Assembly: GCA_947628165.1 (NCBI GenBank)
Contig: CANQYV010000004.1
Location: forward strand, 1 to 57,743
Direction: 5' to 3'
DNA: 57,743 bases
Source: an uncultured Clostridia bacterium
GTDB taxonomy: Bacteria > Bacillota > Clostridia > Oscillospirales > CAG-272
Position numbers and translations under genes: made by a program. The notes below the pieces were generated by a model that was given only the letters and a program-made list of their open reading frames with translations, searched no databases and was not told the origin of the DNA. This document shows, piece by piece, positions 1 to 57,743 of this stretch (position 1 is its first letter; every line of letters starts with the position of its first letter).

Positions 1-91
1 GCGCTCTTTCTCATGAGTATTTGCTTAAAGTTTTTGCTTCTTCTTGATCCTTTTTCGTAAGCGATTGCCGTGGTCAAACTAATATCCGTTC

Positions 92-120
92 TTGCTTTTC
101 GACATATATCATGATATAAT
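92..120 (+). promoter_or_regulatory. sigma-A-type promoter (TTGCTT-17-TATAAT) for the c-di-GMP/phosphorelay operon, with a Spo0A-box-like TTCGACA (TGTCGAA on minus strand) at 98-104
   Basis: TTGCTT 92-97, 17-nt spacer, TATAAT 115-120 read directly; the 0A-box core lies inside the spacer. Confidence 0.6.
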
Positions 121-278
121 TTAATGAGACGCTTTTATTTGTCCGGAACACAAAAACAGGCTGCCGACAGAATGCGCGCATACGCGCACCGCATCGGGGC
201 AGCGTGTTCCGAGCTTTATTAAATGCGAGAATGTCCCGCAGGTGCGGAAACGTTTTCGGGAAAGAGGTGGTCGGCAAT

Positions 279-2345
279 ATGAAAAAAGAAAAGATATTAA
301 TAGCAGACGACTCCGAGATGAACCGCTCTATTCTTGATGATATGTTAAGCGATAATTACGATATAATCGAGGCGGAGGACGGAGTTCAGGCGGTCGCCGC
401 TCTCAGACAGTACGCCTCCGAGCTGTCGCTTTTGCTGCTCGATATCGTAATGCCCAATATGGACGGCTTCGGCGTGCTCGAAGCAATGAATCAGAACGGA
501 TGGATCGAGTCCGTCCCCGTCATAATCATATCGGCGGAGAACACATCGGCTCATGTGGAGCGCGCATACGAGCTCGGCGCGACCGATTTTATCGCGCGCC
601 CGTTCGACGCTCTCATAGTCCGCAGAAGAGTCGTGAACACGCTTCTCCTTTACGCAAAGCAGAAGCGACTCATAAATATGGTGGAGGATCAGGTCTACGA
701 AAAGGAACGCCAGAGCGACCTTATGATAGACATCCTCGCCCATGTGATGGAGTTCCGAAATGGTGAGAGCGGGCTGCACATCCTCCATGTGCGCACGTTT
801 ACCGACCTGCTTCTGAGCTGCATAATGGGAAAGACGACAAAATATAACCTCACAATGATGGATATTTCGATGATAAGCACGGCCTCCGCGCTGCACGATA
901 TCGGAAAAATGGCAATCGACGAGAAGGTCCTGAACAAGCCCGGCAGACTGACTCCCGAGGAATTCGAGATAATGAAGACTCATTCCGCGCTCGGCGCGGA
1001 AATGATAAGCGACCTTCCCATGTATACGCAGGAGCCGCTCGTCAAGGCGGCGTATGAGATCTGCCGCTGGCATCATGAGCGCTATGACGGCAGGGGCTAT
1101 CCCGACGGGCTTAAGGGCGACGAAATACCGATCTCGGCGCAGGTCGTCTCGCTCGCGGACGTTTACGACGCGCTGACGAGCGTGCGCGTCTATAAGCCGA
1201 AGCTCTCGCATGAAGAGGCCGTCAGAATGATAGTGAACGGGGAATGCGGCGCGTTCAATCCGCTGCTTCTCGAATGTCTGAGCGAAAACGCGGAGAGGTT
1301 CCGCGATATGTTCGAGAACGATTCGCCCGAGGATCTGAAGCGCCATAAGCTGAGGCGCATTTCGGAGGAGACGCTGCGCGGAGAGGGCGGCGGCGTCTCG
1401 CAGAGGACGCTTCGCCTGCTCGACCGCGAGAGGGTGCGCAACAACTTCTACGCCTCGATGTCGGAGGCGATCCAGTTCGAGTTCGTCACCTCGCCGCCGA
1501 TGCTCACGCTCTCGGCTTACGGAGCAAAAAAGCTCGGCGTCGGCGAGATAATAATGGACCCGCGCCACGACCCGAAGGCTTCCTCTCTCATGAGCGAGGA
1601 AACGTGGGGCCGCCTTTTCAGGAGCATAAAGCAGACGACGCCCGAGAAGCCCGAGGTAAGACTCGACTGCCAGCTCTGCTACGACGGCACGGAGCGCTGG
1701 TCAAAGCTCGTCATGCGCTCGATGTGGACGGACGACGTCGAGCCGAAGATAGAGGGCGTTCTCGGCACAGTCACCGACATAAACGATTCGCACACGAAGA
1801 TGCTCGAGCTCGAGAAAAAAGCCGCGCACGACTCGATGACGGGGCTTCTGAACCGCGCGAGCGCCAAGGAGCAGATAGAGCTCCGCATACATAATAACCC
1901 CGGAAGCAATTACGCAATGGTCTTCTTCGACATAGACTTCTTTAAGGAGGCAAACGACGTTTACGGGCACGCGTTCGGGGACGAGGTTTTGAAGCATGTG
2001 GCAAAGTGCCTCACCGAAAGCGTCCGCGGCACCGATATTTCGTGCCGCGCGGGCGGAGACGAATTTCTCGTTTTCCTCGAGTACAACACGGAGATAGAAA
2101 AGACCGTCGAGCGTATTTTCAACGTCATATGCGGGGATTTCAACGGCTTTTCGCTCTCGGTTTCGATGGGCGTCGCGCTGAGCCGTGACCTCGGCGCGTC
2201 CTACGACGACCTCTTCCACGCGGCAGACTCCGCCGCATACGCCTCGAAGCGCGCCGGAAGGAGGAGGTTCACTTTCTACGACGATTCAATGAAAAACATA
2301 CTTGAAACGCAGAACGAAAGCGGAGACGGAGGTAATATCAGATGA
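279..2345 (+). CDS. Response regulator with REC, HD-GYP phosphodiesterase and GGDEF diguanylate cyclase domains
   Basis: ATG at 279 after GAGGTGG; KILIADDSEMNR...LLLLDIVMPNMDG receiver; HDIGK and HHERYDGRGYPDGL (HD-GYP); CRAGGDEFLVF with RGTD I-site 5 residues upstream. Confidence 0.92.
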   Translation: MKKEKILIADDSEMNRSILDDMLSDNYDIIEAEDGVQAVAALRQYASELSLLLLDIVMPNMDGFGVLEAMNQNGWIESVPVIIISAENTSAHVERAYELGATDFIARPFDALIVRRRVVNTLLLYAKQKRLINMVEDQVYEKERQSDLMIDILAHVMEFRNGESGLHILHVRTFTDLLLSCIMGKTTKYNLTMMDISMISTASALHDIGKMAIDEKVLNKPGRLTPEEFEIMKTHSALGAEMISDLPMYTQEPLVKAAYEICRWHHERYDGRGYPDGLKGDEIPISAQVVSLADVYDALTSVRVYKPKLSHEEAVRMIVNGECGAFNPLLLECLSENAERFRDMFENDSPEDLKRHKLRRISEETLRGEGGGVSQRTLRLLDRERVRNNFYASMSEAIQFEFVTSPPMLTLSAYGAKKLGVGEIIMDPRHDPKASSLMSEETWGRLFRSIKQTTPEKPEVRLDCQLCYDGTERWSKLVMRSMWTDDVEPKIEGVLGTVTDINDSHTKMLELEKKAAHDSMTGLLNRASAKEQIELRIHNNPGSNYAMVFFDIDFFKEANDVYGHAFGDEVLKHVAKCLTESVRGTDISCRAGGDEFLVFLEYNTEIEKTVERIFNVICGDFNGFSLSVSMGVALSRDLGASYDDLFHAADSAAYASKRAGRRRFTFYDDSMKNILETQNESGDGGNIR

Positions 2346-2707
2346 CACTTAAGGAATGTTACGTTGCGATGGGCGCCGACTATGACGACGTGATAGGCAG
2401 ACTTAGGAGCGAAAGGCTCGTTCAGAAATTTGTTTTGAAATTTCTCGACGACGGCAGCTTCTCGCTCCTGTGCAGCTCTTTTGAGGGCGGAAATTATGAA
2501 GAAGCCTTCCGTGCTGCGCACACGATAAAGGGAATGTGCCAGAACCTTGGCTTTTCAAAGCTGCTCTCCTCGAGCTCGGCGCTCACGGAATCGCTGCGCG
2601 GCGGCAATGTCTCCGACGACTCGCAGTCGCTTCTCGAATGCGTGCGCGAGGATTACGAGGCTACGGTTTCAGCCATAAGGCAGTTCAAGGCGGGCCTCCC
2701 CGAGTGA
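2342..2707 (+). CDS. Hpt domain phosphotransfer protein
   Basis: AAHTIKGMCQNLGF Hpt motif; start overlaps preceding stop. Confidence 0.85.
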   Translation: MTLKECYVAMGADYDDVIGRLRSERLVQKFVLKFLDDGSFSLLCSSFEGGNYEEAFRAAHTIKGMCQNLGFSKLLSSSSALTESLRGGNVSDDSQSLLECVREDYEATVSAIRQFKAGLPE

Positions 2708-2788
2708 CGGCAGAACAGTTCGGGTCCCGGTCCTTCACACCAAAAGACCGTTTTGGGTACCGCAATTTTTTAAGGATTGAAGAGAGAA

Positions 2789-5374
2789 ATGAATAAAATC
2801 AAAAAGCATGACGGACGAGTTATAGCGTCGATAGTTCTGATATCCGTTCTCGCCGTACTCTTTATAGCATCATATTTTTTAATAAGCAACTCGATCCGTC
2901 AGCGCTCGATAGGGAGACTTGAGGAGGGCGTCAACACCGTTATCGAAGAGGTGACCTCTAAGCTGCAGCGTGACAGCCTTCTTCTGAACGCGACGGCTGA
3001 CGTAATATCGACGGCGAACAACTTCGATGAGGAGGCAACGCTCGAGATAATGAAGACGGTGTCGCCTCTGCTCCAGACGATGAAGATACGCGTCCTAATG
3101 CCCGGAGACAGAGTGCTCACTGCCGACGGAAATATCACTGACGCGTCCGAGACTGACAGCCTTTCGTTTGAGGCGGAAGCGGCGCTCGGAGAACATGTTT
3201 CAAACCGCGCACCGAGCGTCGGTTCCGGCAAGCCCGTGCTGCGCCATTTCGTGCCGATAGTGCAGTCGGGAAAGACCGCGGCGCTCCTTTACGGGGTGAC
3301 CTCTCTTGACGACCTGCCGAGCATGCTCAACATCGAGAACATTTATAACGCAACGGCGGATGTCTACATCATAGACACCGTCACGGGCGACTTCATTCTC
3401 GACACCTTCCACGAAGAGCTCACGAATTTAGAGGATTTTTCAAACAATAACACCTTGCACAAGACGAAGGGAAACAAGAGCTGGGACGAATATACAGACG
3501 AGATGCTCGCGCTCAAATCGGGCTATGTCGTCTTTAAGACGTCTACTCTTGACGACTGGGAATACATGTACTATGCGCCCGCCGGCATAAACAAGTGGAC
3601 GATATGCGTGTCCGTTCCCGAGCATGAGGCGTTTGCGAGCGTACATGCCGCCCAGCGCATCTACTATGTCATCGGCGCGCTGATGCTCGTCGCCGTGCTC
3701 TCCTACTACCTCGCGATTCGCAGCCTGACGAAGAAGATGGTGTCGCACGCCGTAGAGAGGGCGGTGCTTGAAGAAAAGCTGAAGAAGGCGGAGGCGGCAG
3801 AGAGGGCGAAGACGACGTTCCTTTCAAACATGTCCCACGACATAAGGACGCCGATGAACGCCATCATAGGCTTTACGACGCTCGCGGAGACGAATATAGA
3901 CAACAAGCCGCGCGTTCAGGAGTATCTTTCAAAGATCCTTTCCTCGAGCAATCACCTTCTGAGCCTCATAAACGACATCCTCGACATGAGCCGCATCGAA
4001 TCGGGCAAGCTCAATATCGAGGAAAAGCCGTGCTCCATATCTGACATCTTCCGCGATATGCGCAACATAATCCAGACCCAGATGGACGCAAAGCAGCTCA
4101 ATTTCTTCATGGATACGCTCGACGTCGTCGACGAGGACATATACTGTGACAAGCTCCACGTCAATCAGGTGCTTCTGAATCTGCTTTCAAACGCGATAAA
4201 GTTTACGCCGGCGGGCGGCTCCGTTTCCCTCATGATAAAGCAGAAGGCGGACGCGCCGAAGGGGTACGGCGCGTATGAGATACGCGTCAAGGATACGGGA
4301 ATCGGCATGAGCAAGGAATTTGCCACCCATATCTTCGAGCCGTTTGAGCGCGAGCGCAACTCTACCGTAAGCGGCATACAGGGAACGGGCCTCGGCATGG
4401 CGATCACGAAAAACATCGTCGATACGATGGGAGGCACCATCGAGGTCGAGACGGAGCAGGGACACGGGACGGAGTTCATAATAAACATTCAGTTCAGGCT
4501 CCAGTCCGAGACGCGGCAGGTCGAGACGATACATGAGCTTGCCGGCGTCAGGGGTCTCGTCGTTGACGACAGCTTTACGACCTGCGACAGCGTGACGAAG
4601 ATGCTGACGCAGATAGGCATGCGCGCCGAGTGGACGATGCACGGCAAGGAGGCCGTCCTCCGCGCAAGGCAGGCGGTCGAGATGGGAGACGAATTCTATG
4701 CCTATATCATAGATTGGTTCCTGCCGGATCTCAGCGGGCTTGAGGTCACAAGACAGCTGCGCTCCATAGTGGGCAATCATGTGCCGATAGTGATAATCAC
4801 CGCATACGACTGGACGGCGTTCGAGGATGAGGCGAAGGCGGCGGGTGTCACCGCGTTCTGCAACAAGCCCATATTCCTGTCCGATCTGAGAGACACGCTT
4901 GTTTCGGCACTCGGCAAAGCGGATCTGCCGTCGTCGGCGGAAAAAACTGTGCCTGACCCCGTCGAGGCGCTTCACGGGCAGCGGCTGCTGCTTGTCGAGG
5001 ACAACGAGCTGAACCGCGAGATAGCGGAAGAACTGCTCACGGAGAACGGTTTCGTCGTCGAGACTGCGGAAAACGGAGCCGTTGCCGTTGATAAGGTCTC
5101 CTCGTCGGAGCCCGGCTACTACTCGCTCGTGCTCATGGACGTGCAGATGCCGGTGATGAACGGCTACGAGGCGGCAAGGGCGATAAGGGCACTGCCGTCG
5201 CCGGAGCTTTCGTCGATACCCATAATCGCGATGACGGCGAACGCGTTCGACGAGGACAGAAAGCAGGCGATAGACAGCGGCATGAACGACCACGTCGCAA
5301 AGCCGATAAATGTCGACAAACTCATACAGGTGCTCGTGACGCAGCTCACGGAGCACGGAAAAAAGGAACAATAA
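2789..5374 (+). CDS. Membrane hybrid sensor histidine kinase with two C-terminal receiver domains
   Basis: N-terminal TM, extracellular sensor, second TM, NMSHDIRTPMNAIIGF H-box, N/G boxes, two REC domains (IIDWFLPD; LVLMDVQMPVMNG). Confidence 0.93.
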   Translation: MNKIKKHDGRVIASIVLISVLAVLFIASYFLISNSIRQRSIGRLEEGVNTVIEEVTSKLQRDSLLLNATADVISTANNFDEEATLEIMKTVSPLLQTMKIRVLMPGDRVLTADGNITDASETDSLSFEAEAALGEHVSNRAPSVGSGKPVLRHFVPIVQSGKTAALLYGVTSLDDLPSMLNIENIYNATADVYIIDTVTGDFILDTFHEELTNLEDFSNNNTLHKTKGNKSWDEYTDEMLALKSGYVVFKTSTLDDWEYMYYAPAGINKWTICVSVPEHEAFASVHAAQRIYYVIGALMLVAVLSYYLAIRSLTKKMVSHAVERAVLEEKLKKAEAAERAKTTFLSNMSHDIRTPMNAIIGFTTLAETNIDNKPRVQEYLSKILSSSNHLLSLINDILDMSRIESGKLNIEEKPCSISDIFRDMRNIIQTQMDAKQLNFFMDTLDVVDEDIYCDKLHVNQVLLNLLSNAIKFTPAGGSVSLMIKQKADAPKGYGAYEIRVKDTGIGMSKEFATHIFEPFERERNSTVSGIQGTGLGMAITKNIVDTMGGTIEVETEQGHGTEFIINIQFRLQSETRQVETIHELAGVRGLVVDDSFTTCDSVTKMLTQIGMRAEWTMHGKEAVLRARQAVEMGDEFYAYIIDWFLPDLSGLEVTRQLRSIVGNHVPIVIITAYDWTAFEDEAKAAGVTAFCNKPIFLSDLRDTLVSALGKADLPSSAEKTVPDPVEALHGQRLLLVEDNELNREIAEELLTENGFVVETAENGAVAVDKVSSSEPGYYSLVLMDVQMPVMNGYEAARAIRALPSPELSSIPIIAMTANAFDEDRKQAIDSGMNDHVAKPINVDKLIQVLVTQLTEHGKKEQ

Positions 5375-5455
5375 GACAGCGCCGCACACTTTCCGACGGG
5401 GCACAAAAGGCACAGTCGGTTTTGTGCGGCACCGCACTATATGAAGGGGAAAACA

Positions 5456-7948
5456 GTGTCAGCCGAAGATACTATGCCCCGCGCCATACTCGTGCGCGGC
5501 GCGAGAGTTCATAATCTGAAAAATATAGACGTCGATATCCCGCTCGGCAAAATAGTCGGCATCGCGGGAGTGTCCGGCTCGGGAAAATCGTCACTCGCGC
5601 TCGGCGTTCTATACGCCGAGGGGTCGAGGCGGTATCTTGAGTCGCTGTCGACGTACACGAGAAGGAGAATGACGCAGGCGTCGCGTGCGCAGGTCGACGA
5701 GCTATGCTATATTCCGGCGTCGCTCGCGCTCCATCAGCGCCCCGGCGTCCCCGGCATAAGAAGCACGTTCGGAACGTCGACGGAGCTGCTCAACAGCCTG
5801 CGCCTGATGTTCTCGAGGCTTTCGTCTCACATGTGCCCGAACGGCCACTACCTTGAGCCGACGCTCGACGTCGCGGCGGAGAAGCCCATGTTCTGTCCCG
5901 TCTGCGGCGAGCGCGTGCGCGCGCCGGGCGCGGAGGAACTCGCGTTCAACAGTCAGGGCGCGTGTCCGACGTGCGGCGGCACGGGCACGGTGCACACCGT
6001 CGACAGGTCGACGCTCGTCCCGGATGAGTCGCTCTCCATTGACGACGGCGCCGTCGCGCCGTGGAATTCCCTCATGTGGTCTCTGATGACGGACGTGTGC
6101 CGCGCTATGGGCGTCCGCACGGACGTGCCGTTTTCGGAGCTGACGGAGAAGGAGCGAGACATCGTATACAACGGTCCCGCCGAAAAGAAGCATATCCTCT
6201 ACAAATCAAAGAAAACGAACGAGGCGGGGGAGCTCGATTTCACATATTACAACGCCGTTTATACGGTGGAAAACGCGCTCTCTAAGGTCAAGGACGACGC
6301 GGGGATGAAGCGCGTCGAGAAATTTCTGAAGCAGGACGTCTGCCCCGACTGCGGCGGCACGCGCCTGTCGGCACGCGCGCGTGCGCCGAGGCTTCGCGGC
6401 ATATCGCTCGCCGAGGCGTGCATGATGCCGCTCTCGGACCTTATCGTGTGGGTCAGGGGAGTGCCCGAGTCGCTGCCGGAATATATGAGGCCGATGGCGT
6501 CGAGCATATGCGCCTCTTTCCTTGATGCGGCGCGAAGGCTCGTCGACCTCGGGCTCTCGTATCTGTCGCTTGACAGGGCGTCCTCCACGCTCTCGACGGG
6601 CGAGCGCCAGCGCGCGCAGCTCGCAAGGGCGGTCAGAAACAGGACGACGGGCGTCCTTTACGTCCTTGACGAGCCGTCGATAGGGCTGCACCCGTTAAAC
6701 CTCGAGGGGCTCGTCGGCGTGATGAACGACCTTAAAGCCGACGGCAACACTGTCGTGCTCGTAGACCACGACACGAACGCGCTTGCCTGCGCCGACTATA
6801 TGATAGAGCTCGGGCGCGGCGCCGGCGCCGACGGCGGGAACATAATAGCGCAGGGGACCGTCTGTGAGCTGACGCGGAACAAGGACTCCGTCATAGGCCC
6901 GTTCCTCACCGAGCGCAGGTGTGCCGCGACCGGGAACTGTGACACGGAAGAGCTGTTTCGGCTCGGCAGCATAAGGATGAGCACGGGTCCGATACACACC
7001 GTAAAACCGCTTGAGGTCGCTTTTCCCAAAGGGCGGCTCTCGGTAGTGACGGGCGTATCCGGCTCGGGAAAGACGACGATGGTGCTCGAAAGCCTCGTCC
7101 CTGCACTCGAGGCGCTGACCGGAGGGGGAAAGATGCCGGAGCACGTCGCCTCCGTCTCGGCGGACGGGATACGCCGCGTAAAGCTCATAGATGCGTCCCC
7201 GATAGGGATAAACATCCGCTCGACCGTTGCGACATACGCAAACGTCCACGACGAGCTGCGCCGCGTATACGCGCGGTGTGATGAGGCAAAGTCGAGGGGA
7301 AAGCGCGCGGGCGATTTTTCATACAACACGGGGGACCTGCGCTGTCCCACCTGCGACGGGACGGGGACAGTCAGCCTCGACGTGCAGTTTCTGCCCGACG
7401 TCGACATACCGTGCCCCGACTGCGGCGGCTCGCGCTATTGCCGCGAGGCGTCCGAAATAAAGCGGAAAGGCAAAAACGGGGAAGAGTATTCTCTCCCCGG
7501 ACTTATGGAGATGAGCATCGACGAGGCGCTCGATGCCTGCGCCGATCTGAAGCTCGTGGAGGGAAGGCTCCGTGTGCTGCACGACGTCGGCCTCGGATAT
7601 CTCACGCTCGGAGAGGGGACGCCGAGCCTTTCGGGCGGCGAGGCGCAGAGGCTCAAGCTCGCGGGAGAAATGGGGCGCGGGCAGGACGACACCGTCTTCG
7701 TGTTCGACGAGCCGACGATAGGACTCCATCCGCTCGACGTCATGACGATGCTCGGCGTTTTCCGCCGCCTGACGGACAGCGGAGCTACCGTCATCGTGAT
7801 AGAGCACGACCTTGACGTCATCCGTGCCGCAGACTACATCGTCGATATGGGTCCGGGCGGCGGCGCCGACGGCGGCGAGATAGTCGCTGTCGGAGGCGTG
7901 CGGGAGATAAAGAGCTCGACGCGGAGCGCGACGGGAAAATATCTATGA
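5456..7948 (+). CDS. UvrA-like excinuclease/ABC ATPase (short UvrA paralogue)
   Basis: Two Walker A (GVSGSGKSSL, GVSGSGKTTM), two signatures (LSTGERQRAQLA, LSGGEAQRLKLA), CxxC zinc modules; GTG at 5456 preceded by AAGGGG (track start 5441). Confidence 0.85.
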   Translation: MSAEDTMPRAILVRGARVHNLKNIDVDIPLGKIVGIAGVSGSGKSSLALGVLYAEGSRRYLESLSTYTRRRMTQASRAQVDELCYIPASLALHQRPGVPGIRSTFGTSTELLNSLRLMFSRLSSHMCPNGHYLEPTLDVAAEKPMFCPVCGERVRAPGAEELAFNSQGACPTCGGTGTVHTVDRSTLVPDESLSIDDGAVAPWNSLMWSLMTDVCRAMGVRTDVPFSELTEKERDIVYNGPAEKKHILYKSKKTNEAGELDFTYYNAVYTVENALSKVKDDAGMKRVEKFLKQDVCPDCGGTRLSARARAPRLRGISLAEACMMPLSDLIVWVRGVPESLPEYMRPMASSICASFLDAARRLVDLGLSYLSLDRASSTLSTGERQRAQLARAVRNRTTGVLYVLDEPSIGLHPLNLEGLVGVMNDLKADGNTVVLVDHDTNALACADYMIELGRGAGADGGNIIAQGTVCELTRNKDSVIGPFLTERRCAATGNCDTEELFRLGSIRMSTGPIHTVKPLEVAFPKGRLSVVTGVSGSGKTTMVLESLVPALEALTGGGKMPEHVASVSADGIRRVKLIDASPIGINIRSTVATYANVHDELRRVYARCDEAKSRGKRAGDFSYNTGDLRCPTCDGTGTVSLDVQFLPDVDIPCPDCGGSRYCREASEIKRKGKNGEEYSLPGLMEMSIDEALDACADLKLVEGRLRVLHDVGLGYLTLGEGTPSLSGGEAQRLKLAGEMGRGQDDTVFVFDEPTIGLHPLDVMTMLGVFRRLTDSGATVIVIEHDLDVIRAADYIVDMGPGGGADGGEIVAVGGVREIKSSTRSATGKYL

Positions 7949-7979
7949 ATACGATCAAATTACATTAAGGAGAAAGTTA

Positions 7980-8747
7980 TTGTTTAACGGAAAGAAAAAA
8001 CGGCCGCCGCGCAAAAAGACGATGGCGTTTGTGGACTATGAATATTGGTTTTATTCGTATAAAACGCGGCTCGGCGAGAGGCCCGACCCGATGGCGTGGC
8101 GAAACGAGATAGAGGAGAAATACTCGCCGGAGGAGATAATGGTTTTCGGGGACTTTACGGCCCCCGAGATAAGAGGGGAGCTCGCACGCCTTCGCGAGAT
8201 AACGAGCACCATTATCGAGACGGGGAACACATACCTCAGATACAAAAAGGACCTGACGGACTTTGTCATGCTCGACTACATATATCAGTGCGCGGACACG
8301 CGGCGCGATATCGGGCGTTACATAATCTTCACCGGCGACGGGCATTTTCAGTCGGTCGTGAGGTATCTCGTCCAGAAAAAGAAGCGCGAGGTCATCGTCT
8401 ACGGCGTAAAGGACAGCTTCAGCCGACAGCTGCGCGAGGCGGCGAGCTACGCCGTCGAGCTGCCGAACGACCCGCTCTTCGGCTATTACAGGCAGATAAT
8501 CAAAAACATCGCAGAAGTGAAGAGCGACCCTTCCGTGATACCGACGTTCAACGGCACGGTCGACACGGTCTCGCGCGCAAACGGGCTGTCGCGGAGCAGA
8601 ACGAGAGACGCGCTTATAAAGCTTATAAACAGCAGATATATTTTTCACCGTGAGTTTGAGGTGGAGAAGGGCAAAATTATAAAGATACTCGATGCCGACT
8701 GGGAAAAGCTCGCCCGCGACGGAATGCTCTCGCAGATGCTTGAATAG
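7980..8747 (+). CDS. NYN (LabA/DUF88-like) domain protein, putative RNase/RNA-binding
   Basis: FVDYEYWF...DFVMLDYIYQ...YIIFTGDGHFQSVVRYL motif order typical of NYN domains; TTG start after AAGGAG. Confidence 0.75.
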   Translation: MFNGKKKRPPRKKTMAFVDYEYWFYSYKTRLGERPDPMAWRNEIEEKYSPEEIMVFGDFTAPEIRGELARLREITSTIIETGNTYLRYKKDLTDFVMLDYIYQCADTRRDIGRYIIFTGDGHFQSVVRYLVQKKKREVIVYGVKDSFSRQLREAASYAVELPNDPLFGYYRQIIKNIAEVKSDPSVIPTFNGTVDTVSRANGLSRSRTRDALIKLINSRYIFHREFEVEKGKIIKILDADWEKLARDGMLSQMLE

Positions 8748-8771
8748 ATTTATTTCGGTCAATAATTTTGA

Positions 8772-8800
8772 TTGACAAAGAGGTGCGCCGGGCGTATAAT
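8772..8800 (+). promoter_or_regulatory. Consensus sigma-A-type promoter for ytvI-like gene
   Basis: TTGACA 8772-8777, 17 nt, TATAAT 8795-8800. Confidence 0.75.
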
Positions 8801-8836
8801 TATTGTTGAAAAAAGTTGTTTTTTGGGGAAACGGGA

Positions 8837-9913
8837 ATGACGACTGAGGGAAAACGTAAATTTATAATCAATTTCTTCTACTTTATTATCGTTATCGCTA
8901 TCGTATACTTTGTTTTTAAATATGCGATAAATTTTCTCATGCCGTTCCTTATTGCCTACATCGTCGCGGCGATACTGAGGCCCGCCGTCCGGTTTCTTTC
9001 AAAGAAAACAAAGATGAACTACAAAATAGCGTCTCTTATCTGCGTCATTCTTTTCTACTGCACGGTCGGCGCGCTCGTGTTCGTCATATGCGCCGAGATT
9101 TTCGGATTTGTGAGCGACCAGATAATGAAGCTGCCAACCTTTTACAAAACGACGCTTGAGCCGATGCTCAAAAAGCTGCTCGGCGGCTCACTGACACTTC
9201 CGGAGGACTTCGACCCGACGATATCGCAGGTGCTGAGCGAATTCTCGTCCAATATTTTAAGCTACGTTGGCAGCTTCGTAAGCTGGCTCTCCTCGACTAT
9301 AGGGTCGGGCGTTTCGGGCTTCGCAATGTCGATCCCGAAGCTTGTTTTGAAGATAATCTTCTCGATAGTTTCCTCGTTCTACTTCACGGCGGACTATGAC
9401 TTTATCCACGGATTTATAGAGAGGCAGTTTAGCGAGGCTTCATACGCGAAGTTCAGCGCGGCGAGGAGCGCGATACGCGAAATAATCGGCTCATACGCAA
9501 AGTCTTATGCGATAATACTCGCGATAACGTTTGCGGAGCTGACTGTCGCTATGTTCATCCTCCGCGTCAAGGGCGCCGTCCTCATCGCGCTTTTAATAGC
9601 GGTGTTCGACATACTCCCCGTCGTCGGTACGGGAACCATCCTTATCCCGTGGGCGGTCGTGGAGTTTATAAACGGAAGGATAGGACTGGGAATCGGGCTG
9701 CTCGTGACGTACGTCATCATCTTCGTCATCAGGAACATAATGGAGCCCAAGATAGTGGGAAAGCAGGTCGGGCTCCATCCGCTCGTGACGCTTCTTGCAA
9801 TGTTTGTCGGAACGATGCTGTTCGGCTTCGTCGGGCTGTTCGGCATACCGATCACGATGGCGCTCATTGTAGACCTCAACGACAAAGGGATAATAAAGGC
9901 GTTCAACAAATGA
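8837..9913 (+). CDS. ytvI: AI-2E family / sporulation integral membrane protein YtvI-like
   Basis: Multiple TM helices, AI-2E transporter motifs (FDILPVVGTGTILIPW; IMEPKIVGKQVGLHPL). Confidence 0.75.
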   Translation: MTTEGKRKFIINFFYFIIVIAIVYFVFKYAINFLMPFLIAYIVAAILRPAVRFLSKKTKMNYKIASLICVILFYCTVGALVFVICAEIFGFVSDQIMKLPTFYKTTLEPMLKKLLGGSLTLPEDFDPTISQVLSEFSSNILSYVGSFVSWLSSTIGSGVSGFAMSIPKLVLKIIFSIVSSFYFTADYDFIHGFIERQFSEASYAKFSAARSAIREIIGSYAKSYAIILAITFAELTVAMFILRVKGAVLIALLIAVFDILPVVGTGTILIPWAVVEFINGRIGLGIGLLVTYVIIFVIRNIMEPKIVGKQVGLHPLVTLLAMFVGTMLFGFVGLFGIPITMALIVDLNDKGIIKAFNK

Positions 9914-9921
9914 TCGAACAA

Positions 9922-9960
9922 TGAAAAAATGCCGAGGCGAAAAGCCCCGGCATTTTTTAC
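9922..9960. terminator. Bidirectional rho-independent terminator between ytvI-like and spoIIE
   Basis: AAAAAATGCCGAGGCGAAAAGCCCCGGCATTTTTT hairpin between convergent genes. Confidence 0.8.
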
Positions 9961-12395
9961 AGGAACGCGGATACAGGCGGCTCCGTTATCCGCAGGACGC
10001 AGACGGTCGCGTCGTCGCCTCTGCCGAGGCGTCTTTCCGCCTCGCGCAGTATCCCGCGGGCGATGTCGGAGGTCTGCCTGTCGGCGGAGGACGAGAGCAT
10101 GGAATAGAGCCACGCGCAGTCGTCCTCGCACCTCGTTATCCCGTCCGAAACGAGCACGATTATGTCGCCGACGGAGATGTCGACGGTCGTTTCCTCAGCG
10201 TCAAGCGCTTTTATAATGCCGACGGGGACCGTGCGTGAGCTAATTTTATATACGCTCGTCCCGCGCACGATGAACGACGGCGCGGCTCCGCTCTTGATAA
10301 AGCGCGCCTTTCCCGTCAGAAGGTCAAGGTCGAAGAGGTCGACGGTTGCCGAGCACTCCGAGCCCTTCGCGCGCAGAAGACAGTTTAGCATTTTCAGCGT
10401 GACGGACGCGGAGTTGCCGGCGGACATCATTCGCTCGATGAAGAGCGCGCACATTCCGGAGGTGAACGCCGCCTCGCGCCCGCTGCCCATCCCGTCTGAG
10501 ATAAGCGCGCAGTATCTGTCGTCGCGGCATTCAAAGCCGGAGGCGACGTCTCCGTTCGCGGCGCTCTCGTCCATCTTGGATTGTGCGCGCTCGAAAAGCA
10601 CCGCGCGCGAACGTGTGCTTTTGAGCGTCGCGTTGACGAGCTGACCCGAGAGCTCGAACGTCGGTGACGAAAATTCGCCGCCGCAGACGTTCTTTGCGAG
10701 CTGGCGGAGGTCGTCCTCGCCGATGTGGAGCCCAGACAGCTTTATATCCGAAATGAACACGGTTTTTCTCCGCTCGCCGAACACGCAGACGCGGCGCGCC
10801 GATATCATCTCCTTTTTCAGCGCATCCGAGAGCTTTTGCGAAAGCGCCGGGTTTATCTCGTATTCGCCCTCGCGTTCGGATATGACGTCGCGCAGTACGG
10901 CGGACATCGCGCCGTAATCGAACGCCATGACCTCTGTCTTGTCGCGGTCTATAAGACCCGAGAGCAGCGAAGCGTATCCTTTGCTGACGGCGCCCACGAC
11001 GTTGTCGGGGCTGCGGCAGAGGCTTGAAAGCTCGCCGGGGATCTCTTCGTCCTGTATGCTGCCGTTGTCGCGGAGGGTCTCCGACAGCTTCGATATCGCT
11101 GACGATAGCTCGCCTTCGTGCTCGACCCAGCACGTCTCGCGCGAGCGGCATCTTCTGCATACGGACGAGCTTTCGCGCTCCGCCATCTCGCGTATGTCGT
11201 AAATGCTCGGGCGGCGCAGCTTGTCGGAGAGGCGGAAGAGCATTTCGGACATTCCCGAAAATGCCTCCGCCTCGGAGGCGATGCGCCCTCGCACGGACGT
11301 CGTGCGCCCGCGCTCCGCTTCAAGCAGAACGTCGCTCGGCACGGCAGCCTCTTCCTTATCGCGCCTCGGGAGCACGGCAAGGACGTCTGTGAAGAAAAGC
11401 GCCGCCGTTATGACCCCGCCGAGAATAAGCTCGGCGGAGTTGCCGAGAACGTCGCGGTATCCTCCGGCGTAGACAATCCATGAGAGCGAAACCATCGACG
11501 CCGCGCTGACGGCTATGTAGGGCGAGACGCGGTAGAGTATCCCAGCGGCGACGGCGGAGAGCGCGAAGGTCGGCACGATCGCGGCGGGCAGTGAGAGCCC
11601 GAAGAAAAGACCGAGCACGGCTCCTTTTACCCAGCCGCGCCGCACTGTCGCATACTGCGTAAGTACGAATGCCACGATGATGGAAATATCGATTGAAAGA
11701 AGAGAAAATCCCGACAGGGAGAACACGAACGAGACGGCGACCGCGCCCTCTCCGACCTCGCGGTACAGCGCGGAGAGCGCGTCCTTGTGCTCCTCCATGA
11801 TGCCGAAATAAAGAAACGTCAGCGCGGGGCAGAGCGTGCACATGAGGAGAAATCCGCCGAGCGAGGCAAGGGTGAAGCCGTTCGCTATCGCGGAATACGC
11901 GCCGAGCGAGAGCGCGCCTATGACGGAAATTGCCATTCTGACGCGCAGGGAGTCCTCAAGCCTTTTCAAGAGAGCCGCCGCCCCTTTTTCCGTCTTTGCC
12001 TCATCACTCCCCGCGGGGTATAGCGTGCCCGCGAGCAGGCGCAGCGCAAGGAGCAGGGAATATACCGCAAGATTGATGAGCACGTCGCGCCGTCCCACAA
12101 GGATGCGCAGCACGGCTCCTGCGTAAGAGAACGGAGCCATGGAGCCCGAGGCGGCGAAAAACGCTATTCCGAACGGATATGTGTCAAGCGTCGTGCGCGT
12201 GCCCGCGAACAGAAACGCGCCGATAAAGTAGAGCGCGGGGCGGAGAAGGCGCAAAAGAGGGTCTGATTTTAGGCGTGATATATCCACCCCGTGCTCCGTT
12301 TTGACGGCGGAGGCGGCGCCTTTTATATCCTCCCACGCTTTGGCGGCGCGCTTTTTGACGTCTGAGATAATGCGGACGTATTTTTCCGAATTCAT
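9957..12395 (-). CDS. spoIIE: Stage II sporulation protein E (membrane PP2C-type phosphatase)
   Basis: N-terminal multi-TM domain, C-terminal SpoIIE/PP2C domain (ALISDGMGSGREAAFTSGM; DIIVLVSDGI). Confidence 0.95.
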   Translation of the reverse strand: MNSEKYVRIISDVKKRAAKAWEDIKGAASAVKTEHGVDISRLKSDPLLRLLRPALYFIGAFLFAGTRTTLDTYPFGIAFFAASGSMAPFSYAGAVLRILVGRRDVLINLAVYSLLLALRLLAGTLYPAGSDEAKTEKGAAALLKRLEDSLRVRMAISVIGALSLGAYSAIANGFTLASLGGFLLMCTLCPALTFLYFGIMEEHKDALSALYREVGEGAVAVSFVFSLSGFSLLSIDISIIVAFVLTQYATVRRGWVKGAVLGLFFGLSLPAAIVPTFALSAVAAGILYRVSPYIAVSAASMVSLSWIVYAGGYRDVLGNSAELILGGVITAALFFTDVLAVLPRRDKEEAAVPSDVLLEAERGRTTSVRGRIASEAEAFSGMSEMLFRLSDKLRRPSIYDIREMAERESSSVCRRCRSRETCWVEHEGELSSAISKLSETLRDNGSIQDEEIPGELSSLCRSPDNVVGAVSKGYASLLSGLIDRDKTEVMAFDYGAMSAVLRDVISEREGEYEINPALSQKLSDALKKEMISARRVCVFGERRKTVFISDIKLSGLHIGEDDLRQLAKNVCGGEFSSPTFELSGQLVNATLKSTRSRAVLFERAQSKMDESAANGDVASGFECRDDRYCALISDGMGSGREAAFTSGMCALFIERMMSAGNSASVTLKMLNCLLRAKGSECSATVDLFDLDLLTGKARFIKSGAAPSFIVRGTSVYKISSRTVPVGIIKALDAEETTVDISVGDIIVLVSDGITRCEDDCAWLYSMLSSSADRQTSDIARGILREAERRLGRGDDATVCVLRITEPPVSAFL

Positions 12396-12704
12396 TTTTG
12401 TTGACCGGTCCTTTTTTGATATTCACCGCGCGGTTGGGGCGTGAAGGCTTGCTTTCGCGTCATTTTCCATGCGGTGAATAACATTTTATACCGCGGGGGG
12501 CGTGCGGACGGTCGAAACGGTCGGGTCAGAAAGGGTAAGGTTAGGAGCGCGCGTGACGGGGATTTGTCGGAAATGTCGCGCCCGTGATATTTCCCGTGTG
12601 AGGAATATCGCCGCGCGAGGAGAAAAGCTCGCTTTCTATCGGACGAAAGTCAAAATGCGACGCGCGACGCCAAAAGACGCGCGCTTTTCGGACGCGCCGT
12701 CGGC

Positions 12705-12760
12705 GGGGAATAAAAAAGGAAAGGGAAGCGGCGCGTTTCCCCTTTGAAACAGGCCGTTTC
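12705..12760 (-). terminator. Probable terminator downstream of the DUF6054-like gene
   Basis: Minus-strand GGGGAAACGCGCCGCTTCCC followed by T-rich run. Confidence 0.5.
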
Positions 12761-12784
12761 CCCTTCGGGTGATATTTGGATTTG

Positions 12785-13114
12785 TCAGAGTATCTCCCAC
12801 AGCTTTTCGAGAAAGTTTTCCTCGCCCCAGGTGTTGATTTTGAAAAACAGCGCCTGACTGCCGCCTGACGTTATCGCAGAGACGTGTACGTTGTCGTCTC
12901 CGTCGGAGGCGAACAGCGTCACGTTAAGGCTCACGCGGTTCCCGCCAATGTAGGAGTATCGCTCGAAGACGAGGACGGAGCATCGCGCGCCTCCCGAGCG
13001 AAAGTCGCTCCTGTCCTCGAGTGTGGCGGATATGCTTCCGCCGAGTATTCCTTCTTCTATCTTTGAGATTATTTCGTCAAAGCTGCCCGTTACCGTTTTT
13101 TCGAGCTTTGCCAT
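12785..13114 (-). CDS. Small conserved protein (DUF6054-like)
   Basis: MAKLEKTVTGSFDEII...GGNRVSLNVTLF...AITSGGSQALFFKINTWGEENFL; GGGAGG upstream of ATG at 13114. Confidence 0.6.
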   Translation of the reverse strand: MAKLEKTVTGSFDEIISKIEEGILGGSISATLEDRSDFRSGGARCSVLVFERYSYIGGNRVSLNVTLFASDGDDNVHVSAITSGGSQALFFKINTWGEENFLEKLWEIL

Positions 13115-13151
13115 ATCCAAAAGCCTCCCACGATTGTTTTGCCCGCTTCTG

Positions 13152-14402
13152 TCACTCTTCCTCGCCGTCAAATATCTCGCCCGGCAGCGTCATGGTCTCG
13201 CCGGCAACACGGTCGAGCACAATATAAAAGCTTGACGGCGAGTCTAAATCATATATATTACAGAGCACATATTTATCCGAAAAACCGGATATTACGGTGC
13301 CAAGCCGATTGCTTTCGTCTCCCGTATAAATGAGCTTCACATCTCCCGTGAGTATGTTGCAGAGAATGGATTCGTTTGAGTAATAGTCTTTTTCGCACAC
13401 TGCTAACGGGAAGTGTGTAAGAGTCAGCCTGAGTTCTTCGCCCCCAAACAGGGGCTCATATTTCGACTCGTCGCCGAGTTCGTCTATTTTGCACTTGTAA
13501 TTATGCAGGAAAAACTGCGCTTCCTCTATGTTGTGCTTTGCAAAATACAACGTGCGGCCGTCCATACCGTGAAAGGAGAATCCCCTGCCGAAGAAATCGC
13601 TTTCCGACACCTCGTATAATACTTTTCTGTCGCTGAAATCGGTCTCGCATTCGTAAATGCAGGTTCCTTCTTCAAATATAAAGAGCTTTCCGTCGCAGGC
13701 TCCTATTATGTTAGGGATCTTTTCAACGCCGGCCTCCTCGTCAAATTCGATGGGAATTCTTTCATGCATGCTCCCGTCTTTTGAGACAACTTCGAGGTAT
13801 GGAGTTTTTGAGAGGTCAACGCCCCCTTCCGGCTTCAAATAACCGTTCGGCGTGAAGTAAAAGTATATCATGCCGCGGTACATACGGAAATTTGTCGGAT
13901 GACCCTCAAGATCATGCAGGATGGCGGTGCACTTTCTTGTCTTCATGTCGAGCGAGAAGATGCCGGAGCTGAAATGAACTTCATTGTCGTTTTCAGATGC
14001 GAATGTATATGCGGTTGCAGATATTATGAATACCGGCTCTCCGCCGTTTGCCTCGGTCGCCTCCGCGTCGAGCATCCAGGAATAAAAATCCTTGCCGCGT
14101 AGCAGATCCTCACCCTCGCCGTCGCCGTAGACGGTCGTCCATTCTCCGTCCTTGTCATGTATGTCGCGGCACCTGATCTTGCCGTCCTGCACGTCGTATA
14201 CGGTATCGCCGACGAAAAAGTTGTTCATCTCTTCCGTGAGCGTGTCAGACGCGGGGGCAGGGGTGATATTGTTGTCGGTATTGTTATTGTTATTCGTACT
14301 CTCCGGCGCGGTGTCGCTGCCGCCCGTCTTTTTGCCTCCGCATGAGGTGAGCGGGGCGGCGCATAAAAGGATCGCTATAAGACCTGCTATAATTCTTTTC
14401 AC
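13152..14402 (-). CDS. Putative lipoprotein of unknown function
   Basis: Signal peptide with lipobox LTSC, low-complexity TNNNNNTDNN linker. Confidence 0.6.
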   Translation of the reverse strand: MKRIIAGLIAILLCAAPLTSCGGKKTGGSDTAPESTNNNNNTDNNITPAPASDTLTEEMNNFFVGDTVYDVQDGKIRCRDIHDKDGEWTTVYGDGEGEDLLRGKDFYSWMLDAEATEANGGEPVFIISATAYTFASENDNEVHFSSGIFSLDMKTRKCTAILHDLEGHPTNFRMYRGMIYFYFTPNGYLKPEGGVDLSKTPYLEVVSKDGSMHERIPIEFDEEAGVEKIPNIIGACDGKLFIFEEGTCIYECETDFSDRKVLYEVSESDFFGRGFSFHGMDGRTLYFAKHNIEEAQFFLHNYKCKIDELGDESKYEPLFGGEELRLTLTHFPLAVCEKDYYSNESILCNILTGDVKLIYTGDESNRLGTVISGFSDKYVLCNIYDLDSPSSFYIVLDRVAGETMTLPGEIFDGEEE

Positions 14403-14460
14403 TTCGTTGACATGTCCTTTCTTTGTGTAATCCGTTTTTGTGTGTGAACCGTGATGTATT

Positions 14461-14742
14461 TTATCTTTCGGAATATGCCGTCAGGAACCATCGTATCGCC
14501 CCGACGATAAGGAGCACCACACCGATTATGGAGGGGACAGACAATATTTTTATGCCCCGGGATATAACGGTGAGGATCAACAGTATGAGCGCGGCTGAAA
14601 TATACGAAATGCCGACGTATACCGCCTTTTTGCGCTGTTCATCGGTCAGCGGCTTTGCGCGTCCGTCAAACGTCTTTCCGTTTTCGTCGGCGCGCATCAG
14701 ATGAAGAATCCGCCTTGATACTCGAAACGTTCTGAAAAACAT
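14461..14742 (-). CDS. Small two-TM membrane protein of unknown function
   Basis: Two hydrophobic segments; not overlapped by a better ORF. Confidence 0.5.
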   Translation of the reverse strand: MFFRTFRVSRRILHLMRADENGKTFDGRAKPLTDEQRKKAVYVGISYISAALILLILTVISRGIKILSVPSIIGVVLLIVGAIRWFLTAYSER

Positions 14743-14802
14743 TGCCTGTCCTCCTTTTCTTGCATTCTGCGGGGTTTGTCACCGGTGCCGGTGACTTTAT
14801 TT

Positions 14803-15720
14803 TTATTCCGCGACGGTTTCGTCGGCTGCGTCATAGGCGCCTATGAGCAGCTTGCCGAGCGCGGAGTCACGTCCGAGAACGATGACCTTTTCTTCGCCTG
14901 TGAGGGAAGCCTTGAGCGCGTCGAGCGAGCGGATGAACTCGTAAAAGTCCTTCTTGTCCTCGCTGTTGTACGCCTCGGCGAGCAGCCTCATGTATTCTGC
15001 CTCGCCCTCCGCCTCGATAGCGGCGGCCTCCGCCTTTGCGTCGGAAATTATGATGTTGACCTGACGGTCGACGTCGTTTCTTATGAGGGACGCCTGATAT
15101 TCGCCGTTAGCGGTGTATTCGACCGCTATCCTTTCACGGTCCGATATCATGCGCTCGTAGACTGCCTGTTCGTTGTCCTCGGGGAGGTCGAAGCGCTTTA
15201 TCTTCACGTCTATGACGTCTATGCCGTAGACCTTCGCGCTGTCGGCGACCTCGGTCGTGATGCCGGCGTATATGTCGTTGCGTTCGCTCGCGTCGTCCTG
15301 ATTTATGATGTCGTCCTGCGCGAGCGTGCCCATCAGGTTCTTGAGCGCCTTATATGTCAGCGCGTTCAGACGCGTCTCCGCGGCGGAGATGCTGCCGAGC
15401 GACTGATAGAACGTCTGCGGCTCTGATATCTTCCATGTGAGGTAGCTGTCGACGGTCATGCTCTTCTGATCCGACGTCAGAACGTCTGACGGGGGAATGT
15501 CATATATGAGCACGGTATCGGGGAACTTGCGGACCTCGTCGATGAAGGGTACCTTGAAGTGGAGCCCCGCCTCATCCGCGACGGACTCGATCCTCGAAAA
15601 ACGGAACACGCAGGCGTATTCGTTTTCCGCTACGGTGTAAAAGCTGTTGAATAAGACTATTATTGCCGCTATCGCCGCGACTGCGACGACAACGAGCGCT
15701 ATTGTTTTGCCTTTTTTCAT
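14803..15720 (-). CDS. hflC: HflC-like SPFH/band-7 protease modulator
   Basis: N-terminal TM, ENEYACVFRFSRI, SPFH domain, paired with HflK. Confidence 0.88.
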   Translation of the reverse strand: MKKGKTIALVVVAVAAIAAIIVLFNSFYTVAENEYACVFRFSRIESVADEAGLHFKVPFIDEVRKFPDTVLIYDIPPSDVLTSDQKSMTVDSYLTWKISEPQTFYQSLGSISAAETRLNALTYKALKNLMGTLAQDDIINQDDASERNDIYAGITTEVADSAKVYGIDVIDVKIKRFDLPEDNEQAVYERMISDRERIAVEYTANGEYQASLIRNDVDRQVNIIISDAKAEAAAIEAEGEAEYMRLLAEAYNSEDKKDFYEFIRSLDALKASLTGEEKVIVLGRDSALGKLLIGAYDAADETVAE

Positions 15721-15726
15721 GGTTCG

Positions 15727-16743
15727 TCAGTCCTCCTTTTTGACGGTGTCTGTGTTCGAGGTGTCAACGGTTCCGGCGGTCGCCTCGGAAACGAGGCTTT
15801 CAAGCGGCAAGAGCTTCTGCACGCCGCCCTCGGATGTGTCTATATAGACTCTGACGCCGGGGAGCACCTCGGAGATGGCTTCGTAATACATGCGGATGCG
15901 TGTGACCTCGCGGTCGTTCTGATACTCGTTATACATCGCGTTGAACATAGCGACCGCCTCTTTTGCCTCGTTTATGCGGCTCTGCTTCAGATATTCCGCG
16001 TTCTGACGGAGCGCGTCCGCTTCGGCGTTTGCGGAGGGGATCTTTTCGTTCTGATACGCTTCCGCCTGGTTTATCGCCCTCTCCGCCGACTGCTTCGCGG
16101 TCTCGACGTTCTTGAACGCCGCCGTGACTGACTCCGTCGGAGGTTCGCTGTCCTGTATCGAGATGCCCGTCAGGGAAAGACCTATGTCGTACTCGTCAAG
16201 CTCGGAGGAGACAAGGTCCTGGATCTGTATCTGCATCTCGGTTCTGCCCGTCGTCAAGGCGCTGTCGACGTCCGTAGAGCCGACGACTGAGCGTATCTGG
16301 CTCTGGACGAGGTTCTTTAAGATGACGTCCGCCTCGCGCGAATTATAGAGGTACTTGACGGGGTCTGAGATCTTGTACTCGACGAAGAAGTCGATGTTGA
16401 TGATATTGTAGTCGCCTGTTATCATCTTGCTCTCATCCTCGACCGAGACGTCGCCGGTGTCCTCGCTTCTGTAGCCTATCTCTATTTTCTGATAGACGTT
16501 CACGTCGACGTAGGAGACCTTCTGTATCCCGAACGGGAGCTTGAAGTGCATTCCCGCGTCCGTCGTGCCTGTCACCTTGCCGAACGTCGTCACGACCGCC
16601 TGCTGCTGTTCGTCGACCGTGTACCAGCAGCTCGACAGAAGCACTATAAGAAAGACGGCCGCGAGCGCTATCAGCACATAGCGGACTATCTTCTTTGGGC
16701 TCGGGAGCTTTTTGGTCTTGTCGAAGAAGCTGTTGTTATTCAT
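15727..16743 (-). CDS. hflK: HflK-like SPFH/band-7 protein
   Basis: YTVDEQQQAVVTTFGKV, SPFH domain; ATG 16743 with GGGAGGG upstream (track start 16815). Confidence 0.88.
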   Translation of the reverse strand: MNNNSFFDKTKKLPSPKKIVRYVLIALAAVFLIVLLSSCWYTVDEQQQAVVTTFGKVTGTTDAGMHFKLPFGIQKVSYVDVNVYQKIEIGYRSEDTGDVSVEDESKMITGDYNIINIDFFVEYKISDPVKYLYNSREADVILKNLVQSQIRSVVGSTDVDSALTTGRTEMQIQIQDLVSSELDEYDIGLSLTGISIQDSEPPTESVTAAFKNVETAKQSAERAINQAEAYQNEKIPSANAEADALRQNAEYLKQSRINEAKEAVAMFNAMYNEYQNDREVTRIRMYYEAISEVLPGVRVYIDTSEGGVQKLLPLESLVSEATAGTVDTSNTDTVKKED

Positions 16744-16949
16744 TTTTATAAATCCCTCCCTTTTTAAAATGGGTAAATCGGCGCTTCTTCTCGCCTCTTG
16801 ACAAGAGTATATCACACGTTCAGATGATTGTCAATAGGTAATTGAAGAAAACTTTAAAAAATTTGCCCGGAGAGAGAATTGGCTTGCGCGCGGGGGCGAG
16901 CTGTGATAGAATAAAACGGAAGGAAAAGCGCGGGGAGGCAGGCGCGGGT

Positions 16950-17420
16950 ATGAGATCGGGATCGGATAAAGACGACATTATATATATGCGCGAGGCGATA
17001 GCGCTCGCGCGCGAGGCGGAAGATTGCGGAGAGGTGCCTGTAGGCTGCGTCATCGTCCGCGACGGGAAAATATTGTCGCGCGGGAGAAATGCGCGGGAAA
17101 AGGAAAAAAACGCGCTCTGCCACGCGGAGATCACGGCTATCGACGGTGCGTGCCGCGCGCTCGGAGGCTGGAGGCTCACGGACTGCACGCTCTATGTGAC
17201 GCTTGAGCCGTGCCCGATGTGCGCGGGCGCTATTATAAACGCGCGGATAAAGAGGGTGGTTTTCGGCGCAAAGGACGCCGCTGCGGGCGCGCTCGGCAGC
17301 GTGCTCGACATGCGCTCGTATCCGACAGGTCCGCGACCTGAGGTGACGTCGGGCGTTCTCGCCGACGAATGCGCGGGCTTGCTGCGAGGATTTTTTGCAA
17401 AGCGACGGGCGGAAGAATAA
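16950..17420 (+). CDS. tadA: tRNA-specific adenosine deaminase
   Basis: CHAEITAID (HAE) and PCPMCAGAI zinc deaminase motifs. Confidence 0.93.
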   Translation: MRSGSDKDDIIYMREAIALAREAEDCGEVPVGCVIVRDGKILSRGRNAREKEKNALCHAEITAIDGACRALGGWRLTDCTLYVTLEPCPMCAGAIINARIKRVVFGAKDAAAGALGSVLDMRSYPTGPRPEVTSGVLADECAGLLRGFFAKRRAEE

Positions 17421-17421
17421 A

Positions 17422-17460
17422 AAATCCCGTGCGGTTTTAAAATCGCACGGGACGGTTTTT
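17422..17460. terminator. Bidirectional terminator
   Basis: CCCGTGCGgttttaaaatCGCACGGG flanked by A/T runs between convergent genes. Confidence 0.85.
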
Positions 17461-17471
17461 ATTTGAGGATA

Positions 17472-18251
17472 TTATTTAAGGTAGTTTACGGCGAGTATCG
17501 CGGCTCCGAGCACGGTGAGGACGACGCCCGTCGCGCGGTTGAGCGTTTTTGCGCTCGCTTTGTTCGCGAACAGCGCCGCTATCCTTGCCCACAAAAGCGT
17601 GAACGCGACGCAGAGGATGAGGCACCAAACGTCCGGCGCGCCGCCTATGACGAAGTGGCTGACGGAGCCTGTCAGCGCCGTGAACGCCATGATAAACACG
17701 CTCGTGCCGACGGCTGTCTTGAGCTCGTACCCGAGGATGCTCGTCAGGAGCAGGAGCATCATCATGCCGCCGCCCGCGCCGATAAAGCCGCAGATGAAGC
17801 CGACGACGCTGCCGCCTATGGCTGACCCGATAAAGCGCTTTTTCTCGCTGACTGATTCCATCGCTTCCTTCGTCGTCATGACGGGCTTCACGATGAATTT
17901 GATGCCGAGCAGCACAGTCATAAAGACGGAAAAGCTCCCCATCGTCGTGTTCGGCACCTTGCTCGCGGCAAAGCTGCCGACGAGGGTGAAGAGAAGGACT
18001 GCCGCCATCATGACAAGTCCGTTTTTTATATCGAGATTTTTGTTTTTCCCGTATGTATATGCGCTGACGGCGCTCGCAAGTACGTCGCTCGCGAGGGCGA
18101 TGCCAACTGCCTCATACGCGGGCATACCGAGAAACGTTATGAGCATCGGGCTTATTACGGCGGCGGCGCTCATCCCCGCAAAACCTGTTCCGAGACCCGC
18201 GCCGACGCCGGCAAAAAAGCAGACGATTATTTTTACTGCCGCATCCGTCAC
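17472..18251 (-). CDS. TauE/SafE family sulfite exporter-like membrane protein
   Basis: Repeated GxGxGFAGMSAA / GFICGFIGAGGGMMM motifs, 7-8 TM. Confidence 0.85.
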   Translation of the reverse strand: MTDAAVKIIVCFFAGVGAGLGTGFAGMSAAAVISPMLITFLGMPAYEAVGIALASDVLASAVSAYTYGKNKNLDIKNGLVMMAAVLLFTLVGSFAASKVPNTTMGSFSVFMTVLLGIKFIVKPVMTTKEAMESVSEKKRFIGSAIGGSVVGFICGFIGAGGGMMMLLLLTSILGYELKTAVGTSVFIMAFTALTGSVSHFVIGGAPDVWCLILCVAFTLLWARIAALFANKASAKTLNRATGVVLTVLGAAILAVNYLK

Positions 18252-18274
18252 GTTTTTCCCTCCGAAAACCGTTT

Positions 18275-18820
18275 TTATCTTTTCATAAACTCGTCGAAGT
18301 ATCCGAAGATCTCGTCCTCCGCCTTGCAGAAGCGGCAGAGGGTGAGATTTTTTTCGTCCATGAAGCCGTTTTTTACGGTGTCGGAAATGAGCTTTTCGAG
18401 CGTGTCGAAGCAGCCGTTCACGTTATAGACCGCGACGGGCTTTTTCATCTGCCCGAGCTGGCAGAGGACGAGCACCTCGAAAAATTCCTCATATGTACCG
18501 ATGCCGCCGGGCAGGACAGCGAACGCGTCTGCGGCGTCCTCGAGGACGGCCTTGCGCTCGCGCATCGTTTCGGTGTAGATGAAATCTGTACAGTTCCGGA
18601 ACAGCGTGTCCCCGACGTCGAAGAACGACGGGGCGACGCCGACGAGCGCGCCGCCGCCGAGAACGGCGCCTCGCGCCGCCTCTCCCATGACGCCGTGCGC
18701 GCCGCCGCCGAAGTAAAGCGTGTGCCCGCGACGGGCGACGCTTTCGCCGAAGCGCTTGGCGGCACTCAGATATTCATTCGGTATGCGGTCGCTCGAAGCG
18801 CCGAAAACACAGACGTTCAT
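18275..18820 (-). CDS. LOG family (TIGR00730-like) nucleotide 5'-monophosphate phosphoribohydrolase
   Basis: YFGGGAHGVMG and LPGGIGTYEEFFE (PGGxGTxxE). Confidence 0.9.
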   Translation of the reverse strand: MNVCVFGASSDRIPNEYLSAAKRFGESVARRGHTLYFGGGAHGVMGEAARGAVLGGGALVGVAPSFFDVGDTLFRNCTDFIYTETMRERKAVLEDAADAFAVLPGGIGTYEEFFEVLVLCQLGQMKKPVAVYNVNGCFDTLEKLISDTVKNGFMDEKNLTLCRFCKAEDEIFGYFDEFMKR

Positions 18821-18850
18821 ATGTGTGACCTTTGCCTTTCCCGGTTTTTA

Positions 18851-19915
18851 TCAGCCGATTCCGAGCACGTCCCGGAACGTGCCGGCGATTATGGCGTGTC
18901 CCTTCGCCGTCGGGTGAGGGTCGAGGGCGGCGTAATTCAATATCCCGCCGCCTTCGGTGAAGCTCTCGGCGTTTACGACGCCGGTCTCATTTTCAAGCGC
19001 CGTGTAAACGTCGGCGACGGTGTAGCCGAGCGTGTCCGCGTTCGCGGTGATGATGGCGTTCAGCTTCCCGACGAGCTCGTCCGACGCCTCGTTGAGGTCC
19101 ATGACGGCGTCGCCGACGGGCAGCTTCAGTGAGACGTTGTTGTAGGGGTTATATACGGTCTCAAAAAAGATTTTTGCCTCGGGCGCGCGCGCTTTTATCG
19201 CGGCGATAATGTCAGGCATCTCCTCCGCAAACGTGGCAACGCCGGCCGCCGCCTCTTTGTTGAACGCTTCGTAAAGGAGCTTGTTTGCGGCTCTTTGCTG
19301 CGCCTCGTCCTCTATCAGCGAGTTTATTGCGTACTGCATGAACATGGATATCGCGGGGCTGAGCACGTTGTTCGCGCCGATGCTGACTGTCACGATGTCG
19401 GCGCCGTTGAGTTCGGGCGCGAAGGCGGGGTCGTTTGTCAGCGCCGCGAGCAGCTCGGAGCTTGTCTGTCCGTTGATGCCGTAGTTATAGCTCTCCGCCT
19501 CGTAACCGGTGAGCGCGTCTATATATGTGTCGAGCAGCGCGGAGTAGCGCTCGGTCTCAGGGGACAAAAGCCCGTAGCCGAACGCGATCGAGTCACCGAG
19601 GGCTGTGTATTTCAGCGTTTTTTCGGGCGTCGACATGACGTCCTTTGACGGCTCGGTCTCGGTTTCCGGCGGCTCCGTTCCGGTGCCAGATGCCGTTGTC
19701 TCCTTTTTGTCCGTCGCCTCGTCCGTGACGGGAACGCTTTCTGTGCCGGAATTTTTCGTCGGCGCGGTGTTCTCCGTGCCGCTACCGGTATCCGTATCAT
19801 CTGCGCCGCCTTTTTTGCCGCAGGAGCCGAGGAACACGGCGAGAGCTGCCGCCAGCAGCATGGCGAGCAGCGCTTTCGTGACGGAAAATGCGGGTGAAAA
19901 TTTATAGAGGTTCAT
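18851..19915 (-). CDS. SGNH/GDSL hydrolase lipoprotein
   Basis: Lipobox LGSC; ALGDSIAFGYG; VSIGANNV; DPHPTAKGH. Confidence 0.85.
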   Translation of the reverse strand: MNLYKFSPAFSVTKALLAMLLAAALAVFLGSCGKKGGADDTDTGSGTENTAPTKNSGTESVPVTDEATDKKETTASGTGTEPPETETEPSKDVMSTPEKTLKYTALGDSIAFGYGLLSPETERYSALLDTYIDALTGYEAESYNYGINGQTSSELLAALTNDPAFAPELNGADIVTVSIGANNVLSPAISMFMQYAINSLIEDEAQQRAANKLLYEAFNKEAAAGVATFAEEMPDIIAAIKARAPEAKIFFETVYNPYNNVSLKLPVGDAVMDLNEASDELVGKLNAIITANADTLGYTVADVYTALENETGVVNAESFTEGGGILNYAALDPHPTAKGHAIIAGTFRDVLGIG

Positions 19916-19926
19916 TGATCTCTCCT

Positions 19927-20838
19927 TTAATCCTCATCAAAGCGGATAGTCTCCGTTTTGCCGTCGAATCCGCAGACGGCGGCAGGGAAAACGGCACGCG
20001 CTTCGTCTATGTAGGACTCGGGATCCGGCATGGAGGGGCTGAAATGCGTCAGCCAAAAGCGGCGCGGAGCGGCCTCCTTTGCGAGCGACGCCGCCTCCGA
20101 AAACGTCATGTGCTTCGCCGAGACGGCCTTGTCATGCTTGTCCTCGTCGCCGTACATCCCCTCGCAGATGAAGAGGTCGGCGTCCTTCGCCTGTTCGGCT
20201 ATGACGGGGACGGGGCGCGTGTCCGTGCAGTACGTCACCTTGATGCCGCGCCTGTCGGGACCGAGCACCATGTCGCGGGTGTATGTCGCGCCCTCGTATT
20301 CCGCGGATTTCGTTTTTTGGAGCTTGCTCCAAACCGCCATCGGGACGTTGTTTTTCTTTGCGAGCTCGAGGTCGAATTTGCCGACGCGCGGTATTTTTAC
20401 CGTATATCCGCAGCACGGCAGCGTGTGGTTGACGCGGAACGCCGTTATCTCAAAGCCGCAGACCGTCATCGTCTCCTCGCGCCCCGTCACGGGGCGGCAG
20501 ACGACCTCATACGGCAGCTCGGGCGCTATCGTCAGAAGCGCGCGGACGTAGCGCTCGATCTGTGAAGGACCGATTATCGTGACGGGCTCGGTGCGCCCCT
20601 CGCCGCCCATCGAGAGCAAAAGCCCGGGAAGGCCGCTCATATGGTCGGCGTGATAGTGCGTGATGCAGATGACGCCTATCGGCTTGAAGGGCAGGGACGC
20701 CTCCTTCATCGCTATCTGTGTACCCTCGCCGCAGTCTATGAGAAGGCATTTCCCCTCGTGGCGCATCATGCACGAGGTCAGCCACCTGTTTTTGAGAGGG
20801 ATAGTCCCGCCGCATCCGGCCAGCGTTACGTCGAGCAC
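19927..20838 (-). CDS. rnz: Ribonuclease Z
   Basis: CITHYHADHMSGLPGLL metallo-beta-lactamase motif; typical RNase Z length and order. Confidence 0.88.
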   Translation of the reverse strand: MLDVTLAGCGGTIPLKNRWLTSCMMRHEGKCLLIDCGEGTQIAMKEASLPFKPIGVICITHYHADHMSGLPGLLLSMGGEGRTEPVTIIGPSQIERYVRALLTIAPELPYEVVCRPVTGREETMTVCGFEITAFRVNHTLPCCGYTVKIPRVGKFDLELAKKNNVPMAVWSKLQKTKSAEYEGATYTRDMVLGPDRRGIKVTYCTDTRPVPVIAEQAKDADLFICEGMYGDEDKHDKAVSAKHMTFSEAASLAKEAAPRRFWLTHFSPSMPDPESYIDEARAVFPAAVCGFDGKTETIRFDED

Positions 20839-20897
20839 GCGTCATCACCGTCCTTGCTTTACTCATATTGTGTCCTATATTTTAAATAAGTATATCA

Positions 20898-20932
20898 CAA
20901 AGCCGCCCCTTTTTCAAGAAGGCGGCTTTTGG
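20898..20932 (-). terminator. Terminator of the xpt-BMP-ABC operon
   Basis: AAAGCCGCC...GGCGGCTTT hairpin between rnz 5' region and permease 3' end. Confidence 0.65.
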
Positions 20933-20951
20933 ATTTGCCGTTGCGAGCGTG

Positions 20952-21950
20952 TCAGCGTTCCTCGCGGAAGTAGGATAGTCCGAGCGACGCGGGCCCGCGG
21001 TTTTCTATTTTCTTTCGCGTGCTTGCTATTATGAGCACGAGGATCGTGACGATGTAGGGCGTCATCTTCAAAAGCTCCGTCACGGACGAGGCGATGCGGA
21101 TGCCGGTGAGCGTCGGCAGGTTCGTCGCCATCCAAAAGAGAAGCGCGAACAGGTACGACGCCCAGATGGCGTTTTTCGGCTTCCACGTCGAGAAAATGAC
21201 GAGCGCGACGGCGAGCCAGCCGACGGCCTCGAGGCTGTTCTGCGACGACCACTTTCCGCTGCTGTACTCTATGATGTAGTAAAATCCGCCGATGCCGCAG
21301 ATGCCGCCGCCGAAGCAGGTCGCGATGTACTTATACAGCGTGACGTTGATGCCTGCGGCGTCTGCCGTTCCGGGGTTCTCGCCGACGGCGCGCAGATTGA
21401 GCCCGCGCCGCGTGTGCATGAGGAACAGATGCAGGAGCACGGCGAGCAGCACGGCGGCGTATGTCAGAAAGCCGTAGGAGAGAAAAATCTGCCCGAACGC
21501 GCCGAGATTGGCGACGGAATTGATGTTCGCGGTGTAGACCGCGCTCGTCGCCGAGGCGACGGAGTAGCTCTGGCTGCCCGTCACGCTGAGAAGGCGCGCG
21601 CTTCCGAACGTGCCGATCCCGACGCCGAGCGAGGTCAATGCAAGGCCCGTGACGTTCTGATTTGCGCGGAGCGTGACAGTCAGGAAGCTGTAGAGCAGAC
21701 CGCCGAGCATCGCGGCGAGAAACGCGCACAAAAGCGGGATGAGGATGAGCAAAAGCGTGTTCGGGTTGTCCGTCGAGCGCTCGTATACGAACGCGCTCGC
21801 AAAGCCGGCAAATCCGCCGAGGTACATAAGTCCCGGCACGCCGAGGTTGAGGTGGCCGCTCTTTTCCGTCATTATCTCGCCGAGAGCGCCGAACATAATG
21901 ACTGTGCCGTAAATTATCGAGCTGTGTATCCAGCTTATGAGAGAATTCAT
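20952..21950 (-). CDS. ABC transporter permease, nucleoside/BMP type
   Basis: Multi-TM, NPGTADAAGINVTLYKY motif; downstream of second permease. Confidence 0.88.
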   Translation of the reverse strand: MNSLISWIHSSIIYGTVIMFGALGEIMTEKSGHLNLGVPGLMYLGGFAGFASAFVYERSTDNPNTLLLILIPLLCAFLAAMLGGLLYSFLTVTLRANQNVTGLALTSLGVGIGTFGSARLLSVTGSQSYSVASATSAVYTANINSVANLGAFGQIFLSYGFLTYAAVLLAVLLHLFLMHTRRGLNLRAVGENPGTADAAGINVTLYKYIATCFGGGICGIGGFYYIIEYSSGKWSSQNSLEAVGWLAVALVIFSTWKPKNAIWASYLFALLFWMATNLPTLTGIRIASSVTELLKMTPYIVTILVLIIASTRKKIENRGPASLGLSYFREER

Positions 21951-23041
21951 TTGCCTGTCTCCTTTCCGCCGCGGAAGACTACTTTGTAATTCAGGAAGAA
22001 CTCGCAGCCGAGCATGAAGAAGAGGAATATGCCTATGTTGATGTTGGCGATCGACGAGTCGAGCGTCGTCGTGTTGCGGCTGACTATCTCGCTCGAGCCT
22101 GTGCGGACGAACGAAATGAGCATCGATATCAGCGTCATGAATATCGGATTGAACTTTGCGAGCCAGGCGACGATGACTGCCGTGAAGCCGTAGCCGCCGC
22201 CCATCGTCTCCGATATCGTGTGGTCGATGGCGGAAACATAGAGGAACCCGGCGATACCGCAGACGGCGCCTGAGATGAACGCGGTGCGTATGATGACGCG
22301 GAACTCGCTGATGCCGGCGTAACGCGCCGTGTTCGGCGCCTCGCCGATGACGGATATTTCATATCCGTGTTTCGTCTTGTTCATGTAGACGTACATCAGA
22401 ATGACGGCGAGCGCGGCGATAACGTAAATCAAGGCATTGGCGTTACCGAAAAGGGCGGGGAGCGTTCCCGACTTGCGCGATATCATTCCGAGCGCGTGTA
22501 TCGGGCTCCACGTTATGCGGAGAAATTTGATGAGCTGTATCGCGATATAGTTCATCATGAGGGTGAAGAGCGTTTCATTCGTCGTGAACTTAACGCGGAA
22601 CACGGCGGGGATGAGCGCCCATATGCCGCCGCCGACGGCGGCGCTGACGAACATGAGCGGGAGTATGACTGCGTTCGGCAAATTGTTTCCTAAGTAGAAG
22701 AGCCACATTGCCGCCGCCATGCCTCCGGCAAGCACCTGACCCTGCGCGCCGATGTTCCAAAAGCTCATCTTGAATGCGGGCGCAAGGCCGACGGCTATGA
22801 TGAGAAGCATGCACGCCTCTTTGAAGAATGTGTTTACCGTTATCGAGCTGCGGAACGTGCCCGAGATCATTGCGGCGTAAACGTCCGTTATCGACGAGTC
22901 CGTCACGCATACGAAGAATATGCCGCAAAAAAGGAGCGCAAGGGCTATCGCCGCGGCGCGCACCGCGACGGCGCGGGCAGGGGATACCGTATCTCGCTTC
23001 GCGAGGCGCAGGAGCGGCTCGCGGGTCTTTTCGTTTTTCAT
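21947..23041 (-). CDS. ABC transporter permease, nucleoside/BMP type
   Basis: Multi-TM, GEAPNTARYAGISEFRVI motif; overlaps neighbour. Confidence 0.88.
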   Translation of the reverse strand: MKNEKTREPLLRLAKRDTVSPARAVAVRAAAIALALLFCGIFFVCVTDSSITDVYAAMISGTFRSSITVNTFFKEACMLLIIAVGLAPAFKMSFWNIGAQGQVLAGGMAAAMWLFYLGNNLPNAVILPLMFVSAAVGGGIWALIPAVFRVKFTTNETLFTLMMNYIAIQLIKFLRITWSPIHALGMISRKSGTLPALFGNANALIYVIAALAVILMYVYMNKTKHGYEISVIGEAPNTARYAGISEFRVIIRTAFISGAVCGIAGFLYVSAIDHTISETMGGGYGFTAVIVAWLAKFNPIFMTLISMLISFVRTGSSEIVSRNTTTLDSSIANINIGIFLFFMLGCEFFLNYKVVFRGGKETGK

Positions 23042-23060
23042 CTGTCAAAAGCTCCCTTCA

Positions 23061-24596
23061 TCATGCGTTCGGCCCTCCGACTTTTGTCATATAAAGCCCG
23101 ATCTCTTCCTTCGTCGCCGATCTCGCGTCGACGATGCCGGAAACTCTCCCGCCGCAAAGGACGAGTATCCTGTCGCAGAGCTCGAGAAGAACGTCTATGT
23201 CCTCGCCGACGTATATGACGGCGACGCCTTTTTTCTTCTGTTCGTTGAGAAGGTCGTATATCGCGTATGAGGTGTTGATGTCGAGCCCGCGCACGGCGTA
23301 AGCCGTCATTAGTACGGACGGCGCCTCCGCTATCTCGCGTCCGACGAGCACCTTCTGCACGTTGCCGCCGGAGAGACGGCGGACAGGTGTTGCCAATGAA
23401 GGGGTGACGACGCCGAGGTCCTCGCGGACCGATTCGGCAAGGTCCTGAGGCTCCTTTTTGTGAAGGAACACGGGCGAGCCTTCGCCGTAGCTCTTGAGCA
23501 TCATGTTGTCCGTCATGCCCATCGAGCCGACGAGCCCCATGCCGAGCCTGTCCTCGGGGACGAAGGAGAGCGCGACGCCGAGCGCGCGTATCTCGCGCGG
23601 CGACTTGCCGACGAGCTCTTCGTCTTCTCCTCCGTCGGGAGAATATATTATGCTGCTGCCGGGCTCCGTTTTCTGAAGGCCGGCGATCGATTCGAGCAGT
23701 TCCTTCTGTCCGCAGCCGGAGATGCCCGCGATGCCGAGTATCTCGCCGCCGAATGCGTCAAACGAGACGCTGCTGAGCGTCGGCACGCCGTCCGCACTGA
23801 CACAGGAGAGGTCCTTTACCGAAAGCCGCTTCACGACGCCTTTGGGCTGCGGCCGGTCTATGTTTAAGGCGAGCTTTTCGCCCACCATCGCCTCAGCAAG
23901 CGTCTTTTCGTCCGCATCCTTTGTTTCGAGCGTCGTTATGTACTCGCCGCGGCGCAGGATCGCGACGCGGTCCGATATCTCCATGACCTCATGGAGCTTG
24001 TGTGTGATGATGATTATAGACTTCCCGTCGGCGCGCATATTGCGGATAACGGAGAACAGGCGCTCCGTTTCCTGCGGCGTGAGCACGGCGGTCGGCTCGT
24101 CGAGGATAAGAATGTCGGCGCCCCGGTAGAGCACCTTTATTATCTCGAGCGTCTGCTTTTCGCTGACGCTCATGCTGTATACCTTCTTGTCCGGGTCTGT
24201 CTCAAAGCCGTATTTTTCACATATGGAGCGTATCTTCTCCTTTGCCTCACGCAAATTGAGAAGCATCCCACCCGGCAGACCGAGCACGACGTTTTCGGCC
24301 GCGGTGAAGACGTCGACGAGCTTGAAGTGCTGATGTATCATGCCTATCCCGAGCTCGAAGGCGTCCTTCGGGGAGCGTATCGACGCTTTTTTGCCGTTTA
24401 TCTCTATCTCGCCCTCGTCGGGAAAGTATATGCCGGAGAGCATATTCATCAGCGTCGTTTTTCCGGAGCCGTTCTCGCCGAGCAGCGCCAGGACCTCGCC
24501 GCGGCGGACGTCCATCGTGACGCCGCTGTTCGCCGTGACGGTGCCGAAACGCTTTGTTATGCCGGTGAGCTTTACTGCGATTTCGTTGTTCATGCC
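23061..24596 (-). CDS. ABC transporter ATP-binding protein with two ABC domains (nucleoside import)
   Basis: GENGSGKTTLMNML, two ABC modules, GGNVQKVLVGREI; probable start MNNEIAVKL. Confidence 0.92.
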   Translation of the reverse strand, partial: GMNNEIAVKLTGITKRFGTVTANSGVTMDVRRGEVLALLGENGSGKTTLMNMLSGIYFPDEGEIEINGKKASIRSPKDAFELGIGMIHQHFKLVDVFTAAENVVLGLPGGMLLNLREAKEKIRSICEKYGFETDPDKKVYSMSVSEKQTLEIIKVLYRGADILILDEPTAVLTPQETERLFSVIRNMRADGKSIIIITHKLHEVMEISDRVAILRRGEYITTLETKDADEKTLAEAMVGEKLALNIDRPQPKGVVKRLSVKDLSCVSADGVPTLSSVSFDAFGGEILGIAGISGCGQKELLESIAGLQKTEPGSSIIYSPDGGEDEELVGKSPREIRALGVALSFVPEDRLGMGLVGSMGMTDNMMLKSYGEGSPVFLHKKEPQDLAESVREDLGVVTPSLATPVRRLSGGNVQKVLVGREIAEAPSVLMTAYAVRGLDINTSYAIYDLLNEQKKKGVAVIYVGEDIDVLLELCDRILVLCGGRVSGIVDARSATKEEIGLYMTKVGGPNA

Positions 24597-24624
24597 TTCT
24601 CCTGTCTTTGCGTAGTAAAAGAGC

Positions 24625-24658
24625 ATAGGGGAAACCGGTTATTTGCGATTTCCCCTAT
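24625..24658 (-). terminator. Intra-operon hairpin (attenuator/processing stem) between BMP lipoprotein and ABC ATPase genes
   Basis: Perfect 10-bp arms ATAGGGGAAA (24625-24634) / TTTCCCCTAT (24649-24658). Confidence 0.6.
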
Positions 24659-24679
24659 TTTCTCTATGTTCGGTAGAGA

Positions 24680-26032
24680 TCAGTTGTCGTTATTGTTGAG
24701 TTCCGTTATACCGTCTATGCGGAGCGTGAACGAAGGCGCGCTCTGCGTGTAGGACTCGTGATAGTAGCCGTCGGAGATGACGTTGTTCGTATCGTTCACG
24801 AAGTCTCCGTTCGTATCGGAGGCGAACGCCCATGTCACGTTCTTGCCGCCGACCGTGAACTTCGACGTGTCAAACACATGGAGCTTGCCGGACTTGATGT
24901 CGGCGATGACGGAGTTGACCTTTGCCTCGGTCCCTTCAGCCGCCTGCTTGCCGAGAGCCGTTATCTTAACGGCATCCTGCGCGTAGCCGCCGATCCAGTT
25001 CGTTGCGATCTTGCCGCCGTTCATCGCGGTCTTTATCGCGTACTCATAGTAGACGACCCAGTTGTTAGTGGCGGAGGTGAGTATCGCATCGCCGATGCCG
25101 GTCAGGTCTACATTGTAGCTGACGGAGTAAACGACGGTGCCCTCGTTGTATGCGTTCTGGACTGCCATCGGAGCGCCTTCGGAGTCGGCGTGCTGGCTGA
25201 TGACGACGCAGCCGTCGCTGATGAAGCTCTTGGCTGCCTCAGCCTCGGCGTCGCTGTCGTGCCAGGAGAATGTGTAGAACACGTCCATGACTACGTTGTC
25301 AACAACGCTCTTTACGCCGAGATAGAACGCGGTGTAGCCGGAAACGACCTCCGCGAACGGATATGCGCCGACGTAGCCGAGCTTGATGTTGCCGTCGGCA
25401 TCCTTGTTCTTGTCGGTGAGCTTGCCGGCGTCAGCGAGTTCCTTTATCTTCATGCCGGCAACAACGCCCGAGACGTAACGGGCCTGATAAACCTCAGTGA
25501 ATGCGTTCGAGAGGTTGGAAAGGCCGGAGGAGAGGGCGGTGTCGCCCGTCATTGCGATAAACTGGATGTCCTTATCCTTGTACTTTTCGGCGGCTGCCTG
25601 CGTGTATGTCTGATGACCGTAGGAGTTCGTGATGATGAGGTTGCAGCCCTGAGCGACAAGGTCGTCAAGCGCCGACGTGCAGGCGGCGTCCTCGCCTATC
25701 GTCATCTTCCAGATGACCTGCTCCGAATTGTCGGGGTCGATGCCGAGGTTCTGGCATGCCGATCTGATGCCGTCGATGTGAGCCTTTGAATAGGTCTCGG
25801 TGTTGTCGCCAATGAGGACGACGCCGATTTTGAGGTCCTTCTTCGTGCCCTCCGTCACCTCTGATGCGACGGTGGACACAACGCCGGATTTGGCGAGCTC
25901 CTTTGTGCCGCTCGAACCGAACGCTTCATTACCGCCCTCGGTACCGCCGGAGCATGCCGCAAAGGCGGAGAGAACGAAGATTACTGCGAGCGTGAGCGCC
26001 ATGAACTTCTTTAACATTTTCTTTTCCTCCAA
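24680..26032 (-). CDS. BMP family ABC transporter substrate-binding lipoprotein
   Basis: Lipobox AFAACSG; KIGVVLIGDNTETYSKAH..., BMP-family fold motifs. Confidence 0.9.
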   Translation of the reverse strand: MEEKKMLKKFMALTLAVIFVLSAFAACSGGTEGGNEAFGSSGTKELAKSGVVSTVASEVTEGTKKDLKIGVVLIGDNTETYSKAHIDGIRSACQNLGIDPDNSEQVIWKMTIGEDAACTSALDDLVAQGCNLIITNSYGHQTYTQAAAEKYKDKDIQFIAMTGDTALSSGLSNLSNAFTEVYQARYVSGVVAGMKIKELADAGKLTDKNKDADGNIKLGYVGAYPFAEVVSGYTAFYLGVKSVVDNVVMDVFYTFSWHDSDAEAEAAKSFISDGCVVISQHADSEGAPMAVQNAYNEGTVVYSVSYNVDLTGIGDAILTSATNNWVVYYEYAIKTAMNGGKIATNWIGGYAQDAVKITALGKQAAEGTEAKVNSVIADIKSGKLHVFDTSKFTVGGKNVTWAFASDTNGDFVNDTNNVISDGYYHESYTQSAPSFTLRIDGITELNNNDN

Positions 26033-26073
26033 AAAAATTTATGGTCAAGGGCAGGGATGCCCGAGACGTCTTT

Positions 26074-26652
26074 TCAGTCTTTGACGAATTTTATCCCGTC
26101 GGACGTGCTCATGGAAGCGACTTTTGCGAGAGACTCGACGCGCACTCCGCGCCGCCTCAGTTCGTCGCCGCCGCCCTGATAAACCTTTTCGATGACGATC
26201 CCGCAGCCGACAAGGTGGGCCCCCGCCTGCGAGACTATGTCGAGTAGCGCGCGCAGCGCCTCGCCGCGGGCGAGAAAATCGTCAATTATCAAAACTCTGT
26301 CGTCGGGGGTCAGATAGTCGCGGCTTACCGTCAGCGTGTTGTCGACCCCGCGCGTGTAGGAGTGAGCGACGGCGGAATAAACGCCGCCGGTCATGTTTTT
26401 CGCCTTTGACTTTTTGGCGAACACCACAGGGCAATCAAAAAACTGCGCAGTCACACAAGCAATACTTATTCCCGATGCTTCCACCGTCAGTATCTTGTTG
26501 ACTCCGCAGTCACCGTAAAGCCGTTTGAATTCGCGCCCCATTTCGGAAAGAAATCGAACGTCTATCATATGGTTCAGAAATCCGTCTACGCACAGAACGT
26601 CACCGTCTGCGATAATGCCCTCGGACATAATCTTTTTTTCAAGTGCAACCAT
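26074..26652 (-). CDS. xpt: Xanthine phosphoribosyltransferase
   Basis: LEKKIMSEGIIADGDVLCVDGFLNHMID; PRPP motif VLIIDDFLARGEAL. Confidence 0.92.
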   Translation of the reverse strand: MVALEKKIMSEGIIADGDVLCVDGFLNHMIDVRFLSEMGREFKRLYGDCGVNKILTVEASGISIACVTAQFFDCPVVFAKKSKAKNMTGGVYSAVAHSYTRGVDNTLTVSRDYLTPDDRVLIIDDFLARGEALRALLDIVSQAGAHLVGCGIVIEKVYQGGGDELRRRGVRVESLAKVASMSTSDGIKFVKD

Positions 26653-26965
26653 GTCGACGTACCTCCAAAGCCATAAAAATATACTATAATTCTACACCAT
26701 ATTCGACTTTTTTCAATTGGCGTTATGCCCAATAAACTGAGATTTGGAAAAATTTTATTTGCGAAAATGCACAAATGCGGTGTGAGACGTTTCGCGCGGC
26801 GTTCACAATTTTGTAATACATTTGCCGAAAAACGTAGGCAAAGCACGGGAAAAGGCGGGAAATGCGAAACGAAGAATGCAAAACCGACACAAAAGGAAAA
26901 AGAAGGAACGAAAAACAAGCTCGCGCCCAGGCATAAGAGGCATTTCTCCGAGAAAAGGGCAGGAA

Positions 26966-27002
26966 AAACCGGCGAGGGGGTTTTCCCCCGCGCCGGTTCA
27001 AA
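26966..27002 (-). terminator. Terminator of ctsR-mcsA-mcsB-clpC operon
   Basis: AACCGGCGAGGGGGTTTTCCCCCGCGCCGGTT hairpin followed (minus strand) by TTTTTCC. Confidence 0.8.
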
Positions 27003-27019
27003 ATCTTCCGTCTGCCGCC

Positions 27020-29485
27020 TTATTCTGCGGTCTTTTTCGTGTATACGACGTGCCCGTCCGAGACAGACGCCAAAACGTCGTCTCCCTCGGCGATATTGCC
27101 CGAAAGCATTGCCTCCGAGAACGTGTCCTCAACGAGCCTTACGACGGCGCGGCGTATCGGGCGCGCGCCGTACGTCGGGTCGAAGCCCTCGCGCGCGATA
27201 AGATCCGTGACGTCGTCGCCGAACTCGATCTTTATGCCGAGACCCTCGACTCTGCGGCGCACGCGTTCGAGCATTAGGGCGGCTATCTTGTGCACGCACT
27301 CGTCGTCGAGCTTGGAGAAGACGATTATTTCGTCTATCCTGTTGAGGAACTCGGGCTTGAACGTGCGGCGCAGCGACTCGGTCACGGCGCTGTGCATGCG
27401 TTCGTATTCCTCCTCCTTGTTCGCGGAGTCGTAAAATCCGAGAGGGTGATGTTCCGTGATGCTCGATGCGCCGACGTTCGAGGTCATAATTATGACCGTG
27501 TTCTTGAAGTCGACGCGGCGGCCCTGCGCGTCGGTCAGAATGCCGTCGTCAAGTATCTGAAGCAGGATATTGAACACGTCGGGATGCGCCTTTTCTATCT
27601 CGTCAAACAGCACGACGGAATACGGGCGGCGGCGTATCTTTTCGGTGAGCTGACCGCCCTCGTCGTATCCGACATAGCCCGGAGGCGAGCCGATGAGCTT
27701 GGAGGTCGAATGGCTCTCCATATATTCAGACATGTCGACGCGTATCATCGCGCCCTCGTCTCCGAACATAGCCTCGGCGAGCGCCTTTGAAAGCTCTGTC
27801 TTGCCGACGCCTGTCGGTCCGAGGAAGATGAAGGAACCGACGGGGCGGTTCGGGTCTCCGAGACCCGTGCGTCCGCGGCGTATAGCCCTTGCGACGGCTG
27901 CAACCGCCTCGTCCTGCCCGATGACGCGGGCGCGGAGCGTGTCCTCGAGATGGAGCAGGCGCTCGCCCTCGTCCTCGGCGAGGCGCGTGACGGGGATACC
28001 GGTCCAAGAGGTCACGATCTCGGCGATATCGTCGGCGCCGACAGCGAGCGTCTTTCCGTCGCGGTCCGCCTTCCACTCTGCCTCCTTCGCGTCGCGGTCG
28101 GCGCGGAGCTTGCGTTCACGGTCGCGGCAGGCGGCGGCGCGCTCGAAATCCTGTGCCTTTACGGCCTCCTCCTTTTCGGTCGATGCGCGCTTTATATCCT
28201 CGTCGAGCGCGCGGAGCTCGGCGCTCGGCGTCGCGTTAGAGATGCGGAGGCGGGACGCCGCCTCGTCTATGAGGTCAATTGCCTTGTCGGGGAGGTATCT
28301 GTCCTGAATATAGCGGACGGAGAGCTTGACGGCGGCGTTTATTGCCTCGTCCGTGATCTTGAGCTTGTGGTGCGCCTCGTATTTGTCGCGCAGTCCGAAG
28401 AGGATCGCGGTTGCCTCCTCGGGCGTCGGCTCCCCGACCATGACGGACTGGAAGCGGCGCTCGAGCGCGGCGTCGTGCTCGATGTGGCGGCGGTATTCGT
28501 CTATCGTCGTAGCACCGATGATCTGTATCTCGCCTCTTGCGAGCGCGGGCTTCAGAATGTTGGCGGCGTCGACGGCGCCTTCCGCCGCGCCCGCGCCGAT
28601 TATGGTGTGTATCTCGTCTATAAAGAGGATGATGGAGGGGTTCTTGACGACCTCGGACATCACGCCCTTGAGGCGTTCCTCAAATTCGCCGCGGTATTTT
28701 GCGCCGGCGACCATAGAGGAGATGTCGAGTGTGACGATAGTCTTGTCGCGCAGGGTGTCGGGCACCTTGCCGTCGACTATGAGCTGCGCCAGCCCCTCGA
28801 CGACGGCGGTCTTGCCGACGCCGGGCTCGCCGATGAGGCAGGGATTGTTCTTCGTGCGGCGCGAGAGAATCTGGATAACGCGCTCCATCTCCTTTTCGCG
28901 ACCGACTATGGGGTCAAGGCGTCCTTCGCGCGCGGCGGCGCAGAGGTCGCGGCCGTGCTGCGAGAGCGTGGGCGCGCCCTTTATCCCCTGACCGTGTCTG
29001 CCGGAAGCGTCCGACTGACGCGCGCCTGCGCTGTCGCCGGTACCCGCGGCGCCGCCCGAAAGGAACGCTTCGACGTCGGAGGCGAGCTCGTCGACGGAGA
29101 CGCCCATCGAGGAGAGGACGCTGACCGCCGCGGATCCGCGTTCTGTCAGAAGCGCCGCGAGAATGTGCTCAGTGCCGATATAGCCGTGCCCGAATCGCGC
29201 GGAAATATATGCCGAGGTCTCTATCAGCTTTTTCGCACGGGGGGTCATGTCGGCGGGGGAGACGGAGCTCTTGTCGCCCGTGCCCGATATCGTGCGGATT
29301 ATGTTTTCCTCAGCCTCAAGCGTTGCCCCGTGCTCGGCGAGCAGCTTTGCGCCGACGCTGTCGTCTTCGCCCGTCAGCCCGAGAAGGATATGCTCCGTGC
29401 CGACGTAGGTGTGGCCCATTTCGGAGGCGTATGCGAGCGCGCGGTTGATGGCGCTTTCGGCTTTTTCGGTAAATCTGTTTGCCAT
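27020..29485 (-). CDS. clpC: ATP-dependent Clp protease ATPase subunit ClpC
   Basis: Clp_N repeats, two AAA+ domains ([30 protein letters not shown]), UVR/M-domain; operon context. Confidence 0.96.
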
Positions 29486-29532
29486 ATTCTTTTTTCCTTT
29501 CTCTTTATTATTTCATAAGCGTGCGTTCGGAC

Positions 29533-30561
29533 TCAGGCTTTTTCCGACAGTCTTTCGCGCAGGCGGGACGCGCGGCGGCAGTCCCTTTCGTGAGGCTCGA
29601 GCTCGTTTCCGCCCGAGTAAAGCATGAGGACGGAGGGCTGAGATTCGATGAGCGACGTGTCGAGCACGCTGAATGTGATGTCCTTTGGGATGCCTGTGTC
29701 AAGCGAGGGGAGCGCTACGCCGAGGCGCACGTTTACCCAGTGCTCCATAAACTCGCGGCACGACATGACGCGGCTGTGCGTCAGCGCGCCGTATGAACGC
29801 GCGACGAGGTCGGAGAGCTCGTCGGGGGAATTTTTCGCAAGCTCGTCTCTGCGCTTGCGCTCCTCCGCTATGATGATGTCGGCAAGCTGCGTCAGCTTTG
29901 AGATCGTCTCTTCTTCGGTGACGCCGAGCGTTACCTGATTCGATATCTGATAAAGGCACGCCGCAGCCTCGGAGCCTTCTCCGTACATTCCGCGCACCGT
30001 CATACCGAGCTTTGAGAGCTGGCGCGCTATCGCCGATATGCCGTTCGTTCTCGTTAAAGCGGGGAGGAACATCATCACGGACGCCCTCATCGCGGTGCCG
30101 AGATTTGTGGGGCAGTGCGTGAGGTAGCCGAGCTCGTCGTCAAACGCGAGCTTGAATTTCGCCGCGAGCGACGCCTCCGCCGCGCGGGCGTGGGCGTAAG
30201 CCTCGGGGAGGGAATATCCCGCCGTGATGCTCTGTATGCGGAAATGATCCTCCTCGCAGACCATGATATATGTGTCGTCTGCCTCGTTTTTGTAGAGGGC
30301 GCGCGCGTTGTCGGCTGATGCGAACTCGGTCGAAACGATGTGCTCCTCGGCGTATGACGCCGCAGTTATGCGGTCGAGATGTGAGAAATCCGTCTTATCA
30401 AATTCATTGCCGAGCGCGTCCGCCGTGTCGGAGATGAGCTCCTCGGCGCGCTCGCGTGAGAGCCTGTTCCCCATCGGGAGCCCCTCAACATTCCTTGCAA
30501 GCCTTACCCTTGAAGAAAGAACAACGTCGGGGCAGGGTCCTTCTTTTCCGTACCATGACAT
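29533..30561 (-). CDS. mcsB: Protein arginine kinase McsB
   Basis: VVLSSRVRLARNVEGLPM; phosphagen-kinase-like THCPTNLGTAMRASV. Confidence 0.95.
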   Translation of the reverse strand: MSWYGKEGPCPDVVLSSRVRLARNVEGLPMGNRLSRERAEELISDTADALGNEFDKTDFSHLDRITAASYAEEHIVSTEFASADNARALYKNEADDTYIMVCEEDHFRIQSITAGYSLPEAYAHARAAEASLAAKFKLAFDDELGYLTHCPTNLGTAMRASVMMFLPALTRTNGISAIARQLSKLGMTVRGMYGEGSEAAACLYQISNQVTLGVTEEETISKLTQLADIIIAEERKRRDELAKNSPDELSDLVARSYGALTHSRVMSCREFMEHWVNVRLGVALPSLDTGIPKDITFSVLDTSLIESQPSVLMLYSGGNELEPHERDCRRASRLRERLSEKA

Positions 30562-30577
30562 ATCCGTATCCTCCTTA

Positions 30578-31126
30578 TCAGTTATTGCCGAGCGCTTTTA
30601 TCTTGTCGCGAAGGACAGCCGCGCGCTCGAAATCTTCATTCTTTATCGCTTCGTAAAGCTCGGCTCTGAGCGTGTCCGCCTCCGTGCGTGCCGGGTTGTC
30701 GGGAGCTTTTTCAGGGGCTGCCCCGACCGTCGTGTCCGCCTCATTCTGCGCGGTATTTCCTTTGTAGACCGCGCTCCCGTGGATGCGCCGCACCGTCGGC
30801 ATGAGCTCCGCGCGGAACGTCCTGTAGCATTCGGAGCAGCCGACCTTTCCGTCGGCGGCGATGTCGGAGAGGGATGCGCCGCAGACGGGGCAGCGCCGTT
30901 CGGGGACCGAAGGCTGACGCCTGCCGGACTTTACCGCGGGGAACATATCCCCGAAGAAGGTGGAGAGCAGGGAGCTGCCTCCGAAGCCGAACGGGTCGGA
31001 CGTTATGTCTCCGACTCCCATTTTGTCGGCGCAGTCGCGGCAGAGCGCGTATGACGTCTTCTTGCCGTTTATTATCTCGCTGTAATGTATCGTGGCTTCA
31101 TTCTTGCCGCATTTTTCGCAAAGCAT
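30578..31126 (-). CDS. mcsA: McsA, activator of McsB (zinc finger + UVR motif)
   Basis: MLCEKCGKNEATIHYSEIINGKK, second CxxC pairs, C-terminal UVR; probable start MLCEKC. Confidence 0.92.
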   Translation of the reverse strand: MLCEKCGKNEATIHYSEIINGKKTSYALCRDCADKMGVGDITSDPFGFGGSSLLSTFFGDMFPAVKSGRRQPSVPERRCPVCGASLSDIAADGKVGCSECYRTFRAELMPTVRRIHGSAVYKGNTAQNEADTTVGAAPEKAPDNPARTEADTLRAELYEAIKNEDFERAAVLRDKIKALGNN

Positions 31127-31163
31127 ATTCGTTATCTCCTTTTCATGTTTTTTCATATTCATT

Positions 31164-31616
31164 TTAGTTTACGAGGGACAGGATAATGTGGCGCAGGATG
31201 TCGGCGCGGACGGAATTTTTTTTGTCCGCGGGGACTGAGGCGAGAGCCCTTTCGGAAACCGCCGTCGCGATTATCGACGCCTCGCGTTCGTCTATAACGC
31301 CGGAGCCGAGCAGGTTCGAGATGAACGCCATCGCGTCATGCTCGCCGAGCGAGTTGCCGGTCGCGTGGAAGAAGTGCATGAGGTAGTCGTTGCGCGAAAA
31401 CTGCTTTTTCACTATCCTTATATAACCGCCGCCGCCGCGCCTGCTCTCGATGATGTATCCGCGCTCGGGCGTGAAGCGGGAGGTTATAACGTAATTGATC
31501 TGGCTCGGAACACATCCGAGCTTTGCGGCGAGGTCGTTGCGCTTCATCTCCGCGCTCCCGCCGCCTTCGTCGAGCATGTCCTCTATAACGGACGCAATAT
31601 AATCGGAAAGTGTCAT
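31164..31616 (-). CDS. ctsR: CtsR transcriptional repressor
   Basis: MTLSDYIASVIEDML...CVPSQINYVITSRFTPERGYIIESRRGGGGYIRI; ATG 31616 with GAGGTGAT upstream. Confidence 0.95.
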   Translation of the reverse strand: MTLSDYIASVIEDMLDEGGGSAEMKRNDLAAKLGCVPSQINYVITSRFTPERGYIIESRRGGGGYIRIVKKQFSRNDYLMHFFHATGNSLGEHDAMAFISNLLGSGVIDEREASIIATAVSERALASVPADKKNSVRADILRHIILSLVN

Positions 31617-31643
31617 ATTTGTATCACCTCGGGTGAAAATTTG

Positions 31644-31697
31644 TCTTTGACTTTCTTTGACTAATGATAGTGTAGCACTAAGGTCAAAGAAAGTCAA
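31644..31697 (-). promoter_or_regulatory. CtsR-controlled promoter: TTGACT-17-TACACT with two oppositely oriented CtsR boxes
   Basis: Minus strand: -35 31692-31697, -10 31669-31674; AGTCAAAGAAAGTCAAAGA (31644-31662) and GGTCAAAGAAAGTCAA (31682-31697, plus strand). Confidence 0.88.
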
Positions 31698-31897
31698 TAC
31701 CTTTTTCAAAAATTTTTTAAAAATTTTTTCCGCACGATATCAGGACGCTCGGAACAAAAGTTTTTTCTGTCATATTATATCTTGCAAAATACTGTCGGAG
31801 AATATACAATGTCAAAGAGCGTGGTTCTCTCACATGAACGGGTCGGGATAAGCTTTTCCGTAAAGATGAAAATCGGGAGAAAGTTCGGTCGTCGGGA

Positions 31898-31942
31898 TTG
31901 ACAAAAATAATGTTGCGGCATATAATGTAACTGCCGTTACAT
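31898..31942 (+). promoter_or_regulatory. Consensus promoter TTGACA-17-TATAAT overlapping palindromic TetR operator ATGTAAC-TGCC-GTTACAT
   Basis: TTGACA 31898-31903; TATAAT 31921-31926; palindrome 31925-31942. Confidence 0.85.
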
Positions 31943-31971
31943 AACGATAATTACCAAACAGGGGAAAAGTT

Positions 31972-32544
31972 ATGCCGCCAAAACCTAAGATCACAAAAGA
32001 GATGGTTATCGATACAGCCTTTGAGGTTGCCCGCAAGGCGGGCTGGGAAAACATCAACGCAAGGACCGTTTCAAATAAACTGAACTGCTCGACGCACCCC
32101 GTCATGTATCACTTTGCCACGATCGAGGAGCTGAAGGCTGCGGCTTTTGAGAGAGCCGATCGGTTTCACTCCGAGTATATAATGAACGCTTCGGGAAACA
32201 AAGATAATATTATGCTTAATATTGGGCTGAATTATATCCGTTTTGCGGTCGACGAGCCGAATTTGTTCAGGTTTCTGTTTCAATCGGGGTATGCGGAGGG
32301 CAACAGCCTGCTTGAGATGATAAATTCCGAGAGGCTTACGCCTGTCCTTTCGGCAATGCAGAAAGGAATGAATTTGGATTTTGACCGAACGAAAGAGGTA
32401 TTTATAACGCTTGCAATGTTTGTTCACGGTTACGCAAGCATTATTGCGAATAACTCGCTCGAGTTCGACGAGGAGCTGATCGCAAAGCATTTGAAACGCG
32501 TATACACGGGCGCGATATCGGCGATACGGGAGGCGACGGAATGA
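31972..32544 (+). CDS. TetR/AcrR family transcriptional regulator
   Basis: N-terminal HTH ARKAGWENINARTVSNKLNCSTHPVMYHF. Confidence 0.88.
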   Translation: MPPKPKITKEMVIDTAFEVARKAGWENINARTVSNKLNCSTHPVMYHFATIEELKAAAFERADRFHSEYIMNASGNKDNIMLNIGLNYIRFAVDEPNLFRFLFQSGYAEGNSLLEMINSERLTPVLSAMQKGMNLDFDRTKEVFITLAMFVHGYASIIANNSLEFDEELIAKHLKRVYTGAISAIREATE

Positions 32545-33221
32545 ACAATCAAAGTAATACGGAAAACGGCAAAAAGAGTTTTGTCCTCACGGTGACAGGC
32601 GCGGCGATAATGATACTGCTGACTGCGACGAAAATCGTGCCGTCCTCGACAATAGCAGGGTACTCCGTATTTGTCGGGATCGCGTTTTTCTTTATTACGG
32701 AAGCCGTCGCCAAAACGCCGCGTTCCGAGTCGGGACTGCGTTTTAATACGATTTTGAAGGATATTAAAAAGCCGGGAGTGATTTTATGGGGGTTGCTGCC
32801 GATCGTGAGCGGTATTTTATCGCTTGCGGCGGGAAATTTGATTTTCGGCGGGGCATTTGTCGATCATGTGCTCGGACGGACGGGTGCCGTTCTATCTTTT
32901 GACAAGACGGTACTTTTGATAATACAGTTTATTATTGCGGGCTTCGGTGAAGAAATTGCATTTCGCGGCTTCTTTTTCGGGAAGACCTCAAAGTATTTTC
33001 CCGCCTGGCTCTGTGCTGTCGTATCGTCCGCTGTTTTCGCCGCAGGGCACATCGCAGAGGGAAATGTCGGCATTGTGATCTTTGATATTGCCGGCGTGTT
33101 CGTTGACAGCCTGATTTTCTCTGTGATCTATCATAAATCGGGCAACTGCGTTATAAGTACGTTTTCGCACGTTCTCGGAAACCTGATATCATTTATTGCC
33201 CTTGTCGGCTTTTTCAGATAA
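32541..33221 (+). CDS. CPBP family intramembrane (CAAX-type) protease
   Basis: FGEEIAFRGFFFG (EExxxR), GHIAEG, FSHVLGNL; ATGA overlap with TetR gene. Confidence 0.88.
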   Translation: MNNQSNTENGKKSFVLTVTGAAIMILLTATKIVPSSTIAGYSVFVGIAFFFITEAVAKTPRSESGLRFNTILKDIKKPGVILWGLLPIVSGILSLAAGNLIFGGAFVDHVLGRTGAVLSFDKTVLLIIQFIIAGFGEEIAFRGFFFGKTSKYFPAWLCAVVSSAVFAAGHIAEGNVGIVIFDIAGVFVDSLIFSVIYHKSGNCVISTFSHVLGNLISFIALVGFFR

Positions 33222-33247
33222 GGACTTACAAAACGGAGGTTGACAGC

Positions 33248-34435
33248 ATGAAAAAGCTGACATTCAAACACACGGTATACGCCTGCTATCTCGGTTACAT
33301 AGTTCAGGCGATAGGGAATAATTTCGCGCCGCTCTTGTTCGTGACGTTTTCGGACAGCTTCGGCATACCGACGGAGAAAATAACGCTTCTTATCGCGCTG
33401 AATTTTACGGTACAGCTTCTCGTCGACCTCGCGGCGGCAAACCTCGCCGACCGGATAGGATACCGACCTGCCGTCGTTGCGGCAAACGTGTTCTCCGCCG
33501 TCGGCATCGCGGGGCTCGCACTTTTTCCGCGCGCCATCGGCGACCCGTTTGCGGGTCTTCTTGCGGCTGTGTTCTGCTACGCCGTCGGCGGCGGGCTCAT
33601 AGAGGTTTTGATAAGCCCGATCGTGGAGTCTTGCCCGGGAGACGAAAAGGCGTCCGCAATGAGTATTCTTCATTCATTTTACTGCTGGGGAACCGTTTTT
33701 GTCATTCTCGTTTCAACAGGCGCGTTCGCCGCTTTCGGCGTCGGCTGCTGGGGGACGATGGCGCTTTTGTGGGCTGCGGTCCCCGCGTTTACGGCGCTTT
33801 TCTTCTGTTTTGTCCCGATTCTTACTCCCGATGAGGCGACGGGCGAGCACATCCCGACGGGGAAGCTTCTGTCACGGCCTGTTTTTTGGGTGCTCGTCGT
33901 TTTGATGGTGGCGTCCGGCGCGTCGGAGCAGGGGATGGTACAGTGGGCGTCCGCGTTTGCGGAACGCGGGCTTGGAGTTACGAAAACCGTCGGCGACGTC
34001 GTCGGGCCGTGCCTGTTCTGCGCGCTTCAGGGGGCGGCGAGAGTTTTCTATGCTAAAAAGGGAGACCGCGTCGACCTGCTCCGATATATCATAGTCTGCG
34101 GTGCGGTCTGCGCGGCGTCGTATCTCTGCGCGGCGCTCTCGCCGCTGCCGGCGCTGTCGCTCTTCGGGTGCGCGCTTTGCGGGCTTTCCGTCGGAATACT
34201 GTGGCCCGGCGTGTTCAGCGTTGCCGCTGTCCGCTGCCGCGGCGGCGGAACGGCGCTGTTCGCGTTCCTTGCCCTCGCGGGCGACCTCGGCTGCGCGTTC
34301 GGACCGTCGCTCGTCGGCTTTGTTTCAGGCGCGCTCGGCGACAGCTTCTCCGCGGGACTTGCCGCGGCGTCCGTTTTTCCCCTCATTCTTGTCGCGGCTG
34401 CGCTCGTCTGCCGCAGAATGAAGGATGGCGATTGA
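33248..34435 (+). CDS. MFS transporter
   Basis: 12-TM pattern, ANLADRIGYRPAVV loop motif. Confidence 0.85.
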   Translation: MKKLTFKHTVYACYLGYIVQAIGNNFAPLLFVTFSDSFGIPTEKITLLIALNFTVQLLVDLAAANLADRIGYRPAVVAANVFSAVGIAGLALFPRAIGDPFAGLLAAVFCYAVGGGLIEVLISPIVESCPGDEKASAMSILHSFYCWGTVFVILVSTGAFAAFGVGCWGTMALLWAAVPAFTALFFCFVPILTPDEATGEHIPTGKLLSRPVFWVLVVLMVASGASEQGMVQWASAFAERGLGVTKTVGDVVGPCLFCALQGAARVFYAKKGDRVDLLRYIIVCGAVCAASYLCAALSPLPALSLFGCALCGLSVGILWPGVFSVAAVRCRGGGTALFAFLALAGDLGCAFGPSLVGFVSGALGDSFSAGLAAASVFPLILVAAALVCRRMKDGD

Positions 34436-34452
34436 GACCTCGGAATATAAAA

Positions 34453-34482
34453 ACAGCCCGCAGATTTCGCCTGCGGGCTGCT
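34453..34482. terminator. Bidirectional terminator
   Basis: AGCCCGCAGATTTCGCCTGCGGGCT hairpin between convergent genes. Confidence 0.8.
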
Positions 34483-34497
34483 ATTGTATTGTTGCTG

Positions 34498-35298
34498 TTA
34501 TTCGCCGAATGAGAGTGCGATCGTGCCCTCTTTCACCTTCGCGGTCAGAGTTGTTTTTCCTGCCCCGCCGTTTTTTACGTCGCATATGCCTGTCACAACG
34601 GAGGCGTCGACGGTATAATCTCCGCGCGGGCGGGCAAGAGAGCCTGTGACACTGCCGTTTTCGACCGAAAGCGAAATTGCATCCCCGGCGTCGGCGCCGT
34701 CGAGGACGATGTTGCCCTCCGTGACAGCTGCCGTGAGCGACGGGCAAGAGACGGCGTTCAGCGACACGTCGCCGCTGCCGACGGAAATGCTTATCGCGCC
34801 GTCCGAGGTGACACCGACGAGAGATACGCTCCCGTCCTCCGTGCTGAAGGAGCTGTCCCCCGAAAGGAGGACGCCCTGCGTTTCGATGTCTGAGTTAGAG
34901 CTGTTTATGTTGAGCGTGAGCTCCGTGCCGTCGGGGATGCCGATGTCGATGCCGAAGCGCTTGCTGTACGAACGGAAAAGTCTGTCCATCCACGAAGTCT
35001 CAAGCTCGGATACGGTCAGCGTGCCGCCGGAAAGGGAAGTGGAATAAAGTCCTTTTCTGTGACCTACGAACCCGACTTCAATCTCTGCGCCCGAGGTCTT
35101 GTACACGTTCACATAGCCGACCGAAATATCGACGTCTATAATTCCGATCTCGTCCGCGCCGAATACCTCATTTTCAAATACAGGCTCCGCAGACGGCACC
35201 GTCACAAGAGCGTGAAAGAAGAGGATGCCGACGACGAGGACGGCGATCCCGACCGCCACGAGCAGCGAGATTATCACATAATGAAGCGTTCTTTTCAT
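34498..35298 (-). CDS. DUF4097-like beta-strand repeat protein, membrane anchored
   Basis: N-terminal TM, repeated ...SNSDIETQGV..SFSTEDGSVSLVG..ISISVGSGDVSLNAV pattern. Confidence 0.75.
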   Translation of the reverse strand: MKRTLHYVIISLLVAVGIAVLVVGILFFHALVTVPSAEPVFENEVFGADEIGIIDVDISVGYVNVYKTSGAEIEVGFVGHRKGLYSTSLSGGTLTVSELETSWMDRLFRSYSKRFGIDIGIPDGTELTLNINSSNSDIETQGVLLSGDSSFSTEDGSVSLVGVTSDGAISISVGSGDVSLNAVSCPSLTAAVTEGNIVLDGADAGDAISLSVENGSVTGSLARPRGDYTVDASVVTGICDVKNGGAGKTTLTAKVKEGTIALSFGE

Positions 35299-35311
35299 AT
35301 CGGGTATGTTT

Positions 35312-35998
35312 TCAGAGACGTTCTGCTTCGGAAAGCTCGGGCGGCATGCCGCAGATGATGTCGAGGTTGCCGTTGCGGCAGCGTATCATGTCTATCATTT
35401 CCTTTTCGAGATCCTCGTCCGAAAGCACAATATTGTAGGTGAGCTGGTACATGCTGCCCATGTTCGTCGTGTGGACGCGGATAAGCTCGCAGGAGCTCGT
35501 GTATTTCTTGAATATGTCGTCGAAAATGTGCGGGTAGTTGAGCCCCTCGGGTATCGTTATCTTCAGCTCCTTGAGACCGCGTTTTCTCTTCCCAAGGCCG
35601 GCGGCGGTGACGGCGGCGTATGCCGCTATCGCGATAACGGTGAATATGACGGCGAGACCGATATAGCCGACGCCGACGATGAGACCCGACGTCATCGCGA
35701 CGAACACCATCATTATGTCGGACGCCGTGCCTGGGTTGGAACGGTATCTGACAAGGCTGAAGGCTCCGGCGACGCCGATGCCGACGCCGATGTTGCCGTT
35801 GACTATCATTATTATCACCTGAACGATGAGTGGGATGACAGTCAGCGTGACGGAGACGCTGCGCGATTTTTTGCCTATGAAGACTGCGGCGGCGGAGACG
35901 AGAAGACCGAGCAGCAGGGAGACCAAGGACATGACGAGGAAGCCGCCGACCGTTATCTCGCCTTGCGCGACTACTGATTTAAAGGGCTGTGAGAGCAT
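35312..35998 (-). CDS. DUF4956-like membrane protein
   Basis: AFSLVRYRSNPGTASDIMMVFVAMTSGLIVG motif; adjacent to VTC gene. Confidence 0.82.
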   Translation of the reverse strand: MLSQPFKSVVAQGEITVGGFLVMSLVSLLLGLLVSAAAVFIGKKSRSVSVTLTVIPLIVQVIIMIVNGNIGVGIGVAGAFSLVRYRSNPGTASDIMMVFVAMTSGLIVGVGYIGLAVIFTVIAIAAYAAVTAAGLGKRKRGLKELKITIPEGLNYPHIFDDIFKKYTSSCELIRVHTTNMGSMYQLTYNIVLSDEDLEKEMIDMIRCRNGNLDIICGMPPELSEAERL

Positions 35999-36052
35999 TT
36001 ATGTACCCATCCTTTCCGGCTGCCGCCGCGGCGGCACCTGAAAATATGATTT

Positions 36053-36754
36053 TTAAGACTGTTCTTTCTTTATTATATCGGTATACGCCGTGCCGTACTT
36101 GCTGAAGTTGGCGGGGAATATGCCGTATTTGTCGAGCGCGTGAGTCAGCCACAGCGGCATCGCGTCGGGTATCTTTATCTCCATGAGACAGTCTCCCTCA
36201 GGGAGCAGGGGCTTGCCGTATGCTCCGAGGGAGAGGTCAAAGTCGTAGTCGCGGGACAGGAGCTCGGAATCGAACGTGATGCGGAGCTCCGGATCGTCCT
36301 TTGCGAAATACGCCGTTCTGTCGTATGTGAGTATCATCGCGGGGGATATCCTGTCGTAAAACTCAAGGAGCCACTCTATCTCGTGCGCGATCTGAGAGTC
36401 GCGTTCAGGCGGAATGCCGCGGCAGGTGAAATCCATCGCTTCGCGGTACGTCATCGAGATGCGGCGCTTATAGACGACGCCGCGGTACTTTTTCTTTATC
36501 TCGACGAACGCCGTCGAGTCGTCGTTCGGCTTGCCGTAGCAGCGCAGGCGCAGCTTTTCCTTATAGACGGGCTTGTCGAGCGAGGCGCGGATCATCGTGT
36601 GAGACGGCGTGTCGAAATACATATTGTATATCGTGCTCCGCCCCCAGGAATCGGGCGACATATGCTCTTTTACGATTTCAAGAAACGGCTCGTACTGCTC
36701 TTTTTTGACGAGATATTTCTTTTCGACGCGCCGGAACACTTCTTTATATGCCAT
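36053..36754 (-). CDS. VTC-domain polyphosphate polymerase-like protein
   Basis: EKKYLVKKEQY, EKLRLRCYG, VEIKKKYRGVVYKRR, DRTAYF, LMEIKIPDAMPLWL. Confidence 0.85.
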   Translation of the reverse strand: MAYKEVFRRVEKKYLVKKEQYEPFLEIVKEHMSPDSWGRSTIYNMYFDTPSHTMIRASLDKPVYKEKLRLRCYGKPNDDSTAFVEIKKKYRGVVYKRRISMTYREAMDFTCRGIPPERDSQIAHEIEWLLEFYDRISPAMILTYDRTAYFAKDDPELRITFDSELLSRDYDFDLSLGAYGKPLLPEGDCLMEIKIPDAMPLWLTHALDKYGIFPANFSKYGTAYTDIIKKEQS

Positions 36755-36867
36755 GCGTCCGCCCCTCCTTGCCTTGTCATCGCAAAGCATCATTCTTTTT
36801 TTATTTTATTATAAACTTCGTGTAAAGTCAAGATACATATGGTGAGCGTTATGTGAGAGAAAAATGA

Positions 36868-36895
36868 AAAATCTCCCCGGAGAGAGGGGAGATCT
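36868..36895 (-). terminator. spo0A terminator
   Basis: ATCTCCCCGGAGAGAGGGGAGAT hairpin. Confidence 0.7.
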
Positions 36896-36914
36896 TTTCT
36901 TTATTGCGCCGTGT

Positions 36915-37679
36915 TCAGTTGTACATTTTGTATTTGAGCCGGAGGTTGTCCGCGATCATGGCGATAAACTCCGAGTTCGTTGGCTTGCCGCGCGAATTTT
37001 GTATCGTATAGCCGAAATAGGAGTTCAGCGTGTCAACGTCGCCTCTGTCCCACGCGACCTCTATCGCGTGGCGTATCGCGCGCTCGACGCGGGACGTCGT
37101 CGTCGAATATTTCTTTGCGACCGAGGGGTAGAGGACCTTTGTCACCGAATTTATTATATCGCTGTCCGCGATCGTCATAAGGATCGCGGTGCGGAGATAC
37201 TGGTATCCTTTGATGTGCGCCGGGACCCCGATCTGATGTATTATCTTTGTGACCTGCGTCTCTATATCAGGCGGTGAGCTCGCATCAAGCGAGGGCTTCG
37301 ACTGGACGGAGGCTCCCGTCAGCGACTCGACGTGGCTGACGAGACTGCCGTAGTCTATCGGCTTGAGGAGGCAGAGGGACGCGCCCGCGTTCATCGCGTC
37401 GACGAGGATGTTCTGGTTCGACACGAGAGAAATAATGATAAAGCTCGGTTTGTGATCGAGCGTGCGGCAGGCACGGAGCAGGCCTATTCCGTCGAGTTTC
37501 GAGAGCCATATATCGGCAATAACGACATCGGGCCGCAGGCTCCGTATCTTCATCAGCGCGTCTTCGCCGTTCACGGCTTCTTCAACAGAACGGAAGCCCG
37601 CCCTTGTGAGCGCTTCCCGGCATCTTTTACGAGATTCGCCGTTTTCGTCGGCGATAAGTATCTTTTTTGTTGTTTCCAT
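36915..37679 (-). CDS. spo0A: Sporulation master regulator Spo0A
   Basis: REC domain ([13 protein letters not shown]) plus Spo0A effector domain [17 protein letters not shown]...[19 protein letters not shown]...[13 protein letters not shown]. Confidence 0.98.
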
Positions 37680-37876
37680 TTTCCGTATCTCCGTTGGGGA
37701 ATTTTTTTGACACGATTATGATACCATAAATTTCCATCAATATCAAGAACGCGCCAAATAAAAATTTCCACAAACATTGCCCGCCCGATTTGGATGTTTT
37801 TACAAAAGGTGAACGCGCAAACGGACGCATGAAAGAGAGAATGCTCGGATGCCGGCGAATGTGAGCGAAAAGCGTA

Positions 37877-37916
37877 AAAACCGCCCGACACTCGCGTGTG
37901 CCGGGCGGTTTTCATA
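37877..37916 (-). terminator. Terminator of ThyX-like gene
   Basis: AAACCGCCCGacactcgcgtgtgCCGGGCGGTTTT. Confidence 0.75.
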
Positions 37917-37931
37917 TCATGAAAAGGGGAG

Positions 37932-38552
37932 TTACTCCTCGCAGATTATGAGCTCTTTGGCGTAGGGAAGAGTTGATATCCAGTCGCAGAAGACGTGCCA
38001 TTCGTCGAGCTTGTGGTTCCGTCTCGCAAAATACATATTGACGAGATTTTCGTAATTCATCGTGACGGTCCGCATCTGATTGAAGGATGTGGGGAGCAGC
38101 TGTATCATGTCGTACCACGCGCCCTTGTCCTTTGTCTCCACAAAGCGGAGGCGCGCGTCCTCAAGATAAACCATGAGCGCATCAAGGGCGGCAAGCGCCT
38201 CCGGCGAGCACTTGTCGCACGAAAAATCCTCCCGCGAGAAGGGCTTTGAATGGAGCTTATGCATCGTAGACGTCGAGTTTGCGACGGTGCCGACCTTGTA
38301 GGTGTCGAATTCCTTCCACCAGTAGAGCGGGCCCGTGATATCAACGGAGACGAATATCTGGCGCATGTATTTGCGGTCGTCGCTGCCGGCGCGGCGGAGA
38401 CGGACGGCAAGTGAAAGGTCGTTCTCGCCGAGAACGTATTCGCCGTCGTCATTATAATAGCTGTCAGAGCGCGCCCAGCTGTTCATGGGGTTGCGCGCGC
38501 CGCGCATCGCGTTTTCGAGATTCATCACATTCGTTCTTTCAAGCTTTAACAT
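37932..38552 (-). CDS. ThyX-like (flavin-dependent thymidylate synthase fold) protein of uncertain activity
   Basis: ATG at 38552 in frame (MLKLERTNVMNLENAMRGARNPMNSW); ThyX-like spacing YWWKEFDTYKVGTVANSTSTMH and C-terminal RTVTMNYENLVNMYFARRNHKLDEWHVFCDWI. Confidence 0.5.
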   Translation of the reverse strand: MLKLERTNVMNLENAMRGARNPMNSWARSDSYYNDDGEYVLGENDLSLAVRLRRAGSDDRKYMRQIFVSVDITGPLYWWKEFDTYKVGTVANSTSTMHKLHSKPFSREDFSCDKCSPEALAALDALMVYLEDARLRFVETKDKGAWYDMIQLLPTSFNQMRTVTMNYENLVNMYFARRNHKLDEWHVFCDWISTLPYAKELIICEE

Positions 38553-38711
38553 ACGGCACCTCGAAAAAATTATTACCTTTATTATAAACGCAGATGAGCG
38601 CGAAGTCAACATTTTTATATTTTCGGCAGGCGGGGTTACGTCTGGGTGAATAAAAAAAGAAATACGGGCAAAAATAAGCTTGCCAAGTAAAAAAAGGAGA
38701 AAAACTACATT

Positions 38712-39446
38712 ATGAACAGCAAAAAAGCTGAAAACAGACTCGTATACGCGGCGCTCATTCTCGTTTTGACCGTGCTTGCGGCGCTTGTCATCGTGACGGG
38801 CATAGCGAGCAGGCGCGAGAGCAGAAAAGAGGAAGACGACACCACGTCGGGCAGCGTGCTCGGCGGCCGCGAGACGGCGGAGCATGACCCCGCAAGCAGA
38901 TTCCCGACGACACAGAAGCCGAACAAAAACGACGAGACGAAGCCTCCGGTGACGGATCCTCCGACGACGACGGCTCCTGCCGAGGACGTCGTAACTCCTT
39001 CGGAAACTCCGAAGTTTGCGTCTCCGTCAGACGGAGCCGTGTCAAAGGGGCACAGCGAGACGGCGCTCGTCTATTCGATGACGATGAACGATTACAGGAC
39101 CCACACGGGAGTCGACATCGCCTCATATGAGGGGGCGGAGGTCAGGTCGGTCGCCGACGGAGTCGTTGCCGACGTGTGGGAGGACCCTATGTGGGGCTGG
39201 TGCGTATCGATAGACCATGAGGGCGACGCCGAGAGCATATATAAAAACCTCTCCCGCGAGTCCGCGGAGTCGCTCGAGGAGGGCGAGACGGTGCTTGCCG
39301 GCGAGGTCATCGGAAGCGTCGGTGACTCGGCGCTCTGCGAGATAGCGGATGAGCCGCACCTCCACTTTGAGCTCAAGCTGTCGGGAGCATACGTCGACCC
39401 CGAGGAATATATAGAATTTGCAGCCGAAGACGTTTTCGCCGAATAA
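38712..39446 (+). CDS. M23 family (LytM/SpoIIQ-like) peptidase, membrane anchored
   Basis: N-terminal TM; RTHTGVDIAS and EPHLHFELK M23 motifs; AAAGGAG RBS. Confidence 0.85.
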   Translation: MNSKKAENRLVYAALILVLTVLAALVIVTGIASRRESRKEEDDTTSGSVLGGRETAEHDPASRFPTTQKPNKNDETKPPVTDPPTTTAPAEDVVTPSETPKFASPSDGAVSKGHSETALVYSMTMNDYRTHTGVDIASYEGAEVRSVADGVVADVWEDPMWGWCVSIDHEGDAESIYKNLSRESAESLEEGETVLAGEVIGSVGDSALCEIADEPHLHFELKLSGAYVDPEEYIEFAAEDVFAE

Positions 39447-39483
39447 AGTCCGCGGGGAGATTTTTCTCCCCGCGGCTTTTTGT
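39447..39483 (+). terminator. Terminator
   Basis: GTCCGCGGGGAGATTTTTCTCCCCGCGGCTTTTT. Confidence 0.85.
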
Positions 39484-39535
39484 AGATAGGTAAAATGACG
39501 GCGGACAGTACAGCCGTGCTTTTGTCAGCTGCATC

Positions 39536-40084
39536 TTAAATTGCGTCAGCCAAATCCGCCGCTTTTTTGCAGCCGTCGGTCTTATCGATATCACCGACAT
39601 TCAACACGCCGGGGATCATGACTTCGCCCACCATAGTCCATTTGTTCAGAGCGCACATACGCTCCATCGGGATACGGACGCCGTCCATAACGGACATATC
39701 ATCTTCTTCGCAGCAGGTTATAAGCGCGCATTCCTTGCCCGAAATATCCTTGCTGCCCACTACGAGAGAGAAAATGCGGTCTATTACGCTTTTGATTTGC
39801 GCCGGAATTGAATACCAATAAACAGGCATAGTGAATACAATAGCGTCGGAGTCGAGAATAGCCGGAGCAATCGTATTAAAATCGTCATCAAAGGTGCAGG
39901 CTTTCCCGGTGGAATAGCAGGTTTCACAGGCGTGACAGCCTCCTATTTTTTTAAAAGCCGCATCGAAACGCGCGACCGTATGTCCTTTCGCTTCCGCCGC
40001 CTTTATAAAAGCATCTGTCATAGCAAAGCTGTTTCCGTTCTTTCGTGGACTGCCGGTTATAACGACGATTTTTTTGCTCATAAT
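39536..40084 (-). CDS. Flavodoxin-like NAD(P)H-dependent FMN reductase
   Basis: KKIVVITGSPRKNGNSFAMTDAF; FTMPVYWYSIPAQIKSVIDR; probable start MSKKIVV. Confidence 0.87.
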   Translation of the reverse strand: MMSKKIVVITGSPRKNGNSFAMTDAFIKAAEAKGHTVARFDAAFKKIGGCHACETCYSTGKACTFDDDFNTIAPAILDSDAIVFTMPVYWYSIPAQIKSVIDRIFSLVVGSKDISGKECALITCCEEDDMSVMDGVRIPMERMCALNKWTMVGEVMIPGVLNVGDIDKTDGCKKAADLADAI

Positions 40085-40108
40085 GAATACCTCCAAATGT
40101 TTGCGGGA

Positions 40109-40153
40109 TTGACTTTCGTCATATTCACTACTATAATTATACTGTGAATATGA
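40109..40153. promoter_or_regulatory. Overlapping divergent promoters sharing TATAATTATA inside a large palindrome (HxlR operator candidate)
   Basis: Arms TCATATTCAC (40119-40128) / GTGAATATGA (40144-40153); plus-strand TTGACT-17-TATAAT (40132-40137). Confidence 0.75.
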
Positions 40154-40209
40154 AAATAAACAAGTACGCACATTCAAGTGCGATACTTACCAAAAGGAAA
40201 GCGTAAGAT

Positions 40210-40545
40210 ATGAATATCGAATGTATTCGGAATGCAAAATTAGAGGACACCGGTTTTCATTACACGATGTCCCTGATACAGGGAAAGTACAAGATGTTTA
40301 TACTCTATGCTTTGGCATGGTTTGAGGTCGTGCGCTTCAATGAGATGAAGAAATTTATCGGCAGCATCTCATATAAAACGCTAAGCTCTACATTAAAAGA
40401 GTTGGAGGCAGACGGCTTGGTTCACCGTGAGGAATATCCGCAAATTCCGCCGAAGGTAGAGTACAGCCTGACCGAACGCGGCAAATCTCTGATGCCTATT
40501 CTGGATCAGATGTGTACTTGGGGAGAAGACCATAGGAATAAGTAA
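40210..40545 (+). CDS. HxlR family transcriptional regulator
   Basis: Winged-helix FNEMKKFIGSISYKTLSSTLKELEADGLVHREEYPQIPPKVEYSLTERG. Confidence 0.93.
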   Translation: MNIECIRNAKLEDTGFHYTMSLIQGKYKMFILYALAWFEVVRFNEMKKFIGSISYKTLSSTLKELEADGLVHREEYPQIPPKVEYSLTERGKSLMPILDQMCTWGEDHRNK

Positions 40546-40595
40546 GCCGTTATTCCGGCTTTCCGTTCGCGGCGTTTCGTAAGAAACACCGCGTT

Positions 40596-41747
40596 TTACT
40601 GCGTGTTATATTCGGAGATGAGTTCGTCGGCGAGGCCTTCGACATATAACAGCTCGCCGCGTTCGCGGATGCGGGCGGGGGGAACGTTTGATATCGGGAA
40701 GTTTTCGCCTATCCTGTTGATGAGCCGAGTGTGCTCCGAGGCGGCGCGGATGCCGCAGAGCGGGGATTCGAGGTCGCCGCGTATCATGGCGGCGGCGAGG
40801 TGCAGCTTTCGCTCAGGGAAGACGAACGGGTCGCCGTAGTTGCGCGTTCTGCCGTCGTCTGTCACGCCTATGATGCGGCCTTTCGTGTACGCGCCACAGT
40901 CGGCAACGGCGGCGGGGGGTTCGTCCTGAGAAAACGTGACGTGCCCGTGTGCGAACTTATAGTAAAACATCGGGTTGACCGTCACGTCCGTTGTGTGTGA
41001 CGCGACAAAGCGCGCACGCGCGCCGCCCTCAAGTGTACAGCTTATGACGGCGGTGTCGAAGTTCTCGATGTCGTTGACGCGGTAAAGGCGCGCGTCGACG
41101 TCTGTGACGCGGCGCGACCTGTCGACCTCGCCGCCCGTGACGTAAAGCATATTGTGAAGATAGTGGGCGGCGGCGTTGTTCGCGACGCTGTCGTATATGA
41201 GCGAGCCGTCCTTTGCGTGTATCCTGCCTGCCCAGCCTGTGCCGCGCCCGAAATAATTCCTGTCGCGCGGCCACAAAACGAGCGTTTTCAATAGCTCCGG
41301 CTCGCCGTAGACCCCGGCGGAGACGTCTGCCTTGAGCGCCTGTATCGCCGCGCTGTGCGACCACTGATATCCTATTGAGACGCGGTGTCCCGACGCTTTC
41401 TCGGCGTCGATGAGACGGTCAATGTCGCGCGCGTCGCCGCAGAGCGGCTTTTCGCAGAGGACGTCGGCGCCGTGGTTCAGGGCGGTTATTATATTTTCGG
41501 TGTGGAACTGTATCGGGGTGGAGATAACGACGAGCTCGGCTTTGTGTTCGGCAAAAAAGTCGTCGAGCGAGGCATACGGCTCGCCGCAGACGGCGCGCAC
41601 GTCATCAAGCCTGCGGCACGCGCCGGGGTACGGGTCGACCGTGCCGACGAGATTGAAAAACGGCGCGTTTTCCGGCTTTAGCACCTCGTTTACATAGAGA
41701 GAGCCGTATCCTCCGATACCGACGAGAACTGTATTTATGCATCTCAT
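40596..41747 (-). CDS. Gfo/Idh/MocA family oxidoreductase
   Basis: VLVGIGGYGSLYV Rossmann motif; DVLCEKPLCGDARDIDRLI (EKP). Confidence 0.9.
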   Translation of the reverse strand: MRCINTVLVGIGGYGSLYVNEVLKPENAPFFNLVGTVDPYPGACRRLDDVRAVCGEPYASLDDFFAEHKAELVVISTPIQFHTENIITALNHGADVLCEKPLCGDARDIDRLIDAEKASGHRVSIGYQWSHSAAIQALKADVSAGVYGEPELLKTLVLWPRDRNYFGRGTGWAGRIHAKDGSLIYDSVANNAAAHYLHNMLYVTGGEVDRSRRVTDVDARLYRVNDIENFDTAVISCTLEGGARARFVASHTTDVTVNPMFYYKFAHGHVTFSQDEPPAAVADCGAYTKGRIIGVTDDGRTRNYGDPFVFPERKLHLAAAMIRGDLESPLCGIRAASEHTRLINRIGENFPISNVPPARIRERGELLYVEGLADELISEYNTQ

Positions 41748-41936
41748 TTTGGTTCGCCTTTCAGGAAAGTTTCGTTTGCGTTCTCACGGTAAACAGTATA
41801 GTCTCAAAAGGCGAAAAAATCAACCCGTCAGCAAAAAAGAGCAAAGAAGGCGGGGGAAAAAGAAGATTGTCTCCGCTTTGCGCGTAAAGCACAAAGCGCG
41901 CAGTTATTTGAGGAACAAATTTATATAAAGTGTGGG

Positions 41937-41964
41937 TTGCAAAAAAAAATCAATTTAGTATAAT
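41937..41964 (+). promoter_or_regulatory. Promoter TTGCAA-16-TATAAT upstream of small ORF
   Basis: TTGCAA 41937-41942; TATAAT 41959-41964; followed by GC-rich hairpin around GGCGATCGCTTGCC. Confidence 0.6.
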
Positions 41965-42028
41965 AAGGGTGACTGGGGGGAGGCGATCGCTTGCCCCGAG
42001 CCAAATCCGAAAAGGAGGGCACTATTGT

Positions 42029-42316
42029 ATGCTTAAAAGAGAGGTTCAGATGCATGACGTCGATATCGCAGAATTTATCCACGCGCTCGACGGATGCGAA
42101 GGTGACGTTTATCTTGAGACGGTTGACGGCGACTGCATCAATCTGAGGTCGCGTCTCTCACAGCTGCTCGGTATCGCCGAGATAATCAACGGAGGTCTTG
42201 TGACCAACGCTAAGCTCCGCTGCGAGAATCCCGAGGATGAGTCGAAGCTGTTCCGCTTCTCCCTCTTCCGCGAGATCCCCACAAAAGACAGCGAAGGCGA
42301 GGAAAAGTCCGAATAA
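42029..42316 (+). CDS. Small conserved protein, possibly HPr-like fold
   Basis: AAGGAGGGC upstream of ATG 42029; HDVDIAEFIHALDGCEGDVYLETVDGDCINLRSRLSQLLGIAEI. Confidence 0.5.
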   Translation: MLKREVQMHDVDIAEFIHALDGCEGDVYLETVDGDCINLRSRLSQLLGIAEIINGGLVTNAKLRCENPEDESKLFRFSLFREIPTKDSEGEEKSE

Positions 42317-42329
42317 CTCCGATACCGAA

Positions 42330-42362
42330 ATCGGGAAAGCACGACGACCGTCGTGCTTTTTT
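42330..42362 (+). terminator. Terminator
   Basis: AAAGCACGACGACCGTCGTGCTTTTTT. Confidence 0.85.
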
Positions 42363-42394
42363 CTTTCAAAAAAGAATATGCACAACATTTTGCG

Positions 42395-42430
42395 TTCGCG
42401 CTTGAATTCGTGCGCGAAATATGGTAAAAT
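42395..42430 (+). promoter_or_regulatory. GH43 promoter TTGAAT-17-TAAAAT with palindrome flanking the -35
   Basis: TTCGCGC (42395-42401)/GCGCGAA (42412-42418); TTGAAT 42402-42407; TAAAAT 42425-42430. Confidence 0.55.
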
Positions 42431-42460
42431 AAACTGAAGCTCAATAATGCGGAGGAACGT

Positions 42461-44032
42461 ATGAAAAACAGCGAAATAAAGCGGAAAAACAACCCCATAA
42501 TCTGGGCGGATATTCCCGATGTCGACGTTATCCGCGTCGGCGACACCTACTATATGATAAGTACGACGATGCATCTGATGCCGGGAGGCGTCATCTTCCG
42601 CTCGTATGACCTTGTGAACTGGGAGGTCGCGACGTATATTTACGATGTGCTCGAAAATACGCCGGGCGCGCGCCTCGAGGACATGCGCGGCATATACGGC
42701 GCTGGCATGTGGGCGGCGACGCTGCGCTATCACAACGGACGGTTTTACGTCATCTTCGTCGCGAACGACACTCGCGCGGAGAATATGTCGTTCCTCTACA
42801 CGTCGGAAAAAATCGAGGGCCCGTGGGAAAAGAGAAAGATCAAGGGCTTTTATCACGACTGCTCGCTCTATTTCGAGGGGGACCGCCCGTTTATCGTCTC
42901 CGGCTGCGGGCAGGTGCGCCTCGTAGAAATGAGGCCCGACCTCTCGGAACCGCTCCCCGGCGGTATCGACAAGATAATCATTTCCGACCGCGAGTATGTC
43001 AGCCTCCCGTCCGAGGGCTCACATATGTATAAGATAAACGGAAAATATTATATCTTCATGATACACTGGCTTCGCTACGGCACAAAACGCCGCGTCGAGG
43101 TCTGCTATATGTCGGACAAGATCGACGGGCCGTATGTCGGCGGAAATATTCTCGACGACGACATGGGATATCACAACGCCGGCGTCGCGCAGGGCGGCAT
43201 TGTCGACACGCCCGACGGCGACTGGTACGCAATGCTGTTCCAGGACCACGGCGCTGTCGGAAGGATACCGGTGCTCGTACCCATGACATGGGACAGCGAG
43301 TCTTCGTTCCCCGTATTCGGAGAGGGCGGGCGCGTTCCGCGCACGGTCGAGGTCAGGTCAACGCGTCCCGACTATGAATATGAACCCATAATCACGTCGG
43401 ACGGCTTCGACTATGCGGAAGGCGAGCAGCTCCACAACGCATGGCAGTGGAACCATATTCCCGACGATTCGCTTTGGAGCACGACGGAGCGCCCCGGCTG
43501 GCTCCGTCTCAGAACGGGGAGCACGGCGCCGAACGTCACGCTTGCGAAGAATTCTCTCGGGCAGCGCACGGCGGGTCCCGTATGCGAAGGCTCTGTCACG
43601 CTCGATGTTTCGGGCCTCGGAGACGGCGACTTCGCGGGGCTCTGCGCGATGCAGAGCAATTACGGATTTATAGCCGTCACGCGCGAGGGAGACGATAAGT
43701 ATATAGTTATGCTGAAACGCAGCGAGCAGGAGCTCGACGCGCACGGCAGGCCGATTCCCGGCGATAAGCTCCCCGGCATCGAATACGGCAGGGTGAAGCT
43801 CGAGGGCAACGTCGTTAAGCTTAAGATAAGGTGCGATTTCCGCGAAAACGTCGATTTGGCGGAGTTCTTCTACGAGGACGGCGGCGAGTGGCACAGGCTC
43901 GGAGATGAGCTGCATATGCTCTACACTCTCGACCACTTCATGGGGTACCGCTTCGAGCTCTGCTGCTTCTCGACAAAAACGCCCGGCGGATACGCGGATT
44001 TTGACGACTACACGATAAATGTCATCGAGTGA
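42461..44032 (+). CDS. Glycoside hydrolase family 43 protein (beta-xylosidase/arabinofuranosidase-like)
   Basis: NPIIWADIPDVDVIRVGDTYYMISTT, ...HDCSLYFEGDRPFIVSG, C-terminal beta-sandwich. Confidence 0.9.
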   Translation: MKNSEIKRKNNPIIWADIPDVDVIRVGDTYYMISTTMHLMPGGVIFRSYDLVNWEVATYIYDVLENTPGARLEDMRGIYGAGMWAATLRYHNGRFYVIFVANDTRAENMSFLYTSEKIEGPWEKRKIKGFYHDCSLYFEGDRPFIVSGCGQVRLVEMRPDLSEPLPGGIDKIIISDREYVSLPSEGSHMYKINGKYYIFMIHWLRYGTKRRVEVCYMSDKIDGPYVGGNILDDDMGYHNAGVAQGGIVDTPDGDWYAMLFQDHGAVGRIPVLVPMTWDSESSFPVFGEGGRVPRTVEVRSTRPDYEYEPIITSDGFDYAEGEQLHNAWQWNHIPDDSLWSTTERPGWLRLRTGSTAPNVTLAKNSLGQRTAGPVCEGSVTLDVSGLGDGDFAGLCAMQSNYGFIAVTREGDDKYIVMLKRSEQELDAHGRPIPGDKLPGIEYGRVKLEGNVVKLKIRCDFRENVDLAEFFYEDGGEWHRLGDELHMLYTLDHFMGYRFELCCFSTKTPGGYADFDDYTINVIE

Positions 44033-44056
44033 CGGCGAGTCCGAGAGGGTAGACAC

Positions 44057-45196
44057 ATGACAGATACGCGGCGCAAATGGCTGCGCGCCATGCTTAAGAT
44101 AGTGACGCCGGTGCTCGAGTCTGCCTCGCGCGGCGAGCTCAGATCGAGGATGCCGGTCTATGCGCGTCCCGGCGTGACGGACAGAGAAGAGTATACATAT
44201 CTTGAGGCTTTGGGGAGAGTCGTTTGCGGGATTTCGCCTTGGCTCGGAACCAAAGCCGAGGACGGGGAGGAAGAAGAACTCCGCCTCAGATATGCGGAGA
44301 TGACGAGGCAGGCGATACGATTTGCCGTTATGCCCGGCTCGCCGGATATGATGAATTTCTCGCGCGGCGGGCAGCCTATCGTGGATGCCGCGTTTCTGGC
44401 GGAGGGTATCCTCCGCGCGAAGGCGGAGCTTTGGGATGCGCTCGAGGGGGATGTGAAGCGAGAGCTTTTGGCTCGGATGAGAGAGACGCGGACGCGGAAG
44501 CCTTATGCGAGCAACTGGCTTTTGTTCGCCGCGATGACAGAGACTCTGCTTTACGAGGCGGGGGCGTCCGATTGGGACCCGATGCGCGTCGATTATGCGC
44601 TGAGGCAGCATATGCAGTGGTATCTCGGAGACGGCTTTTACGGCGACGGCCCCGAATTTCATCTTGATTATTACAACAGCTATGTCATAAACCCTATGCT
44701 CGTCGATATCATCCGCACCGTCGGAGATGTTTTCCCGGATTGGGCGGAAATGAAGGACGAGATAATAAGGCGGGCGTCAAGATTCGCGTCCGCAGAAGAA
44801 ACGATGATATGCCCGGACGGGACGTATCCCGTGCTCGGGCGCTCTTCCGCGTACCGCTTCGGCGCGTTCCATGCGCTCTGTCAGGCGGCGCTGCTCGGCT
44901 ATCTGCCGGAAAGCGTTGATCCGGCGGCGGTGCGGTGCGCGCTCACCGCGGTGATAGAAAAGGTCATGTCGTACTCCGGAATCTTTGACGGGGAGGGCTG
45001 GCTCACTATCGGCGTCTGCGGGGAGCAGCCGGAGATAGGAGAGGGCTATATTTCAACGGGGAGCCTGTATCTTTGTACGGCAGTGTTCCTTCCGCTCGGG
45101 CTGCCGGATTCGGCTCCGTTCTGGTCGTTGCCGGACGCGGCGTGGACGCAGCGCCGTATATGGGCGGGCGACGTGTCTGCCGTGACGAGACATTAG
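44057..45196 (+). CDS. DUF2264-like protein
   Basis: YTYLEALGRVVCGISPWLG; SNWLLFAAMTE; QWYLGDGFYGDGPEFHLDYYNSYVI. Confidence 0.85.
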   Translation: MTDTRRKWLRAMLKIVTPVLESASRGELRSRMPVYARPGVTDREEYTYLEALGRVVCGISPWLGTKAEDGEEEELRLRYAEMTRQAIRFAVMPGSPDMMNFSRGGQPIVDAAFLAEGILRAKAELWDALEGDVKRELLARMRETRTRKPYASNWLLFAAMTETLLYEAGASDWDPMRVDYALRQHMQWYLGDGFYGDGPEFHLDYYNSYVINPMLVDIIRTVGDVFPDWAEMKDEIIRRASRFASAEETMICPDGTYPVLGRSSAYRFGAFHALCQAALLGYLPESVDPAAVRCALTAVIEKVMSYSGIFDGEGWLTIGVCGEQPEIGEGYISTGSLYLCTAVFLPLGLPDSAPFWSLPDAAWTQRRIWAGDVSAVTRH

Positions 45197-45244
45197 AAAA
45201 ATACCCGCGGAGGCTTCCGTTCGGAAGCCTCCGCGGGTATTCTT
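45197..45244. terminator. Bidirectional terminator
   Basis: AATACCCGCGGAGGCTTCCGTTCGGAAGCCTCCGCGGGTATT long perfect hairpin. Confidence 0.9.
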
Positions 45245-45790
45245 TCATTCGCCCGAGATACGTTTGTATTCGGTGATTATTTTTTCCGCCGTTTTCTCCG
45301 GCGTACTGTTCGTGCTGTCTATGACAAGGTCATAATTATCGGGGTCGGTGTAATCGACGCCGTATATCGACTTGAACCGTTCGCGTTCGAGCTCCTGCCG
45401 CCGTATGAGCGCCGCCTTTGCCTCATCGACCGTCCGGTACGACTCGACATCGCCGCGTTCCGCGGCGAATACGCGGCGCGCTGCCTCGTCTGCGTCGACG
45501 TCGATGAATACGCGGAACGCATTCTCGGCGAAATGCCACGCCATTCGCGAGTCAAAAATTATGTGGTCGCGCGTTCTTGAAAGCTCCGTTACGGCGTCGT
45601 CTATTACATGGTCGAACGCGGCGTCTGTCATCATTCGCTGATTGAGCTCAAGGGTCGTTATTCCCATCTCCGCCGCCGCGTGACGCTGTACGCTGCCCGT
45701 CGAGTATATATCGTAACCGAGCGTTTCCGATAATATTCCGGCAACGGTCGATTTGCCGCTCCCGAGTCTGCCCGTTATAGCAATGTGCAT
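45245..45790 (-). CDS. Cytidylate-kinase-like P-loop kinase
   Basis: ITGRLGSGKSTVAGILSETLGYDIYSTGSVQR; DSRMAW; R-rich lid. Confidence 0.75.
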   Translation of the reverse strand: MHIAITGRLGSGKSTVAGILSETLGYDIYSTGSVQRHAAAEMGITTLELNQRMMTDAAFDHVIDDAVTELSRTRDHIIFDSRMAWHFAENAFRVFIDVDADEAARRVFAAERGDVESYRTVDEAKAALIRRQELERERFKSIYGVDYTDPDNYDLVIDSTNSTPEKTAEKIITEYKRISGE

Positions 45791-45948
45791 GATAAAAAAG
45801 CCCCCGGCATTTCGCTTTGTTGCGGAACAATTATATCATGAGAAAGGGAAATTGTAAAGTAAAAAAGAAATTCATGTGTCTGAAATGAATTAATAAACGG
45901 GCCGATTTTCAGAAGCAGGAAAATATTGTTGTCAAGAGGGCAGGGAGG

Positions 45949-46194
45949 TCATTCATCTATGCCGAGGAGCCATGCGGCGGACACTTTCAAAATCTCCGCA
46001 AGCACCCGTATCTCATAATCGGGGACAAACCGTGTCCCGATCTCGATCCGTGAAATGCTGTCTCTTTCGATTATAACGCCGTTTACCTGCAGACGTGCCG
46101 CGAGATCCGCCTGCGACATTCTCTGCATGACACGAGCCTGCCGCACCCGCTCGCCGCATATGTTTTTTCGACCGTTGAAGTCGTATATTTTCAT
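45949..46194 (-). CDS. XRE family helix-turn-helix regulator
   Basis: VRQARVMQRMSQADLAARLQVNGVIIERDSISRIEIGTRFVPDYEIRVLAEIL; GGAAGGA RBS. Confidence 0.88.
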   Translation of the reverse strand: MKIYDFNGRKNICGERVRQARVMQRMSQADLAARLQVNGVIIERDSISRIEIGTRFVPDYEIRVLAEILKVSAAWLLGIDE

Positions 46195-46218
46195 TTTTAT
46201 CGTTCCTTCCAAAAAAAT

Positions 46219-46279
46219 ATGTTAAAGTTCAGCAACAATCTTGACTTTAACACATTATTCTGCTACAATTGTGTTAAAG
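46219..46279 (+). promoter_or_regulatory. Promoter TTGACT-17-TACAAT of polysaccharide locus flanked by repeated GTTAAAG operator half-sites
   Basis: -35 46241-46246, -10 46264-46269; CTTTAACACA 46245-46254 / TGTGTTAAAG 46270-46279 perfect inverted repeat; extra ATGTTAAAG 46219-46227. Confidence 0.75.
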
Positions 46280-46366
46280 ATACGCTTTAGGCAAAAATGT
46301 TAGAAGAGTTATCGTTTTGAAGCAATCATTTCCTTCAGACTTTCGCTTTTTTTCGCTCAAAAGCTC

Positions 46367-46395
46367 TTGATTGTTTAGAAAAGTGATGATATAAT
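46367..46395 (+). promoter_or_regulatory. Second promoter of the polysaccharide locus TTGATT-17-TATAAT
   Basis: TTGATT 46367-46372; TATAAT 46390-46395. Confidence 0.65.
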
Positions 46396-46637
46396 ATGTT
46401 GCAGTGTGTATTTTGATATATTAAAGTTTGTTTGATTGAAAAAATAACATGAAGTTCATTTTTTAGGTAAAATCAGAGAATATCGAGTGCTGAACTCAGC
46501 TTCCGAATATGTGTTGTTTTTATTTATTATCGTGGCTCACAGGCTTCGGCTGACAAAAGATTATTGCCGCGGCAGGAGAGTATAGAAGGATCTGTCCGAA
46601 AGAAGGGCACGTCGGAAACGGCGAGGACAGTGTTTTT

Positions 46638-47190
46638 GTGAACGAGACAACAGCATATGTTAAGGACATGCCTTCCCTTGAGGAGGAGAGCGCAGAGACA
46701 AATGAAACGGTCAATGTTATACTTCCTTTCAAGAAAGATAAGGAATATTACGTCGAGACGCTGAAAAACGTCCCTAGAAAACCTGTTTATTCTTTCTTTA
46801 AGCGCTTTTTTGATATTGTTTTTTCCGTGTTTGCCCTTTTGATTTGCACCATTCCGATGGCAATTATAGCTGTTATAATAAAGCTGAGTTCTCCAGGCCC
46901 CGTCTTTTTCAGACAGGAGAGGCTCGGCTTGAACGGAAAAAAATTTAAAATAGTAAAATTCAGAACAATGTGCGTCGACGCGGAAGCAAAAGGCGCTCAG
47001 TGGTCGCAGGGAGACGATGACCCGCGAATATTTGATCGTGGATGCATTTTTGAGAAAAGTACGTCTTGATGAACTTCCTCAGTTTGGAGCTATCCTCTGC
47101 GGGAAAATGAGTCTTGTCAGCCTAATACCCGAATGCGAGTGTTTTTACAATGAATTTAAAACCATACATACACGTCTCGAGAAAAATAGG
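46638..47190 (+). pseudogene. Undecaprenyl-phosphate sugar-1-phosphate transferase, frameshifted copy 1
   Basis: VYSFFKRFFDIVFSVFALLICTIPMAIIAVIIKLSSPGPVFFRQERLGLNGKKFKIVKFRTM then stop; continues in another frame as AFLRKVRLDELPQFGAILCGKMSLVSLIPE. Confidence 0.88.
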
Positions 47191-47193
47191 TAG

Positions 47194-47400
47194 TATGTTG
47201 AAACGTTGAAAAACGTCCTGAAAAAACCGGTTTATTCGTTTATTAGTAAACGCTTTTTTGACATTTTTTATGATTGCCATTTTAGTTTGCGCTATCCCGA
47301 TGACAGTAAAAGCGTTTATAAAAAAGATGTTCCCTTGGTCTGTTTTTTAAACAGAAGCTTAGTTTGAACTGGAAGGAACTTAAGAAAACGCAGACGAAAG
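47194..47400 (+). pseudogene. Second, more decayed sugar transferase remnant (copy 2)
   Basis: YVETLKNVLKKPVYSFISKRFFDIF then, after a frameshift, MIAILVCAIPMTVKAFIKKMFPWSVF*; parallels copy 1. Confidence 0.8.
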
Positions 47401-47494
47401 CTGTAAACAATAGACGCGTTTGCCGAACTGGTGATGCGGAAAGCAAGCGCATATAAGAGAATATCTTTACAAAATTATTTTGAAATGAGAAATA

Positions 47495-48307
47495 ATGGTG
47501 AACAAGTTGAGCGAAGAAATGAGCGAAACATTACTTTTGAAGCGAGAGGTAGACGTCAAAGACGCGCCCGGAATTGTGATGAGCCCGGCTGTAAAACAGC
47601 CCGAACCGCAGACGGAAGTCTATTCAGGCTCGGCGTCGAAAGTTAAAAGCAGACCGATATATGCATTTGTAAAGTGTCTTGCGGACTTTGTGCTGTCGCT
47701 CGCAGCGAGTGTTGTCCTTATAATCCCGATGGCGGTGATTGCATTAATTATCTACATTAAAGACCCCGGCAACCCGTTCTACATGCAAACCCGCGTCGGA
47801 AAGAGCGGAAAGCCTCTCAGAATCCTGAAATTCAGGACGATGCGAAATGGTGCGGACAAGCTGGAGAATATGCTCACGTCAGAGCAGCTAGAAGAATACA
47901 AGCGCGAGTACAAGCTCGACGACGACCCGAGGTTGATCGGCTACAGGAAGCCGGGCTACGGCAAGACTTGTTTTGGCGCAAGACTAAGGCAGCTTTCGAT
48001 TGACGAGCTCCCGCAAATTGTATGGAATGTTTGCTTGAAAGGGAATATGTCCTTGGTCGGACCGCGACCGATCCTCCGAGAAGAGTTGGAAAGATATTAC
48101 ACTCCCGAGCAGCAAAAAGCGTTGTTGTCGGTGAAACCGGGACTGACCGGCTACTGGCAGGCGTATGCGAGGAACAACGCGAAGTACGACACTGGTGAAC
48201 GGCAGAAAATGGAGCTTTATTACATAGGACGGCGGTCTTTCTTAATGGATATAAAAATTATTTTAGCTACCGTATCAGCTGTAGTAAAGAAAAATGGAGC
48301 CAAGTAA
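47495..48307 (+). CDS. Bacterial sugar transferase (initiating polyprenyl-phosphate glycosyl-1-phosphate transferase), intact
   Basis: PGNPFYMQTRVGKSGKPLRILKFRTM; LRQLSIDELPQIVWNVCLKGNMSLVGPRPIL; KPGLTGYWQ. Confidence 0.93.
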   Translation: MVNKLSEEMSETLLLKREVDVKDAPGIVMSPAVKQPEPQTEVYSGSASKVKSRPIYAFVKCLADFVLSLAASVVLIIPMAVIALIIYIKDPGNPFYMQTRVGKSGKPLRILKFRTMRNGADKLENMLTSEQLEEYKREYKLDDDPRLIGYRKPGYGKTCFGARLRQLSIDELPQIVWNVCLKGNMSLVGPRPILREELERYYTPEQQKALLSVKPGLTGYWQAYARNNAKYDTGERQKMELYYIGRRSFLMDIKIILATVSAVVKKNGAK

Positions 48308-48309
48308 TT

Positions 48310-48865
48310 ATGGATAGGAATACTTTAATAAAAATCAGGTGTTATTTGATTTTAAATCCGATTAAAAGAACAAAGTATCTTATTAAAAAGGGCGTATTCA
48401 ATTCTGTTGGAAAAAACTTTTATTTTTGTCCGAGAAAAATTCCGCAGGATCCGATGCTGATCAGATTTGGCGATAATGTCAAAGTAGCAACAGATGTGTT
48501 TTTTGTCACACATGACATTATTCATGATATGGTAAATGATATTGAGCCGCCTTTTTCAGACAATAAACTGAGCAAAGAATTCGGATGTATCGAAGTTAAG
48601 AATAATGTTTTTATTGGGGCAGGTTCTATAATTTTGCCTAACGTTACAATTGGCCCTGATGTAATAGTTGCTGCTGGCAGCGTAGTGACAAAATCATTTT
48701 CGGGGGGGGGTAATAATTGGCGGCAACCCTGCACGGGTGATTGGCAGTGTTGAAGATTTGATAAAGAAACGTATAGCGCAAAATCTTGAAAATCCACATT
48801 ATAACGATAGGTTCTTTGAAGCAAGACGTCTTTGGGCAATGTGGGATAATAAGGAAATTGAATAG
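48310..48865 (+). pseudogene. Hexapeptide (O-)acetyltransferase, currently out of frame at a G9 tract (phase-OFF or disrupted)
   Basis: Frame 48310-48753 ends shortly after SFSGGG; with G8 it reads SFSGGVIIGGNPARVIGSVEDLIKKRIAQNLENPHYNDRFFEARRLWAMWDNKEIE*. Confidence 0.85.
48702..48710 (+). repeat. Homopolymeric G9 tract (candidate contingency/phase-variation repeat)
   Basis: cGGGGGGGGGtaataa read directly; inside coding sequence. Confidence 0.9.
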
Positions 48866-48902
48866 TTTAGGCACATCTGAGCACTGCAGCGAGGGAGGAG
48901 AG

Positions 48903-50075
48903 ATTACGAACAAAGGCAAGCTTAGAAACAGAATTGCTTATATATTAAAACATAATAAGGCGTTGTTGACTATATATAAAACGACAATGAGTGCAGCAAT
49001 CAAAACGCTAGGGATATTTGTCAAGCGTGATGACTTTCTCGTTCTGTTTGTTTCATATAGCGGAAAAAAGTTTGATGACAGCCCACTGGTGTTGTTTGAA
49101 GCCATGAAAGCCGATCAACGATTCAAAGATTTTCATTTTGTATGGGCTTTTGAAGAACCTACAAAGTTTAAAGTTGAAAATGCAGATACAGTAAAAATAG
49201 ATTCTTTAAAATATTTTATAACAGCTTTAAAGGCAAAAATATGGATAACAAATGTAAATATAGAACGCGGTTTGAGTTTCAAAAAGGAAGGGACAATTCT
49301 TTTAAATTCTTGGCATGGGACAGGCCCAAAAAAGAACGGAAATGCCATTAAATCGAGAAATGACTACGATTTTTCAAACGTAGATATTTTTTGTTGCGAC
49401 GGCGAATACACAAAGAATCACTTTGTAAAGTGGTTTAATGCCCGAGAATCCTCTATGCTGTGGTGCGGAAGACCGCGCGAAGATGAACTTTTTGAATTTA
49501 CGGATGCAGATACGATTAGAATCAGAAAAAAGCTGAATATTCCCGATGAAAAGCAGGTTCTATTGTATATGCCTACATGGAGAGACTATGAGAATCAGGA
49601 TGCTGACTACTCTTTATGGGAAAAGAGGCTAGGCGATAAATACGTTCTTTTGTGCAGAACTCACCACTTTGATATGAAAGTGAAAAGCGTTGAAAATTCA
49701 AACGGATTTTTCATTGATGTTACAACATATCCCAATGTCAATGAACTGTATTGGGTGGCTGATATATTGATATCAGATTATTCCAGCGCTTTTTTTGACT
49801 TTGGCCTTTTAGGAAAACCGATGTTTTGTTTTGCAAACGACTACGATAAATTTGCCTCCGTTACAGGGCTGTTTATAGATTTAAGATCTGAGTTTCCAAA
49901 CGGTATAATGGAATCTGATGAGGATTTGATTTCTTCCATATGCAAAATGGACTATGACAGAGAGTGTGAGAAGATTAAACAATATGTGGCAAAATATGTA
50001 TCGCATCCCATGAACGCAACACAAGCATGTTTAGATAGAATTTATGAATTACTGTATAGAACCAATGACTTATGA
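48903..50075 (+). CDS. CDP-glycerol glycerophosphotransferase family protein (TagB/TagF-like)
   Basis: LFVSYSGKKFDDSPLVLFEAM; LNSWHGTGPKKNG; PTWRDYENQD; DILISDYSSAFFDFGLLGKPMFCF; start uncertain (track start 48786). Confidence 0.85.
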   Translation: MTNKGKLRNRIAYILKHNKALLTIYKTTMSAAIKTLGIFVKRDDFLVLFVSYSGKKFDDSPLVLFEAMKADQRFKDFHFVWAFEEPTKFKVENADTVKIDSLKYFITALKAKIWITNVNIERGLSFKKEGTILLNSWHGTGPKKNGNAIKSRNDYDFSNVDIFCCDGEYTKNHFVKWFNARESSMLWCGRPREDELFEFTDADTIRIRKKLNIPDEKQVLLYMPTWRDYENQDADYSLWEKRLGDKYVLLCRTHHFDMKVKSVENSNGFFIDVTTYPNVNELYWVADILISDYSSAFFDFGLLGKPMFCFANDYDKFASVTGLFIDLRSEFPNGIMESDEDLISSICKMDYDRECEKIKQYVAKYVSHPMNATQACLDRIYELLYRTNDL

Positions 50076-50327
50076 TGTGGGGGTAATTCTCTCGCTAATC
50101 AGTGTTGGCACATGTATTGATTTTGGTTTGACCAGGCAATAACACACAAATGTTTTTACAGAGAAATGGTGTGTGCCGAATTCAATCCGGAACTCTATCT
50201 TGACTCGCCGCGAGCATCTTTTAGATGGAAAATATGATGTGCGAAAATAATATGGTGGATGATAAACGATATATACGATCACCTCACAGACTCATACAGG
50301 ATAACAATAAAAAGACGGTGAACTCAT

Positions 50328-50786
50328 ATGAAAATTGCAATAGGCAACGACAGACAAGGGCTGCTTTTGAAAAGAGATTTGCTGATTTGGCTGAGTGAAA
50401 AGGGGCACAACTTAACGGATGTCGGAACAAATGAAGATGGTCCATGCGATTACCCGATATTTGCAGAGAGCGTTGCAAGCCTTGTATCAAACGGCACATG
50501 CGAAAGAGGGATTGTTATCTGTGCCACGGGCGTCGGCATATCCATTGCAGCAAATAAAGTTGCCGGAATTCGCTGCGGTTTGGCGTATGATGATGAAGTG
50601 ACAAAACTTATGAGGCAGCACAATGACGTAAACATGATTGCTTTCGGTCAAAGGTTTATGTCTTTGGAAGATGTCAAGAGAAGACTGGAAATTTTTCTGA
50701 ATACCGATTTTTTGGGAGGATATCATCAGGAAAGAATAACTCTTATCTCTCAAATAGAAGAGAAGCAGAGAGGCATGAAGCAGTGA
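50328..50786 (+). CDS. RpiB/LacA/LacB family sugar-phosphate isomerase
   Basis: KIAIGNDRQGLLLKRDL; CATGVGISIAANKVAGIRCGLAYD; MRQHNDVNMIAFGQR. Confidence 0.92.
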   Translation: MKIAIGNDRQGLLLKRDLLIWLSEKGHNLTDVGTNEDGPCDYPIFAESVASLVSNGTCERGIVICATGVGISIAANKVAGIRCGLAYDDEVTKLMRQHNDVNMIAFGQRFMSLEDVKRRLEIFLNTDFLGGYHQERITLISQIEEKQRGMKQ

Positions 50787-51496
50787 AGGTAAGAGTTGTA
50801 ATACTTGCCGGAGGAACCGGCAGTAGAATGAAAACAGATTTGCCTAAGCAATTTATTGAAGTAGACGGCGTTCCGGTGATTGTAAATACAATAAACAACT
50901 TTCAGAATAACAATCGCATTGATAGCATTACGGTAGTATGTCTGAAAGATTGGAGTGGCTATCTACAGGAGCTTATTGCAAAATATCGGTTGGACAAGGT
51001 TATCAGCATTGTAGCGGGCGGAGATACGGGACACGATTCCGCAAAAAACGGAGTTATGTCTTTAGAAAAAACGATGGATGAAGATGATATTGTTGTAATT
51101 CATGACGCAGCGCGCCCGCTTATTTCTCAGGTGATTATCAATGATATGTTAGACACGGCAATTAAATACGGAAACGCCTGCACTGCAATACCTATTCACG
51201 ACACTATTATTGTCACTGACGATCAGCAGTCGGGCAATACACAAATTGAGCGTAATAAAATAATGAGAGTGCAAACTCCGCAGGCATACAGATTCGGTCT
51301 CATCAAAGCACTTTATCAGCGAGCCGATGAAGAAAACAAACACGATTTTATATATGCCAATACCATGGCTATTACATACGGGGTTAGAATATATTTTTCC
51401 ACCGGATCTGATTGCAATATAAAGCTGACCACAAAGGAAGATTTGGCTTATTACAAGGCGATGAAACAATTCAGCGAGGAGGAACGCAGCAAATGA
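50783..51496 (+). CDS. IspD/TarI-like cytidylyltransferase
   Basis: VVILAGGTGSRMKTDLPKQFIEVDGVPVIV; VVIHDAARPLIS; MRVQTPQAYRF; GTGA overlap with rpiB-like gene. Confidence 0.9.
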   Translation: MKVRVVILAGGTGSRMKTDLPKQFIEVDGVPVIVNTINNFQNNNRIDSITVVCLKDWSGYLQELIAKYRLDKVISIVAGGDTGHDSAKNGVMSLEKTMDEDDIVVIHDAARPLISQVIINDMLDTAIKYGNACTAIPIHDTIIVTDDQQSGNTQIERNKIMRVQTPQAYRFGLIKALYQRADEENKHDFIYANTMAITYGVRIYFSTGSDCNIKLTTKEDLAYYKAMKQFSEEERSK

Positions 51497-52524
51497 ACCT
51501 TTCGCCTATCGAAGCTAACGAGTTTAACAGATATACGGAACGGTATTCTTTTTTGCCATTTATAAAGAATAAAACTTTTCTTATTACCGGCAGTAACGGC
51601 ATGATCGGCTCCGGGATAATTAAGTGGCTTCTTTATGAAAATGCGGCTCACGGCGCTGACTGCCGTATTTTTGCGTCTACAAGACATCCTCAGAACAGGC
51701 CTGATTATCTTGAATCGGACGATAATGTTGTCATGTGTCAGTTTGGAATGGAAAATCAGGATGTCGAAACGGAAGAGATTGATTATATTATTCATACTGC
51801 TGCACCGACAGGGAGAAAGTATTTTATTACAAAGCCGGTGGAAACTCTTCGGGTCATAGTAGACGAAACCGAAAAAATGCTGGATTTGGCCAAAGAAAAA
51901 AACGCGCAAATGGTTTACTTATCGTCCGTAGAAGCCTACGGCATTCCGAACACAGATGCTCCAATTAAGGAGGACTATGTTGGCGCCGTGGACAGTTTGG
52001 ATATAAGAAACGGATATCCGATGGGAAAGAAAGCTGCCGAATTTTTATGTTATGCGATGAGCAAAGAGTATGGCGTAAATGTTTGTATTGTCAGGCTTTC
52101 ATCTATACAAGGATTGCTTCAGCCTTATGATGAGCAAAGGATATTCAACGAAATTCTCAGATGTGTAATTGAAGGTAAAGATTTGATAATGAAATCCGAC
52201 GGGCTCAGCAAAAAGTCTATTGTATATTCTCTTGACGCTATCAGCGGTATTTTTACTGCATTGTTCAGAGGTGAGTCCGGCGAGGCGTACAATATCACAG
52301 ACCCGGCTACATATATGACGGTGCGCGATTTGGCATCGTATGTTTTTGAAAAGTTTAATCCTGATGTACATATTGTTTTCGATATAGAAGATACGTCGAA
52401 AACCGGGTATCTGCCGCATTTGGAATTTACTCAGGACATAATGAAGTTGCAAAAGCTGGGCTGGGGGCCGATTTCAAATTTGGAACATATATACAAAACA
52501 GATTTATCGAGATTCGGAGAATAA
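51493..52524 (+). CDS. NAD-dependent epimerase/dehydratase (extended SDR)
   Basis: FLITGSNGMIGSGIIKWLL; YLSSVEAYG; YPMGKKAAE (YxxxK); ATGA overlap. Confidence 0.9.
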   Translation: MNLSPIEANEFNRYTERYSFLPFIKNKTFLITGSNGMIGSGIIKWLLYENAAHGADCRIFASTRHPQNRPDYLESDDNVVMCQFGMENQDVETEEIDYIIHTAAPTGRKYFITKPVETLRVIVDETEKMLDLAKEKNAQMVYLSSVEAYGIPNTDAPIKEDYVGAVDSLDIRNGYPMGKKAAEFLCYAMSKEYGVNVCIVRLSSIQGLLQPYDEQRIFNEILRCVIEGKDLIMKSDGLSKKSIVYSLDAISGIFTALFRGESGEAYNITDPATYMTVRDLASYVFEKFNPDVHIVFDIEDTSKTGYLPHLEFTQDIMKLQKLGWGPISNLEHIYKTDLSRFGE

Positions 52525-52527
52525 GAA

Positions 52528-54315
52528 ATGATATTGGATAAAGTCACGTCTCCCGCAGATTTAAAGAAGCTTCCTGCCGATAAACTTCCGGAGCTGGCTC
52601 GGGAAATCAGAGATGTTCTTATAAATAAAGCAAGTAACTTTGGCGGGCATTTGGGATCAAACCTTGGAGTTGTTGAGCTGACGATTGCACTTCACTATGT
52701 GTTTGATTCGCCAAAGGATAAAATTGTCTTTGATGTTTCTCATCAGTGCTATGTCCATAAAATACTGACCGGCAGAAAAGCAGCCTTTCTTGACGAAAAG
52801 CTTTATCGTAGCGTATCGGGCTATACAAATCCAAAGGAAAGCGAGCACGATATGTTCAATGTCGGACATACGTCCACTTCCATAAGCCTGGCGTGCGGTC
52901 TTGCAAAAGGCAGAGATATCTGCAAAAGAACCGAAAATATAATTGCAGTTATCGGCGACGCAGCTTTAGACGGAGGAGAGGCGTTCGAGGCTTTAAACTC
53001 TGCCGTTGAGGTGGGCGGAGGCCTTATTGTCGTTGTTAATGATAACGACATGTCAATACCGGAAAACCACGGAGCGCTTTGCAAACATCTTGCCGAACTT
53101 CGTAAGAATGAGGGCAAATGCGAGAACAACTTCTTTAAAGCGCTCGGATTTGATTATTATTTTGTAAAAGACGGACACAATATCGCAGAGTTGATTGAGG
53201 CTTTTACAAAGGTCAAGGATATTACACACCCAGTGATTGTTCATTGCGTTACGAAAAAAGGAAAAGGATATAGTTTTGCAGAAGATAATTCCGAAAAATG
53301 GCATTGGGCGCATCCCTTCAATATTGAAACAGGTGAGTTTTATAAAGGAACGGCGGTTCCCAAGGAAAACTACGGTTCCATTGTCGGGCAATATTTGATG
53401 CAAAAAATCAAAGATGATCCAAAGATCGTGGCTATGACGGCTTCTGTGCCAGCGTACATAGGGTTTAATTCCGAAAGAAGAAAGGAAGCCGGTAGTCAGT
53501 ATGTTGATGTCGGAATAGCAGAGGCTAACGGCGTTACCATGGCGGCAGCGATTGCAAAAAGCGGCGGAAAGCCGGTGTTTGTAACGGGAAGCTCGTTTTA
53601 TCAGCGAGCCTATGACCAAATAGAGCAGGAAATGTGTATAAACAGATGTGCTGCCACGATGCTTGTTGCATTTTCGGGTATTAACGGACATGACAGTGAC
53701 GCTCATGCAGGTTTATACGACATGGCTTTGTTAGGTAATATCCCCGGTTTGATTTATCTCGCTCCGTCCAATAAGCAAGAATATTTGGCGATGCTGGAGT
53801 GGAGCATTGAGCAAAATGAAAGCCCGGTAGCAATCCGAATCCCTTGGAACGGTGTTCATTATACAAATGAGCCTGTTCCGCCGGAGTATTCCAAAACGAA
53901 ATACATGGTCAGAAAGAGCGGGTCGCAAGTTGCAATTCTCGGTCTGGGAAGCTTTTATCAGCTGGCAGAGCAGGTTGCGGAGCTGATTAAAAAAGAAATG
54001 AAGATTGAACCAACGCTTATTGACCCGATGTTTATTACAGGTGTGGACGAGCCATTACTGGAAGATTTAAAATCCAATCACAAGCTGATAGTCACTTTGG
54101 AGGACGGCATCGTTTTAGGAGGCTTTGGCGCAAGAATTTCGCAATTTTACGGCGTCGATGATATGAAAGTGATAAATTGCGGCTTCCACACAGAGGTGCC
54201 GACACAGTTTACGGTTGAAGAAATGATGGAGAAAAACGGTCTTATGCCGGAGCAAATACTGCAAAGAGTTAAAGACATAGTCGGCGGCAATGAATCAACT
54301 GAGGAGAAGAAATGA
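52528..54315 (+). CDS. DXS-like thiamine-diphosphate-dependent synthase/transketolase
   Basis: GGHLGSNLGVVELTIALHYVF; FDVSHQCYVHKILTGR; VIGDAALDGGEAFEALNSAVEVGGGLIVVVNDNDMSI; DVGIAEANGVTMAAAIA; FYQRAYDQIEQEM. Confidence 0.9.
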   Translation: MILDKVTSPADLKKLPADKLPELAREIRDVLINKASNFGGHLGSNLGVVELTIALHYVFDSPKDKIVFDVSHQCYVHKILTGRKAAFLDEKLYRSVSGYTNPKESEHDMFNVGHTSTSISLACGLAKGRDICKRTENIIAVIGDAALDGGEAFEALNSAVEVGGGLIVVVNDNDMSIPENHGALCKHLAELRKNEGKCENNFFKALGFDYYFVKDGHNIAELIEAFTKVKDITHPVIVHCVTKKGKGYSFAEDNSEKWHWAHPFNIETGEFYKGTAVPKENYGSIVGQYLMQKIKDDPKIVAMTASVPAYIGFNSERRKEAGSQYVDVGIAEANGVTMAAAIAKSGGKPVFVTGSSFYQRAYDQIEQEMCINRCAATMLVAFSGINGHDSDAHAGLYDMALLGNIPGLIYLAPSNKQEYLAMLEWSIEQNESPVAIRIPWNGVHYTNEPVPPEYSKTKYMVRKSGSQVAILGLGSFYQLAEQVAELIKKEMKIEPTLIDPMFITGVDEPLLEDLKSNHKLIVTLEDGIVLGGFGARISQFYGVDDMKVINCGFHTEVPTQFTVEEMMEKNGLMPEQILQRVKDIVGGNESTEEKK

Positions 54316-55289
54316 ATCCTTTAATCAGTTTAGTAATACCTGTCTACAACGTCGAAAAATATCTTGACAAGTGCATGAGTTCCGTCCTTGCGCAAACCTA
54401 TGATAACTTTGAGGTCATACTCGTCGACGACGGCTCGACCGACAACAGCGGCAAGATGTGCGATGAGTATGCGGAAAAGTATGGCAGAGTAACTGTTTAC
54501 CATAAGCCGAACGGTGGTCTTTCCGACGCGAGAAATTTCGGTGTGGAGCATTGCAATGCCGACTTGGTTTCATTTATTGATTCAGACGACTATGTAACCG
54601 AGGATTATCTTGAATACCTCTGGTATTTGATGAAGAAGTACAATGTGGATATTGCTTGCGCAACGGCAAAGAGAATTATCGAAACGGCGAAAATAAATAG
54701 GGACGATAACGACAGCGAGATACTTTTAGACTGCTCGGAGGCGATCAAAAGAATATGTTATACATCATGTAGTGCGTGTACGCGTCTTTACAAAAGACAA
54801 TTTCTTCTCACTCATCCGTATCCCAAAGGAAGATTATACGAGGATCTTGCGACCACATGTAAAATTTACGGAAGCAGTTCAAAAAGCGTATTCGGAGGGA
54901 AGACAATATACTATTGGGTTCAGCGGCAAGGAGGAATAACACATAGCGAGATTGATAAAAAACAGTATGATTTGTTTTGGTCTGCTGATGAACAGTTGAA
55001 TTATATTTCCGAAAACTTTCCGGCGTCGGAGAGTGCGTCACATGCAAGATGCGTTATGGCCGCATGTCATTTTGTTACACGACTCTTTAGCAGCAAAAGC
55101 AAGAACAGAAAGCAGCATTTTAAATACGCAAGAAGTTATGTTAAAAAGCATTTGAAATATATTGTACGAGACAGAAATACTCCAAAAAATATTATTATTT
55201 CCGGATTGACTATTTATATGGGCTATACAGCTTCAAAAATTCTATGGCCGGTCAGACAGAAAATTAGAAAGGCTATCAGGGGCATTTAA
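54312..55289 (+). CDS. Glycosyltransferase family 2
   Basis: SLVIPVYNVEKYLDKCMSSVLAQTYDNFEVILVDDGSTDNS; DSDD; ATGA overlap. Confidence 0.95.
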   Translation: MNPLISLVIPVYNVEKYLDKCMSSVLAQTYDNFEVILVDDGSTDNSGKMCDEYAEKYGRVTVYHKPNGGLSDARNFGVEHCNADLVSFIDSDDYVTEDYLEYLWYLMKKYNVDIACATAKRIIETAKINRDDNDSEILLDCSEAIKRICYTSCSACTRLYKRQFLLTHPYPKGRLYEDLATTCKIYGSSSKSVFGGKTIYYWVQRQGGITHSEIDKKQYDLFWSADEQLNYISENFPASESASHARCVMAACHFVTRLFSSKSKNRKQHFKYARSYVKKHLKYIVRDRNTPKNIIISGLTIYMGYTASKILWPVRQKIRKAIRGI

Positions 55290-55293
55290 CAAT

Positions 55294-56364
55294 ATGTGGA
55301 TATATTTCACTGCCACGTCGCTGTCGATTATGATAACATGGCTTGCTGTAAAAGCGCATAATGACAACAGGATAGCTAATTACAACAAAAATGTTATAAG
55401 CTCTGTTTTTGCGGTAATGTCATGTCTACCGCTTTTAATTGTTATGGCATTTAGAAAAGGGGTCGGCACAGACTATTGGAGCTATCAAATATGGTTTAGC
55501 TCAAGTAATCGGGGAGACTTGGAAATAGGATTTAAAACGTTGAACATTATTTTAAATTTTGTTTTTGGCGACCCTCAAAGTATTTATATTGTTTGTGCAG
55601 TTATAATATGCGGATTCTATTTTTATATGATTTACAAAGAGTCGGTATCTCCGATGTACAGTGTACTGCTTTTTGTAATATCGAAAGATTATTTTATAGC
55701 TATGAACGGCATGAGACAATATGTGGCTGGGACTATAGCTTTGATGGCTTTTCCGTATTTTAAAAAAAGAGATTGGAAGAAGTCACTACTTATTATTTTT
55801 ATTGCATCTTTATTTCATAAATCGGCTTTTATCTTTGTACTTTTGTATATTATTATTGACATTGACATAAATCCCGCTTGGGCAGTGGGTATATTTGCGG
55901 GATTAGTATTGTTTTCAAATACAATAAAGAGCGTTGTCTTCCCGATATTGATTAAAATTGGATTTTATTCTAAATATTTCTCAGAAACATCTCATTACAA
56001 CAACTCTGAAGGAGAGTTTAACTGGCATACCATACTGATATTTATGTGCTTTTTCATTCTGATTGCGTATGAATATAAAAAGGCCAAAGCAAATCAGAAT
56101 CTGAAATTAGTTTACAGTGCGGTTTTGATAAGTTTGTTTATTGCTTCAACAGGTTCTATTCTGCCTCTTAATGCGCATCGTTTGACGTGGTATATGAATT
56201 CAGTTCTTGTACTGTATATACCGGAGGTTACACGGTCTTTGAGCAACAAAAGGCTGAGAATGATCGTAGACACCATGATTATATTTGCATTTACGATGAC
56301 TACTTTAATTGACATCTTAAATGGCAATCAAGGAGTTCTTCCGTATAAAGCATTTTGGGATTAG
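55294..56364 (+). CDS. EpsG-like polysaccharide polymerase membrane protein
   Basis: Multi-TM; FRKGVGTDYWSYQIWF; YFIAMNGMRQYVAGTIAL. Confidence 0.85.
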   Translation: MWIYFTATSLSIMITWLAVKAHNDNRIANYNKNVISSVFAVMSCLPLLIVMAFRKGVGTDYWSYQIWFSSSNRGDLEIGFKTLNIILNFVFGDPQSIYIVCAVIICGFYFYMIYKESVSPMYSVLLFVISKDYFIAMNGMRQYVAGTIALMAFPYFKKRDWKKSLLIIFIASLFHKSAFIFVLLYIIIDIDINPAWAVGIFAGLVLFSNTIKSVVFPILIKIGFYSKYFSETSHYNNSEGEFNWHTILIFMCFFILIAYEYKKAKANQNLKLVYSAVLISLFIASTGSILPLNAHRLTWYMNSVLVLYIPEVTRSLSNKRLRMIVDTMIIFAFTMTTLIDILNGNQGVLPYKAFWD

Positions 56365-56419
56365 CTTTTAATTTATAAAACAAACACGCGTAAAAACAAA
56401 GGAAGTGTTGGTGAAAAAA

Positions 56420-57496
56420 ATGAAGGTTGGAATCTTGTCAATGCAACGTGTCATAAATTATGGGTCATTTTGGCAAGCATACTTATTAAAAAAAATATTA
56501 GAGGACAAAGGAAATAAAATTGAGTTTATTGATATACTGCCGGGCAAGGAATTATGCAAGTATAAGGCAAGAAAGTTTGATATAAAAAAAATAAAATATT
56601 ACCTTTCTTTTCGTTTCCAAAAACGGCAGGCCTTTAATTCTTTTTTTTCAGATATGCTTGGGGTGGCGTCATCACCTAATTTCTCATCAGAATACGATCG
56701 AATAATAATCGGCAGCGATGAGGTTTTTAATTTTGCTCAGCCCTCACCGTGGGGGTTTTCTCCGCAACTTCATGGCGCAATAGATAACGAAAATGTTAGT
56801 TCATATGCAGCGTCATTTGGTTCAGCAACATTAGAAGATGTAGAGAGATACGGATTACGAGACGAACTTGTTGCTGCAATGTCGAATCTCAGACACATTT
56901 CTGTTAGGGACAAAAATTCCTATGATATAACGAAAGAACTTCTCCCAGATGCTAAAGTGTATCTTCATTTTGATCCGGTCTTAGTTGGAGATCTTCCTGT
57001 ACCTGAAAGACAAGACGTTGATAAAAAATATATCGTCATTTATGCATATAATTTCAGATTTAACGATAAGGATCTCATAACGGAAATTAGGAAATTTGCA
57101 AAACAAAATGGATTTAAGATATATTCAGTAGGCTTTTATCAGAGTTGGGTTGATAAAAATATTGTCGTCGATCCATATCAAATTCTTCAGTACTTCGTGA
57201 ATGCGGAATACATAATCACAGACACGTTCCATGGTACAATTTTTTCTGTTAGATGTCATAAAAAATTTGCAACAGTCATACGGGACGGTGCAAGCGGAAA
57301 TAGGCAAAAGCTGTCTTCGCTTTTGAACGACCTTAAACTCGGCGAAAGGGAGCTTGTGAGAGCGAAGGATTTTGAAAAGACCCTTACGACGGAAATTGAT
57401 TATAATTCGGTTGACGAAATACTGAATAGAGAAAAAAATAAAGCTCAAAGATACCTTGATATGTGCCTTTATGGAGAACCTTACGAAGAGGAGTAA
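56420..57496 (+). CDS. Polysaccharide pyruvyl transferase family protein
   Basis: MKVGILSMQRVINYGSFWQAYLL; DRIIIGSDEVFNF; YIITDTFHGTIFSVRCHKKF; track start 56405. Confidence 0.88.
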   Translation: MKVGILSMQRVINYGSFWQAYLLKKILEDKGNKIEFIDILPGKELCKYKARKFDIKKIKYYLSFRFQKRQAFNSFFSDMLGVASSPNFSSEYDRIIIGSDEVFNFAQPSPWGFSPQLHGAIDNENVSSYAASFGSATLEDVERYGLRDELVAAMSNLRHISVRDKNSYDITKELLPDAKVYLHFDPVLVGDLPVPERQDVDKKYIVIYAYNFRFNDKDLITEIRKFAKQNGFKIYSVGFYQSWVDKNIVVDPYQILQYFVNAEYIITDTFHGTIFSVRCHKKFATVIRDGASGNRQKLSSLLNDLKLGERELVRAKDFEKTLTTEIDYNSVDEILNREKNKAQRYLDMCLYGEPYEEE

Positions 57497-57579
57497 TATA
57501 AGGAGCACACTAAATATCACAGTATTTTCAAACAAAACACATATTATTTTCTTATTAAAAAGAGAAATGGAGACAATTT

Positions 57580-57743
57580 GTGTATACAGAACTTAGATCA
57601 TATCAGATAATCATATCTCTGTTGAAAAAGTACGGGATAAGCCGGTGCGTTTTGTCTGCAGGAAGCCGGAATGTGCCGTTCGTCCATTCTGTCGAAACGG
57701 ACAGCTATTTCAACTGCTATTCTGTTGTCGACGAGAGAAGCGC
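57580..57743 (+). CDS. MenD-like thiamine-pyrophosphate-binding enzyme, N-terminus only (truncated by window end)
   Basis: Not in ORF track; GTG at 57580 after GGAGA gives VYTELRSYQIIISLLKKYGISRCVLSAGSRNVPFVHSVETDSYFNCYSVVDERSA, MenD/TPP_enzyme_N-like (PGSR...DER). Confidence 0.75.
   Translation, partial: MYTELRSYQIIISLLKKYGISRCVLSAGSRNVPFVHSVETDSYFNCYSVVDERS

Follow-up and report, generated by a model that had tools for sequence, protein, structure and literature searches.

What is recorded by a row of three sugar transferase segments, only one of them intact, at the edge of a polysaccharide gene cluster? The question is raised by positions 46638 to 48307 of the window, that is, the whole of contig C4 (57,743 bases) from a 2.2-Mb draft genome (127 contigs, 98% complete), whose sibling genomes and nearest named matches are uncultured gut Clostridia. 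The segments, here called copies 1, 2 and 3, sit at the left edge of a polysaccharide cluster which reaches the contig end, and no report of this locus was found in a literature search. PF02397, the bacterial sugar transferase family, has the monotopic phosphoglycosyl transferase (PGT) fold, and a PGT initiator is the enzyme placing the first sugar-phosphate on undecaprenyl phosphate. An earlier note on this DNA had read the row as three copies of one gene in graded decay, left by serial replacement of the initiator, the gene which chooses the first sugar.

Copy 3 (47495 to 48307, forward strand) is indeed intact, as that note had it, and encodes a WbaP/RfbP-like PGT of 270 amino acids. It matches the PF02397 profile from end to end (positions 1-179 of 179, E = 2e-49, 168 bits where the cut-off is 27) and carries IDELPQ, in which the Asp-Glu catalytic dyad of monotopic PGTs (PMC10519829) is found, together with SLVGPRP, which holds the GPRP motif. 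It is presumed to be the working initiator of the present cluster. Its catalytic domain is shared with Salmonella WbaP (E = 6e-33 over 207 residues) and with Campylobacter PglC, both of them solved PGTs, but the long N-terminal membrane and linker domains of WbaP are lacking. The present cluster extends from 48310 to 57496 on the same strand, the contig ending at 57743, with genes for a hexapeptide acetyltransferase, a CDP-glycerol glycerophosphotransferase-like protein, an RpiB-like isomerase, an IspD/TarI-like cytidylyltransferase, an NAD-dependent epimerase, a DXS/transketolase-like protein, a GT2 enzyme (assigned by eye), an EpsG-like protein and a pyruvyl transferase. The acetyltransferase gene (48310 to ~48850), directly after copy 3, changes frame once, near 48700, with its typical C-terminus (IIGGNPARVIGSVEDLI...) in the next frame, a shift which is either real decay or an assembly indel. 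Between 50328 and 54315, the isomerase, cytidylyltransferase, epimerase and DXS/transketolase-like genes stand in a row, with the CDP-glycerol-transferase-like gene upstream, a set suggestive of a route to some unusual building block activated with CDP, be it a pentose, a pentitol or a deoxyketose.

Copy 1 is a pseudogene, its frame being broken and residues invariant among its relatives being lost. Its 5' part (46638 to 47069, forward strand), formerly the first gene of the operon, is a 143-codon open frame of a WcaJ-like PGT, with a GTG start at 46638 behind a Shine-Dalgarno-like GAGGA; the start codon is conserved in G009, the genome of a sister species. The frame shifts near 47030-47045, and the second frame (47044 to 47190, forward strand), which holds FLRKVRLDELPQ...KMSLVSLIPECECFYNEF and ends near 47190, ahead of KPGLTG, keeps the DELPQ catalytic segment and has SLIPECECF at the place where 14 intact relatives have GPRPER, followed in these by ~60 more residues (KPGLTG...GAK). 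Since the 14 relatives have both, the loss of the motif, already remarked in the earlier note together with the frameshift, and that of the 3' third (the last ~60 codons) are both real. The PF02397 profile matches the two pieces, in their different frames, above its cut-off. The first ~135 codons are nearly pristine, one of 23 family-invariant columns being deviant, compared with 8/20 in the tail (p = 0.007).

Copy 2 (~47168 to 47394, forward strand) is also a pseudogene, a shorter and degenerate remnant of the 5' part of a gene of the same subfamily as copy 1, whose final 23 bases its alignment overlaps at the join. It has no start and multiple stops, in every frame. The sequence shared by the two, pointed out at first reading, amounts to clear DNA homology, with 172 of 249 columns identical and a score of 171, where the best of 300 shuffles reached 37. 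Identity is 69% to copy 1 and about 60% to intact outgroup genes, and the pair could have arisen by an ancient tandem duplication or represent members of one subfamily that came one after the other. An extension of the remnant as far as the start of copy 3 was rejected, since nothing alignable past 47394 exceeded the shuffles (p = 0.24). The alignment of all three segments, which the earlier note had suggested, sets copy 3 apart: its DNA similarity to the others is almost nil, with scores of 46 (copy 1) and 25 (copy 2) near the shuffled maxima of 41 and 40, and it belongs to another clade. The row is therefore not made of three copies of one gene, nor are copies 1 and 2 earlier forms of copy 3; and, copies 1 and 2 being of the same subfamily, the row does not demonstrate three successive different initiators. 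Nor is decay graded along the array, copy 2 being the most decayed member and the front of copy 1 almost untouched.

In a tree of 109 rows, copy 1 falls with the window's own family of Clostridia (L045) and with L064-L066, and copy 3 with loci of Roseburia and other Lachnospiraceae, the working PGT of G009 lying elsewhere. By profile preference, the copy 1 subfamily is WcaJ-like, and copy 3 and the G009 PGT are WbaP/RfbP-like, all of them below the curated cut-offs (403 for WbaP, TIGR03022; 411 for WcaJ, TIGR03023). Copy 3 scores 193 of 403 for WbaP and 150 of 411 for WcaJ, the front of copy 1 scores 73 and 106, and the intact copy 1 relative in L064 scores 184 and 238, respectively; none of these passes, and the values are a preference only, the tested PGTs being without the long N-terminal region of both models. 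As to a possible change of first sugar, this preference gives a hint: it suggests a passage from a WcaJ-like to a WbaP-like PGT, of the glucose-to-galactose kind.

The left flank of the locus begins with a small nucleotide-kinase-like gene (cmk-like by eye; 45245 to 45790, reverse strand), with 96% amino acid identity in G009; in the nine other members of the genus no PGT adjoins this gene. The left neighbour is an XRE/HTH regulator (45949 to 46212, reverse strand; Pfam HTH_19/HTH_31/HTH_3), divergent from the locus and conserved in G009. Between the regulator gene and the operon stands a 35-bp inverted repeat (CTTTAACACA-N15-TGTGTTAAAG, 46245 to 46279), conserved in G009 too, and a search for its pattern, TTTAACAC-N10-18-GTGTTAAA, returned a single occurrence in the 2.2-Mb genome. 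The repeat is a possible operator, through which the regulator might control its own gene and the operon. A sigma-70-like promoter of the operon (TTGATT-17-TATAAT, 46367 to 46395, forward strand), in a stretch conserved in both species, and a second one (TTGACT-17-TACAAT, 46241 to 46269), lying over the inverted repeat, are both consensus matches only. Among the 11 genus members searched, the leader sequence is confined to the window species and G009; a known structured RNA in it was rejected, the best Rfam hit (E = 0.31) being far under its gathering score. In four related metagenome-assembled genomes (MAGs), a helicase-like protein rich in repeats of the helicase-associated type adjoins the polysaccharide locus (L064 2017-4539, L065 70-2703, L105 49-2955, L024 16247-18769); its gene may usually mark the left boundary of such loci in the family.

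Comparison with the sister species, contig C71 of G009 (like the window genome, a draft assembly), carries most of the argument. The two sequences are collinear, with 92-96% DNA identity, from 36864 to 46670, the shared flank in G009 taking in the kinase-like and XRE regulator genes, the promoter and leader, and copy 1 up to its 33rd base. After a gap of ~214 bp, G009 has a copy 1 remnant with stops (76% identity over 208 bp), and 130 bases past this remnant a different intact PGT heads a cluster without similarity to that of the window. Downstream of copy 1 nothing in common was found between the two; G009 has no equivalent of copy 3, and its own working PGT belongs to another clade. A second PGT of the window genome, on contig C41, was discarded as a donor, since it lies in a conserved locus of its own, of which G009 has the ortholog. 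Exchangeable capsule or exopolysaccharide loci are recognized when related genomes carry unlike clusters beside the same conserved flank, and this is the arrangement found on the left side, the side covered by the comparison, the right junction lying past the contig end (57743).

The two species also differ in the timing of decay. Raw copy 1 differences between them (10/60, 12/62 and 18/61 at codon positions 1, 2 and 3) look near-neutral beside those of the flanking genes (about 0.02, 0.02 and 0.19), and on these counts copy 1 had been taken as already dead in the common ancestor. This view was dropped after polarisation with five intact outgroups, which assigned 4/2/12 substitutions to the window branch and 12/9/7 to the G009 branch (Fisher p = 0.007), over about 200 aligned bases in a partly frameshifted alignment. 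Relaxed selection at positions 1 and 2 is clear in the G009 ortholog and not yet visible on the window branch, where the counts are consistent with a recent loss of copy 1. This indicates that the gene stayed under constraint in the window lineage over most of the period after the split, whereas G009 lost it early, and on this ground the two losses look independent; a gene which worked for so long would also account for its near-pristine front and deviant tail. No killing mutation shared by both species was found, and a common one was rejected, as the indels near 47030-47045 differ in length.

Intact versions of the old gene, which the earlier note had proposed to look for, do exist in related Clostridia: a copy 1-type PGT stands at the head of the polysaccharide genes in L064 and L065, and in L065 a second intact PGT of another clade follows directly downstream. 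Tandem intact pairs are present in L050, L116 and L117 as well, and two intact tandem PGTs are a plausible intermediate of replacement. Broken members are also found, since in L105 (2989-3683, a rabbit-gut MAG) a copy 1-type PGT is interrupted mid-gene by a stop and a missing segment, and in L091 a PGT fragment lies behind an intact PGT. A scan gave at least two PGT matches in 10/121 non-redundant loci, some of them split or fused frames and not two genes; as the 121 were picked for similarity to copy 1, this value is not an estimate of frequency. No strain of the window species was seen to retain an intact old cluster. In L137 (6522-8663, a Solobacterium MAG), a single frame of 714 codons has a WbaP-like protein fused to another PGT domain, which is normal and belongs to the clade closest to copy 3; the PGT domain of the WbaP-like part is degenerate (HLDGLPM for xLDELPQ, VGPKS for VGPRP), a dead and a live PGT thus standing in one chain.

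Taken together, the dead copy 1 ortholog with a different PGT and cluster in G009 and the tandem PGTs of relatives support at least two initiator replacements at this site. The reading preferred here, with a probability of about 80%, is that of the left junction of a variable exopolysaccharide or capsule locus, where the initiator was replaced with its cluster independently in two lineages and the old gene decayed in place. In the common ancestor of the window species and G009, the WcaJ-like PGT would have been the first gene behind the conserved regulator and promoter; each lineage would then independently have had its cluster exchanged, or overlaid, by another with its own PGT, the window genome gaining copy 3, of a clade otherwise present here in Lachnospiraceae and relatives, and G009 gaining a different one. 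The promoter-proximal copy 1, presumably redundant from then on, would have been left behind to decay, in the window by losing its 3' third in a join with the more decayed tandem remnant, copy 2, as well as by a frameshift, and in G009 by losing an internal segment and gaining stops. As regards the serial replacement claimed at first, a different working PGT beside a dead copy 1 is seen in the window and in G009; the repeated swapping of one gene is not supported, since the evidence points to turnover of whole clusters, each working PGT heading an unrelated one. Import of the cluster as a unit is the probable cause.

A local duplication followed by decay could leave a similar picture, a redundant tandem pair having died next to copy 3, which would always have been the partner initiator of a two-PGT cluster, with no cluster replacement. 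The intact tandem pairs in L065, L050, L116 and L117, and the fact that copy 2 is nearer to copy 1 than to outgroups, agree with this. Nevertheless, it is unlikely, given that copy 3 is absent from G009, whose PGT is of another clade and in an unrelated cluster, and that beyond the shared left flank the species have nothing in common downstream of copy 1. The main rival remains an error of the draft assembly: a single gene or a pair of genes, intact in the bacterium, would appear as copies 1 and 2 because indel errors, or a chimeric join between strains, interrupted them in the assembly. The 127 contigs, the nearly pristine front of copy 1 and the frame shift of the acetyltransferase gene, by which indel errors in this stretch are possible, speak for such an error, but no single indel accounts for both the missing end and GPRPE of copy 1 and the stops and missing start of copy 2, the flanking genes align to G009 without indels, and G009, a separate genome, has a dead copy 1 ortholog at the same place; an artefact is accordingly judged quite improbable. 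That copies 1 and 2 are silent donor cassettes, kept to vary copy 3 by recombination, is suggested by partial copies in tandem beside an expressed one and was rejected as scarcely credible, because they share essentially no DNA similarity with copy 3, so that homologous conversion could not work, and because no repeats frame the copies.

Returning to the preferred reading of independent cluster replacement, a more general proposal, advanced here tentatively and with the odds against it, is that the regulator, the promoter and the first ~500 bases behind form a fixed docking site, where one incoming cluster after another, each with its own PGT, would attach inside the resident initiator gene or immediately after it, the 5' stumps left there recording the order of past surface polymers. 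Comparable loci have been described in pathogens. In Acinetobacter baumannii KL8 and KL9, itrA and itrB2 are adjacent and itrB2 was judged a remnant of a past event, its donor sugar no longer being made (PMC3628348). As in the window, two initiating transferases adjoin in a capsule locus, one of them a remnant, but there the remnant is an intact frame of another PGT family (ItrB, ~337 amino acids) (PMC3628348), whereas the window remnants are disrupted genes, belong to PF02397 just as the working PGT does, and are common to the sister species. In Klebsiella K loci, either WbaP or WcaJ initiates each capsule and the type goes with the cluster; each locus has a single initiator, with no relic of the other type reported in that work (PMC5359410). 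Streptococcal cps loci contain fragments of former genes inside or at the edge of the exchanged capsule locus, such as aliB-like pseudogenes and, in S. mitis SK629, a wciB fragment beside wcjH, although these derive from transporter-binding-protein and later-acting glycosyltransferase genes and not from the initiator (PMC5111408).

Capsule cluster exchange leaving relics is therefore already known from pathogens, and the merit of the present case is the comparison between sister species. Gene relics at the edge of a cluster record the surface polymer formerly made by a lineage, in this case one of uncultured gut Clostridia. The same old initiator, dead in two sister species and with unrelated working ones adjoining, provides direct evidence, relative in time, of independent replacement of the surface polymer.
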